A stretch of DNA of 64,000 nucleotides from Sphaerolaimus hirsutus. Its lineage: Eukaryota; Nematoda; Chromadorea; Monhysterida; Sphaerolaimidae. Below the pieces are notes generated by a model. It saw nothing but the letters and a program-made list of their open reading frames with translations. It was not told the origin of the DNA and did not search any database. Positions 1-64,000 of the stretch are shown one piece after another; positions within the stretch are counted from its first letter, which is position 1, and every line of letters begins with the position of its first letter. The position numbers were made by a program, and so were the translations under genes. Where the stretch lies: positions 32,536,612-32,600,611 of the forward strand of contig OZ038450.1 in the NCBI GenBank assembly GCA_964036195.1, given 5' to 3'.

Positions 1-644
1 ATAGGTGAAAATAGTGATTATAGAAAAGAACTTTGGCAAAATGGAGAAACTTAAGCACTTTTTAGCTAATTTTGAGCTTTCACTCTCGTTTTGTACAATA
101 CACACTTGTGAATGTCACAATGTGACAGTGAAATTTTTGCTTGTGACAGCAAAAATTCTGCTTGTGACATTCACAAGTGCACAAGCACTTACGCCGCCCA
201 TGGTTTGTGTTGTAGATAATATAATCATTCACTGTTTTGTTTTAATCATATCCTGCTGAAGTTTTGAAGTAATGTAATTGTAAAGTGAAGCGTGCTAATC
301 CATGCGTTTGCTAAACTGCGAGGCCATCAGCACCAACATTCATTAACAAATAGACAAAAATTGAAAAATAAGATTTCTTTTTGCTATGAAATGTAAGTGA
401 AAAATGTGGATGGAAATTATGTATAGGTACATTGTTGAAAATGTCACAACAATGGTCTTCGACAACTACAACAGAAGCTCTGCTCATATGGGGCACTCCT
501 TGAAATTTTTACGTTTACGTTTTTTTACGTATTCCTTGGTATGTTAAAAATACCTTACATTTTAGTATTTATACTTGAGATCTGGAAAAGGTATTTACGT
601 TTATGTTTACGTTTTCCAAAAATACCAGTATTTGAACAACTCTG
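1..644 (-). mobile_element. Partial hAT-like element, family C (CAGAGTTG end)
   Basis: This stretch is the reverse complement of 4395-5050, with a handful of differences, and ends at CAACTCTG (637-644), the reverse of the CAGAGTTG start of the intact copy at 4395. The other end lies outside the window, so its TSD cannot be checked. It has no coding capacity. Confidence 0.75.
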
Positions 645-899
645 GTGTAAATACACTTTCGCAACTCTGGTTTCAAGGTGAGTACTGCGAAAATGAAAAA
701 TAAAGAAGTGTATGTGAGTGTATGTCGCGTATCTCATTGTTTCTCAATTGATTATGATCTGAATGAGTATTTTTTGTGCAGAAAATTTGGTTGTCTGTCT
801 CGTTTTGATTGAATAGATCACACAGAAAGTGAATGAACAAGTGAAATGTGTGCACTACGGTGCGGAAGTAATATATAGAGCACAGGCAGGGCATTTTAT
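645..899. other. Unassigned sequence
   Basis: I see no gene and no repeat shared with the rest of the window here. Confidence 0.4.
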
Positions 900-1156
900 T
901 TAACTGGCGCCTATTCTGGCGCCCTTGGCGCCTGGCGCACTATTTTCCAAATGGCGCCTTGGCGCCCTTGGCGCTTGGCGCCCGCTTCCCGTGGCGCCAT
1001 TGGCGCCTGGAGCGCACTTTCCCAATGGCGCCATGGCGCCCTTGACGCTTGGCGCCCTCTTCCCGTGGCGCCCTAGGCGCCTTGCGCCCAGTTTCTGGAA
1101 GGCGCCATGGCGCCTTTGGCGCTTGGCGCCTTTTTTCTGGTGCTTTTCCATCACTA
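900..1156 (+). repeat. GCGCC-rich block with one hAT-like end, family A fragment
   Basis: GGCGCC and GGCGCTTGGCGCC words repeat densely over about 240 bp and end in TTTTCCATCACTA, the right end of family A. The left TAGTGATG end is absent, so the copy is truncated. Long open frames on both strands here follow from the lack of A/T-rich stop codons. Confidence 0.6.
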
Positions 1157-1781
1157 ATCTGGCGCTTGGGGGTATCTTAGGTAATACGGTACTCACTTTT
1201 ACATTTTCTGTGAGAAAAATACCAACTTTTACGGTTTCTCAGGAAAAACTATTTTACTCACATTTTACATTTACAGTGTAAAAGTTTAAAAAATTTTTTT
1301 ACGTTTTCTGTACTCAGCTGTGACCAAAATAACAATACTTTACATATATTTATGTTTACTTTGAAAAATTTCAGTTCTTTTCACAACTCTGCTGACCTGC
1401 TGTAACATGTCGCAATGAGTGACGATGACGATGTTTCAAAGTGAAAAAAGTCCGGGTGAATGATCATCAAGAGCGGTGTCTAGACGCATTAAAAAATAAA
1501 TGCAATTAAAGCGCGATTAAAATCCACACACAAAAGGCACGCGGAATATATACATCATAAAAAAGTTTCAGTATTTTAATTATTGGCGTCAATATTCATT
1601 TTGGCAGCTTTTTTTGGTCAGTTTTATTGCATGCGTCTGTTCGCTGTGTTTTTAACGTTGGTGCTTTTTGTACCCTATCATGCGTTCGTTATTTATTTAT
1701 ATCGAGGTATTATTCGTTGCACGCCGAGGAGACACCTCAGTTGTGTTTTCAGTCTTCCGTGCGCTTTACCGAATGTGAATA
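1157..1781. other. Non-coding sequence with a possible family C remnant
   Basis: CAACTCTG at 1384-1391 and the ACATTTTCTG/ACGTTTTC words before it resemble the end and sub-terminal region of family C. Nothing else is recognisable. Confidence 0.3.
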
Positions 1782-3296
1782 CCGTAAATCCTCGAATAAA
1801 TCCCCCCTCGAATAACTCCCCCCTTGAATAAGTCCCCCCTGCTGGCGGGGTGAGGAAAAAATAACTCCCCCCTTGAATAACTCCCCCCTCTAAAAAACTC
1901 CTTCCTCTAAAAAACTCCTCCCTCTGATGAAAAGGATACAATACAAAACTATAAAACAATAGTAGCCTATGACAGCGACAGTAGATACATAATGTGTATG
2001 CAGTGTATACACTGTTTTGTTGTTATTGGACGGTGAAATACCTGATTTACACGAGTTTACATACTGCATCCATACCAGGGTTGGCAAAATCTCAGAAAAA
2101 AATAAAAATAAAATAAAAATAAAATGGAATATTCAAGAATAAAATAAAATAAAATAAAATGGAAAATTGAAGAATAAAAATAAAAATTGTATAAAAATTC
2201 AAATTTCTGTAAAATTTTTGTAAAATTGTATAAAAATTCGTATTTTTGTAAAATTGTATAAAAATTCATAATTTTTGTAAAATTTTGTTTCATTGCTTGA
2301 GTCTCTACCTGTTTATTCATGGATCTGGAGGCAGTCCCAAGCATTGTAAAGTGTCAAATGTCATGTAAAATGTCATGCTAAGTGTCAATTGTCATGACAA
2401 ATGTAAAGTAAAGTGTAAATTGTCATGACATGTTAAAATTAAAGTATCAATTGTCAAGCAAACTGTGTTCAAATCTCATGTTTTATTTCAAAATCTTAGG
2501 TTTTGTATCCAAATTATGTTGTTGTTGACTCTAAATCTTATGTGAACATTTGGATACAAAAACATAAAATTTGGAAATAAAACATTCTATGGATACAAAA
2601 ACACAAGATTTGGATACACAATTTACACTTTGCATGACACTTGTCATGACAATTGCCACTTTGCTTGAAATTTTACATGACACTTGACATTTTTCATGAC
2701 AATCGATACTTAACTTTACATTTGTCATGACAATTGACACTTTGCATGACATTTTACAAATGTTCCCAGCACACTCCAGTAGTCCTTCTACTGAAAATGC
2801 AAATTATTCTTATCAATAATTGTAACTTTACACTTGCAGCTAGCTTACAATACATACTGCATGCAACTTTTGAAAAGTAAGGGAAAAATTTGTCACAGGT
2901 TTTTCATGTATAGGTCTAACTATAACATTTTTCTGGCCTTGCATGCATGTTTCTGATTTTTTGTAAAATTTTTGTACAATTTTTGTAAAATTTTTGTAAA
3001 ATGTGTCATTTTATTTTATTAATGACTTTTGGGAATAAAATAAAATAAAATAAAATGAAACAAGAATAAAATAAAAATAAAATAAAATTTTTATACAATT
3101 TTTATACAATTTTACTAAAATGGATTTTTATAAAACCAACCCTGATCCATACAATGAATTAAGTCCAAGTTTCCTGAGGAAATAATAACTCCCCCCCTTG
3201 AATAACCCCCCCCCCCCGGCCCCCTTGAAAAACTCCCCCCTCCAAAACGTCTGACTAAAAAATAACTCCCCTGGGGTCGTATTCGAGGATTTAGGG
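1782..3296. mobile_element. TA-flanked palindromic element (CCGTAAATCC ends), split by an insertion
   Basis: The ends are CCGTAAATCCTCGAATAA and TTATTCGAGGATTTAGGG-like, flanked by TA (1780-1781 and 3297-3298). Runs of C lie just inside both ends. The uninterrupted relative at 27403-27810 shows that about 445 bp belong to this element and that 2076-3144 (plus one TSD copy) is a later insertion. Confidence 0.8.
2076..3144. mobile_element. hAT-like non-autonomous element, family B (CAGGGTTGG), copy 1
   Basis: This 1,069-bp element has TIRs CAGGGTTGG and CCAACCCTG and a perfect 8-bp TSD ATCCATAC (2068-2075 and 3145-3152). The relative at 27.6 kb has this octamer once, which is the empty site. 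Both ends are built of AAAATAAAAT/TTTTGTAAAATT words; the middle is a palindrome of TGTCATG and GGATACAAAA words. There is no coding capacity. Confidence 0.88.
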
Positions 3297-3328
3297 TATT
3301 TTTGGGTGATGGCCATTTGACGCTCGAC

Positions 3329-3440
3329 TAGTGATGGAAAAAGCGCCAGGACTTTGGCGCCAAGCGCCAGAAGCACCATGGCGCTCTTTCCTTGGGCGCT
3401 AGCGCGAGGCGTCAGCGCCATAGCGCTTTTCACATCACTG
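3329..3440. mobile_element. Short hAT-like GCGCC element, family A
   Basis: TAGTGATGGAAAAAGCGCC at 3329 faces AGCGCTTTTCACATCACTG at the right end, with GCGCC words between. The outside octamers do not match, so the TSD is lost or the right end has mutated. Confidence 0.6.
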
Positions 3441-3630
3441 CGTATGCCAACACAGTGGAGCTTTGCAATAAAAGCTGGTCTGGACAGCGAAACGCACCAG
3501 ACAGTCGGCTTTTTGCAAATTTTGCCGATCTTTTTTCAGCATTTTGTCGGCTTTTTGTAAATCTGATGGACATGTCAAGTGTGCAAAAACTCACGTGTCA
3601 AATGAAATCAACTTGAACATCTACCAAATA

Positions 3631-3962
3631 CCGTATTTGCTTGAATAATTCCCCCCTTGAATAATTCCCCCCCCTCGAATAATCCCCCCCTGTAAGACGA
3701 GTGAAGTAATAATAATTCCCCCCTCGAATAATCCCCCCTTTAAAGATTTGATTAATTTTTTCTACCTAATTTTAACAAAAATGGCACATTATTGTGTTTA
3801 TAAGGCATGTTTCGGGAAATGAGTTGATGGAAACATGCTTGAAAATTTCGACGAAATAATAATTCCCCCCTTGAATAATTCCCCCCCCCCTCGAATAGTT
3901 CCCCCCTCAAAAATGTCTGACGAAATAATAATCCCCCAGGGGGATTATTCAAGCAAATACGG
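3631..3962. mobile_element. TA-flanked palindromic element (CCGTATTTGCTTGAATAA ends)
   Basis: This 332-bp element is flanked by TA (3629-3630 and 3963-3964). Its ends are CCGTATTTGCTTG and CAAGCAAATACGG, followed inwards by repeated TTGAATAATTCCCCCC blocks. Confidence 0.85.
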
Positions 3963-4074
3963 TATTCATTTTTTTCACGGCTCATATGGACAAATGCGTC
4001 GTATAAAATGCAGGTGCGCTTCAACCGAAGTATTGACATTGTAGAACGAGTTGAAATAGCTACCTGGTGCGAAT

Positions 4075-4248
4075 CCTAGACCCTGTAAAATGCCCTGTAA
4101 AATGTCAAGTGTCATGCAAACTGTCAAAAGTCATGTAAAATGCCCCAGAAAATGGCAAACGCGTTTGCCATTTTGCAGGGCATTTTACGTGACTTTTGAC
4201 ACTTTGCATGACACTTGACATTTTACAGGGCATTTTACAAAGTCTGGG
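4075..4248. mobile_element. Small foldback element (CCTAGACCCTGTAAAATG)
   Basis: A near-perfect palindrome made of CCCTGTAAAATG, TGTCATGCAAA and GTCAAAAGTCATG words and their complements folds around GCAAACGCGTTTGC. It is homologous to 24935-25140. No TSD is visible. Confidence 0.7.
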
Positions 4249-4394
4249 ACTGCCCCAGTTTAATCGACAACCTGTCCACGGAATCGAAAATATCTTTCTA
4301 ATAATTATGAAGTTACCACTTTGTCTACTGACGTTATCAGTGTGCTGTTTCATGCACACACATGCATATTCATATTTTTCATGTTAGTGTGCAC

Positions 4395-5631
4395 CAGAGT
4401 TGTTCAAATACTGGTATTTTTGGAAAACGTAAACGTAAACGTAAATACCTTTTCCAGATCTAAAGTATAAATACTAAAACATAAGGTATTTTTAAAATAC
4501 CAAGGAATACGTAAAAAAAACGTAAACGTAAAAATTTCAAGGAGTGCCCCATGTGAGCAGAGCTTCTGTTGTAGTTGTCGAAGACCATTGTTGTGACATT
4601 TTCAACAATGTACCTATACATAATTTCCATCCACATTTTGCACTTACATTTCATAGCAAAAAGAAATCTTATTTTTAAATTTTTGTCTATTTGTTTGTGA
4701 ATGTTGGTGCTGATGGCCTCGCAGTTTAGCAAACGCATGGATTAGCACGCTTCACTTTACAATTACATTATTTCAAAACTTCAGCAGGATATGATTAAAA
4801 CAAAACAGTGAATGATTATATTATCTACAACACAAACCATGTGTTGTAGATAATATGCGTAAGTGCTTGTGCACTTGTGAATGTCACAAGCAGAATTTTT
4901 GGTGTCACAAGCAGAAATTTCACTGTCACATTGTGACATTCACAAGTGTGTATTGTACAAAACGAGAGTGAAAGCTCAAAATTAGCTAAAAAGTGCTTAA
5001 GTTTCTCCATTTTGCCAAATTTCTTCTCTATAATCACTATTTTCACCTATATACATGATTATAAACCTATTTTTAGCAAAACTTATTAGTTTTATAGCGA
5101 TTTCCTAATTTTTGGCTGGCTGCCAACTTCACATAATGCCTCTGAAAAAAGGTGTCACAAGGTGAAAATTTGGCTAATTTAAATGTCACAAGCGCAAATT
5201 AAGACCTTGCGCCGCCTATGACACAAACACACATTCCACTCTTCTGCCTGTATTTTTAGGTAACACATTCCTAGGCACTGTTCATATTCCAAAATTGACA
5301 CATTGATTACATTTACAATTGATTTATTTCATTTATTTACAATATTTTCACTGTCAAAAAAACAATTACACAACATAATTGGCATTTTTTACGTCCACTG
5401 GTGTAACTATTTACACAAAATCAATATGTGACTGCGGTAATAGAGCACATTTCATAGACACGTTGTTTCGTGTAGCTGGATTTTTACGTTTTCTCTGGTA
5501 CCCGGGTAATTGTGCCGGGAAAACGTAACAAAACGTAATGGTATTTTTGGAAAACGTAAACGTAAACGTAAGTATAAATACCTGAATAACCGGGTATTTC
5601 GGGTAAATGTAAATACGTTTTTCCAACTCTG
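4395..5631 (+). mobile_element. hAT-like non-autonomous element, family C (CAGAGTTG), intact copy
   Basis: This 1,237-bp element starts CAGAGTTGTTCAAATAC and ends TTTTTCCAACTCTG. It has a perfect 8-bp TSD GTGTGCAC (4387-4394 and 5632-5639). The empty site, with one GTGTGCAC and the same flanks, is at 10102-10109. Sub-terminal regions carry ACGTAAACGTAAACG words. No transposase is encoded. Confidence 0.88.
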
Positions 5632-5769
5632 GTGTGCACACAAATACTGAAATAACATTTTTAAAGTCTAAAGTCTGGCATCTATTGGTGGCTCCATCTA
5701 CAAGTACAAATATGGTTTTCAATGGAAGTTCAATATATGGAATATAGGGATGGCCTTAATTTTCTATAC
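5632..5769 (+). repeat. Dispersed repeat, copy 1 (host of the family C insertion)
   Basis: The sequence is almost identical to 10102-10239, offset by 4,470 bp. Upstream homology resumes left of the family C element at about 4368-4394. The repeat is non-coding and its identity is unknown. Confidence 0.75.
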
Positions 5770-5928
5770 TGATTTTTAGATTAAAAGGCAACATTTCTGG
5801 TAGACAGCACTAGCTATTTCACATTTCATTTCATATATTTACAAGGACAGTTTCGCTGTGTTTATTTAGATTCCACACTTCTGAATATTCTGATTTGTTT
5901 TTTGATGTATTTACAACAACCTAAGCTA

Positions 5929-6352
5929 CCGTATTTCCTCGAAATACCCCCCCCTCGTTTGACCCCCCCCCCTCTCGAGACTACTATGAAACAATCACCC
6001 CCCCCCCCCTCGAAATGACCCCCCCCCAAAATTGAGTGTAAAGAGAACGTACATGGCAAATACTGCAGTTTGTGTTCTGCGTAGTGCAGAACACACGTTA
6101 AAACAAGGTCGGAATCACGTTAGAACAGTGTTTATACCATCTACATACTAATATTAGTCTACAGGAGTCTTTACATGTCAGTTATTGATGCATTTTTCTA
6201 CCCCAGCGCACATCACAAACAACGATTTTGTAATAGGATTTCAAAAAAGGTCTTGCGAGATAATGACCCCCCCCCCCCTCGTTTAACCCCGCCCCCTCTC
6301 GGGAGAACTTTGAAACGATCACCACCCCGGGGGGTATTTCGAGCAAATACGG
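5929..6352. mobile_element. TA-flanked palindromic element (CCGTATTTCCTCGAAATA)
   Basis: This 424-bp element is flanked by TA. Its ends are CCGTATTTCCTCGAAATACC and GTATTTCGAGCAAATACGG. C/G tracts with TCGTTTGACC and TCTCGAG blocks lie inside each end. A unique core of about 250 bp (GTGTTCTGCGTAGTGCAGAAC, then a CAGTTATTGATGCATTTTTC segment) is shared with 17217-17684 and 18183-18641. Confidence 0.85.
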
Positions 6353-7053
6353 TAGACTTAAACAGCAACCAATAAATCTCCACCCTTTAAAACCCCCAAA
6401 TTTAGCTGAGGAATTTACCCAAATAAAAGCACCAACTTATAAAACAAGTGTCGCTCCAGAGCACTGTAAAGCGGAAGTTCGCGGATATGGTTGGTTTCCC
6501 TTTGCAATTCAGCACGGTTGCAGAAATGTGTTTGCTTCTAAAGCCTGGAATACCAGGGTATTCTGGGGATATCTACCTACTCATTTTTTACAAAAATGTT
6601 TTTTAAATAATTTCACAATTTCAAATAAATTATAATTTGTATAAAAGTGGAAAGATTTATGTATTATTTATGTTTCTACTTTCTAAAAATACAGGTATTT
6701 GAACAACTCTGTGATTCAGTGCATGTGCAATGTCTATAGAAAAACTGTGGATGTGTGTTGTGTTTATCCTCAGAAAATCTATTCTTTGGTGGTTCTGACA
6801 AAACATCCCAATTAAATTCAGATTTATTTTGTATCACATGACATGCATGATTGTTCTGGTGCTGGTATAAATTATACAGTGGTTGTATTCAGTGAGACAG
6901 TTTTAATACCTCTGCCATATGCATATAGGCTATATGGAACTGCAACATAGGATCAATCAGACAACTTGAAGTCTGCAGTACTTACATTCTAGTATTTACA
7001 GCTAAATTGATCTAAATTCAATTAAATTGGCAAGTCCATGTAGTAATTTTTGA
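6353..7053. other. Non-coding sequence with a family C end remnant
   Basis: A family C-like end, GTATTTGAACAACTCTG, stops at 6711 and is preceded by AT-rich sequence. I see no gene in the remainder. Confidence 0.4.
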
Positions 7054-7061
7054 CAAAACAC

Positions 7062-7709
7062 TAGTGATGTAAAAAGCGCCAGATATTTGGCGCCAAGCGC
7101 CAATAGCGCCAGCACCAAAAAAATTGTTGTTCCATTGCAGCCATGCCAATGCAGTGCTACTTTCCCATTTAATCTGCAAGATAAATATAAGGCAACTATG
7201 GTCAAGTTTTGTTCTTTTTATCATGATATTTTACAGTTGGGAGTTCAGAATAACGATGGAAAACTATTGCCGCTGAACTTTTGCAGAACTTTACATTCAA
7301 GCAAAGAAGCAGCACTTTACATTTACAATGAAAAACACATTTTGGTTGTAAATAAAAACTTTAAAAAATCTATTAGATGGGAGACGTGTTGAATGTTCTT
7401 GTCATTGCAGTGATATGCTTGACAAAATAAGCAATAAATTGTTTTACCTGCAATACAGTTACACGTCTTACAGTAGCACGTTTATGTAAATGTATACATG
7501 CATACCTGTGTATACACAGAAAGCCTTTTTGCATAGAATAATGGTGTATTTTTTTGAACTCATTGGCGCTTTTTTGGCGCTTTTTAAAACACTAGCGCCA
7601 AGCGCCAATGGCGCCACGGCATCATAGCGCCAAGCGCCAAAAGCGCCATGGCACTTTTTGCTTTGGCGCTAGCGCCAGGCGCCAGCGCCATGGCGCTTTT
7701 ACATCACTA
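7062..7709. mobile_element. hAT-like GCGCC element, family A, intact 648-bp copy
   Basis: The ends are TAGTGATGTAAAAAGCGCC and GGCGCTTTTACATCACTA. A perfect 8-bp TSD CAAAACAC lies at 7054-7061 and 7710-7717. GCGCCAAGCGCCAATGGCGCC words sit at each end around about 450 bp of AT-rich filler. Confidence 0.88.
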
Positions 7710-8394
7710 CAAAACACTATGGAAAGTGGCTGCATTTGCTCACAGCCAACAGGGCCTCAGCACTTGGAATGGTTGAAAGAAATGGCGGTTTGTGTGGCCA
7801 GGCATACTTCATAATCAAGTCAGTGTCATTTCAGATGATGAAAAATGAAAAAAGTCTGATTTACACAACAGCAGAATCTTTGTCTGATCACAGGGGTAGG
7901 GGGTTTCCACTTGAGTATTTATGCCTATGTTTCTACACATTTGTATTTGTTGTAAAAAAGATGCTGAGATAATGCAACATAATGGAAAATATTTTTTACT
8001 CAGTAAGACATGGGATAGAAACAACATTTTTTTCAATTACACCATTTTTAGAAAACAACAACAGGTTTTTATTTAATTTTTTTTTAACCCTGGGCCATCC
8101 CTAATAAGACAATTATGTCCCAAAATGTGAAATACCTGTATCTAATTTACCAAATCCAGGTACTACTGTTCTAAAAAGTGTACTGAGACATGTCCAGAGT
8201 TGCATGAAACTAAAAAATGGTACGTGTTTCTGCGATCGCTTCGAGGCACTTGATGGGGAGGGGGCAACTGCTGACCAAGTGCACTTCAAATGCAAATGCA
8301 AATACAGACTGAATCCAGGGTGCGTAGAAAATGGCTGACAACTATGAGTCTAAAATACAATTGACTCCATAACACTGAACTTGAACACAAACTA
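7710..8394. other. Unassigned non-coding sequence
   Basis: I see no gene or recognisable repeat beyond the flanking elements. Confidence 0.4.
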
Positions 8395-8492
8395 CCATAT
8401 TTCCTCGAAATACCCCCCAGAGGTGATTGTTTCAGAGTGAGAGTTTTGAGGGGGTGGGGGTTAAACGAGGTGGGTATTTCGAGGAAATACGG
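8395..8492. mobile_element. Short TA-flanked palindrome (CCATATTTCCTCGAAATA)
   Basis: A 98-bp remnant keeps both ends of the CCGTATTTCC family but has lost the core. TA precedes the left end; the right end is followed by AA. Confidence 0.65.
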
Positions 8493-8555
8493 AACAATTT
8501 GTGTTTTTGTGTCTTCACAGAATATGGTGGTACACTGTATCAGCAATGCTGCATA

Positions 8556-8671
8556 CAGTATATCCTTGAATAAGTCCCCCGGGGAGTTATTTTTTCATCA
8601 GTGCTTTTGAGGGGGGAGTTATTCAAGGGTGGGGAGTTATTCAAGGGGGGGACTTATTCAAGGATATACGG
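8556..8671. mobile_element. Short TA-flanked palindrome (TATCCTTGAATAAGTCCCC)
   Basis: A 116-bp copy of the CCGTAAATCC/TTGAATAA subfamily has TA on both sides. Its left end reads CAGTATATCC and its right end GGATATACGG. Confidence 0.7.
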
Positions 8672-8705
8672 TATATGGAAAATATTGTCAATAAACATAC
8701 AAATG

Positions 8706-9985
8706 CACAATTTTCGCTACAGAGGGCTGTAAAATATTGGCTAATAATAGAGGGCTATCTATATCCATTCAGTTAAATATTCATTCTAATATCTATACCT
8801 AATACATACAGGGGTGGGCATTTTCAGTTACCGCTGGAAAAACGCGATAGCTTGAGCTACGATTGAGCTATCATAGTGAAATTTTAACACAATAGAGTAC
8901 ACTCCATAGGACACCTATTCTGAAGTTTGCAACCCAAACGGGCACATTTTGGGTGAGTTGTGGAACACACAGTTTTTAGTGTAATTTTGTGACTCGGCGT
9001 CACGATAGGATAAATCAAGGGTGGCATTTGAGGGGGGGGGGTCACTGGCTTTGGCGTCGTCCCAATCTGTCGTACATTGGCCGATTTTGATGCCCTTTGA
9101 GTAAATATGTTGGGGTTTGGGGTCGGGGCTACGACCAAGTTCTTTTTTTTTCTCGAACAGTACCCCAGTCCCGAGATAAAGGGGGTTAAGACACAAAATT
9201 ACACAAAAAAACTGTGTGTTCCATAACCCACACAAAATGTGGCCGTTTTGGTTGCAAACTTCAGAATAGGTGTCCTATGGAGTCTACTCGATTGTGTTAA
9301 AATTTCACTGTGATAGCTCAACCATAGCTCAAGCTATCGCGTTTTTCCAGCGGTAACTGAAAATGCCCACCCCTGTATTTTGTAGGTTCTGCGAGCCACC
9401 AGCCACTACTTGGGATGTTGTTGAGCAGGAATACGAGTCATCATGCCTGCAACGTTAGTCCCTTTCACAGCAAAAAATGGGTGTGTGGATGCGCGGTGAA
9501 GCGTCGGGAAGTGTCTTCACGCCGACACTTCCAGACGCATCACCAAGCATGCTGGTTCTTCCAGCTGCGAAAATCTGCGTGAAGGCACTTCACGCTTCCT
9601 TGTATGGCGCTCCCACACACATGTATACGTACAGGAAGCGTGTGGATCTTTCACATTTTGGATGCACGTGAAGTGCGCGGTGAAGCTAGGTGAAGCGTGT
9701 AGAAGACACTTCACCGAGATTTTCGTGATGTCGGTGGAAGCGTGTGGAAGCGTGCCGCGTCAAGCGCATCCAGGTTGCTTCCACACGCTTCACAGATCCA
9801 TTTGTTGCTGTGTATTACACCATTTATCCAGTCCACAGGGGGTCCGGATAGCAGAGTTGATATTGGTTATTTACATTTACACTAAAATACACATAAAACT
9901 GCGTACTGAGTAAGTACTCATGGGTACAACACTTTGATTTGTACCAACCCATCTGTACTTTATCCTCTTGGAACCAAACAGTACA
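8706..9985 (+). repeat. Left arm of a large inverted repeat around the assembly gap
   Basis: About 711 bp, once the insertion at 8809-9375 is removed, is the reverse complement of 10744-11452. The arm is rich in GAAGCGTG and GAAGTG words (about 9490-9790), of which several are internally inverted. Confidence 0.85.
8809..9375. mobile_element. TA-flanked foldback element (CAGGGGTGGGCATTTTCAG)
   Basis: This 567-bp element has long near-identical arms: CAGGGGTGGGCATT, then TTACCGCTGGAAAAACG and onwards, returned at the right end. The arms are followed by a short unmatched centre. It sits in the left arm of the large inverted repeat. The right arm at about 11345-11360 shows the empty site with a single TA, so the TSD is TA. 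Confidence 0.88.
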
Positions 9986-10543
9986 CATTCTAGCGACCAC
10001 AAACGCAAGCACCAAGCACCACAACATCCACTACAACGTCCACAACTACGACCACAACTGAGACCTACAACCACAACTGCACGTTCATATTTTTCATGTT
10101 TGTGTGCACACAAATACTGAAATAACATTTTTAAAGTCTAAAGTCTGGCATCTATTGGTGGCTCTATCTATAAGTACAAATATGGTTTTCAATGGAAGTT
10201 CAATATATGGAATATAGGGATGGCCTTAATTTTTTATACAGCGGCGTTTACACTGCAAAATGTGCCGACAAATCAAAAAGTGAAAAAGTTCAGTATTAAA
10301 TTCCATATCTGCAAGAAAAAACAGTGAAGTATACTCCCTAGCTAAGTGCACTCACATGCCAAATTTCAGATAAATCGTGCATTTTGTTTGCGAGTTATAA
10401 GCATTTAAACAAATTTCGTTGTCGGTTCGCTTTTTGGATCAAAAAAATTTTTGTCGACACAAGCTTTTGATTGGCGACAATGCGACGATGAGCGCTTGTC
10501 GCCACACGAGACACAATGTAATCACGGGAGTTTTTTTGTTGTT
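9986..10543. other. Spacer of the inverted repeat, with dispersed repeat copy 2
   Basis: 10102-10239 is the second copy of the dispersed repeat seen at 5632 and preserves the empty site of the family C element. The rest (ACAACGTCC-type words near 10020-10080, and 10240-10543) is unassigned. Confidence 0.6.
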
Positions 10544-10743
10544 NNNNNNNNNNNNNNNNNNNNNNNNNNNNNNNNNNNNNNNNNNNNNNNNNNNNNNNNN
10601 NNNNNNNNNNNNNNNNNNNNNNNNNNNNNNNNNNNNNNNNNNNNNNNNNNNNNNNNNNNNNNNNNNNNNNNNNNNNNNNNNNNNNNNNNNNNNNNNNNNN
10701 NNNNNNNNNNNNNNNNNNNNNNNNNNNNNNNNNNNNNNNNNNN
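10544..10743. other. Assembly gap of exactly 200 N
   Basis: The run of N lies directly against the inner end of the right arm of the inverted repeat. Long palindromes commonly break assemblies. Apparent open frames across the gap are meaningless. Confidence 0.95.
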
Positions 10744-11452
10744 TGTACTGTTTGGTTCCAAGAGGATAAAGTACAGATGGGTTGGTACAATCAAAGTGTT
10801 GTACCCATGAGTACTTACTCAGTACGCAGTTTTATGTGTATTTTAGTGTAAATGTAAATAACCAATATCAACTCTGCTATCCGACCCCCTGTGGACTGGA
10901 TAAATGGTGTAAATACACAGCAAAAAATGGATCCGTGAAGCGTGTGGAAGCAACCTGGATGCGCTTGAAGCGGCACGCTTCCACACGCTTCCACCGACAT
11001 CACAAAATCTCGGTGAAGTGTCTTCTACACGCTTCACCTAGCTTCACCGCGCACTTCACGTGCATCCAAAATGTGAAAGATCCACACGCTTCCTGTACGT
11101 ATACATGTGTGTGGGAGCGCCATACAAGGAAGCGTGAAGTGCCTTCACGCAGATTTTCGCAGCTGGAAGAACCGGCATGCTTGGTGATGCGTCTGGAAGT
11201 GTCGGCGTGAAGACACTTCCCGACGCTTCACCGCGCATCCACACACCCATTTTTTGCTGTGAAAGGGACTAACGTTGCAGGCATGATGACTCGTATTCCT
11301 GCTCAACAACATCCCAAGTAGTGGCTGGTGGCTCGCAGAACCTACAAAATATGTATTAGGAATAGATATTAGAATGAATATTTAACTGAATGGATATAGA
11401 TAGCCCTCTATTATTAGCCAATATTTTACAGCCCTCTGTAGCGAAAATTGTG
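10744..11452 (-). repeat. Right arm of the large inverted repeat
   Basis: The 709 bp mirror 8706-9985 without the 567-bp foldback. Differences from the left arm are scattered single bases, so the arms are not a recent assembly echo. Confidence 0.85.
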
Positions 11453-11929
11453 CTGGAATCACAGCTATGTGCTATAACACCACATATGCCATTTTTTCCA
11501 GCTCAATTTTCAGTTTTTCCGCTTTTTTTCCATTGTCCGGCTACATTTTCTGGATTTTTTCCTCCTCATATTTCCTTTTACTGGCTCAATTGTCTGTTTT
11601 CTGTTACAGCCAAACTGGTAAACATGCATGCAGGTTTTCAATTATGTGAATTTCAATGGTTATTCAGTTATGGTTTTCAATTTCAATTATGTGTTCAATT
11701 ATTTTCTCCATTTTCAATCAAAATTTCAGCAAATTCTGGCATTTCCAGCACATTTCAACACATTTTTTCCCATTTTCTGGCAAAATGTCAGCAATGTTTT
11801 CCATTTCGGTGCAAATTTCATTTTTATGTTTCCAGTTTTCCAGCCTTGTTTTCTGTTTTCTGGCCGCTGAATTTTTTTTCCTGTTTCCATTTCCATTTTC
11901 CGCCAAGTGCAAATTTTTTTCCACTTCCG
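11453..11929 (+). repeat. T/C-skewed tract of TTTTCC/ATTTTC words
   Basis: The plus strand is dominated by TTTTC, ATTTTC and CATTTTC words. The 196-codon frame that crosses it from 11390 is Phe/Ser/Cys-rich low complexity and has no recognisable domain. Confidence 0.6.
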
Positions 11930-12076
11930 TTACATTACAAACAACAAATTAGTACTGGGTTTTCAAAAAATTTCTGGTGAAATAATAATCCCCCCTTGAA
12001 TTACCCCCCTCGAAATACCCTCTAAATTCTCACTCTGAAAAAATAAACCCCCAGTGGGTATTTCGAGGAAGTACGG
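11930..12076. mobile_element. Right half of a CCGTATTTCC-family element
   Basis: It carries the core words ACATTACAAACAACAAATTA and TTTCAAAAAATTTCTGG, then C-runs, and ends GAGGAAGTACGG before TA. The left half is missing. Confidence 0.6.
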
Positions 12077-12849
12077 TACACGTTAAAAACCATGTCTGTG
12101 TTATGTGATATACTCGGCGTACATGATACTCTGCCGTGGCACTGATTTATGTCTCGTGTTGGAAGTGTGCCAATGATTGTTACATCATGTGCTCCATAAA
12201 AATGTTCCATAAAAAGATGAAAAAATTCATCGATGTCAATATGTTAATGAATAACATTATAACAACAATCAATTTTGTCACCTTTTTATGAAACTCGCAC
12301 GTGCTAACCATTGTTGGCACACTGCCCGCGGGAACCACGCGTGCAGGGTGTAAAGTAACTGGAGTATAACAGTGTTTATACCATCTTTTGGGCTGTTGGT
12401 TCTGAATCTAAAGTTGGCCATCTAAAGTTCTCTCTATTTCCACACTGTCTTGCGTTGGATTGTCCTGCACCGTTGAGGTTTCAGCTGGGCTATGAAAGCT
12501 GGAATCACAGCTTAAAAAAAAATTCAAGCATAAACATTTACCGCAAAATTGATTACACAACAGTGGATAATAGTACATAAAAATTTAATTGAAAAATCAA
12601 AAAAACCGCAAAAGATGGACCGTGCATTTTGAGTTTTGGTTATGTCTGATAAATTATTACTGGATCCATTTTTACATGATCAATGTCATGGTAAAATACT
12701 ACAATTGAAAAAATTCCAGCTTATATACCCCGCTTAAACCCAACTGATTGTCCAAGATGCTCCAATGCAACAAGATCCAGAAATGGAAAAAAACTTTCCC
12801 GACAGACCAATACATACTTATACAAGTCTATAGAGTCTGATAAATAGCG
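12077..12849. other. Unassigned non-coding sequence
   Basis: ACAGTGTTTATACCATC near 12370 matches the core of the CCGTATTTCC family, so part may be eroded element. I see no gene. Confidence 0.35.
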
Positions 12850-13009
12850 GTTTTTATTGCATTTTTTGATGTCTGCGTACATTTCAAACAACAATTTAGT
12901 ACTGGGATTTCAAAAAATTTCTGGCAAAATTATACCCCCCTCGTTTAACCCCCCTGGAAATATTTACTCTGAACAAAATAAACACCTGGGGTATTTTGAG
13001 GAAATATGG
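12850..13009. mobile_element. Second right-half CCGTATTTCC-family remnant
   Basis: It has the same half as 11930-12076 (ACATTTCAAACAACAATTTA, ATTTCAAAAAATTTCTGG) and ends GAGGAAATATGG. Confidence 0.55.
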
Positions 13010-13735
13010 TGTATTCCGAGAAAAGTAAAATTGATGTAACAGTTACTTGGCTTCTCTCACATGGAGAATTGTGCTTTTAAGGGTGGTAATTTGATGCTTG
13101 ACATGCACTCCATTTTGACACAACATTACAGGAGTCTAGCAGGGAGAAAAATCCCCCAGTCCCAAGATTATGGGGTTCTAAAAAGGTGGTCATTTTGCAT
13201 GGCTGAACCAGATTATTGATTCTTGACTTGAAGCTTAAAAAAATTCAGTCATTTTCAGGTCAATTTGGATCGTTCAGCACTCAAAGTGATTCCCTGACAA
13301 AAAGCATTTATCTAGTCCATAAGTCATTCAATATCTCTTTCCAATCATGGGTAATAGAAGTTTGAAATCCCTCCTCCCAACCATAAATATGAAAAACTGC
13401 ATGAAGAACACTGCTTTCAGCTTCAAAAAAACTCAATGGTGGCCCACACACTAGCAATGATGGCAAAACACACAATGGCACCATTAAATATGGAAACTCA
13501 TTAAAATGCATACGGATATAAAATAAAATAAAATAGAGAATAAAAACGATATCCCCATGTCATTCTGATCATTTCAAGTGTTCATTGGTGAAAATCGGCT
13601 TAGAAATGGCTGAGATGTAGAGTTATGAATTCACATGCTTTGTTCTTCATTAATATTTATGGTTTGGAGGTGGAAGTTTGAGGTGTTTTAACTTTTGACT
13701 GGAAAGAGATATTGAAATAATTTTTGGGCCAGATT
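13010..13735. other. Unassigned sequence with a family D fragment
   Basis: 13453-13511 (CAATGATGGCAAAACACAC, then ATGGAAACTCATT) matches the first 60 bp of family D, then stops. The remainder is unassigned. Confidence 0.4.
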
Positions 13736-14485
13736 TAGTGATGGAAAAGCGCAGGAAAAAGGGTGCCAGGCGCCAATGGCACCATTCGGTAAGTGTGCAC
13801 CAAGCGCCAATGGCGCCATGGTGCCATTCGGTAAATAGGGCGCGAAGCGCCAAAGGCGCCATGTCGCCATTTGAAAAATGAGGCACCAGGCGCCAATGGT
13901 GCCACGATAAATAGGTGCGTACATTACCCTGTGTGTTAAAATTATGCCTCCAGCACTACAGTGCACATGCTGACTTCTTTATTCACATTCTCCAGCATGT
14001 AATCAACAAAAAATGAAACTAGCAACACCTTTTGCTTAAAATTATACTCATATGAGACATTCAATTCAAACATAATAAAAAAATTTTGTTCAACAATCTT
14101 TACAATGGAAGTGAAAGGAAACGGAATTGCTACTTTTTGAATCTATTGATTTACTAGCTTACAAGTTCAACGGTTCATTATTCTTAACTTCTGATCATAC
14201 ACATAAATCTGATGAACCGTTGGATGAAACATTTCCATCCACTCGCACCACTTCATCCATTGTTCTGGTGAATTTCAACAATACACGCATGTTTTTTTAA
14301 TGCAGCACTCATGTTGACATCCTGCTGGCGCCATTTTGGCGCCCTTAAAGGGCAGGGCGGCAGGCCATGGAAAAAGGGCGCCAGGCGCCAATGGCACTAC
14401 CGAAAAAGGGTGCCAATGGCGCCATGGCGCGGCGCCGTTCGGCGCCCTCAAATGGCACCAGCGCGATGGCACCATTCCATCACTA
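13736..14485. mobile_element. hAT-like GCGCC element, family A, 750-bp copy
   Basis: It starts TAGTGATGGAAAAGCGC and ends CATTCCATCACTA. The flanking octamers GCCAGATT (13728-13735) and GCTAGATT (14486-14493) match at seven of eight bases. GCGCC/GGCGCCATGG words fill both ends and about 400 bp of AT-rich sequence lies between them, as in 7062-7709. Confidence 0.8.
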
Positions 14486-14507
14486 GCTAGATTAATTATT
14501 TTTGTCT

Positions 14508-14815
14508 GAAGTAAACACCTTCCTGATCAAACCCCCCATTTTTGATTTTTCTTCTGACGTCCTATCTTTAGTTCTAGGGCCCGCCGGAAGCTGAAACGTG
14601 GGGGAGATATGGGCGCAACCCCCCTCTACTTCGCATGAATTGGGGAGGGGTCGCAGCGACCCCTTACAGGGTGGGTTGCCTTAAGTGCCAAAATTTTTAT
14701 TGGTATTGTTGGTGTCCCACACAGGTCCAGCCCCCACTGATTTCTGAGCTGTGGAAGGGGTATAAATCTAAAATTTTGGGGATGTGTTACCAACACCAAA
14801 TGGGTTCTTGTGACA
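14508..14815 (+). mobile_element. Single arm of the GTAAACACCTTCC foldback family
   Basis: The GTAAACACCTTCCTGATCAA start and the following 300 bp (CGACGT-like, CGCAACCCCCCTCTACTT, GTCCCACACAGGTCC) match the left arm of the element at 27119-29016. The second arm is absent, so this is a truncated copy. Confidence 0.7.
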
Positions 14816-14924
14816 AATTGTAGGTAGAAATATGGCTAGTCAACCATGCGAAAAAATGTAACGACATCTTTGTGCAGACAACCCGACGACTCGAAAACGA
14901 CCATGCGCGAACAAATGAAGACAC

Positions 14925-15035
14925 ACAGTGCACAGGGAAGTCACAGTGAACGCGAAGTTCGCTGTGCACAGCTACTCCGCCAATGAGGCTGCAGCCCCCA
15001 GGACGGTACGCCTGAATGGAAACTGCTGCGGCCAT
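14925..15035 (+). repeat. Diverged inverted-repeat partner of 20325-20430
   Basis: The CAGGGAAGTCACAG, GAGGCTGCAGCCCC and AGGACGGTACGCC words return as their complements, in reverse order, at 20325-20430. Non-coding. Confidence 0.55.
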
Positions 15036-16896
15036 GAAACTTAATTAGTAGTTTTTCCGTTAATTACATTATTACCCCCACTCATTTCTTTTTAAATTTT
15101 CTTTTGCATAATTAAATTAGTTTCCCATTCACAGTTGAATTAGGTAGATTGAATTGATCATTTTCGTTTTTGCTGTTTTTTCATTTGACAAGTATTTTTT
15201 GTTTGTTTCATCTTTGAACATTTTTGCATTCTTTTTTGAAAAGGTGTAGTGTCTGAAAACGGGCTAGAAAGGTTTTGGGAAATGCTTGTTAAGTCAAAAA
15301 GGCATGCACTTTGTTAAACACTCTTTAGAGCCCCAAGAGATAACGTTTGGAAAGTTTCCCCCGACCAGGTGCATTTCTATTTAGGATTAGGTAATGGGCG
15401 GGGAAGTGGCAAAAAGACCAACTCTTATAAAGCGCACCCACACGACACATGCAGAGCACAGCGTGAAGTGAAGAGCACTGCGGTGCCAATTAATTATTCC
15501 CATCACCCAGGGTGATTTGGTGAAATCAAAGGTGCTAGTGTCGTTGTAGAGTGTGCACATGCCCAAAGTTCCCACCCCTTACCCGGCAATGAAACAACCT
15601 TGAACAAACCCCCGCAACACATATTCCTTCAGTGGCCTTGGTCGGGCGTGCTATAAAAATATTTCACCTAAAACGGCACAAGGTGATAACATAGTGACAC
15701 GCCACCTGTTCCAATTGTACTGTAACTGTTGAATAGAAGCCCACTTTACGACACTTCCCACAGAGTTAATTAGTCCCATAAGTAAATTATATTCTTGTTT
15801 TGTTCTCTATTCATTTCACTTGAGCCTTATTTTCACTTATCCGGCTATTGTCTAATTTTTGTGCTTTATTAATATGCTATTTGTTTTTCAGTGATTTAAT
15901 TTTTGCCTTATATTATTTAATTACGGTCATTTTGTTGTGTCTTGAAAATAGTATCCATTCGCTTTATGGTAAAATTTCAGTGATTATAAAATGCGCTAAT
16001 TTTGCAGTTTTCGCACCCACTAGAGGTTTACGACTCATTTTGTGCTATTGTGCATTGACTCTGACTATCGCTAAAATAAAGTTCCCGTGAAATCAATTTG
16101 GTCCCCCTGGAGCAAACTAACTGCTTTGAATTTAATTGAGTTATCTAACAGTTTAATTTTGGCTTTAATTAACGTCTAACTGAAACAAAACGCCGGCTGC
16201 AATTATGAAAAGGGTTGGTAAGTTGATGTGTCCATCCTCAGGAACTTGCCAGGACCTCAAGGGGTACTGGTGCTGTTCCTGAATTGCGTGTAAAAATCCC
16301 CGTACCATAAAAACAACCAATTAAGTAATTAGCACGAATTTCGCGCATAGGGACCGGTAACCCCAACTCTCTGCCGCAGCGATTCGACGAGTGGCGTATT
16401 TTGTGGTAAAAAAACAGAAACTAGTAAAATTAGTAAAAATGTAAAATATGTGGGGGGAATTATTCAAGTAAATACGGTAAATTTTTATATAAAATGATAA
16501 AAAAAAGTTCCATTATTAGTTGGCATACTTGCGGACTTGACACAATACACTTTTTGGGTTTAAACAGTCGAGAAAAGTATGTTTTCCAAATTACTGCAAA
16601 ATGATAAAATGATAAAAACAATATGAAAGATATTGAAACACACTTGTTAGGTTTCATGTACAATATCACAAGTTCAGTCAAACAAAATTTCTCAGTTTTG
16701 ATTGCCACTTTGCAAGACATTTGACATTCTACATTTGATACTGTATTACAGGATGGGGGGTGTCCAAAGCTCAGGTAAACTTTTCATGTCAGTTCTACAG
16801 TAAGAGTTATTTGGTTTTTGGCTTCCTTTTGCACTTTTTATTTTCATGCGCTTTGATTTGAATAATGTTGTTTGCCATCCCCGTGGAAATTGAATA
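15036..16896. other. No gene; one palindrome-end remnant
   Basis: AT-rich sequence without a supportable gene. 16453-16487 (GGGGGGAATTATTCAAGTAAATACGG) is the orphan end of a TTGAATAA-type element. Confidence 0.4.
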
Positions 16897-17101
16897 CTGT
16901 ATTTCTTCTAATAGAATGGCACCTCCAATAGAGTGGCACGTTTTGGCAGGTTTTTCCACTGACAAAAATAATGGAGCAGCACCTCCAAGAACGGCATGTA
17001 GATACTACGTTGGAAAAGTGCCAAAACACACCAATGGAATGGCAGGTAAAAAAAGTTGATGGAAAACATAGAATGGCGCTCTTCTATTAGAAGAAATGCG
17101 G
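16897..17101. mobile_element. Palindromic element (CTGTATTTCTTCTAATAGAA)
   Basis: This 205-bp element starts CTGTATTTCTTCTAATAGAA and ends CTTCTATTAGAAGAAATGCGG. TA precedes it. The first nine bases match the other palindrome families, but the body carries AGAATGGCACC words instead of C/G runs. Confidence 0.75.
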
Positions 17102-17216
17102 TGAACACGCTCATTTACCGAACTCCCATCCTGTCACAGGGTGCCTTGTATAGACCAACTTACAGTTTGGCACAAAATATCACTGCAGCTTGCCGTGAAA
17201 TAGATACCGTATTTCC

Positions 17217-17684
17217 TGGAAATAACCCCCCCCTCGAAATACCCCCACCCCCTCGTTTGACCCCCCCTCTCGAACCAAAATGAAACAATCACCCCCCCCC
17301 CCTCGAAATACCCCCCCAAATTGAGTGTAAAGATAACGTACATGACAAATACTGCAGTTTGTGTTCTGCGTAGTGCAGAACACACGTTAAAACAATGTCA
17401 GAATCACGTTAGAACAGTGTTTATACTATCTACGTACTTATATAAGTCTACAGGAGTCTTTACATGTCAGTTATTGATGCATTTTTCTACCCCAGCGCAC
17501 ATCACAAACAACGATTTTGACCTAGGATTTAAAAAAGTTCTTGTGAAATAATAACCCCCCCCCCCCCTCGAAATACCCCCCCCCCCCTCGAAATACCCCC
17601 CCCCCTTTCGTTTAACCCCCCCCCCCCCCTCTCGGGAGCACTATGAAACAATAACCCCCCGCGGGGTATTTCGAGGAAATACGG
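17217..17684. mobile_element. TA-flanked palindromic element (CCGTATTTCC), 468 bp
   Basis: It is flanked by TA on both sides and shares the core and C/G-run organisation of 5929-6352. The right part holds an extra repeat of the CTCGAAATACCCCC block. Confidence 0.87.
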
Positions 17685-17754
17685 TAGGTAGACAAACATA
17701 TCACAGTGAAATTTATCCCTAATGCTGCGGGGGGTCAATTCGTCGGGGCGAAGC

Positions 17755-18086
17755 TTGTTCAAGGGGGGGGGGTATTATTTCACAAATAAATTTTTGTGTA
17801 AAGATCGTAGTAAATAGTAGAAATTTGCGCACCCAAAACAGGTAATAGATGTGTCTAAACAGGATACAATTGGACATACAAATGTAGATAGCTACACAAG
17901 CTAGTGTGTGTAGCTGCGATGCAAATTATCAGTAATAAATACATCATGCACATTGCATACCGGAGGAGGGGTTTTTCAAGAGGGGGTATTTCAAGGTGGG
18001 GGGCGGTATTATTTACCATGCCCATTTTGAGGGGGGGTTAATCCGAGGGGGGTTAATTCAAGGGGGGATAATTGAAGGTAATACGG
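17755..18086. mobile_element. Eroded palindromic element ending GGTAATACGG
   Basis: G-runs with TTAATTCAAGG and TATTTCAAGG words end in AATACGG before TA. The left end cannot be fixed. Confidence 0.4.
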
Positions 18087-18182
18087 TACAATTAAAAACA
18101 CATTGTACAATTCAAATCAGAAGCCAGTTTCTTTTTGCATGCTGTTTATGTTATCAATATTATGAAAAACTTTATTAATTTA

Positions 18183-18641
18183 CCGTATTTACTCGAAATA
18201 CCCCCCGGGGGGTGATTGTTTTATAGTGCTCCCGAGAGGGGGGGGGTTAAACGAGGGGGGGGGGTATTTCGAGGTGGGTTATTATTTCGCAAGAACTTTT
18301 TTGAAATCCCAGTACAAAATCGTTGTTTGTGATGTGCGCTGGGGTAGAAAAATGCATCAATAACTGACATGTATAGACTCCTGTAGACTCATATTAGTAC
18401 GTAGATGGTAAATATAAACACTGTTCTCACGTGATTCCGACATTTTTTTAACGTGTGTTCTGCACTACGCAGAACACAAACTGCAGTATTTGTCATGTAC
18501 GTTCTCTTATGTCTTTACACTCAATTTGGGGGGGTATTTCGAGGGGGGGGGGGGGTGATTGTTTCATAGTTGTCTCGAGAGGGGCGGGTCAAACGAGGAG
18601 GGGGTATTTCGAGGGGGGGGGGGTATTTTGAGGAAATACGG
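18183..18641. mobile_element. TA-flanked palindromic element (CCGTATTTACTCGAAATA), 459 bp
   Basis: It is a full copy in the opposite orientation to 17217-17684, with the same core in reverse complement and TA on both sides. Confidence 0.87.
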
Positions 18642-21600
18642 TAGGTACTTAAGTCTCTCAAAATATAAATTTACCATTTTTTATGCTAAACACTGAATGT
18701 TTGGATGGAAAACATGAACACTAGTGAGTTTTTTAGTGAAAAGTAATACATTGTTTGCATTTTAGAGTAGCACTTACATTAATGGAACCTTAATCTATCA
18801 CCTTTTTATAGCTGAATAATATGTTTGGCTCTATTGTGTTCCAAAAATCTATGGGAAGTTTGTATATTGAAAATATGGGAAAATATTTTAGTTTTTTTAT
18901 TTATTAGTAATCAGAAGTTTTATTTTATTATTTTACTTTTTACTTTAAAAATAGAGAAACGATTTTTTGAAGTTATAATAATGTCAGATATTTTACTAAC
19001 TAGGTAAACAACGGTGGGAATAAAACTCCCTTTGACTCCAAAAACACCAAACAGTGCTGCGCCAGCATGTGTTCACTGCACGTGGACTGGATGTGTTCCT
19101 AGGTTGTTGAAAAGTTGTTTTTTAGGTACGGGGATGTATGGAACACAAAGAACTGTTGTGCCAAGTGCCCGTAGGCACAAGGCTTACAGCTCATGCAAGC
19201 ACAGCTAATGAACGGACAGGTGTTAGCCTAGTTGTTTAGCACACTGTTAGTTATTCAAAGGCTGGGCCAAAATGCATTTTGAAGAGCTTCATATCATTAC
19301 GTCAGCAAAGTAAACTACAAAATCAGAAACAATATAGGTCTAGCATTAGCAGAAATAACTGTAGAATTACATAACTGGAGGCCTCACAGTTCGAAAATAA
19401 ATATATAGAAAAGCACCAACTGGCTACTGAACCTAGGTAGAAACTGGCTTTTAAGCAGGTTACTAATAGATCACATTACCATAAAACAATGAACATACTA
19501 ACAAATTTTACATTATATTACCATAATACAAATGAATAAAAAGGCTCACTTTTGCATATAAAAGTAGGGAAAATATACACCACAAATAACTGCAATTTAC
19601 ATTACAAAATTGGACAGTGAACATTTACAATAAGTTTACATGAAACAGCTAACATTTTATCACTTTTTCATCAACAAAACTAGTATAAAACTGTCAATTT
19701 ACAGTTACAAAAACTATTTAACAGAATAACATAAAACTAACATCAAGTACAAAACTCAATTTACTATGGAAACTAACAAATAACACTGTAAAATACACTT
19801 TTACTGTTTCTACAGAATTTATTGAATATAAAGTGATTTCAGTTAATCTCAACAACTATTGGTACCTATATGTTCTCTTGAAAGTTGCAACTTGGTGCTT
19901 ATAAATGGACCGTTGCACCAACTGCACAGACCCCAGTGTAAACAGAGCACCCAGGACAACTTGGGCACTCCCGTTGGAGTGAAATCAGTAGCCATCACAA
20001 TAGTGATTGTCACCATGATGTAATGCAACACTCCTTGAGTGATTGCAACAAAAAACTCCCAGTCACCACAGTGTGCTCCATTTATACCTAGGTCTGTTGC
20101 CAGGCAAAGCCCCTTCACTCACACCGGCCACCTCCCAAGAAAACAGGCACAAGAGTGAGAAAAACTATCAATTTACAGCACACTTATAAAAAACAGTTCA
20201 TAAATACGTTAGTTACTACAATACCTAACAAATTACACATGAATCTAAGATGAACTAATTTACATTTTAATGAATGGACAATTGACATAATTACGGGGAA
20301 ACATGTAATAAATCAGTACTGCAGCGAAGGTCCATTCCGGCGTACCGTCCTGGGGCTGCAGCCTCGTTGGCGGCGTGGTGGTGCACAGCAAACTTCGCAT
20401 TTGCTGTGACTTCCCTGTGCACCGCGAGTCTTCATCCAGCCACTCACAGTCAACAATCCCTCACAGGCACCTGACACCGCAGCACCACTCTCCCAACACT
20501 GCAGACTGCAATGCATGGACATTGCACTCACTATGCTCCGTATCTGCATGTAAAACTATGCCATAAATGCCTAAAGATATTTATTACATGAAAAAATCCA
20601 ATTTACATAACACTCTGAAATCATACAAAATGAGGATATGATTATAATCGGGGGTTATGGTAGCAAACTACACCGGTCTTATCTCTCTGCCCACTGGCAC
20701 ATTCAGTTATGTCTGCTTTCCACTTCCCCAGCTGGCTGAGGGATTGGGTGGGGAATTGCACTAGTTCCTAATGACTTTGAGGGTATCTACACATATTTAT
20801 TAACATCATTCTAGTGACACAACTTGATTTACTTACTGTGAAGCACACATTCACAGTGCATTTATTTCCAGCTTACAAAATGACTTTTTACTATACTTTT
20901 CTAGTGAAAACTGGGAATTGACTAAACTTTACACAGTAGCAAAAACGATTTTCCATCTATGCAGCTTTTCCAGCTGTCATCGACACCTGCTTGTTCAGGT
21001 TTTATTTCACCTACACAGAATGTAAAATCTGAGTTTCTGTCAAAGAAATATGGCCTTGACATTCATTTGAATTTTCACTAAATAGTTGGGTGACTGGAAC
21101 TGGAGGTTCTAAAATAAAATCAGACTGGTATACACTTCATGTATACATGATGTATTTACTTAAATAAGTACCTAATTACTGTGTTCAGAAAAACGATTTT
21201 TTTATTTTCAATTTACGAGTGGTCGGAAATCATTTCTATTTTACACAGGGGAATATTTTCATTTTTACACCATTTTTACCCTCACAATAAATTGTATTTT
21301 CTAAAAATTACCCATTTTTGAATGCCTGTGTTTGAATGCTAGTGGGTGGATGGAGTGTTTTTACCAGGTTGTTTTCATTGGTTTTGAGCAATTTTTAGTG
21401 TAAAAGCTTACATTTTTTCATGCTATTGAGAAATAATAAGCAGTGATATGTTACTGTAGAAAATAATATCAAGCGAATGTGCTCCCACAAAATTCTATGG
21501 TGTGTTAAATATCAATGTCAAGTGTCAAGGTACATACATGCCTTCTCTCAGCGTTGCAGCAGAGTTCACACATTTTCACATTCACATATTCACACAAGCC

Positions 21601-22010
21601 AATGCAATAAAAATCACACACTCACTTTTCACACCGAACAGTAATTTAACACTGTAACTGTGTGTTGCAATGTGTTAATTTTCATCCACATGTGGGCCAC
21701 CCCCCATTTGCCCCATTTTTCGTGTCCACTATGCAAATGCATAGATAACAGATGCGTTTCAAAATGTTACATAGTGGCGTGCGATTTGTTTATAATAATG
21801 TTTTTTTACACACAGCCAATGTGTCATTTTTTCGGCCCAAAACAATTGACACACCCAAAATTAACACATTTATTCACACACAGAAAAAGCGAGCTGCAAG
21901 GCTGCCTTCTCTTATAACCTATATAATCACTATCCCAGGCGAACTTCACTCAAATCACGTATGCTATGTTGAGTCAACATAAAAAAAAATATTTTTGACA
22001 GAAATCACCA
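18642..22010. other. No gene recognised
   Basis: 18763-18830 (GAGTAGCACTTACATTAATGG, then GCTGAATAAT) resembles the upstream sequence of the peptide gene at 23890 and its copy at 25620, but no coding exon follows. 20325-20430 is the partner of 14925-15035. The rest is AT-rich and unassigned. Confidence 0.4.
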
Positions 22011-22018
22011 CTCATACG

Positions 22019-22777
22019 CAATGATGGCAAAAACACACATATTAAATACGGAAACTCATTGAGTTTCCGTGTTTTTGTTTAACACAGAAACACGGAAACT
22101 CAACAATTTTGAAAAACACGGAAACTCAAATGAGTTCTTTTTTGGAGAACACGGAAACACGGAAACACATAAAATACGGAAATGTTTTTTGAGTTTTTTT
22201 ATCCAAGCAATTGAAGGCACAAGATTTGAACTGAACAATGTGTGTATGTGCATACATAAGGTATGCATGTATTTATGTATACTGTGTAAATATGTACATA
22301 GTATCCAAGTTTAATGATGAAATAAGTATCCCAAAAAAAAATGGTGTGCACATCTCCTGGTGGTTTCGACAATATTAAGGACTGTGGTGATCGAAGTGTT
22401 GAGGAGTGTCCACCAGGGTCTGCTAGCTCACACAATTGAGCTGAGGGCTCCTCCCTTCTCAAGCTGTCAAACGTATTGGTCACCCATTTGGAACTACCTC
22501 CAGTGAACTCATGAAAATTTTCCAATACACAACAATGTATGCAAAACCAATATTTGATAAGAAAACCACTGTTTCAACAGTAAAATGCTGTAAAATGCAA
22601 CTTTTTGTAAAACAACTCGTGTTTTTACCAAAAAAACTTGAGTTTTTTCAAAAAACACAGAAATGAAACACAGAAACTCAAGTTTTTTTTGTGAAAAAAA
22701 CTCAAAACACAGATATTCATTTTTGAAAAACTCAAAATACAGAAAGTGTTTTTATTTTGAGAACTCACCCATCGTTG
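22019..22777. mobile_element. hAT-like element, family D (CAACGATGG), copy 1
   Basis: This 759-bp element has TIRs CAATGATGGCAAAA and CACCCATCGTTG. Its perfect 8-bp TSD CTCATACG lies at 22011-22018 and 22778-22785. The interior carries many ACGGAAACTCA, GAGTTTCCGTG and AAAACTTGAGTTTTT words in both orientations. No coding capacity. Confidence 0.88.
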
Positions 22778-22891
22778 CTCATACGACTATCCCATAACTT
22801 CACAGTCCACAAGTAGTCCAGGGTGGAATATGGTCGCTTCCCCTTATATGGCTGTATTCAACATCACAACGTACTGGCAGGCACTTGTCTG

Positions 22892-23652
22892 CAACGATGG
22901 CAAAAACACACATATAAAATACGGAAACTCATTGAGTTTCCGTGTTTTTGTTTAACACAGAAACACGGAAACTCAACAATTTTGAAAAACACGGAAACAC
23001 AGAAAATACTTAAATGTTTTTTGAGTTTTTTATTCAACCAATTGAATGCAGAAGATTTGAACTGAACAATGTGTGTATGTGCATAAATACATAAGGTATG
23101 CATGTATGTATAGTGTCTAAACATGGGCATAGTATCCAAGTTTACCGATGAAAAAAGTATCCAGAAAAATATCGGTGTCCACAGCTCCTGGTGGTTTTGA
23201 CAATATTATGGACTGTGATCAAAGTGTTGAGGAATGTCCATCAGGGTCTGCTAGCTCACACAATTGAGCTGAGGGCTCCTCACCTCCCAAGCTGTCAAAA
23301 GTATTGGTCACCCATTTGGAACTACCTCCAGTGAACTAATGAAAATTTTCCAATACATGACAAAACATAGGCAAAACCAATTTTCAATAAGAAAACCACT
23401 GTTTCAACAGTAAAATGCTGTAAAATGCAACTTTTTGTAAAACAATTCGAGTTTTTACCAAAAAAAACTTGAGTTTTCACCAAAAAACTTGAGTTTTTAC
23501 TAAAAAACTCAAGTTTTTCCAAAAAGCACAGAAACAAAACACCGAAACTCAAGTTTTTTTCATGAAAAAAACTCAAAACACAGATAGGTATTCATTTTTG
23601 AAAAACTCAAAATACAGAAGGTGTTTTTATTTTGAGAACTCACCCATCGTTG
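22892..23652. mobile_element. hAT-like element, family D, copy 2
   Basis: This 761-bp copy is in the same orientation as copy 1, 114 bp downstream. It has a different perfect 8-bp TSD, CTTGTCTG (22884-22891 and 23653-23660), so the two insertions were independent. Confidence 0.88.
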
Positions 23653-24580
23653 CTTGTCTGATAACTTGTAATGTTGACTCATATTTGAACCATATGTTGA
23701 ACCATATTTGGTAGCTTATAGAAAAAAAAACATTTTTAAACATCTTTTTTAATGTCTTAAAAATAGGTCATTAAAACAATATATTTTCCACCCCTACGCT
23801 AAACAGAATGTCCATCATAAGTGCAATGCATTTGTACTGATAAAAACACAGAATGTTTTTATGAAAAAGTGATGCATTGATTGCATATTAGATTAGAGTA
23901 GCACTTAAATTGATGGATTACAAATATATTTAAAGCCGAATAAAAGGTTGGGCTTTATTAATTGTTCGATTTAAAACCAATTCAACCAACCAAGTCAGAT
24001 AAAAACTTCAAAAATGAAAGTTCTTGTGGTTGTTGCTTTGTTGGCACTGTTCACGTTCGCTATTGTACAAGACACTGATGCAAAGGCTACAAATAGGTTA
24101 CTTTTGAAAAGAAAATCTTCCATTCAATTCAATTGCAAAAGCTTTTTGTCATAGACAACAGCGATATCTACATATTTATGATGTATTTTATTAAAAACTT
24201 GCATTAAGAATTTTGCATGAATCTTATGGTATCAACATATCATGACTTAATTTACCTATTTGTGACAAATATTTATTTATAATGTCATTTTGGCATGGCA
24301 TAACTGCAGTTGACCAAACAAAATTTATTTAAAACGTATCAGCCAGTTTCCAAAAAGTTTAAATAACTTCACATAAACTGATAAAAATGTTGCAAATGCC
24401 AGTGATCAAGATCAAATATACTGTAATTGCCAGTCCCAAAGTGTCAATTGCGTATCTACTCTTCTGTTATTTTATCCAAATCTTATGTTGAACATAAAAT
24501 TTGTATACGAAAAACACAACCTTTGGATCCAAAAAAACGTTAGATTTGGATACACAATTAACACTTCAGGACTGTGCCCT

Positions 24581-24811
24581 GGTGCCGGTTCCGCAAGTGG
24601 AAAAGTTAAAACTAAAGAGTTAAAGTTGAGTAAAATGATAAATGATAGTTAAGAGTAAAGTTAAAAAGTTAAGAGTTGGGCAAAATCATTTGTCGTTTTA
24701 CTCAACGAGTCAACTCTCAACTCTTAACTTTACTCATAACTTGTCATTTGTCATTTTACTCAAGTCTTAACTTCAAAGTCTTCACACTTTTCCACTTGCG
24801 GGACTGGCACC
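24581..24811. mobile_element. Palindromic element (GGTGCCGGTTCCGCAAGTGG)
   Basis: The ends are GGTGCCGGTTCCGCAAGTGG and CCACTTGCGGGACTGGCACC. The interior is low-complexity GTTAAGAGTAAA/TTTACTCAACTC repeats facing each other. It is inside the intron of the peptide gene and related by its ends to 61449-61692. Confidence 0.75.
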
Positions 24812-24934
24812 TAAAAGCAAGGCAATCAAAACCAAACTCATTGCACAGACACATTGCCATCGGTGCATATGCTGCCCAAGCGGCCCCACAGAAGTATTGC
24901 GATCCGCCCTGCCCAATAGGCACGCAGTGCTGGT

Positions 24935-25140
24935 GCCACTCCCAGACCCTGTAAAACGCCCTGTGAAATGTCATATGTCATGCAAAGTGTCAAAAGTCAT
25001 GGAAAATGCCCTGCAAAATGGCAACTCGGTTGGCACTCAACTCAACTCGGTTGCCATTTTGCAGGGTATTTTTCATGACTTTTGACACTGTGCATGACAT
25101 TTGACATTTTACAGGGCTTTTTACAGGGTCTGGGAGTGGC
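24935..25140. mobile_element. Foldback element (CCCAGACCCTGTAAAA) in the peptide exon
   Basis: GCCACTCCCAGACCCTG (24935-24951) returns as CAGGGTCTGGGAGTGGC (25124-25140). The internal words match the element at 4075-4248. Its insertion introduces the stop that truncates the upstream peptide frame. Confidence 0.8.
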
Positions 25141-25182
25141 CCCTGGTGCACTCCAGACTATTGCTATTGTCACGCGCGTTGA

Positions 25183-25779
25183 TCGTCGGGCTGACGTGCA
25201 ACTAGGGATGGACAAATCAATTTTTTTGTAGCTACTTGATTTAAAAATAATCTTTGTAAACTGATATTTTCAGACTTTTTCAAATGACCTAAATGGAGTA
25301 TGCAGCGAGAATGAATAGCTATCTTCCCCCGTCTGTGTGAAGTAGGGGGGTGTTGGCTAAATCCCCCAAAATCCCCCAACCACTGCTAATTTGGATGTGA
25401 AATGCAATTGTGAAAGTTGCTAAATACCTACTTAAATAATGAAAGCACCCAAAAAAAAATTTTTTTTTGGTCTATCAAATTTTTTTTAACCCATGAAAAC
25501 AAAAAATAATTTGAAAATCTAGTATCATTTCTATGTGGAATGGCGCGGTACAGCTGACTGATATAACTGGTGATTTTTCTGTGATTATGACTGTGTTGTT
25601 CAATGATTGCGTCCATTTTTGAGTAGCACTTACTTTAATGGATTACACACATATTTTAAGCTGAATAAAAAGTTTGACTCCATTAATTTTTCACTTGAAA
25701 ACCAATTTTTTTGTCAAGTAATAAAAAAAAATTAAATTTCAGCATTTGTTCAAAGTGAGACGTAAAACGTTTATAGAGA
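25183..25779. other. No gene; upstream-like copy of the peptide gene
   Basis: 25620-25710 (GAGTAGCACTTACTTTAATGG, then AGCTGAATAAAAAGTTTGAC) parallels 23890-23990, upstream of the intact exon 1, and belongs with the decayed paralogue at 26487. The rest is unassigned. Confidence 0.45.
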
Positions 25780-26482
25780 AGTAGAAAACATGAAGTGAAA
25801 AGTGAAATGATGAGTAAAAAATGAAACGTTAAATAATTTTTTACTTCTCATTTCACTTCTCATTTTACACACTCATTTTAGACATCATTTCACTTCTCAC
25901 TTCTCATTTTACAACTTTTTTACTTCTAACTTCCCATAGTACCGTATTACGTCGAATTATCCGCCCTTGAATAAACCCCCCCCCCCCGAAATACCCCCCT
26001 AAATTTCGGCTGGGGAAAAAATAACCCCCCCCCCCACCCTCGAAATACCCCCCTAAAATTGAGTGTAACGTGAACGTACATGACAATTACCGCAGTTTGT
26101 GATCTGTACAATGCAGAACACACGTTAAAACTGATGATTAAGTGACGTTAGGGAAGGGTTTTTGTGTAAATATATATAGTAATATATGCCTATAAACACA
26201 TATAAATCTATGTGATTGTTCGATTTTTCTACATCTGCGTATGGAAAATTTCCGAGTATTTCTGGCGAAATAATAGACCCCCCTCAAATAACCCCCCCCC
26301 CCCTCAAATTATTTCCCCTCAAATGTTGCTGGCGAAATAATGAACCCCCTGGGGGTATTTCAAGGTAATACGGTCCTTATATTTTCACTTTCAACTTCTC
26401 AATTTATTTATCATTTTACTTCTACTTTTACTTCTCGTTCTCACTTCTAAAATGTCACTTTTCTACTTCCACACTTGCAGAA
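25780..26482. mobile_element. Low-complexity GAAGTGA/TCACTTC element, split by a later insertion
   Basis: GAAGTGAAAAGTGAAATG words on the left and TTTTACTTCTACTTTTACTTC words on the right form a loose palindrome interrupted by 25942-26373. It separates the paralogue's upstream region from its exon. Confidence 0.5.
25942..26373. mobile_element. TA-flanked palindromic element (CCGTATTACGTCGAA)
   Basis: A 432-bp CCGTATTTCC-family copy with TA before the left end and TC after the right end. Core words such as CAGTTTGTGATCTGTACAATG are diverged from the other copies. Confidence 0.75.
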
Positions 26483-26486
26483 TTGA

Positions 26487-26566
26487 GCTCTGCTTGTGGT
26501 TTTTGATGTGGTGGCCTTGCTCACATTTGCAGTTGTATGAGACACTGATGCAATGACTACAAATAG
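26487..26566 (+). pseudogene. Decayed paralogue of the peptide signal exon
   Basis: The sequence aligns with exon 1 of the gene at 24014 (CTTGTGGTT, CACTGATGCAA, GACTACAAATAGGTTAC) but has in-frame stops and no start codon. The following intron-like sequence also aligns, for instance CACTGCAGTTGACGAA near 26787 with ACTGCAGTTGACCAA near 24305. This shows a former tandem gene pair. Confidence 0.6.
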
Positions 26567-27118
26567 GTTACATCCTGAGAGAAAATCCTGAAGCAAATCG
26601 CAAAAACCCTATCAAATCCTGGAAAACACTGATCTCTACTGATCTCTTACTGATGCATTTCCAGCTTGCATTAGATAAGCATTTTGCAACAAAAAAATAT
26701 ACAGCATTAATTTGATACCATCAACATACCAGTGGATTTATCGGCCATCAAACCTGTTCACAATGTCATTTAAACACTATACCACTGCAGTTGACGAATC
26801 AAGATAAAATAACTCAGCCAGTTCTTGACAAGTTTTCATCACTTCATCACATAACGTTTTCATCACATAAACCGATAAAAGAAGTTGGAAGTAAGCGAAA
26901 AATCAAATCCAAATCCATATCTCAGTGTTGGGAATTATATTCTATGAAAAATGAAAGTATCTTTACAATAATTTACCCAAGAATACAGGTATAACAAAAC
27001 ATTTCACCTTACATTTTCGGTAAAACTCGGCAGACATTATGCTACACAATGGTTCCATACAAGCGTCACTCAAAACTATATCGTATTTTGTGATGATTGC
27101 AACGAATTTTATTTCACA
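26567..27118. other. Intron-like continuation of the paralogue, then unassigned
   Basis: Alignment to the intron of the first gene fades by about 26830. I see no second exon with cysteine codons. Confidence 0.35.
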
Positions 27119-29016
27119 ATGTAAACACCTTCCCGATCAAGTCCGGCCACCCATTTTTTATTTTACTTCTGACGTCCTATCTCCTGTTTTAGGACGCGCC
27201 AGAAGCTGAAACTTGGGGTAGATATTGGCGCAACCCCCCTCTACTTCTTATGAATTGAAGGGGTCGCGTCGCGGCGACCCCCTACAGGGTGGGCCGCCGA
27301 GTGCAAAAAAAATTTGCAGCTTTTTTAGTGTCCCACACAGGTCCGGCCCCCACTGATTTCTTTCACTGCGGGTGCTGCTCCTCCACCTGTGGGAGGGGTA
27401 TACCGCAAATCCTTGAATAAGACCCCCCCCCCTCGAATAACTCCCCCCTTGAATAAGTCCCCCCTGCTGGCGGGGTGAGGAAAAAAAAACTCCCCCCTTG
27501 AATAACTCCCCCCTCTTAAATAACTCCTACTTCTGATGAAAAGGATACAATACAAAACTATAGAAGATTAGTAGCGACAGCAGATAATAATGTATATGCA
27601 GTGTATACACATTGTTCTGTTGTTGTTGGACAGTGAAATACCTGAATTACACGAGTTTACATGATGCATCCATACAATGAATTAAGTCCAAGTTTCCTGA
27701 GGAAATAATAACTCCCCCCCTCGAATAACTCCCCCCCCTTGAATAACTCCCCCCTCCAAAACGTCTGACGAAAAAATAACTCCCCTGGGGTCTTATTCGA
27801 GGATTTAGGGTAAATCTAAAATTTTGGGGATGTGTCGCCAACACCCCTCCCCTACTATACACTGGCCAGGCGGTCTTTGGCAACTCACCACAGTGTGGGG
27901 TGCAAAGTTAAAAATTTATTAAAATGTTACTGTCCCACACAAGTACAGCATCCAATTGAATTTCAAAAAATGGACACTTTTGTGTTGTTTTAACACTAAT
28001 GTGGTTGACAATGTGAAATAAGCATGAAATATCCTCTAAAAATATCTTATTCGACCTAAAACTGCCCACCACATGAACCCCTCCCCCCCAAGTGGGTGAC
28101 AAAAAAATCACTTTTTACAACTTTTTCATCAGACACTTGAACTGCTGGTTTACAATGATTTATAGAGGAGGGTTAAAGGTTTCAAATTGTGTAAAAAACC
28201 TTACCTCAAAAATGCCTTCATAAGAAAATTTGCTGGGGGTAAATTTATATTGTGAATTTTGCCTATTTTTGTTCCTGCAATGATGTCATTTTTACAATTT
28301 GAAATTCACCCCCAGCAAATTTTCTTATGAAGGCATTTTTGAGGTAAAATTTTTTACACAACTTGAGACCTTTAACCCTCCCCTATAAATTATTGTAAAC
28401 CAGCTGTTCAAGTGTCTAATAAAAAAGTTGTAAAAAGTTATTTTTTTGTCACCCACTTGGGGGAAGGGGTTCATGTGGTGGCCAGTTTTAGGTCGGATAA
28501 GATATTTTTTAGAGGATATTTCATGCTTATTTCACATTGTCAACCACATTAGAGTTAAAACAACACAAAAGTGTCCACTTTTTGATATTCAATTGGATGC
28601 TGGATTGTGTGGGACAGTAACATTTTAATAACTTTTAAACTTTGCACCCCACACTGTGGTGAGTTGCCAAAAACCGCCTGGCCAGTGTATAGTAGGGGAG
28701 GGGTGTTGGCGACACATCCCCCAAAATTTTAGATCTATACCCCTCCCACAGCTGGAGATACAGGACCCGCAGTGTAAGAAATCAACCGGGGGGCCGGACC
28801 TGTGCGGGACAGTGAAAACGCTGCAAATTTTTTTCACGTATATGGCGACCCCTTCTATAGTGAGTCGCCGCTGCTCCATTTATTCATGCGGGGTAGTGGG
28901 GGGTTGCGCCTATATACCACCTAAGTTTTAGTTTTCCACCCCTCCCGCAACCGGAGATATGGCCTGCGAAGTGAAAAAAAAATAGGCGGCCGGACTTGAT
29001 CGGGAAGGTGTTTATT
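27119..29016. mobile_element. Large foldback element (TAAACACCTTCC ends)
   Basis: Two arms of about 700 bp face each other around a centre near 28250-28290. The left end reads GTAAACACCTTCCCGATCAA and the right end GATCGGGAAGGTGTTTA. TTTATTTCACA occurs at both borders, though on the right it overlaps the end itself, so the TSD is uncertain. The left arm contains 27403-27810. No protein is encoded. Confidence 0.82.
27403..27810. mobile_element. TA-flanked palindromic element (CCGCAAATCC), intact 408 bp
   Basis: It is flanked by TA at 27401-27402 and 27811-27812. The opposite arm of the host foldback (about 28730-28745) shows the uninterrupted target with one TA. Its single ATCCATAC is the empty site of the family B insertion at 2076. 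Confidence 0.9.
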
Positions 29017-29489
29017 TCACATAGAGATAGCAATTCAGAAATTTAAGAGCAAAATAGGATAAATTTAACGGACAAAATCAGGTCTCCGGAGAGTAATTTC
29101 CATAAATATCAGTGGGTTTTTCCAACTGAAATGTCGTTTTATAAATATTGACAGAAATTTGGTGTTTCAAAATGACCCAGATAGTGTTGTACAAGCCATT
29201 TTGTTTTTTTTTCAAATTGTTGCATACACACATTTGTATTCATCGGCAGCGTTGTCGGTGAGCTATTGATCATGGAAAGTTATCACTGGGCCAAAAAAAT
29301 CCACATCAACTATTATCTTAATAACGAGGTCGGATAGCACTACAACAATTTGATGTCACTTTGTGCTACAAGCCAGGTATCAAGAATCAAGTGGCTGACA
29401 CACTTACACATGCTATAACTGCCACAGTTCCTGTCTGCATGGGGGGGGAGGAAAGACAATCGATGAGCCAGAAACACGGCTCAACACTG
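29017..29489. other. Unassigned non-coding sequence
   Basis: I see no gene or shared repeat. Confidence 0.4.
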
Positions 29490-29640
29490 CAGAGTTGTTA
29501 AAAGGTACGTACGTTTACTTGAAAAATACGCGTATGCGAGTACGCGGTAAATACGTTCACATATACTTTTAGAAAAAGTAACGTACGTACATGTACGGGT
29601 ACGTTTTTGAAGCAAACGCGTACAGAAAATGTATTTCTGA
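29490..29640 (+). mobile_element. Family C fragment (CAGAGTTGTT end)
   Basis: CAGAGTTGTTAAAAGGTACG is followed by ACGTACGT/TACGCG words like the sub-terminal ACGTAAACG words of family C. The other end is missing. Confidence 0.45.
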
Positions 29641-29689
29641 GAATGCAATGTGGGACATATTTTTGAGGTGACTACACTCCAATGTACTC

Positions 29690-30120
29690 TATTTCCTCGA
29701 AACCTCCCCCCCCCCCGCCGGGCTGGCGGGTGATCCTTTCATAGTGCAAATTTTGAGGGTGGTTAAACAATAACGGGAATTTCGAGGGGGGTTATTACTT
29801 CGCCAAATTTTTTTCACACTCTCAGTACCGCATTGTTTGTAACATAACTGAGGTAGAAAAATGTCAAATGCCAAATGAAAAATGCCAAAATGAAAAAGAA
29901 AAAATAGAGAAGACATAAACCCTGTTCAAGTGTGACACAGTCATTGTTCAAAAATGTGTCCTGTATTTCACAAAACACAAACTGAACGTTTTGATATTTA
30001 CGTTCTTGTTACACTCAATTTGGGTGGGGGGGGGGGGGTTCGATGGGGGGTCTATTAAGTAATTCGTAGTGGCTATTTTGATGGGGGGGAAATATTTCGA
30101 AAACCTACCCAGTTATACTT
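29690..30120. mobile_element. Eroded CCGTATTTCC-family element
   Basis: CTATTTCCTCGAAACC, C-runs, a diverged core (TGTTTGTAACATAACTGAGG) and G-runs with ATATTTCGAAAAC follow the family order, with both ends mutated. Confidence 0.55.
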
Positions 30121-30149
30121 ATTCTATGAAGAAAAGTGCTCACTTTGGC

Positions 30150-30903
30150 ATTGTTGTGATTGTGTGGTCAGTGGTGGGTTATTTTTCTCCCCTGTATCAT
30201 GGAGGTCAGGTAGGCTTGTGGGTTGAAGGTTGTGTTTGAGGTTGCTCCGTGTTGTTGTATGAAGGCTGAAGTGGTTGGCTTTGGTTGAGACTTCAGGTGT
30301 CCAGGTTCAAAGATGGGTTTTTTCTTTTATTAGTTGAAGTTGTGAATATTTTACCAATGTTATAATGGATGAAATAGACTGTGGATGAATGATTGACTGG
30401 AGCAAAAGCCTCTATTTATATATGGCTGGCTCAGTGTATTAATATAACATTACTTATAACAATCCTACTAATTTAGGTCCACAGATGGTGTTAAGTGGCC
30501 ATGCATTCAATCCTACACACTAAGCATGAAATTGTCTACCATAAGATACCTATATGCAACACAGGTAATCACATGAATATAATGCCTACACTGAATGTGC
30601 AAAATTATCCAGCTAGTTCATAATTGCTTTTCACACACACAAATCACTTTCAAATTACATCTGTTGCTAGACACAAAAAAAGTTTAGTAGCTCAAAAGAA
30701 ACATGTAACAGCTGCTATTTTATGAATGGATTGGAATTGTGCGTGCATCATAGATAGCTACCTACATACATGCACATATACCCAAGGTGTGTTTATGCAT
30801 TAGCTACCAGGTACTTATTCACTACTGCTTAAAACAGCCACATGTAGTTGCCCTTATACTATAATAATTAAACAAATATATTTATATTATCACAAAATTA
30901 TCA
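30150..30903 (-). repeat. Probable 3' long terminal repeat of the BEL/Pao-type element
   Basis: Read on the minus strand, a purine-rich AAAAAGAAAG tract lies immediately before TGATAATTTTG at 30903, as expected for a polypurine tract followed by a TG start. A TATA-like TATATAAATAG (about 30415-30425) and an AATAAAAG poly(A) signal follow in the order usual for LTR U3 and R regions. The far end is not fixed, and no matching 5' LTR is in the window because the element is truncated there. Confidence 0.45.
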
Positions 30904-30986
30904 CTTTCTTTTTATTGCCAAGATGGCAACACTCCCCAGAGGCCAAAAGTATGAAGCCACCAGTGATTCACTCAGTGTTTCATTGA

Positions 30987-33254
30987 TTACAGTATGTCTT
31001 CCCCCTGGATAACACAGTGTTGTTGATATTTCACCAGTTGTTGTCCAGATACATCCTGATCATGTTGTACCAATGTGACTTCACCCTCTGTTGCATTGTA
31101 CTGAACAGTAGGTCCCAGTTTGCTGAGTTCACTCTGAGAACCATGAACCATTGACCTCTGATTTTGTTGTGGCTTTGCTCTAGCTTTTCTTGTTGTCATG
31201 TTGATACAAAATCCAAGTAGCTTGAAAACTGCTTTGAAGCATGTTCCAAGTGCTTTGATTGGAAGTAATGGAAGTCCCTTGATCACTCTGTATGTCCCAT
31301 ACATGTACAGACCATATCCCATGAGAAATACTGTTCCTCCAATGATCAGTAAGTTCAGCATGAACTGCACTGGTCCTTTCAAGATTCCATTGCACATTGA
31401 ATTACTGCCACTCAATGTCCCTTTGACAATATGACCAATTTCTTTGCCAACTCCTTCATAGAATCCTCCAATTCCTTGACCAACTCCAGCTATTGAATTC
31501 TTGATGACAGCTGGATCCAGCGCCCAGCTGGCTGTAAAATCTGTCAATGTCCTTGTCATATGCTCTAGCTGCTGAAGCATTTGAAGTGGTAATTTGCTTC
31601 CCACAAATTGATATTAATGTTGGCTAAACTGATGTGGAATATGCTTGATGCGTTGAGTGTGAAAGCTGTCCATTTGCCTTTCCATGTCAATTCAATCGGC
31701 AAAATTGATACATGTACATGTCCTGGTCCATTCCCCATCATCCAGTTGGAAATAGTGTGGAGTGGCATGTCTGCAGTCCTCTGTTGGTGAATGCTGCAGG
31801 ATTTCTGAGCTGCCTGGACTGATAAAGTACAGTTGTCCACCTGGCTCAATTTGCACTGGAGTGTACTTGTAACAAGTCCATTCATATTTTCTAGCAAAGT
31901 GCACTATTTTTGGCTTTACTTTCTTGCATTCCCAAAATATCACAGCTTCTCCTGCCCATTCTGCATGAACATCTTTTCTGCTCATCAAGGCTCTGATGCC
32001 CATTGTTGAATTCAGTCTGAAGAATTGCCTGATCAAGTTTAATTGACTCTAATTCTCTTTTCTCCATTTCAATAATTTTCTGAGCAGCATATTGAATTTT
32101 TCCTGATTCTACAGCTTCAATTGGTGCATCAAAGATCTGACTGATGTCTTTGTTGTCTGTTTTTGTCTTGAAAACTGTGAAGTTTGTCATCTCTGTCTTG
32201 AATAGTAGGAATACTGCTCCTTGATCAACATTGAATGCATCCTGTGGTACGCATTCTGCATTTGTTGGCCATTTATTCTTGTGGGTCACAGAATATGCAC
32301 TCAGAATTTCTTCTATGATGACACTCTGTTTACTAATGCCACCAGCATATCTGCCTTGGAATTATAGGCACATTGGTGTTTTAATTTGGTTCCATTCCAG
32401 ACTGTCACAGCATGCATGACATCATGACAATATCCAGCCAGTGGAGAGCATGCTGACAAGTCTTGTAAATCTGATACCAATCTGTGCCCATCCAGTGATG
32501 CCACTTGTCCTTTCTCAATGACAAAGCTGATTGCTTCATTCTTTTTGTCAATGCAGCACCACTTGTTATTCAATACAAGTGTTTGATTGGTTGACCATAA
32601 GTCATCATTGAGTTGCATCATTGGTTGCTCTTTCCATTTCTGAGTTTTGACTGGATTCCAGCATTCATTGGTGTCCACTCTTTCAAACTGGTGAGTGTCT
32701 CCAATTATGCCCTTGCTGCTAAAGAATCCCATATTGGTTGTGATGATGTGATGATGAGTGTAGCATCTGTATGCTACTGCCTTCTGTGGCCTTAGCCTCT
32801 GTGCCCATAAATTGACTTCCTGTTTCATCACTTTGTCTGTGACAGGAAATTTGCAGTGTATCTTGTCTGGTATTGCAATTGCATGCCCATGTTTAACCTT
32901 TGTGCACAGGTTGAACTGTTTGTTGTATTTTTGCTGCCAATTGGTTGTTGCTTCTGCACCAGACATAATCACTGATATGATTGTCAATAATTGCAATCCC
33001 ACCATGAAGAAATCTGAATATGTTTGCTGTCTTCTGCCTGCTCTGTGTGGATTCTTTCTGGTTTCTGGTGTTTGTGGTTGCTGGTCTGATGGATTATTTT
33101 TGGTTGCTGGTTTTTGTGCTGGCTGGTCTGATGGAGTCTGTAGATCATCAACTTTAACTGTATTGTCTTTTTCTGGCCCCTGCCCATCATAGTCTTGCAC
33201 TTCTAATGGGCACAGATGTACAATTGGCCTTTCAAATCTCAATGTGTCTTCCAC
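30987..33254 (-). pseudogene. Envelope-like glycoprotein remnant of the retroelement
   Basis: On the minus strand, open segments in changing frames cover this region: 33254-32313, 32289-31891, 32036-31692, 31897-31565 and 31604-30987. A single-pass hydrophobic segment near the start (about 33020) and a long one near the end (about 31300-31360), with many cysteines and N-x-S/T sites between, are the layout of a class of membrane glycoprotein found downstream of pol in envelope-bearing BEL/Pao elements. Which viral lineage the envelope came from cannot be told by eye. The frame changes mean it is not expressed as one protein from this copy. It immediately follows the pol tail and precedes the probable LTR. 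Confidence 0.55.
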
Positions 33255-33394
33255 TTTTCAGTTGTACTTCTGCACTTCTGATCCATCCATCTTTGCTTCT
33301 GTTTATTTTCTGAATCCTTCCCAGTTTCCATGCACCTCTTGGTAAATTCTGCTCTTTGATCAGTACCACTGCACCAACTTTGGGTTCTGCTGGT
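33240..33394 (-). pseudogene. C-terminal tail of BEL/Pao pol
   Basis: The minus-strand frame reads a VVLIKEQNLPRGAWKLGRI stretch, the hallmark of the domain at the C-terminus of BEL/Pao polyproteins. The frame then shifts at about 33255 so that the usual final PLE-type motif lies in the envelope frame. About 100 residues that should join it to the integrase are missing where the foldback element at 33395-35965 sits. Confidence 0.7.
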
Positions 33395-35965
33395 GGTCGG
33401 CCTGCCGGCACGTGTTTATATCTCGGGAACAGCTCGGTGAAAACTGTTGATTTTTTATATAATATGGTTTCAGGTCGGGGCTAATTACAAGTCCTAGGAA
33501 ATTTCGCTACGATGCCCCAGACCGGAGATAGAGTGGGTCTATAAAAAGATGGTCATTTGCGAAATTTTTGGGTGACGCCCAGAACATGCAACATTTGAAC
33601 AACAATATCTGGGCTCTTTGTGAACCGATTTTCGTCATTAAACTTTTGATACAGTCACAAATGTTTAGTGTTCATTTCTGTGGTCAAATCGGTGATATAC
33701 AATTGTGCATATACCGATTTGGCCCAATTTCCGCTTGCAAAATTTCAGGCAAAATTTTTTTTGGACATGCTATCATATACACTTGATCGCGAAAAACACC
33801 ATACCGAAAGAATGAGATCGATATCTCTTGTTTATCAAAAGTTATAGCGCTTTAAACTTCCGCCTACCATTCCTATAAATGACCTCATGAAGAAAAATGC
33901 ATGGAACTTTAAAACGCCATTTCTCGGCCATTCGTCAGCCGATTTTGATTAACAAACACTTAAAATGATCAGAATAACCTGGAGATTATATTTTCATTTT
34001 CGGATTATCTATATATTACTTCAGATTCCCCACACAACAAAATAATGCAAACTCTTGTATGAAATTGTCATGATGAAAATTCATATGAGATAATCTGAGA
34101 ATGAAAATGTAATCTCCTGGTTATTCTGATCATTTTAAGTGTTTGTTGGTCAAAATTAGTTGAAAAATGGCCGCGAAATGACATTTTAAAGTTCCATCCA
34201 TTTTTCTTCATGCAGTCATTTATAGGGATGGTAGGCGGAAGTTTATAGTGCTATAACGTTTTATCGGAGAGAGATATCGATCTCATTCTTTTGGTGTTTC
34301 TCGCGATCAAGTGTAAACTGGTGGAAAATATAAATGAGAAAATCACTTTATTGTATTTTACATATCCCACATGAAAGCTGTCAGGCTGTCATCTTGTGTG
34401 AGGGTGACCCCAAGTGTTCACTATATATACCCTAGGGGGCACCCCCCTCAGGCCACCCTTGGTGCAGAAAATAATTTTTTTATCATTTTTTTCTGGAAAA
34501 TATAAATGAGAATTCCATACAAATTTTTGTTCCCGATGAAATTTATATTTTTAATAAATTTTTTCTAGACACTTTAGACAAAAAAGTTTTTTTGACATTG
34601 GTAGAGTGTAAGTACGTGCAACTTTTCTACCCCCTCAGAAACCCCAGAAGTCCCACACAATGATGGCGTTGTTGATCAAATTAAAAAAATTTTTTTGAGA
34701 AAAACGTAGGTTAGAAAAAGTGGACAATCCACTATCCCAAGCTATTTATGGAGCACATGGGGGCCAGAATTGGCTCGCTCAGTGTCAGGGGCAACATATG
34801 GTTGCTCCTGGGCCCCGTTTTTGCACTTATTTATATTTTATAGCAAATGATAAAAACAGCCCTGTGTAAAGAGGGCACTCACGTGACAGCGCGTCCAGCG
34901 CCTGCAGTGTCATGATGCTATTCACAAAATACTTGTGCCCATTCAATGTGGGCACTAATTATCTGATAAAAACCTATAGGGGCCGATGGGCAATGTGCCC
35001 TGTATCTAGTGTGACTGGCCCAGACAAATAAAGAGGTCATGTCCAGAAAATCAAAAATCACAGTTTTTTAACTACAACCACAATTGAGGTAATCACAAAG
35101 TTTAAAATCATTGTTGACATGGATTTGTGGCACATGTCTGTATATTGGGGGTAATTGTTGTGTGGGGGAGTGGGCTGGGGGTCAAAATATACCCCCTACT
35201 TACCAGTGGGTCAAACGATGGCTTTGGGCAAGCCACAAGGAATTTTTATTTTTCGAAAAAGCACCAACACAAGTGTATTCATCACTTGTGTTGTCAGCAC
35301 ACCAAAAAAAGGCTGCACACTTTACCGCAGCCATATTTTGTGTGTTTTTTTTGAAAATTCTCATTTATATTTTCCGGGAAAAAATTGGCAAAATTTTTTC
35401 ATTTATCTGTAGCAGCAGAACACGGGGGTGCCATGGGGTGCCACTTGGCATTTATGTAGGCAAATGTTGTGGGCACCCCCACAACAAATGGCAGCCATAT
35501 TGGGCTGCACGTTTCCCTGTGAGATTGTTATGAAAAATGAGGTACCTGATTTCTCATTTAAATGTGCCACCAGTTTATATGATAGCATGTCCAAAAATAA
35601 TAATTTTGCCCAAAATTTTGCAAGCGGAAATTGGGCCAAATCGGTATATGCACAATTGTATATCACCGATTTGACCACAGAGATGAACTCTCCAAAAATT
35701 TGTGATGTTTTTCAAAAGTTTAATGACTAAAATCGGTTCACAAAGAGCTGAGATATTGTTGTTCAAATGTTGCATGTTCTGGGCATCACCCAAAAATTTC
35801 GCAAATGACCATCTTTGTATAGACCCACTCTATCTCCGGTCTGGGGCATCGTAGCAAAATTTCCTAGGACTTGTAATTAGCCCCGACCTGAAACCACATT
35901 ATATAAAAAATCAACAGTTTTCACCAAGCGGTTCCCAGATATAAACACGTGCCGGCAGGCCGACC
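33395..35965. mobile_element. Foldback element (GGTCGGCCTGCCGGCACGTG) in the pol gene
   Basis: GGTCGGCCTGCCGGCACGTG at 33395 returns at 35965. The arms match for about 385 bp, and for a further stretch after the nested element 33780-34313 is removed. The middle (34340-35550) has additional short inverted words but no coding sequence I can support. A C-run of 12 follows the right end and no TSD is clear. Confidence 0.8.
33780..34313. mobile_element. TA-flanked palindrome (CACTTGATCGCGA), nested in a foldback arm
   Basis: This 534-bp element starts CACTTGATCGCGAAAAACACC and ends GGTGTTTCTCGCGATCAAGTG, flanked by TA (33778-33779 and 34314-34315). The opposite arm of the host foldback (about 35575-35585) has the empty site with one TA. 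Confidence 0.9.
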
Positions 35966-36670
35966 CCCCCCCCCTCAAAATGCTACCCTCGATTTCAGCT
36001 ATGCTCAGGACTTGAAGTGTGTCAATTGTGTCACCCACATATGTCAGTGGTCTGCTGTTTGACACCCTTTCCACCTCCAACACCATTGTGCTGAGTTCCG
36101 TCCAGCTCAACAGTGGGTTGTGATTTGCTGTCTGGGCTTTCTTCATGGGTTATTTGATAATCCCCACAATTCTCTCATACACTCCACTTTGCCATGGTGC
36201 AAATGGAGTTAAGAAGTTCCATTGTATGTTTGGCAGATTCCTGGCCAATTGTTTGAACTGTGGTGGATTGTTCAACCGGATTTTGTAGGGTGTATTCCTC
36301 CTGCTTTCAAATCTGGTGAATGCCATCTGAGTTTCTGCTGCTGTCATATTTGGCACAAGCTCCAAGTGTACAACTCTTGTGCTGAGGCATGTGATCAGAA
36401 GGACATATGCCTTCTTGTGTGCCTTCTGCCCTGTGTCATCTAACACTTGATACCACAGTGGAACAAAGTAATCCATACCCACATGGTGAAATGGCTTGTG
36501 CAACTCTGCCCTTTCCTGTGGCAGTGTTCCATACACAGGTTGCTTGTATGGTCTTCCTGTGACTTTTCTACACACCACACAATGTTTGATTATGTTGTAT
36601 GTTATGACTCTACCCCTGTGGATCCAAAATTTCTCCCTAAGCTCTGCCAATGTGTGTGCTACTCCAGCAT
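35966..36670 (-). pseudogene. BEL/Pao-type integrase (core and C-terminal part)
   Basis: The minus strand codes the second half of the zinc-binding region (HCVVCRK), then an rve-type core with the first catalytic Asp in HVGMDYF and the Glu in GVYERIVG. At the place of the second Asp the sequence reads NNPPQF where DN would be usual, so one catalytic residue is lost. An in-frame TAA at 36150-36152 follows the core. The downstream segment (SRPLTYVGD) is the usual integrase C-terminal region of this clade. The upstream boundary is a family B insertion with its TSD inside the coding sequence; the downstream boundary is a foldback element. Confidence 0.8.
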
Positions 36671-37749
36671 CAGGGTTGGCAAAATCTCAGAAAAAAATAA
36701 AAATAAAATAAAAATAAAATGGAATATTCAAGAATAAAATAAAATAAAATAAAATGGAAAATATAAGAATAAAAATAAAAATTGTATAAAAATTCGAATT
36801 TTTGTAAAAATTTTCTAAAATTGTATAAAAATTCGTATTTTTGTAAAATTGTATAAAAATTCGTATTTTTGTAAAATTGTATAAAAATTTGTATTTTTTG
36901 TAAAATTTTATCTCGTTGCTTGAGTTTCTACCTGTTTATTCATGGATCTGGGAGCAGTCCCAAGTGTAAAGTGTCCAATGTCATGTAAAATGTCATGCAA
37001 AGAGTCAATTGTCATGACAAATGTAAGGTCAAGTGTAAATTGTCATGACATGTAAAAAATAAAGTATCAATTGCCAAGTAAATTGTGTCCAAATCTTATG
37101 TTTTATATCTAAATGTTATGTTTTGTATCCAAATTATGTTGTTGTTGTATCCAAATCTTATGTGAACATTTGGATACAAAAACATAAGGTTTGGATACAA
37201 AAACACAAGATTTGGATACACAATTTACACTTTGCATGACATTTGTCATGACAATTGCTACTTTGCTTGAAATTTGACATGACACTTGACATTTTGCATG
37301 AGAATTGACACTTTACTTTATATTTGTCAAGACAATTGACAAATTGCATTACATTTTACAAATGTGCCCAGCACACTCCACTAGTCCTTCTACTGAAAAT
37401 GCAAACCATTCTTATCAATAATTGTAACTTTACACTTGCAGCTAGCTAACAACAATACATACGGCATGCAACTTTTGAAAAGTAAGGGAAAAATTTGTCA
37501 CAGGTTTTTCATGTATAGGTCTAATTATAACATTTTTTTGGCCTTGCATGCATGATTCTGATTTTTTGTAAAATTTTTGTACCATTTTTGTAAAAATTTT
37601 GTAAAATGTGTCATTTTATTTTATTAATGACTTTTGGGAATAAAATAAAATAAAATACAATGAAACAAGAATAAAATAAAAATAAAATAAAATTTTTATA
37701 CAATTTTTATACAATTTTACTAAAATGAATTTTTATAAAACCAACCCTG
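36671..37749. mobile_element. hAT-like element, family B (CAGGGTTGG), copy 2, inside pol
   Basis: This 1,079-bp copy has a perfect 8-bp TSD TCCAGCAT (36663-36670 and 37750-37757). It is collinear with copy 1 at 2076-3144 over its whole length, with mostly single-base and short indel differences. It splits the histidine and cysteine halves of the integrase zinc-binding region. Confidence 0.92.
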
Positions 37750-38527
37750 TCCAGCATGCATCACACTCCTGTGGTAATGTTCAATGATCAACTTTGTGAT
37801 GCATCCTTTCTGTGGCAGCAGATGAAATTTCTGATTGCAATCCATGTCAGGAATCCTAGTCAATCCTTTTGACACTGTCAAATTTCAGCACCTTGTCTGT
37901 GATGCCAAAATGTTTCTGGAAGGGCACATTCTGCTTTTGTGCCTCCTTGATCTGTTTTATCTGATCTGCCAATTGCATGTGTTGTGCAAATTTGACCCAG
38001 TACTCAGTAGATGCATGCCATTCACTTTCCATGAATGGTACTTTCTTGGTGTTCAGAGTGATATCTGGACATGCTGATTTCTTGTGACGTTTTAGATATA
38101 TCACAAATCTCATCACTCTGATTGTGACCCTGAGTAACTTGTCCCATTTTGAGAATCTGTTTGGATCAATCTGGTAGTGATTCTTGGTTGCTGCCATGAA
38201 ATCTTTTGTTTCTGGCTCTTGTTGTGTGGTCATTCCAACCCAGATTGATGATTTTGGCATGATGAACTCTTGTTCAATATCTGGTTTCAAGTCTGGTGGC
38301 ACTAATTCACTCTCTGGTTGAAAATTTAGTGGCAACTCTGTTTTGAAACCCATTGGTCCTGTCCACCAAATCTCCTTTTGTTGAAGCTCTTGCAGGTCAC
38401 ATCCTCTGGAAGCAATGTCAGCTGGGTTGTCAGCTGTGTCAATTTTATTAACTTGCACACTTGTTTCAGCTTGGATGGTTTGAATCTCCAAAATCCTGTT
38501 TTTGACAAAGCATGCCATTGTTTTCAT
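37750..38527 (-). pseudogene. BEL/Pao-type pol: RNase H end and connection to integrase
   Basis: The minus-strand frame 38527-37856 contains DTADNPADIASRGC and IWWTGP, the signature of the end of RNase H in BEL/Pao polyproteins, followed by the long linker. A frameshift near 37858 precedes the segment that carries the two zinc-binding histidines (IIEHYHRS). Nothing homologous to protease or reverse transcriptase lies upstream: the element is truncated at about 38530. Confidence 0.8.
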
Positions 38528-39344
38528 ATAAAGTTCAGATTTTTGTCAAATTAGTTTGATTTTTTGCTGGTGGCGAGGTTTTATCGCCTAGTCTTCCAAG
38601 TATCAATACAGAAGGAGGTGTACTTTTTGACTGACTAGCACCTTGCTCTAGATTTAGTGTTTCCAGCATGTGAAACGTAACTTTCATACAACTTATGTAT
38701 TTATTTTAGTCAAAACCGAAAAGAAAAAGACCGTAGGTACGAGTGTGGTACAATTCTCTTTGCTCACTATGGAAAATTACCTCAAATCCTTCTGTGAAGC
38801 GTTTGAACTTCTTTGCTGCCGGTGCGCCGTTCCCGCCGCCGTTCGTGTTCGCGCTGGGTGGCCCGTTGTTGCGTTTTGTCGAGCGACTGCGACCCGATGG
38901 TGCCAGGTCTTGTCAAAGAATGAGCTAAGTTTTGCTGTCAAAAGTAGCTTGTGAAGTCCGAATGGTTGAATATTCCGACTTTGCTTGCTTTTATACATTG
39001 AGCGTGACTCATGGACAAAGGGATAATCGATGGAAAAACGTGTGCAGATTGGCAATCGGCTCGGCTTTGATCTTATTGTGGGATTTTGTCGCCGCTTGAT
39101 GCATGATTGCATCGCCCAGCGGATGGATTATAGCACCAGGCAGATGGATTAAATCTGGGTTAATCGGCGTGGGTTTAGCGTGGTTTTTTGTGCATTTAGT
39201 TGCGTGTGGATTTTTTTACATTTATTTCATTTGGGTGGGAATTTATTCAAGTCGGGATACATATGCACCGAAAAATTAAATATAAGTGGGGGTTGTAATG
39301 GGGTGTTGGTTTGGGGCAGTTTTTCGGTGCAAAACGCATCAGAA
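38528..39344. other. Unassigned; includes a GC-rich segment
   Basis: 38815-38925 is CpG-rich and unlike its surroundings, and is open in several frames without a recognisable domain. The rest is non-coding, possibly the 3' flank of the reverse transcriptase at 39345. Confidence 0.35.
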
Positions 39345-40282
39345 TCATGTGTGTGAAAATGTATTGTAAATCCAAAGTATCACGTTTTTGTGTAGAAGAA
39401 GATTGTGTTTAGTCATTAGGTTGCGGTAATTTATAGTTAATTTTGTCAAACTGGAGATCATGTTATCTTTCTCATATCCCATTTTGAGTAGATCTTGTAT
39501 GTGTGATTTTATGCGTATTGTCGCATCATAAAGATGTGTGCAAATTTCCAGAAAATGTTTACTTTGAGCGTCGAGTGTGTTGTATGCAGTTTGGGTGGGG
39601 ATGTTGCTGGAAAAATGTGTGTTTTTTACTATTTTGAAGGTGTAGTCATCAGTTTTGTTCCATACTTTGAATGATGCATTTCTGTTTTCTATTTTTATGT
39701 CTAGGTCCAGAAAATGCACTTTTTCACCGTGTTCACTTGTGTCTGGCTCTAAGGTCAGTTCAGTTCCCTATATTTTCGGTACTATGTCCATGAATCTGTT
39801 GTAGTTGACTATCAAAATGTCATCTATGTACCATTTAGAATTTTTAATGGTCCTAGAAAGTAGTGAATTTTGTTTGTCACCTAAGAATCGGTATTCCATG
39901 CTTGCTAAAGTCAGGTTGACAATATCACTTGATGCACTTCCTCCCATGGGAATACCTTTTGTTTGTTTGTATATATGACCACAAAAATTGATTAAGTGTT
40001 ATCTAGTACTTGGTTCAGTAGGAATTCTATTCCTGTCACATCAACTGTTTTTCCTGGTTTTTCAGACACGTGTGTGAAGGCACCCTGGTTTGTTATGCGC
40101 ACCCTCCCTGATTTGATGATGAGGTCCAGCAAGAATTTTATGTTGTTTTTTATCAGTGTGTGTGGGAGGGTTGTGAACATGGTCGAGAAGTCATATGTGT
40201 GTAATGAGTGTATTTTTGTTTGGTTTTTTAGTGATTGCATGACTTCTTTACTATTGGCACAGAGCCAAAAGCGGTTGGTGCC
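39345..40282 (-). pseudogene. Reverse transcriptase remnant, Penelope-like type
   Basis: The minus strand carries, in order, the DFSTMFTTLPH motif, then KGIPMGGSASS, the catalytic WYIDDILIV (about 39825) and FLDLDI, with a C-terminal extension ending at 39345. This motif order and the YIDD/FLDL spacing fit the Penelope-like group better than LINE or LTR enzymes, but I cannot exclude related single-domain reverse transcriptases. A frameshift near 40000 and an in-frame TAG near 39770 break it. The N-terminal part is cut off at 40282 by the start of the CACAG repeat. No endonuclease domain is seen. Confidence 0.65.
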
Positions 40283-41020
40283 CACAGCGAAACACAGCTC
40301 TCCGACAACACGCTCCCAACAAGCTGACAATGCTCTGTTTACGTTTGGCAGCGAGTTGTCAGCATTTGGCCGTGAGTTGGTAGGTAGTTGTCAGCATTTG
40401 GCAGCGAGTTGGCATGGATTTTAAAAAGCAGCTGCACAGTTGGCAGCGAGTTGTAAGTAAGTTGCATTTTTGTGGACCACATGCACTTTCTGAAAGCATG
40501 TACAAATGGGTTTGGCCCAAAAAATATAGACACACATAGATGGAACAGTTTTATTCAGTGAAACGATGCAGCTATTTCAGAAATGTTTCAACTTGTGCAA
40601 AAGTTTCAACCATGATGCGAGCAACACGAAATATGGCACTATTCATCAGTGCAATCACTTAAATGTAATCTTCCTTTACAATACTTAGCAAACATCTTGC
40701 ATTTTTCTTTGTTTGCTGCCATCACTTGACATTTGTGTGCAATTGCATGCAGCATTCTCTGTTTCTCTGTTTACTTTGATGTTAATGTTCTCTGTTTACT
40801 TTAATAATTACCAGGCTTTGCATTATTGCATTCGTTTTTATGTAAAATTTCATCACCACCTAATGAGAATGTGTTTTGGGTCAAATGAAGGCTGAAAATG
40901 TGTTTTTGGCAGCGAGTTGTCAGCTAGTTAATGCATGCACCAAGGAAAATGTCAGCGAGTTGTCAGTAAGCTGCACTCAAGTTGTCACCGAGTTGGCAGC
41001 ATTTTTGACGTTTGGCAAGA
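40283..41020 (+). repeat. Terminal region with TTGGCAGCGAGTTGTCAGC arrays
   Basis: CACAGCGAAACACAGCTCTC starts the block. GCGAGTTGTCAG-like words recur at both ends (40340-40460 and 40905-41010). It aligns, in opposite orientation, with 60211-60929 but lacks about 45 bp at the inner end. The stop codon of the long minus-strand gene (40985) lies inside it. Such repeated sub-terminal words are typical transposase-binding regions; that role here is inference. Confidence 0.7.
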
Positions 41021-44000
41021 CGTATCGACCGTTTGCACCGTCCCTGGCGCGGGGGGAATGGCACTCGCAGCCTGTTGAACTCGGAAATCCACGAGTTGCA
41101 CCGCCATACTTTGCGGCTCCAATTTCTCCGGCGTGAACGTGGTTTTCACCAATTTGCCGAGCATCATGTAGAAGTTTCCCTGGCACACATTGTGCCAGTA
41201 AACTTGCATTGCCTGGCGCCAATCGGTCGCTGTAAAGTGCACAACCACTGCTACAAACGTACAAACATAAAAACAACATTAAATGATACATTTCAGTAAA
41301 CCAACATCTACTGGCCTTTCCCTCTTTGAACACAATCATGGGCATGGTGGAGAACTGGATCATTTCTTCCGCCAGTTGCATAGCCTGGGCCTCCGATTGC
41401 CGCATTTGGTGCACCAGGGTAAAAACGATGTCCGCCTTCAAGTCGTTTCGCACTTTGTCCAACTCGATTTTCCACGCGTACTGCCCCAGCTCGCGCCGGC
41501 TGATCTGAATAAACGTGTTGAAAAGGTTACTACTGTTCCCCAAACTGTGATAATTCACTGACGCAACGCTTATCTGAATCAACCTGAGGCAGTTCTCCTG
41601 GCTCAACTTTCGGAATGGCGGCTTTTTGTTCAGCGGTGCGGCCCTGACTGTGCAGGCGTTCCACGATGTTGGGAAACACTGAGTAGTTGTACCATTTTTG
41701 CATAATGCAAATGCGAAGTTTACATATACATGGCCCGGAAAGGGTAAACTCACCGGACTTGTCTGCATAGTAGTCCATGTGCTTCAGAGTCGCGAAATTC
41801 AGCTCCATGATCTTCTTGTAGTAGTGCGCCCCTAGGTCCTCGTTTGACACGCCGCTCAGACGGCCGCCGTAAAGTATGCGCGCTTGGGTCAACGCTCTCT
41901 GAAAGGACAGTGAAACAGTGTTACGTGTACGGTGTAAAGCAAAGTTGCTTACTTAAAACTGAAAAATATTGTTTTCACTTGCTGTAAAACGGAAACTGAA
42001 ACCTATTTGCACTTGCAGAAAAACAAATACTGCGAAATGTTTTGCACTTGCCGGAAAAGGGAAACAGATACATTTCCCACACTTGCCATAAAACGGCATA
42101 CAGAAATTTGACACAGCAGTACTCGTCAACTGTAAACTGAGAAGTCTAAAACATGGTTAACCTTGAACTGCCGCTTTTTCGTGTCCCACATCGACTGCAA
42201 CATGCCGCGGCGGGCCACCAGAGCGTCTCTGTTTGTTGCGGCGGACTCGTTCGCCACCTCGCGGTCAACCACATCTTGTTGTTGGGGTAGTTGTCGTACG
42301 GGGGCTCGAAGTAGCTCTCCCTCGTGAAGTTGTTCCACGACCTGTTCACCGCTGGGTGATCCGACCGCTGAAAAAAGAAATGAAAGAATGGTTACAGAAA
42401 GGAATCTTTAACTCGCAAATGAAAGTAAGCAGTGAACTGCAACTAACGTTCGTTTGCCTTTCCGGGTGATGCAGGTCGTACTTGGTGCACTCCTTCATGC
42501 TCCAGCACCTGTGAGTAATGTACGTGTTCACAACATCCATTTACTTGTGTGATAAAAAAATACAAACAGAAACAAACAGCGGGTATTTTTGGAACAGCTC
42601 GTGGAACTTCTCCCAGAATTCTTCCGATTTCTCTGTCGGAATCAGCACGCTCGGCCGGCCTCCGACGCCGACGCGGCTCACATCGCCGGTAATCTGAGGT
42701 CACTCACACACCGTCTTAACTGTCCAGTATACTGTTTCCAGCCATGCACGTTTGTAAATATCCTGTTAAATACAGGTAGCCTTCCGGCTAACCGTTTTAT
42801 CATGATATTGTACGAATTGCAAGGCAAGCAACAGTTTACATTTACTTGCAGATGGTGTGTGACTGTCACCGGTTTTTTCGGTTTTTTCCCGGCCACTTTC
42901 AGCTTGCTCGGGCGCTTTTCAGTCTTTGACTGGGCCACCGCCAGCGACCGCTCATTGTCATCGGATGGCGTTTGCGACCCGTCGTTGGGCCCGCGGCCGC
43001 GCGGCCCCAACGGATTCATTTCCTGAGTTACGGGAGGTATGTGAGATTGTCACGTAACTGAAAATGTATGGGAAAGTCACAATTATGCATGATCCGGAAC
43101 TATCCAAACCGAAGGGGTCCAAATCGTAAGCTACCTCTTGGTCATCATCCTGCTGGGTGAAGTCCTCCACCCAGTCCTTGTCCTTCTGTGGATCGTCCTC
43201 GTCCACTTGGCCATCCTGAAGCTGTTTCAGTTGCTTCGTGGCATTCACGCGAGAGCGGCGCACGTTGCTGTTGTTGCGGCAGATGACTGGCACTTGCTGT
43301 ATACAAGAACGTGCTACTGTAAATGCAAACTCTTCTTTTGAAAATGCCAAAAACGGTCATTTAAACGTACCACTTTAGCGACCTGTGCAGCCAGCGCCCT
43401 CGTTTGCTCCTCCAGTCTCCTGGCATTTTCCTTCCTCCGCCTTTCCATTTCCACGTCCACTGCGCTTGGTGGCGACTTGGCGGTCTGACTGTACCGCGGC
43501 GTGATGAAGTCGTCATCATCGTTCTGCAGTTTACAACGCTAAGTTTACTGTTTCATGTAAAGAGAACTTAAAAAGAAGTTTACTACATCTGCGCATGCAC
43601 ATGGTAAACTGCAAACTTTGTTTCTTGTAGGCATTCATAAATGTGGTTGGAACGGATTGCAGTTTACTTGAATGAGTTATGCCCCAGTAATTGCGTTTGA
43701 CATATACATTATTTTGGTGAACTGACATGCATTCAAAGCCGATTTATGATGTTTCCAGCACACAGTTTGCAGTTCAGCGTGTGTACCCAAGTTAAATTAA
43801 CCTCCCAGTCGTCCCACTTCACCTTGGCGCGCACATTTTCTTTCTTCACGCGTTCTTCGTGCAGGCTCCTTTTGCTTTTGGACGCCTTGCTCTTCAGCGC
43901 CACGTGTCGCTCGTACTTGAGCTTTGCCTGAGAGATATTTCAAAGTAGTGTTTTGTAGTGATAATTACACAGTGTTCTAAAACACAGTGTGTTTCAAATT

Positions 44001-47000
44001 CATGTATACAGCAAGACTCGCTGGCAGATTTTAGAACGGTACAAATTGTGGAATGTGTCTATATAGTTACTGCTTGAAAGATGAAAGGTGTGGGTTCAAG
44101 CAAATCATGTTTACTGTGAGAACCCATATCCCGTGAAAGTCTGGGGTTTGGCATTCCCGATCCCCATCCCGATCCCCATCCCCATCCCGATCCCTTCTAA
44201 GTAAATTCCGTTTAAACCGTACTGAAAATAACACACTGTTAAAAAACACAGTGTGTTCCAAATAATGAGAAGCTTGAGACTATCCAGAATCTCGGTTCGC
44301 TATTTTTTCCACAGTAGAAATTGTGGAATGTGTGTATATAGTGTGTGCTTGAAAGATGAAAGATGCGGGTTCAAGTCCCTATCCCGATCCCCATTCGTAT
44401 GCCGATCCCGATCCCAATCCCCATCCCGATCCCAATCCCCATCCCGATCACGAAAAGTCAATCCACTTTGAACCATACTGACAATGACACACTGTTTTTA
44501 AACACAGTGTGTTCCAAATAGAGGATGCATTGGTGTTCTAGCAACCCATAGCAACGCTAGGTTCACTAGAGAGTTTTGAAACGGTAGAAATAGTGCAACG
44601 TGTGTATATAGTTATTGCTTGAAACATGATAGATGTGGGTTCAAGTCCCTATCCCGATCTCCATTAATATGCTGATCCCGATCCCAATCCCCATCCCGAT
44701 CCCCATCCCGATCCCCATCCCGATCCCCATCCCAATCCCCATCCCGATCCCCATCCCGATCCCCATCCCGATAAGTAAATTCCCTTTGAACCGTATTGAA
44801 AATAACACACTGTTTTTAACACAGTGTGTTCCAAATATTGGGAAAGCTTGTACGTGTGGGCCTACACACGAATCGCTTGAATCTCCATTTGTATTGTAGA
44901 AATAGTGGAATGTGTGTATACAGTGTGTGCTTGAAAGATGAAAGATGCGGGTTCAAGAAAATCACGTTTACTGTGAGGAACGTGATCCCCATCCCATCCC
45001 CATGCCCATCCCGATCCCAATCCCGATCCCGATCCCGAAAACTCAATCCCCTTTGAATCCTACTGACAATGACACACTGTTTAACTACAGTGTGTTTCAA
45101 ATAAATTTTCGCTGTAATATTTTCATGTAAATACACGAATATTTGCACAATTTGTTTTGCTGTATGGAAGAAATAGTGCAAGGTGTCTACAGACTGTGCT
45201 TGAAAGATGAAAGATTTGGGTTGAAGCCAAAAATGTCCAAAAACATTTAACCGTGAGAATGACACACGGTTGTTAAAAACTGTGTGTTTCAAATAATGAA
45301 GGTAACTCAACCTGTCAACTGCACACAGGTATTTTTGGCATGACATTCATGTCTACAGTGCGTGCTTGAAACATGAATGATGTGGGTTCAAGCAAAAAAT
45401 GTCCAAAATTTAAATGTCCAAAAGTCAAACGTCACCTTCTCAGTCAGCGTCAGATCATACTCCGATGGCGGGCGGGCAGTCTGAAAAAAATTTAAGTCGG
45501 AAGTGCGCACACGTCTAACGTGTCATACAACAGAATAAAAGCAGTATGCCTAGCCTAACTGAACAACTTAATTCACTGGCAGTTGGGAACAAGAGTGTAA
45601 TGTCGCAGCAAGGGCATCAATCCAGCGGGCCTTACGCTGCGCAACAGTCGCAGTCCGATTTCAGTCGCACTTTCTCACATGGTCAGATACGCGGCATGTT
45701 CCAGTTTCCCGCCACAACGAACACTTCAGCCTACCCCTTTCCACCACCGCCCCCAAACAGGTGCTTGTGTACACATTTAAGTATTGTTTCTCTAAAGCTA
45801 CCTGCCTATCAAGAACCAATTAAAATTTAAACAGCACATTCTAATAAAGAATGTGCTCCAAATAGTGACGTATGATTGTTTTGGACAAGGATTTATGCAA
45901 CAACATTCTGCTTGAGACTGCCACCAAACACTAAAAATGCATGCCATCATCATTTTCCCTGAAACATGACATTAGCGGGTTTCACTTTTCACACTGCTAA
46001 ATGCTTTTTGCAATTGCAGGTGCAGCAAACAGTTCTTATGTGATAAGGTTTGTGTATGAGAAATTGTAACAGTGTGTACACAAGCACAGTTTTCGTTTTC
46101 CAGTACCCAGTGCGTCTACACCCAATCAAACAACACAAGTGCAAAGCGCTACTTCAGTGTCCACAGCGGAAGGCATGAGTATTGACAGGAGTGAGGAGGA
46201 TGCAGGCCCCAGAATGACAGCATTTCAAGCTGTTAGTTTACAGTGCGGTAAAAACTGACCATGTTGACAAAAATGTGTCAAAGTTGATCACGTGTTATTT
46301 TTCAAGAAATGTGGTTTTATCCATTTCTTTCAAAATGCAGATGGATGAGCTCATCAACTTCACGAAAACCACCGAGAACAACATCGGCAAGATGCATATG
46401 GCCAGTAAAGCTACAGAGGTTCTGTTGGAACACACTAAGTTGCTCGAAAAGAAAGAGAAGGCTTATGAGCTGATGGTGACAGAGCTCGTTCCGCGTGACC
46501 TGCAGCGTACCCATCCTGTCAATCGCTACATGTGAAACACTGAACCAACTGATTCCCCTTTTTTATACACAGAACTGTGATGTTCAGAAAGTACTGCTTA
46601 AAAGTGAACCGTTCTTGTAATAAATGTCTGTGAAAGCGCTACATAACTGCAAACTCACTTTACCACTGTCAAAATTCAAATTTCGCTTCATGCCGGACGC
46701 TGTGGGCGTGGCTGTGTCAGCGGGTTTGCCCGGCGGTGCGGTCCGGACAGGCTCGGCGGGCTCGGTGGGCTCGGCAGGCGCGGCGTGATCGCCCGGCGAG
46801 GCGGGCGTGTCGGGCTCGGCGTTATTGTGTGGGTTCTCTTTATCCGCCCACCACGGAACACGAAAGGGTACATCCTAAAAAAATGAGAAATGTTGAAAGA
46901 ATTTTTCATTAGAAAAAGCTGTAAAGTAGCGCATGCACACACTAGTTTACTGCCACATCTAGGTAAAGTGATAAAGCAGCTTTGAACGCATTTCAGTTGA

Positions 47001-50000
47001 CTGAAATGGTTTATTCATTTACTGCAGTTGCCAGAGACATCATTCTATAAAACGCAAATGCGTTATAAGTCGATGTATCAGTTTACAAAAATGTTGCGGT
47101 AAAGGAGTGTGCGCATGACCATTAGTACAAAATAAGCTGGATTACAGGGAAGCTGACTAACACCAAAGAATGACACCAAAAATGAGGGAAAAAAGTATAG
47201 ATGGTGCATGTACTTCAGCGATGTACATGCTTAAGAATTAGTTGAAATCAGAATCCACCTTCCTTTCACCAACACTGGGAAAGTGCACAGTTAATATTCC
47301 TAGAAGCTACATAAAAGCTTTAAATGATAAGTGCCACTTACAGTTAAACTTACACTGTCGAACGGCCTACCTGCCATTCAGAAAGTTATTGGAAAAAAGT
47401 GAACAGTAAAATGGTGTTCGGCAAAAACAGTAAAATGGTAAAACAGTGTTTGGCTAACGAATGTATCCAGGCAGAGCGGAAACGAATTTGTGCGGAGGAT
47501 AAAGTGAGGTGGCGCAAACGGGCCCGGTGTCCTCGTCTGGTGCCGAATCCAACCGTCGTCACCGGGACCCGTGTGAATCCAGCCCTGGCCCTTGTCCAAA
47601 ACATCTGCAGAAAAGAGCACGTTACAATTAATGTTTCTTTTCCATGTTAAACTGACAGTTAGAAAAGAGTACCTTCTTTGTACATGGCCGGCAACGGGGT
47701 AGTGCACGTGGGCATGGCCAACTTGTTCCGGATGTATTGCAGGGTCTGCGAAATAGGAGAAACATTTTGAGAAAATGTTTTGCAAAAGGAACTTAGCCAT
47801 GTATAATTTTGTAAATACAAAATTATAAAATCAGTGCAGTTTAAGCCAGTTTCGATTCAGCCAATATAATTCTCACTTTTTAAGAAACAATTAAAATTTT
47901 AAGACAGTGAAAAAGTGGGCATTTTGATGGCTGAAAAATATATATATATGAAACACACTGATACATTTTTGATTCCAAGAATATACACCTTTCTAAGAAC
48001 CAATTAAAATTGTCAGCCAGTGAAACAGTGAGAAATTTGATGGCTGAAAAATATATATATGGCACACACTGAGACATTTTTGATTCCAACTTCTGATGCA
48101 TGAGGTGAACAATTTTCAAAAGAGAAAGATGGGAAAAAGTGATTTTACATAATGATTTTGGTATAACAAAAATTTAAATATGGAACCCACTTAGACATGT
48201 TTTGATTCCAAACATACCTGCAGAATGTGCAAAATTTTCAAAACAGAAACATGGTGAAATTTTATTTCACATGAAAGATTTTGGTTATACACAAATATAA
48301 ATATGGAAGCCACTTAGACACTTTCGATTCCAATGGAATATGCAGAAGGTGAAAAATTTTCAAAAGAGAAACATGTGAAAAATGGATCTCACATGAAACA
48401 TTTTGGTTGAACAAAACTATATATGGAACCCTGTCAGACACTTTTTGATTTCATACATATACGCAGAGTTTGCCAAAACTTAGAAACGGAATTATGGGAA
48501 AAAGTCATTTTATATGACCGATTTTTGGTATAACAAAAATATAAATATGAGCCCATTTCCCTACTTTTTTGATTAGTATACGTCTCCATATTTCACCAAA
48601 AAACAATCGTACTGAACTAACTTCGGCGGTGATTGTGCCCTTCACCTTCTGCACGCCACTGCTTTTCGGCTGACGATCAGTGCGCTTATCTGGCACGATC
48701 GGATCGCCATACTGAAATACGTAAGAGTACATCTATTGAAGAATTTACCAAACTGAACATTCTTATATTGAAACTTCCGCATACTTAAAATTTACATTTA
48801 ACGAAAACAAAGTGCAAAAAGGATGAAAGTAACAAAGTAAATGTACTTCATTCAGAATGGCAGTTCTGTACTCACACGTCCTGTTGTGCTCCTCCCTCAA
48901 GCGCTTCTTTTCCGCAATCTTCCCGGGGCTGTCCGGCGGAATTGGTAGGCCGGCCTCCATCGCCGCGCGTGCTTCCCCATCCTGCAACACATTCAGAAAC
49001 GTCTAAAACATGTCTCAAGAACACTGAAATAATTCTTACTGAAAGTAAACTAACGTAAATACTGTGACACCGCGGCTTGTCACAAATGAAGAGCGGCCAC
49101 TTTCGCTTGGGCTTCTCGGCTGTGGCAGCGTCTTGGCCAACTGTCGGCATCAGGGGCTTCGCTTTCTCGGCTGTGGCAGTGTCTTGGCAAACTGTCGGCG
49201 TCGGGGACAAACCCCCAACAACGACAGTTTTTGTTTTCAGTTTCTTCTGTTGCACGGGCGCCGGCAATTCCTTGGTGGGCGGTACGACAAGCGCGGGTAT
49301 GTGTTGCGCGGGCGCGGGCGCGGACATGGAAGCCGTAGTGCTTGCAGCGGGTGCAACCACTGCGGACGGCACAAGGGGACCACCGTACACATTCGCGACT
49401 GACGCACGTGCCTGCCGTTGCAGCTCCTGCTGCAAAGTGACAGTGTGTGTGTGTGTGTGTGTGTGTGATCAAACAATCAGTTTACATCTACATTTTACAC
49501 AATGGGTAAAAGGTGCTACAGTATGTCTGTCACAGTGTGCAAAGTTACACTGTCATGGAAACATCAGTTTACATCTACTTTTTACATAAGTGGTGAAAAC
49601 AGCAGCAGTAGTTAACGTTGCGCAAAATTTCAGGAAAGTGTACAGTGAGGGATTTCTGATTGAGTGTGTAATGCTGGAAAGAGAACGTATTCAAATAAAG
49701 AAAAAATGACAAACCATTTTGTTCTCTTTCAATAGCAGCCTTTTCTGGTCTCTGCGCCTCTTCGCCCCGATTCTGTCATTTTCCAACTTTCTCAGCCGTC
49801 TTTGCTCATCCATGGACAATTTCTGCTGGCGCGCTTTTTCCTCCTCGCGCTCTTTTTCCTGCTCCTCCAAACGGTCAGCGTCAGCGGGGACTTCGGGCTC
49901 AGCCGGAGACTCCTGACTCGCGAACAAATCCTGAAAAGGAACATTGTGTACACTTTTGACACAATGGAAAGAGAATTACGAATAGTTGAAACAAATGAAA

Positions 50001-50624
50001 TGTGAGTTTACAAAAAAGGACAGAAGTTTGCTAAATTACAGATGAATTTTTACATATTTCAAATAAAGAATAAACTGTGTGTGTAGAAAAAGTTCAGAAA
50101 CCCGTACAAATATAAGTAGCAAACCTGCAACAAAACCCTGCCAAACAAATGTGAGAGGTGATCGTCGGGGACAAGCATGCGCTGCGGCTCGGAAATGTCG
50201 CGCTGAGAACTCTGCGCGGCCTGCCCTCTGGTGTGCATGTTTGTTCCTTGGCTGCGCACGGGCAGTCCAGTCGGAACGGTCTGAAGTGGGGCAAACGATT
50301 TGTAAACATTGGTTGGCTTATCTTGGATTGTAAATATCGCGTTGGCTTGTAAACATTCGCAAATTGTAGATAAATTGGCAGATGTCCAAAACACACTTGT
50401 ACTCAAACAAAAATGATAACTAGAAAACACATGAAAAGAAATGGTAAGATAACCAAAGAAATCGGATGAGTAACCTGTTCTGGGGGCTGGCTCTCAGTTT
50501 TCTGCTTTGGCGGTCGTCCACGTTTGTTTCCATTTTTGCCTTTGCCGCCATCCGAAGTCGTTTCCGCAGTCGCGGAAATGTTTTGCGATCGGCCGCGCAC
50601 CATACCGCCCAAAGTTCGGACCAT
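40985..50624 (-). CDS. Long 21-exon gene divergent from the Harbinger-type transposase (AT-hook protein)
   Basis: Exons on the minus strand: 50624-50475, 50280-50125, 49930-49715, 49429-49055, 48981-48876, 48711-48622, 47745-47673, 47604-47459, 46874-46664, 45480-45436, 43927-43802, 43523-43371, 43296-43135, 43022-42870, 42693-42578, 42508-42448, 42367-42162, 41898-41754, 41678-41584, 41504-41312, 41247-40985; about 1,080 codons. Nearly all junctions are GT-AG with matching phase. I chose the ATG at 50624. Exon 1 has an AT-hook (KRGRPPK); exon 3 is a charged helix (RLEEQEKEREEEKARQQ) likely to coil; exons 4 and 9 are Ala/Pro-rich; exons 15-16 weakly recall the start of a MADF-type DNA-binding domain. 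PIF/Harbinger elements usually carry a second, DNA-binding gene; this one is much longer than usual. Phase fails by one base at exons 5-6 and 9-10, and within exon 17, so this copy may be damaged or misassembled. Confidence 0.68.
43970..45430. repeat. Intronic tandem array of six about 270-bp units
   Basis: Units recur at about 44071, 44346, 44616, 44928, 45197 and 45363, measured at TGCTTGAAAGATGAAAG. Each has a hairpin (ACACACTGTTTTTAACACAGTGTGT), a GGGTTCAAGTCC word like a tRNA B box, and, in four units, an (ATCCCG/ATCCCC)n run. It lies in the intron between exons 10 and 11 of the minus-strand gene. Confidence 0.8.
45546..46535 (+). CDS. Four-exon gene nested in an intron of the minus-strand gene
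   Basis: Exons 45546-45760, 46020-46039 (a 20-bp microexon), 46104-46231 and 46341-46535 join in matching phases (2, 1, 0) with GT-AG ends, giving about 186 codons. The first exon is Gln/Ser-rich and ends in a proline run; the third is Thr/Ser-rich; the last is a charged helix (HTKLLEKKEKAYELM) likely to form a coiled coil. An AATAAA lies at 46619-46624. I recognise no family. It sits between exons 9 and 10 of the opposite gene, inside the same presumed transposon, so a third element-encoded protein is the simplest reading. The microexon is the weakest point of the model. Confidence 0.5.
46619..46624 (+). terminator. Poly(A) signal AATAAA of the nested gene
   Basis: A canonical hexamer lies 84 bp after the stop codon of the nested plus-strand gene. 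Confidence 0.5.
47880..48560. repeat. Intronic tandem repeat, about 115-125-bp units
   Basis: Six diverged units share TTTTGATTCCAA, ATAAATATGGAACCCAC and AATTTTCAAAAGAGAAACATG words. It lies between exons 6 and 7 of the minus-strand gene and is duplicated at 53812-54492. Confidence 0.75.
49443..49467 (+). repeat. (GT)n microsatellite
   Basis: A run of about 12 GT units directly before the exon 4 acceptor of the minus-strand gene (read as AC on that strand). It has the same length in unit 2 at 55375-55399. Confidence 0.9.
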
Positions 50625-50876
50625 TTTCGATGCGAAATCAATCAAACGGTCTATTTTTCACTTTTCCACAAAATTTTCGCCTTTTATTTCTTATCTGTGA
50701 AAGATATGGATTTGTGACAAAAAAAAGTGACACGTCGTGATACAATTTTATGTTATTCATGGTTACTTTTTTTAATCACATGTTTCATTTCTGGCTATAT
50801 GCCAGAAATGTCTGGCATATAGCCAGAAATCTGAAATATCGATTGACAAAAACAGTCCCCAAAAAAACGTTTCAAA
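50625..50876. promoter_or_regulatory. Bidirectional promoter region between the two divergent genes
   Basis: 252 bp separate the two start codons. It contains the palindrome at 50787-50830 and AT-rich stretches but no clear TATA box. The counterpart in unit 2 is 56557-56808. Confidence 0.6.
50787..50830. promoter_or_regulatory. Two-part perfect palindrome in the shared promoter
   Basis: Two 20-bp arms (50787-50806 and 50811-50830) are exact inverted copies around AATG. Each arm is itself a near-palindrome, TTCTGGCTATATGCCAGAA, so TCTGGC-N5-GCCAGA occurs twice. Its position between divergent genes suggests a binding site for a protein that controls both. It is identical at 56719-56762. Confidence 0.65.
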
Positions 50877-53367
50877 ATGGCGCACGATGAATCCATTTTG
50901 GGACAAATGCAAAGAATGAACGAAGCGCTAGAGCGGAATTTGGATGGAACTGCGCCACTAACGCACAATCAGAAGAGACAAATATTAGCCGCTTTTTTGG
51001 CAGTCGGGAACATGTTGTTTTCGTATGATGTGGACAACAACGACAAAGAACAAGAGCAGGAACAGCAGAATGCCGCGCAAGAACAGGGTGATCAGCGCAG
51101 GAAAAAGTACATGACACTGTATTTACTAGAAAGGGCGCGCTCCAGGGGCAATTACTGGCGAGCTGTTATTGCCTGCAAGAACACGGATCTAGCATGGTTT
51201 TACAAACTGTGCAGGGTTCGTTGTTTCACAATTTATGTTATTTACGTAAAATATACAGTTGTATATAACATCACTTACTGTGTTGTGACATTTTCATGTT
51301 ATTGTTTACAACAACATTGCAATCGAACAGTAAACTGATATGTATGAATGAACTCAGTTTACCGATAACGTTCACAAAGATTACAAATTAATTACAGCTG
51401 TGGCCAACTGAATTCGAACAGCTGCACGCGATGCTTACAGCTGTTGACCCTGAAACTGGTGAACAGTACCTGAGAACACGAGATGAAAGAAGACACATCG
51501 CTGTAGTGACAACAGAAATGCGACTGTTTTACTTTCTGTATACATGCGCAAACGGCCGGGAAGTTGAAGATTGTGCTGGCCAGTCACAGGTGATACCATT
51601 TTGCATGCTTTTAGATTGCTTTATAGTTCATTGTATTTTGGAAAAACATTTACAGATTTCCGGCGCTACGATTAGAACGATTATTGACGAAGTGTCCACC
51701 GGAATAGTGAAAGTTTTGAAGGACCACTTGAAACCTATGGGGAGTGATTTAGGGCAAATGAAAGATTTCGCGCAGCAATACTGGAAACTGTGGCAGATGC
51801 CGAACTGTGTGGGGAGTCTGGATGGCAAACACATCCGTATTCGCAAACCCGCTGGTAAGTACATATCATTTTACGCATTTTACTTTTGCCCTCATGTGTG
51901 TTGTTTCCAGTAAACATAAACATGGTGAGTCGTATGCAACGTCACGGTAAACTACGCGTCGCATTTGCGACGCTTGCGACGCTTGCGACGCTTGCGTCGC
52001 CTTCAATCAGAAATAGTCGCCAGTTTACCAAGGTTGCAAAATTTTTTGTGAAAACGTCGCTTTTCGTCGCATTTTGCGTCGCAAACGTCGCAAAATCGTC
52101 GCTTTTGCTTGAGTTTGACCGCAACCCCCACCGATTTCAAAGTAACTTCATTTGGGCCATGGGAATGTTGTGCAAATGATTTTTGGATGTACTTGTAGAG
52201 AAAAAAATTGCGCTTCTTCTGACGTACCTGGCTCCTCATAAAAGTTATCTAAAAAAAAGTTATGATTTTTTTTAAAAAAGGGCCAAATTGCGCGACGAAA
52301 TGGCGACGGTCTGGCGACTGTAGAAAAATGACTAAATTCACAGTGATGGGAAACTGTGCAGTGAGGTGGAAATGTTTACAGTTACAAAAGTAAATGAAAA
52401 ACGCCTTGCAGAGGGTGGAACGAGGTACTGGTGCTACAAGGGCTTCTCGTCGATTATACTGTTCATCAGCGCCAGCGCGGATTTGAAAATTCAGTACGTG
52501 GACATCGGTATGCCGGGGTCACAAGCAGATGGTGCTGTGCTGATCACGTCTGATTTCAGGCAGGATTTGATGTGAGTTTACATCCTTTTTGACATGTATC
52601 AATGAGGTGCTATACATTTACACATGATAAAAGTGATACATTTACACAGACATGGCAGAATGCTTATGGCGCCACCGTGCTTGCTGCCCGGTGCAGATGC
52701 CAACAAACCTGCAAATACCATTCCGAGTTATTTTGTGGGTGATCAAGCATTCGCGTTGCGCAAGTGGTGTATGGTGCCATATGCGCTGCATGCAGATGAC
52801 AGCCAGCGACACTTCAACTATCGGTGTGTTTGAATATTCTCAAAGAAGCGTTGTTCGGTTAAACTGAAATGTAAATTTGACTGCAACTACTGCAGCTTAT
52901 CCCGAGCTAGGCGTACTGTTGAATGCGTCTTTGGTATTTTGGCCGGCAGATGGCGCATACTGCTGACCTGTATCGCGATGGAACCGCCACGTGTACAAAG
53001 ACTGGTTATGGCCTGTTGCCACCTGCACAATTGGCTGCGTGATATCCGCGGGGAAAGTGCTGCCAACCAATTTTATGAAAATGGCGATGAAAAACCACAA
53101 GACGACCCAAACGACACTGTTGAATGTAAGTTTACCGAAATGTAAGTTTACCTTGCATATTCACTGTTACAATTCAACATCACATAAATTCATTCCCATA
53201 CACAGCTGCAGTGGCGACCAGTGTACGATAACATGGATACGATCGATGACGTGCCAATCCGAAGGGACGTTGACGAAAGAGATGCGCGCCCCATCAGGGA
53301 TGCAATCAAGCAGTGGATGATGACGGACGCCGGTCGTGTTCCGTGGGTGAATCCCGCTGACTGCTGA
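50877..53367 (+). CDS. PIF/Harbinger-type DDE transposase, copy 1
   Basis: Seven exons: 50877-51215, 51398-51589, 51656-51854, 52412-52571, 52650-52823, 52896-53125, 53206-53367, about 485 codons. The first six join in correct phase with GT-AG ends. The catalytic triad is visible: Asp in CVGSLDGKHIRI (exon 3), Asp in YFVGDQAFALRKW (exon 5), Glu in RTVECVFGILAGRWRIL (exon 6), with the family's YKGFSSIILF and VDIGMPGSQADGAV between. Exon 1 is charged and Gln-rich. The enzyme cuts and joins element ends in the nucleus, normally with a DNA-binding partner from a second gene. The strongest donor of exon 6 leaves one base too many for the clear frame of exon 7 and would end the protein eight codons later; a weak donor (ACT|GTTGAA) would keep phase. 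Confidence 0.9.
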
Positions 53368-53431
53368 ATTTGCAACTACGTTGAATATAAAAATCAAACT
53401 GAAATATTTCCGTTGCAGTGGCAGTTAGCAT

Positions 53432-56400
53432 TAAAGTGAGGTGGCGCAAACGGGCCCGGTGTCCTCGTCTGGTGCCGAATCCAACCGTCGTCACCGGGAC
53501 CCGTGTGAATCCAGCCCTGGCCCTTGTCCAAAACATCTGCAGAAAAGAGCACGTTACAATTAATGTTTCTTTTCCATGTTAAACTGACAGTTAGAAAAGA
53601 GTACCTTCTTTGTACATGGCCGGCAACGGGGTAGTGCACGTGGGCATGGCCAACTTGTTCCGGATGTATTGCAGGGTCTGCGAAATAGGAGAAACATTTT
53701 GAGAAAATGTTTTGCAAAAGGAACTTAGCCATGTATAATTTTGTAAATACAAAATTATAAAATCAGTGCAGTTTAAGCCAGTTTTGATTCAGCCAATATA
53801 ATTCTCACTTTTTAAGAAACAATTAAAATTTTAAGACAGTGAAAAAGTGGGCATTTTGATGGCTGAAAAATATATATATATGAAACACACTGATACATTT
53901 TTGATTCCAAGAATATACACCTTTCTAAGAACCAATTAAAATTGTCAGCCAGTGAAACAGTGAGAAATTTGATGGCTGAAAAATATATATATGGCACACA
54001 CTGAGACATTTTTGATTCCAACTTCTGATGCATGAGGTGAACAATTTTCAAAAGAGAAAGATGGGAAAAAGTGATTTTACATAATGATTTTGGTATAACA
54101 AAAATTTAAATATGGAACCCACTTAGACATGTTTTGATTCCAAACATACCTGCAGAATGTGCAAAATTTTCAAAACAGAAACATGGTGAAATTTTATTTC
54201 ACATGAAAGATTTTGGTTATACACAAATATAAATATGGAAGCCACTTAGACACTTTCGATTCCAATGGAATATGCAGAAGGTGAAAAATTTTCAAAAGAG
54301 AAACATGTGAAAAATGGATCTCACATGAAACATTTTGGTTGAACAAAACTATATATGGAACCCTGTCAGACACTTTTTGATTTCATACATATACGCAGAG
54401 TTTGCCAAAACTTAGAAACGGAATTATGGGAAAAAGTCATTTTATATGACCGATTTTTGGTATAACAAAAATATAAATATGAGCCCATTTCCCTACTTTT
54501 TTGATTAGTATACATCTCCATATTTCACCAAAAAACAATCGTACTGAACTAACTTCGGCGGTGATTGTGCCCTTCACCTTCTGCACGCCACTGCTTTTCG
54601 GCTGACGATCAGTGCGCTTATCTGGCACGATCGGATCGCCATACTGAAATACGTAAGAGTACATCTATTGAAGAATTTACCAAACTGAACATTCTTATAT
54701 TGAAACTTCCGCATACTTAAAATTTACATTTAACGAAAACAAAGTGCAAAAAGGATGAAAGTAACAAAGTAAATGTACTTCATTCAGAATGGCAGTTCTG
54801 TACTCACACGTCCTGTTGTGCTCCTCCCTCAAGCGCTTCTTTTCCGCAATCTTCCCGGGGCTGTCCGGCGGAATTGGTAGGCCGGCCTCCATCGCCGCGC
54901 GCGCTTCCCCATCCTGCAACACATTCAGAAACGTCTAAAACATGTCTCAAGAACACTGAAATAATTCTTACTGAAAGTAAACTAACGTAAATACTGTGAC
55001 ACCGCGGCTTGTCACAAATGAAGAGCGGCCACTTTCGCTTGGGCTTCTCGGCTGTGGCAGCGTCTTGGCCAACTGTCGGCATCAGGGGCTTCGCTTTCTC
55101 GGCTGTGGCAGTGTCTTGGCAAACTGTCGGCGTCGGGGACAAACCCCCAACAACGACAGTTTTTGTTTTCAGTTTCTTCTGTTGCACGGGCGCCGGCAAT
55201 TCCTTGGTGGGCGGTACGACAAGCGCGGGTATGTGTTGCGCGGGCGCGGGCGCGGACATGGAAGCCGTAGTGCTTGCAGCGGGTGCAACCACTGCGGACG
55301 GCACAAGGGGACCACCGTACACATTCGCGACTGACGCACGTGCCTGCCGTTGCAGCTCCTGCTGCAAAGTGACAGTGTGTGTGTGTGTGTGTGTGTGTGA
55401 TCAAACAATCAGTTTACATCTACATTTTACACAATGGGTAAAAGGTGCTACAGTATGTCTGTCACAGTGTGCAAAGTTACACTGTCATGGAAACATCAGT
55501 TTACATCTACTTTTTACATAAGTGGTGAAAACAGCAGCAGTAGTTAACGTTGCGCAAAATTTCAGGAAAGTGTACAGTGAGGGATTTCTGATTGAGTGTG
55601 TAATGCTGGAAAGAGAACGTATTCAAATAAAGAAAAAATGACAAACCATTTTGTTCTCTTTCAATAGCAGCCTTTTCTGGTCTCTGCGCCTCTTCGCCCC
55701 GATTCTGTCATTTTCCAACTTTCTCAGCCGTCTTTGCTCATCCATGGACAATTTCTGCTGGCGCGCTTTTTCCTCCTCGCGCTCTTTTTCCTGCTCCTCC
55801 AAACGGTCAGCGTCAGCGGGGACTTCGGGCTCAGCCGGAGACTCCTGACTCGCGAACAAATCCTGAAAAGGAACATTGTGTACACTTTTGACACAATGGA
55901 AAGAGAATTACGAATAGTTGAAACAAATGAAATGTGAGTTTACGAAAAAGGACAGAAGTTTGCTAAATTACAGATGAATTTTTACATATTTCAAATAAAG
56001 AATAAACTGTGTGTGTAGAAAAAGTTCAGAAACCCGTACAAATATAAGTAGCAAACCTGCAACAAAACCCTGCCAAACAAATGTGAGAGGTGATCGTCGG
56101 GGACAAGCATGCGCTGCGGCTCGGAAATGTCGCGCTGAGAACTCTGCGCGGCCTGCCCTCTGGTGTGCATGTTTGTTCCTTGGCTGCGCACGGGCAGTCC
56201 AGTCGGAACGGTCTGAAGTGGGGCAAACGATTTGTAAACATTGGTTGGCTTATCTTGGATTGTAAATATCGCGTTGGCTTGTAAACATTCGCAAATTGTA
56301 GATAAATTGGCAGATGTCCAAAACACACTTGTACTCAAACAAAAATGATAACTAGAAAACACATGAAAAGAAATGGTAAGATAACCAAAGAAATCGGATG

Positions 56401-56556
56401 AGTAACCTGTTCTGGGGGCTGGCTCTCAGTTTTCTGCTTTGGCGGTCGTCCACGTTTGTTTCCATTTTTGCCTTTGCCGCCATCCGAAGTCGTTTCCGCA
56501 GTCGCGGAAATGTTTTGCGATCGGCCGCGCACCATACCGCCCAAAGTTCGGACCAT
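53432..56556 (-). pseudogene. 3'-truncated copy of the long minus-strand gene
   Basis: Exons 1-7 are present at 56556-56407, 56212-56057, 55862-55647, 55361-54987, 54913-54808, 54643-54554 and 53677-53605. Exon 8 begins at 53536 and is cut at the duplication junction (about 53435), after its GPFAPPHF stretch. Beyond the junction the minus strand enters the back of transposase copy 1, so exons 9-21 are unavailable except by splicing into the next unit. Confidence 0.8.
53812..54492. repeat. Unit 2 copy of the 115-125-bp tandem array
   Basis: Same array as 47880-48560, offset 5,932 bp. Confidence 0.75.
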
Positions 56557-56718
56557 TTTCGATGCGAAATCAATCAAACGGTCTATTTTTCACTTTTCCA
56601 CAAAATTTTCGCCTTTTATTTCTTATCTGTGAAAGATATGGATTTGTGACAAAAAAAAGTGACACGTCATGATACAATTTTATGTTATTCATGGTTACTT
56701 TTTTTAATCACATGTTTC

Positions 56719-56762
56719 ATTTCTGGCTATATGCCAGAAATGTCTGGCATATAGCCAGAAAT
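56719..56762. promoter_or_regulatory. Unit 2 copy of the two-part promoter palindrome
   Basis: Identical to 50787-50830, between the start codons at 56556 (minus) and 56809 (plus). Confidence 0.65.
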
Positions 56763-56808
56763 CTGAAATATCGATTGACAAAAACAGTCCCCAAAAAAAC
56801 GTTTCAAA

Positions 56809-59299
56809 ATGGCGCACGATGAATCCATTTTGGGACAAATGCAAAGAATGAACGAAGCGCTAGAGCGGAATTTGGATGGAACTGCGCCACTAACGCACAA
56901 TCAGAAGAGACAAATATTAGCCGCTTTTTTGGCAGTCGGGAACATGTTGTTTTCGTATGATGTGGACAACAACGACAAAGAACAAGAGCAGGAACAGCAG
57001 AATGCCGCGCAAGAACAGGGTGATCAGCGCAGGAAAAAGTACATGACACTGTATTTACTAGAAAGGGCGCGCTCCAGGGGCAATTACTGGCGAGCTGTTA
57101 TTGCCTGCAAGAACACGGATCCAGCATGGTTTTACAAACTGTGCAGGGTTCGTTGTTTCACAATTTATGTTATTTACGTAAAATATACAGTTGTATATAA
57201 CATCACTTACTGTGTTGTGACATTTTCATGTTATTGTTTACAACAACATTGCAATCGAACAGTAAACTGATATGTATGAATGAACTCAGTTTACCGATAA
57301 CGTTCACAAAGATTACAAATTAATTACAGCTGTGGCCAACTGAATTCGAACAGCTGCACGCGATGCTTACAGCTGTTGACCCTGAAACTGGTGAACAGTA
57401 CCTGAGAACACGAGATGAAAGAAGACACATCGCTGTAGTGACAACAGAAATGCGACTGTTTTACTTTCTGTATACATGCGCAAACGGCCGGGAAGTTGAA
57501 GATTGTGCTGGCCAGTCACAGGTGATACCATTTTGCATGCTTTTAGATTGCTTTATAGTTCATTGTATTTTGGAAAAACATTTACAGATTTCCGGCGCTA
57601 CGATTAGAACGATTATTGACGAAGTGTCCACCGGAATAGTGAAAGTTTTGAAGGACCACTTGAAACCTATGGGGAGTGATTTAGGGCAAATGAAAGATTT
57701 CGCGCAGCAATACTGGAAACTGTGGCAGATGCCGAACTGTGTGGGGAGTCTGGATGGCAAACACATCCGTATTCGCAAACCCGCTGGTAAGTACATATCA
57801 TTTTACGCATTTTACTTTTGCCCTCATGTGTGTTGTTTCCAGTAAACATAAACATGGTGAGTCGTATGCAACGTCACGGTAAACTACGCGTCGCATTTGC
57901 GACGCTTGCGACGCTTGCGACGCTTGCGTCACCTTCAATCAGAAATAGTCGCCAGTTTACCAAGGTTGCAAATTTTTTTGTGAAAACGTCGCTTTTCGTC
58001 GCATTTTGCGTCGCAAACGTCGCAAAATCGTCGCTTTTGCTTGAGTTTGACCGCAACCCCCACCGATTTCAAAGTAACTTCATTTGGGCCATGGGAATGT
58101 TGTGCAAATGATTTTTGGATGTACTTGTAGAGAAAAAAATTGCGCTTCTTCTGACGTACCTGGCTCCTCATAAAAGTTATCTAAAAAAAAGTTATGATTT
58201 TTTTTAAAAAAGGGCCAAATTGCGCGACGAAATGGCAACGGTCTGGCGACTGTAGAAAAATGACTAAATTCACAGTGATGGGAAACTGTGCAGTGAGGTG
58301 GAAATGTTTACAGTTACAAAAGTAAATGAAAAACGCCTTGCAGAGGGTGGAACGAGGTACTGGTGCTACAAGGGCTTCTCGTCGATTATACTGTTCATCA
58401 GCGCCAGCGCGGATTTGAAAATTCAGTACGTGGACATCGGTATGCCGGGGTCACAAGCAGATGGTGCTGTGCTGATCACGTCTGATTTCAGGCAGGATTT
58501 GATGTGAGTTTACATCCTTTTTGACATGTATCAATGAGGTGCTATACATTTACACATGATAAAAGTGATACATTTACACAGACATGGCAGAATGCTTATG
58601 GCGCCACCGTGCTTGCTGCCCGGTGCAGATGCCAACAAACCTGCAAATACCATTCCGAGTTATTTTGTGGGTGATCAAGCATTCGCGTTGCGCAAGTGGT
58701 GTATGGTGCCATATGCGCTGCATGCAGATGACAGCCAGCGACACTTCAACTATCGGTGTGTTTGAATATTCTCAAAGAAGCGTTGTTCGGTTAAACTGAA
58801 ATGTAAATTTGACTGCAACTACTGCAGCTTATCCCGAGCTAGGCGTACTGTTGAATGCGTCTTTGGTATTTTGGCCGGCAGATGGCGCATACTGCTGACC
58901 TGTATCGCGATGGAACCGCCACGTGTACAAAGACTGGTTATGGCCTGTTGCCACCTGCACAATTGGCTGCGTGATATCCGCGGGGAAAGTGCTGCCAACC
59001 AATTTTATGAAAATGGCGATGAAAAACCACAAGACAACCCAAACGACACTGTTGAATGTAAGTTTACCGAAATGTAAGTTTACCTTGCATATTCACTGTT
59101 ACAATTCAACATCACATAAATTCATTCCCATACACAGCTGCAGTGGCGACCAGTGTACGATAACATGGATACGATCGATGACGTGCCAATCCGAAGGGAC
59201 GTTGACGAAAGAGATGCGCGCCCCATCAGGGATGCAATCAAGCAGTGGATGATGACGGACGCCGGTCGTGTTCCGTGGGTGAATCCCGCTGACTGCTGA
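56809..59299 (+). CDS. PIF/Harbinger-type DDE transposase, copy 2
   Basis: Exons 56809-57147, 57330-57521, 57588-57786, 58344-58503, 58582-58755, 58828-59057 and 59138-59299 match copy 1 exon for exon. Two coding differences from copy 1 are visible: Leu to Pro near the end of exon 1 (TDPAW) and Asp to Asn near the end of exon 6 (PQDNPND). All three catalytic residues are kept, as is the exon 6-7 phase problem, which therefore predates the duplication. Both copies have their full promoter region, so either could be expressed. Confidence 0.9.
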
Positions 59300-59363
59300 A
59301 TTTGCAACTACGTTGAATATAAAAATCAAACTGAAATATTTCCGTTGCAGTGGCAGTTAGCAT

Positions 59364-60210
59364 TAAAGTGGCACTGGAATGGTAAACTGATGTAACAAAT
59401 ACAAAAAATTTATTTTCACGCTATCTGCTACTGCTACACTTAATTTTTTGATTGCAACCGGTTATAATGGTCATTCTGTAGTACACTGTCATTGAATGAA
59501 CAATTTTCATTCACTATTCGATTTTTGGCTGATTTTTTTCTTTTTTAATTGTGATTAAATCATAATTCGCCAAGTCTTTCGTTTCACGCCGCGAAAAATT
59601 GTGTGATGTGTGCATCTCATGTTCCTCTTTCATGTGTGATTTTTTTTTCCGGATTCAGGCTTTCCGTTCACGTGCTAGTGATTTATTTGCGTTTAATTGA
59701 AATAAAATCATAAAAAATTGAAAGTTTATATTTCATGTCCGCTGTGTACACCAATCGATAGCGCAATGAAAAATGATAATTTAGAATGTTTCGATAAACG
59801 AAAAAACGTAACAGGTGATTTTATAAAAATTTATTTCCACAAAAAAAATAATAAATTCAATAAAAAATCCAATGTTGTACTTAAAAATATTTTAAAAATT
59901 TTGACAACATCTACACAACGTACTGTACACGATGACGCAAAAAAATTGCATAAACAATGCTCCGTTCTTCCACAATTAAAGAAATTAGAAATTAATGTTT
60001 ACAGCGTAAATTCACATCACTGGCAAACTTGAAAAAAATAAAGATGGCAGCCTAAACTCCGCCCACTTTTACTATGCGTGAATTTAGCCGGTAAACTAAA
60101 AAATTGAGTTTACCACCAGTAAACTGAAAACGCCAGTAAACTGAAAACGCCAGTAAACTAGTGTGCGTGGGGCCATTACTGACAATAATTGCGGCCATTT
60201 TGTCCGGAAG
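59364..60210 (+). other. Flank of the duplication with an AT-rich orphan open frame
   Basis: From the ATG at 59766 to 60032 an 88-codon frame (open further upstream, with CPLC at about 59739) is lysine- and asparagine-rich, unlike the GC-richer codons of the transposase. I recognise no domain, and it may be a fragment of another element. 60085-60165 repeats CAGTAAACTGAAAACG three times. Confidence 0.35.
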
Positions 60211-60929
60211 CACAGTGAAAGGTATCTCTCTGACAACTAGGTGACAACTCGCTTGCCAAAGCCTAAAAAAGGGCCAGCTCGCTGACAAACAAAATGCAGC
60301 TTGTTGACAACTCGCTGACATATTTACTTGGTGCATGTGGTAGCTGGCTGACAACTCGCTGCCAAAATAAACATTTCCAGCCTTCATTTGACCCAAAACA
60401 CTTTTCACAAGGTGGTGATGAAATATTATGGTAAAACACATGCAATATAATGCAAAGGTTGGTAAAAATTGAGACAATGAGGAAACATAAAATGCATAAT
60501 GATAAAGCAAAAAATCATGTCAAATGACTAAATTGAGAATAACAACTGGAAAAATGACTATACAAATGTCCTCAGTGTAGAAAGTGTGGACTTCTCACAG
60601 CAGTACAATACCAATCAGAATGTGACCCTTTCTTCTCATTTTCTGCACTCTTGTTTGATTATACATTTTATGGGTCAAAACGATTTGTACACACTTCCAT
60701 AAAGTGCATGTGGTGCAAATTACATTCAACTTGCTGACAACTCGCTGCCAGCTGTGCAGCTGCTGGGAAAATGCACCCCAACTTTCTGCCACTCGCTGAC
60801 AACTGTGTTCCAACTCGCTGCCACTCGCTGACAACTATGTTCCAACTCGCTGCCAACAGTAAACAAATCATTGTCAGCTAGTTGGAAGCGAGTTGTAGGA
60901 GAGTTGTCAGAGAGCTACCTTTCACTGTG
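60211..60929 (-). mobile_element. 719-bp non-autonomous element (CACAGTGAAAGGTA), Harbinger-like
   Basis: The TIRs are CACAGTGAAAGGTATCTC and GAGCTACCTTTCACTGTG with AAG on both outer sides (60208-60210 and 60930-60932), a 3-bp TSD as in PIF/Harbinger. CTGACAACTCGCTGCCA-type words are arrayed near each end. The whole length aligns inversely with 40283-41020, the region that ends the minus-strand gene. Confidence 0.72.
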
Positions 60930-61058
60930 AAGGTTAACAGGCCCCTTTCAGGAATAAAGAATATGCATAGTAAAGAGAATAGTAAAGAATATGCATTTAC
61001 GTACCCAAAACTGATAATAAACATTACCAAATAGGTAATATCGTGAGATAAATATATG

Positions 61059-61250
61059 CCGTATTTTTTCAAAATACCCCCTGGGGGGTGATTGTTTCAT
61101 AGTGCTCCCGAGAGGGGGGGGTTAAACGAGGGGGGTATTTCGAGGGGGGGTATAATTTCGCCAGAAATTTTTTTTAAATCGTAGTACAAAATCATTGTTT
61201 GTGATGAGTGCTGGGGTAGAAATTTGCATCAATAACTGACATGTATAGAC
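61059..61250. mobile_element. Half of a CCGTATTTCC-family element
   Basis: CCGTATTTTTTCAAAATACCC, G-runs and the core word CATCAATAACTGACATGTATAGAC are in family order; the element then breaks off into unrelated sequence. Confidence 0.65.
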
Positions 61251-61448
61251 AGAAATAAAAACTTGATAATGATAATAAATATGTAGTTTCCTGCGGGTTT
61301 TTTATGATCAAGCAAACGATGTAAATAACACATTGCTCTTCTATAAATCTTACCGTGATGATATATATGCATAAAATAGTGACTTTTATAATTGACGCCG
61401 TTTCTTGTTGACGCCTTGCACATGACAACATTTTTGTTCCCAGTCCTG

Positions 61449-61692
61449 GGGCCAGTCCCGCAAAATGAGAAGTGAGAAGTGAAATGGTAAAGGCGAAGTA
61501 AAAGCGCAAAGGCCAAGTGAATTGGCGAGTGAATTGACAAGTGAATAGGCAAAAGCGGAGTAAAAACAAAAACAAAAAAAAAGTAATTTCTCTTCGCTTT
61601 CGCCATTTCACTTGTCTTTTCACTTCACCCTTGCGCTTTGACTTCGCCTTTGCCATTTATCTTATCACTTCTCATTTTGCGGAACTGGCACC
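61449..61692. mobile_element. Palindromic element (GGGCCAGTCCCGCAAAATG)
   Basis: GGGCCAGTCCCGCAAAATGAG faces CTCATTTTGCGGAACTGGCACC, with GTGAATTGGCGAGTGAA words against TTCACTTCGCC words inside. Its ends match 24581-24811 but the inner filler differs. Confidence 0.7.
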
Positions 61693-62018
61693 TGATGTTC
61701 AATTTTTGGATTTGTTGACTTACAGAAATCAGTGGACTTAGCACATTTTTCGCTTTCTTTTCCTGCAAAAAAGCTGCATAATGTGGACTTGTAAACATTT
61801 AGCTGAAAATTAAGTGGAATCGTCAACTTTTTACCCAGTTTTAACAGTGTTGCATTTTTTCTTTAAAGAGTGTCAAGATTGACGCAGTGTAAAAGGGGCA
61901 CGTTAGGTCAAAATTTAATAGAAAATAAACAAAAATTGGCGGTAGCAACCGAAGATGACGTTTCCGCGCCTAAATCAAAAATAGGACTTGACTTTTCGAA
62001 TAAGACGCCTCAAGTGTA

Positions 62019-62130
62019 CCGTAAATCCTCGAATAAGTCCCCGGGGGAGTTATTTTTTTGTCAGAATATTTTGAGGGGTGAGTTAATCGAGGGGGGAGTT
62101 ATTCGAGGGGGGAGTTGTTTTTTCCTCAGA
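62019..62130. mobile_element. Half of a CCGTAAATCC-family element
   Basis: TA then CCGTAAATCCTCGAATAAG and GGGGGAGTTATTCGAGG blocks; the second half is missing. Confidence 0.6.
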
Positions 62131-62276
62131 ACATTCAGTACATACGTACATACATCACTGCTCTAAGTAAAACATTCTTTTGTGTTTACATTGCATACGC
62201 AGCACTGTCTTTGCATTCGATGAATCAGACCATGGCTTTTTTGGTCTGTCTGGCTTCATCAAAATGTTTTTTACTA

Positions 62277-62668
62277 GCAGGATTCTCTCCGACCTTCGGT
62301 CGGGTTTTGTGGTTCTCTACAATTAATACCATTGGAGGAAATATGATAGTTTAGTTAAGTTTGCCTACATGCTAGGCATGTGTTTTGAAATGCGGTATGT
62401 AATGTACCAACAATAACAAGACCAATACCAAAGATGCAATGTTTTGGAATGGATTTTTTGTAAACTTCTGTAAAATGGTTGGGCAGTGTGCATTTTGTGT
62501 GGTATAGGTTTTGTGATATGATAGTGTGGTTTTTGCAAGGTGTCAAAATTTGTTGTTATCTTAAATTTGTTACATTTGTGCTTTGCTGTTCTTTTTGTGT
62601 TTGTAAATCCTTGTGGTATAAATTGTAGAGAACCACAAAACCCAACTGAAGGTTGGAGAGAATCCTGC
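62277..62668. mobile_element. TA-flanked element (GCAGGATTCTCTCC ends), 392 bp
   Basis: About 52-bp TIRs (GCAGGATTCTCTCC, then GTTTTGTGGTTCTCTACAATT) are flanked by TA (62275-62276 and 62669-62670). The interior is non-coding. Confidence 0.82.
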
Positions 62669-62704
62669 TATAGGTACCCACTACTCAGAGGCTTGCAAAA
62701 ACTG

Positions 62705-63236
62705 ACACCCCAGTGGGGACCCCCCTCCAAATGGCATCACCCAGGGAACCCCCCAAAAGTGGCACCCCCTGGGAACCGCCCAAAAATGGGACCCCCTAGG
62801 GCCCCACAAATATGGCACCCCCTGAGGACCACCAAAAAATGGCACCCCTTACGGACCCCCCAAAAATAGCACCCCCTAGGGACCCCCCAAAAATGGCACC
62901 CCCTGGGGACCCCCCAAACATGGCACCCCCTAGGAACCGCCACAAAAATGGCACCCCCTGGGGACCCACCCAAAGTTGGCTCCCCCTGGGGACTCTTCAA
63001 AAATGGCACCCCCTGGGGACCCCCCCCCCCAAAATGGCACCCCCTATGGACCCCCCCCCCCACAAAAAAATATAGCACCCCCCTAAGGACCAACAAAAAA
63101 CGGCACCACTGGGGACCACCCAAAAAATGGCATCCCATTGGGACCCCCTTGAAATGGCACCCCCATATGTGCCTCCAAAAAACGGCACCCCCTGGAGACC
63201 CCCCAAAAATGGCACCCCATGGGGACCCCCTCTAAA
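62705..63236 (+). repeat. Minisatellite, about 33-bp units
   Basis: About 16 units of the type AAAAATGGCACCCCCTGGGG + ACCCCCC, with small length changes. Proline/threonine-rich frames across it are by-products of the repeat. Confidence 0.9.
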
Positions 63237-63345
63237 TCCTGTAAACACAGCCCCTAGTTTGGAAACTCCTGTAAACTCAGCCCCTAATTTGGAAACTCCC
63301 ATAAACTCAGTCCCTAATTTGGAAACTCCTGTAAACTCATTTTCA
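63237..63345 (+). repeat. 30-bp tandem repeat, about four units
   Basis: Units of the type CCTGTAAACTCAGCCCCTAA + TTTGGAAACT follow the minisatellite directly. Confidence 0.85.
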
Positions 63346-64000
63346 GGTTTATGGTAATGTAGTGTCAAAATAGAATGAATATTTGAAATAATCTCTAGCA
63401 TCAATCCACAAATGCATCAATTCACAATCTTCAATTTTTTAGCCCCAGGGGTTAGACTTAAAGGTTATGGTTATGTAGAGTAGAAATGGAGTGCACATCT
63501 CAAATCACTGCAATAAAAAACCCACAAATGCATCATTTCACAAATTGAAAGTTTTTGGGCCCAGGGGTTCATTATCAGGGTTTTAGTAATGTGGTGTAAA
63601 AATTGAGTGTATATTTGAAATTGCTACAATCACAAACCCACAAACACATCATTTTATGATTTGAAATTTTTTAGCCCTGGGGGTTCATTTTCAGGGTTAT
63701 GGTAATGTAGTGTCAAAATGAAGTGCATATTTCAAATCAAGGCAATCAAAAAGCCAGAAATGCATCATTTCACAATTTCTCATTTATTTTCAATTTTCAA
63801 TTTAAGGCTTACAGTAATGTAGAGTTGAAATTGAGTCATTTCGAATCAGTGCAATTAGAAACCTGCAAAATGCATCATTTCACAATTTGAAATTTTTTGG
63901 TCTAGGGGTTCAATTTCAGGGTTTTAGTAATTTAGTGTCAAAATGGAGTGCATATATGAAATTGCTACAATCAGAAACCCACAAATGCATCATTTTATGA
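63338..64000 (+). repeat. Satellite-like array, about 115-120-bp units, to the window edge
   Basis: At least five units share GGGTTATGGTAATGTAG, GAGTGCATATTTGAAAT, CCACAAATGCATCATTTCAC and TTTTTAGCCCCAGGGGTTCA. The array continues beyond base 64000. Confidence 0.85.

Follow-up and report, generated by a model that had tools for sequence, protein, structure and literature searches.

The 64,000-nucleotide stretch analysed here (the window) very probably carries one damaged and partly duplicated copy of a repeated giant Harbinger-like (PHIS) transposon, containing a transposase, a long partner gene and a small nested gene (Table 1). The transposase, the divergent minus-strand gene (the partner) and the gene nested in its intron form a single unit. 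A second locus of the same genome (G000:C1:21800001-21828000, reverse; hereafter copy B) contains all three genes in identical order and collinear with the window, so the mobile three-gene unit claimed in the earlier note, for which a second locus with all three genes was to be sought, was borne out. The unit common to both copies extends from 41023 to 60177 in the window, and 461 of 12,507 aligned positions differ (3.7% divergence; aligned were 41029-53431 plus 59364-60177). The element is about 16.8 kb long in copy B. Its right end is sharp in both copies compared, and the sequences beyond it differ. The sampled genome stretches held no further copy besides copy B; two of them (L006 and L017) matched only repeat units of a partner intron near 44130-44480, and since they match nothing else of the element, this repeat also exists outside it. 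An Rfam scan of 38000-64000 gave no result.

Table 1. Features of the giant element in the window (positions are those of the window).
Feature	Position	Strand	Remarks
Left break of window copy	41020..41023	.	Joined to truncated short element ending at 41019
Window copy of giant element	41023..60177	.	Left-truncated, enlarged by internal tandem duplication; collinear with copy B
Partner gene	41023..50624	-	ATG 50624; about 21 exons in window, remaining 10 missing at left break
Partner exon with one-base reading-frame break	42162..42367	-	Window copy only; copy B reads through
Nested gene	45546..46535	+	Exons approximately 45546-45762, 46104-46230, 46341-46535; inside partner intron 45481-46658
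Tandem duplication unit 1	47500..53431	.	99.83% identical to unit 2
Partner exon 1	50475..50624	-	Motif KRGRPPK (presumably AT-hook-like), identical in copy B
Divergent promoter region (predicted) of partner and transposase	50625..50876	.	Read from sequence
Transposase gene, copy 1	50877..53367	+	Exons 50877-51215, 51398-51589, 51656-51854, 52412-52571, 52650-52823, 52896-53118, 53206-53367
Tandem duplication unit 2	53432..59363	.	7-bp microhomology TAAAGTG at junction; not in copy B
Duplicated partner 5' exons in unit 2	53432..56556	-	Cut off at junction; tblastn with partner protein
Transposase gene, copy 2 (tandem duplication)	56809..59299	+	L105P, D425N; triad intact
Right subterminal AGTTTAC cluster and right end (...GTGTGCGTGGGGCCATT)	60089..60177	.	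17-bp tandem repeat 60116-60159

The transposase has 482 amino acids in seven exons and matched PF13359 (DDE_Tnp_4) in Pfam over the cut-off with an E value of 4.1e-26. It is HARBI1/ALP1-like, with 102 homologs of which the best-scoring is 36% identical. The triad D233/D274/E364 was invariant across 12 aligned sequences (the transposase and 11 homologs) and is present in both copies. Between the window and copy B the transposase showed a dN/dS of 0.25 (p 0.0002). Searching PDB by sequence gave no result, and no relatives were found in IMG/VR. The ATGs of the partner and the transposase are separated by 252 bp. Thus the DDE transposase proposed in the earlier note, its divergence from the minus-strand gene at one short promoter, and a third multi-exon gene on the opposite strand of a minus-gene intron were all recovered.

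The partner proved longer than the 21 exons and approximately 1,080 codons proposed before, as copy B contains about 31 exons and about 1,550 codons. Using a codon table trained on the transposase, the gene-finder scored the partner at 229, against 12-43 in eight control runs (four other window segments, both strands; the background frequencies came from 1-40000, a region also used among the controls) and 88 on the antisense strand. Every one of the 10 additional exons in copy B is a multiple of three, and together they scored 215 on the partner strand and 58 on the other, with a codon table that included other partner exons. No stop codon was found in the 1,043 partner codons of copy B compared (random expectation 3.7, P 0.024). 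The dN/dS of 0.70 (p 0.028, window vs copy B) indicates weak constraint.

In Pfam, and for the parts searched in the protein collection and PDB, the partner has no credible match and is an orphan. In a collection of 5.8 billion proteins, two parts of the partner were covered, and neither had a homolog: residues 500-1045 in the window model, with 7,987 scored candidates at E ≤ 1, and the C-terminal 348 aa, with 1,209 candidates at E ≤ 10. By sequence, the C-terminal 348 aa matched nothing in PDB but ribosomal L20 (E 0.86-0.88), and IMG/VR held no relatives of the partner or nested proteins. The profile search for MADF and SANT/Myb domains called for in the earlier note returned no Pfam match at E ≤ 10 in the scanned pieces of the two accessory proteins, a result compatible with a strongly diverged domain. 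Several weak Pfam matches were rejected as chance (CDC45 E 0.85, HEXIM 0.11, Dscam_C 0.35, CNDH2_M 3.8, Nucleo_P87 0.24). The KRGRPPK motif of exon 1, which we take to be AT-hook-like, gave no profile hit.

The nested gene is under purifying selection. In its first and last exons, 6 of 86 synonymous sites and 2 of 310 nonsynonymous sites differ between the window and copy B, the one further copy compared (p 0.0017, one-sided Fisher test). Inclusion of the middle exon gives counts of 7/114 and 6/405 (p 0.011). Indels between the copies measure 12 and 54 bp, both multiples of three. An AATAAA is located at 46619, and the codon score is weak when taken alone. A micro-exon between the first two exons is uncertain. 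The C-terminus of the nested protein appears helical and coiled-coil-like by eye.

The transposase and the partner recur together across the genome. A 64-aa partner exon gave 105 matches in the 348-Mb genome, located on 13 of the contigs C1-C16 and on smaller contigs. A divergent transposase lay within 16 kb of 79 of these matches (median 11.1 kb), against 0.27% of random positions, and 73 of the 79 pairs were spaced 10.3-12.3 kb; the other 26 matches had no listed transposase within 16 kb. All but two of the 105 matches were free of stop codons, and ten were partial. Because many of the matches have one score and identity (95%), a recent spread of the family is suggested. The intact triad, the splicing and the purifying selection on the transposase would also be expected if the transposase-partner pair were domesticated and amplified host genes instead of a mobile element. 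We consider that explanation extremely improbable in view of the number of partner-exon matches, their scatter over so many contigs, and the sharp right end that the two compared copies have in common with different sequences beyond it.

For the partner alone, we also considered that it might be a captured host gene, spread as cargo with a Harbinger-like element and playing no role in transposition. Its length, its many exons, its weak constraint and its lack of a recognised transposon domain would all fit such an origin; but no homolog appeared in the protein searches with residues 500-1045 and the C-terminal 348 aa, nearly all partner-exon matches are without a stop, and the promoter region is common to partner and transposase, so that we regard the cargo explanation as unlikely.

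The window copy is damaged in several ways. A direct tandem duplication of 5,932 bp, with 10 mismatches and no indel between its units, gave this copy two transposase genes. The small number of substitutions and the absence of the duplication from copy B would agree with an assembly artefact, such as two haplotypes placed end to end; against this, the junction is clean, has 7-bp microhomology and lies inside the element, and the sequence is contiguous on either side. We rate an artefact as a serious possibility, though below an even chance, and one which concerns the duplication only and not the element. At the left break copy B runs on with coding sequence, and 10 further partner exons are missing from the window copy. 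In the frame-broken exon (42367-42162), frame 0 has a GC3 of 0.94 over the first half, and frame 2 has one of 0.85 over the second. Since the left end is lost and the partner frame is broken, the window copy could be mobile only with ends and proteins supplied otherwise.

The earlier note had set the limits of the element at 40283 and 60929, and had taken a short element at 60211 as support for the mobility of the terminal sequence. The 60211-60929 piece is a self-contained short element with TIRs identical at 27 of 28 positions and AAG on both sides, and 40283-41019 is a truncated relative of it, inverted and matching over nearly the whole length. Set against a CACTA-like non-autonomous element, for which TIRs, a 3-bp duplication and closely spaced subterminal repeats are expected, the 60211-60929 element had repeated GCGAGTTG/GTTGTCAG units besides its TIRs and AAG flanks, but its termini were CACAG, not CACTA, with no transposase to fix the superfamily. 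A single element bounded by CACAGTG-type termini at 40283 and 60929, to which the 60211 piece would be a relative, could account for the inverted similarity of 40283-41019 to 60252-60929. It is hardly credible, as the ends at 60211 and 60929 make a closer pair than either makes with 40283, and they have their own AAG flanks, and copy B diverges from the window at 60177 and 41023, being coding past the left break. The positions 40283 and 60929 were therefore rejected as ends of one element, the limits were moved to those of the shared unit, and the short element was set apart from it.

The right end of the giant element was placed at about 60177, where the match to copy B stops, and the left end was read from one copy, copy B. 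The candidate TIRs are weak: those at 9827 and 26616 in reversed copy B agree at 17 of 25 positions, and the 28 kb contain two further places with scores of 16 and 18. No TIR partners of the unit were found inside the window. Depending on the border chosen, copy B is flanked by AAT at left and ATT at right, or by GGC and GAG, and neither pair is a duplication. ATT directly follows GGGGCC at the right ends of both copies and thus differs from the AAT on the left side of copy B. In a search for a paralogous empty site, most copies of the repeat flanking copy B at left were found to end there. The motif AGTTTAC has 40 sites in the 16.8-kb element, whereas the rest of the sampled genome, 272 kb, has 49. 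It is scattered over the introns with a cluster at the right end, and in the window copy 29 of 30 non-redundant sites are outside partner and transposase exons.

The element has two features of the PHIS superfamily, a DDE_Tnp_4-type transposase and a complete DDE triad. Judged from its sequence, it is a giant PHIS variant, and any assignment to PIF/Harbinger proper, defined by the TWA target duplication and a Myb/SANT protein, would be putative. According to the accessible part of PMC4482050, autonomous PIF/Harbinger and Nuwa elements (PHIS) average about 4.1-4.7 kb and have a Myb/SANT second ORF; ours is like them in its transposase with triad, its adjoining second gene and its cut-and-paste type, and unlike them in its 16.8 kb, its orphan partner of about 1,550 codons, its nested third gene and the lack of a Myb/SANT profile match. 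In the same source, Pangu (Harbinger2) also has a second ORF without known motif, and a GG start next to an ATT flank would agree with the GG termini and the ANT duplications of that group (ANT also in the accessible part of PMC12477816), but Pangu is about 3.5 kb. PHISTA of rust fungi, as described in the part of PMC12730594 available, is likewise of Harbinger lineage and encodes three proteins, of which the third lacks Myb/SANT; however, it has a TET/JBP dioxygenase, a domain not found here, and TA target duplications. In exceeding 10 kb the element resembles the giant KDZ, EnSpm and Sola DNA transposons, which use other transposase superfamilies (available parts of PMC12477816 and of the giant-transposon review PMC6431247); the available text of that review contains neither Harbinger nor PIF. 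The features of ISL2EU (YqaJ exonuclease partner, THAP transposase) had no Pfam match in the pieces scanned.

In the accessible part of PMC9179366, Harbinger-type elements are described as small transposons with two genes, and their Myb-like protein is required both for import into the nucleus and for binding to the ends. We tentatively propose, as a possible but not a probable model, that in this giant PHIS branch a complex of three proteins (the transposase, the orphan AT-hook partner with its 31 exons and about 1,550 residues, and the nested coiled-coil-like protein) replaces the transposase and Myb/SANT pair and recognises a short motif across the whole element, not at the ends alone. In our main reading of the element, which goes less far, the transposase would cut the ends of the element. 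The partner would take the place of the usual Myb/SANT protein in DNA binding and nuclear delivery, a role which we infer rather than observe, because none of the known DNA-binding domains turned up in it. The likeliest target would be AGTTTAC, and the nested protein may aid complex assembly.

A family of roughly 100 copies at about four times the usual Harbinger size means that this lineage can bear a huge spliced gene and yet spread. The family is a natural test case for the role of the second protein, for the survival of introns and a nested gene in a cut-and-paste element, and for the origin of giant DNA transposons.

Sampling covered 28 genome stretches, each 10 kb long (20 in contig C1, eight in C2), and one of them contained another copy of the element. 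This stretch, L015, was joined with two adjoining pieces and used reversed as copy B (C1:21800001-21828000). The remaining stretches were without an element copy; in L006 and L017 the similarity was confined to repeat units that also occur in one intron of the partner. The window, C1:32536612-32600611 in the 348,482,957-bp assembly, is collinear with copy B from 41023 to 60177, save for the second unit of a tandem duplication, and 461 of 12,507 aligned positions differ, so the unit does exist at a second locus, which the earlier note had proposed as its check.

At the left break the window copy ends at 41023 and copy B carries on with coding sequence; at the right, both stop matching at 60177. 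Two observations support a left end near 9827 of reversed copy B. It resembles the right end at 17/25 positions, where rival places at 12564 and 26734 reach 16 and 18, and a foreign repeat at the left flank has five of its eight matches stopping at 9816-9819 and three earlier, while one copy of this repeat in the window extends to 9823. The giant element would therefore measure 16.8 kb in copy B. Some 120 bp beyond the right end lies a second terminus-like sequence, GGCGGCACACACTAGTTTACTACCAGTAAACT (26734-26790 of reversed copy B, about 1211-1267 of L015), which may be where a related element ends.

The earlier note had placed the element limits at 40283 and 60929. The termini of the short element at the right pair with each other at 27/28 positions and AAG flanks it on both sides, so it is complete in itself, and the sequence at the left is a diverged, cut-short relative of it; therefore the two are not the ends of one 20-kb element, and this candidate was rejected. 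Blast against roughly 300 kb of sampled genome matched neither. CACTA elements have characteristic termini and a 3-bp duplication. The dense subterminal repeats of the short elements resemble those of CACTA elements (PMC8978399), and on this likeness CACTA is a candidate superfamily.

Features of the window
Feature	Position	Strand	Size	Remarks
Retroelement-like frames	30987-38545	-		presumably BEL/Pao-type, plus additional large frames
Reverse transcriptase-like frames	39345-40282	-		presumably Penelope-type; apparently interrupted by the element at 40283
Relative of short element	40283-41019			inverted; last about 40 bp missing
Repeats in longest partner intron	44030-45230			several degenerate units, (GATCCC)n-like tracts, words GGGTTCAAG and ACACACTGTT; similar units in L006 and L017, without the element
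Nested gene	45546-46535	+		inside partner intron 45481-46658
Duplication unit 1	47500-53431		5,932 bp
Duplication unit 2	53432-59363		5,932 bp
Short element	60211-60929		719 bp	CACAGTGAAAGG termini, AAG duplication, dense GCGAGTTG/GTTGTCAG subterminal repeats
Minisatellite	62696-63230			27-bp unit, CAAAAATGGCACCCCCTGGGGACCCCC

The dominant feature of the window self-blast was a direct tandem duplication, with 10 mismatches between units and 7-bp microhomology at their junction. The locus description of the earlier note had left it unmentioned, and two transposase genes result. In each unit there is a whole transposase gene, together with the divergent promoter region and 5' exons of the minus-strand partner; therefore the most nearly complete partner is the one next to transposase copy 1, with its start at 50624. 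The second unit is absent from copy B, and by eye the window's pair was the only one with transposase rows 5,932 bp apart among the 150 DDE_Tnp_4 matches listed.

The spliced transposase is a 482-aa product of seven exons, and its assignment as a DDE transposase was confirmed by Pfam DDE_Tnp_4 at E 4.1e-26, using a slightly shorter model. Among 4,115 candidates, 102 proteins were homologous at E <= 0.001, some bearing the names HARBI1 or ALP1-like, and the best-scoring had 36% identity. The triad D233, D274 and E364 was invariant in an alignment with 11 of the 102 homologs and is kept in both window copies, which differ at L105P and D425N. Between window and copy B there were 16 synonymous and 15 nonsynonymous differences (dN/dS 0.25, one-sided Fisher p 0.0002).

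For the partner, the best minus-strand gene in 40950-50650 had a gene-finder score of 229 with 23 exons, the codon scores being trained on the transposase. Controls gave 12 to 43 in eight runs on four other window segments, from which the background frequencies were also taken; on the antisense strand the score was 88. A hand-made table has 21 exons, 14 of them multiples of three, a few borders being off by one or two bases. Exon 1 encodes KRGRPPK, which we take to be an AT-hook-like motif. Beyond the left break, copy B contains ten more exons, which end in an acidic tail and whose lengths are all divisible by three (147, 177, 174, 96, 246, 99, 117, 81, 141 and 48 bp); over them the gene-finder gave 215 on this strand versus 58 on the other. 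Thus the 21-exon partner of roughly 1,080 codons described earlier was too short: the full gene has about 31 exons and, as the sum of exon lengths, about 1,550 codons.

The partner copies differ at 49 synonymous and 120 nonsynonymous positions (dN/dS 0.70, p 0.028), and the part from 43927 on has dN/dS 0.52 (p 0.024). No stop codon was found in 1,043 compared codons against 3.7 expected (P 0.024). Exonic indels between the copies were 27, 3, 15, 12 and 54 bp, besides one single-base break in each partner copy, in exon 42367-42162 of the window, already inferred from third-position GC before the comparison, and in exon 49930-49715 of copy B.

In Pfam the partner, including the ten extra exons, had no credible family match, and IMG/VR gave no confirmed match for the partner of the window. 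Its C-terminal 348 aa gave only chance-level matches in PDB. The protein collection was searched with residues 500-1045 (no match at E <= 1 among 7,987 scored candidates) and the C-terminal 348 aa (no match at E <= 10 among 1,209). Searches of this type work only through short words in common or a profile already described. Since Myb-like partners in Harbinger elements are known to diverge strongly (PMC9179366), a hidden Myb fold in the partner may have escaped them.

The codon score of the nested gene taken alone is weak. Its first and last exons show six synonymous and two nonsynonymous differences from copy B (p 0.0017), or seven and six if the middle exon, read in a less certain frame, is added (p 0.011); this comparison supports a third gene within the partner intron on the opposite strand, as the earlier note had predicted. 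Divergence per 500 bp was mostly 1.4-4.2%. It rose to 8-9% over 46529-47528, a span that takes in introns, to 5.4-7.6% over 49029-50028, and to 10.6% over 44529-45028, which is repeat-rich and gappy. The unevenness possibly reflects mosaic descent, and the peak at 46529-47528 possibly recombination between element lineages.

At least 163 DDE_Tnp_4 matches occur in the genome. Judged by eye, about 131 of the 150 listed are long and interrupted by 2 to 5 in-frame stops, which is what a gene with introns should give, and resemble the window's own two matches. A 64-aa partner exon had 105 matches, of which 103 were stop-free, 93 had 92-100% identity and 10 were partial. In three cases two adjacent matches look like a single exon split by a frameshift, hence about 102 places. 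Within 16 kb of 79 of the 105 lay a divergent transposase among the 150 listed, at 10.3-12.3 kb for 73, versus 0.27% for random positions, places on contigs < 1 Mb being scored as misses. For the remaining 26, truncation of the copy, a contig end or a transposase outside the listed matches may be the reason.

Counting both orientations, the window contains 52 AGTTTAC sites, 41 of which fall within 41198-60153; there are 40 in the 16.8 kb of copy B versus 49 in 272 kb of other sampled genome. Leaving out the duplicate unit of the window, 29 of the 30 sites fall outside the exons of partner and transposase. Some form part of splice donors and others do not, and there is a cluster at the right end; AGTTTAC is a putative protein binding site.

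PHIS groups have mean sizes of about 3.5-4.8 kb, most of their autonomous candidates having two ORFs (PMC4482050), PIF elements are described with two genes (PMC9710019), rust-fungus PHISTA are Harbinger-lineage elements with three proteins, a SET-domain clade also being mentioned (PMC12730594), and in Ectocarpus giant DNA transposons are reported from KDZ, EnSpm and Sola-1, the Harbinger elements there having two genes (PMC12477816). A text search of a giant-transposon review gave neither Harbinger nor PIF (PMC6431247). In contrast to the PHIS groups, the element here has 16.8 kb in copy B and three genes. Among the titles and abstract beginnings listed by searches of an open-access library there was no giant or three-gene Harbinger element of this kind, and we therefore take the element to be a new form of a known kind of transposon.
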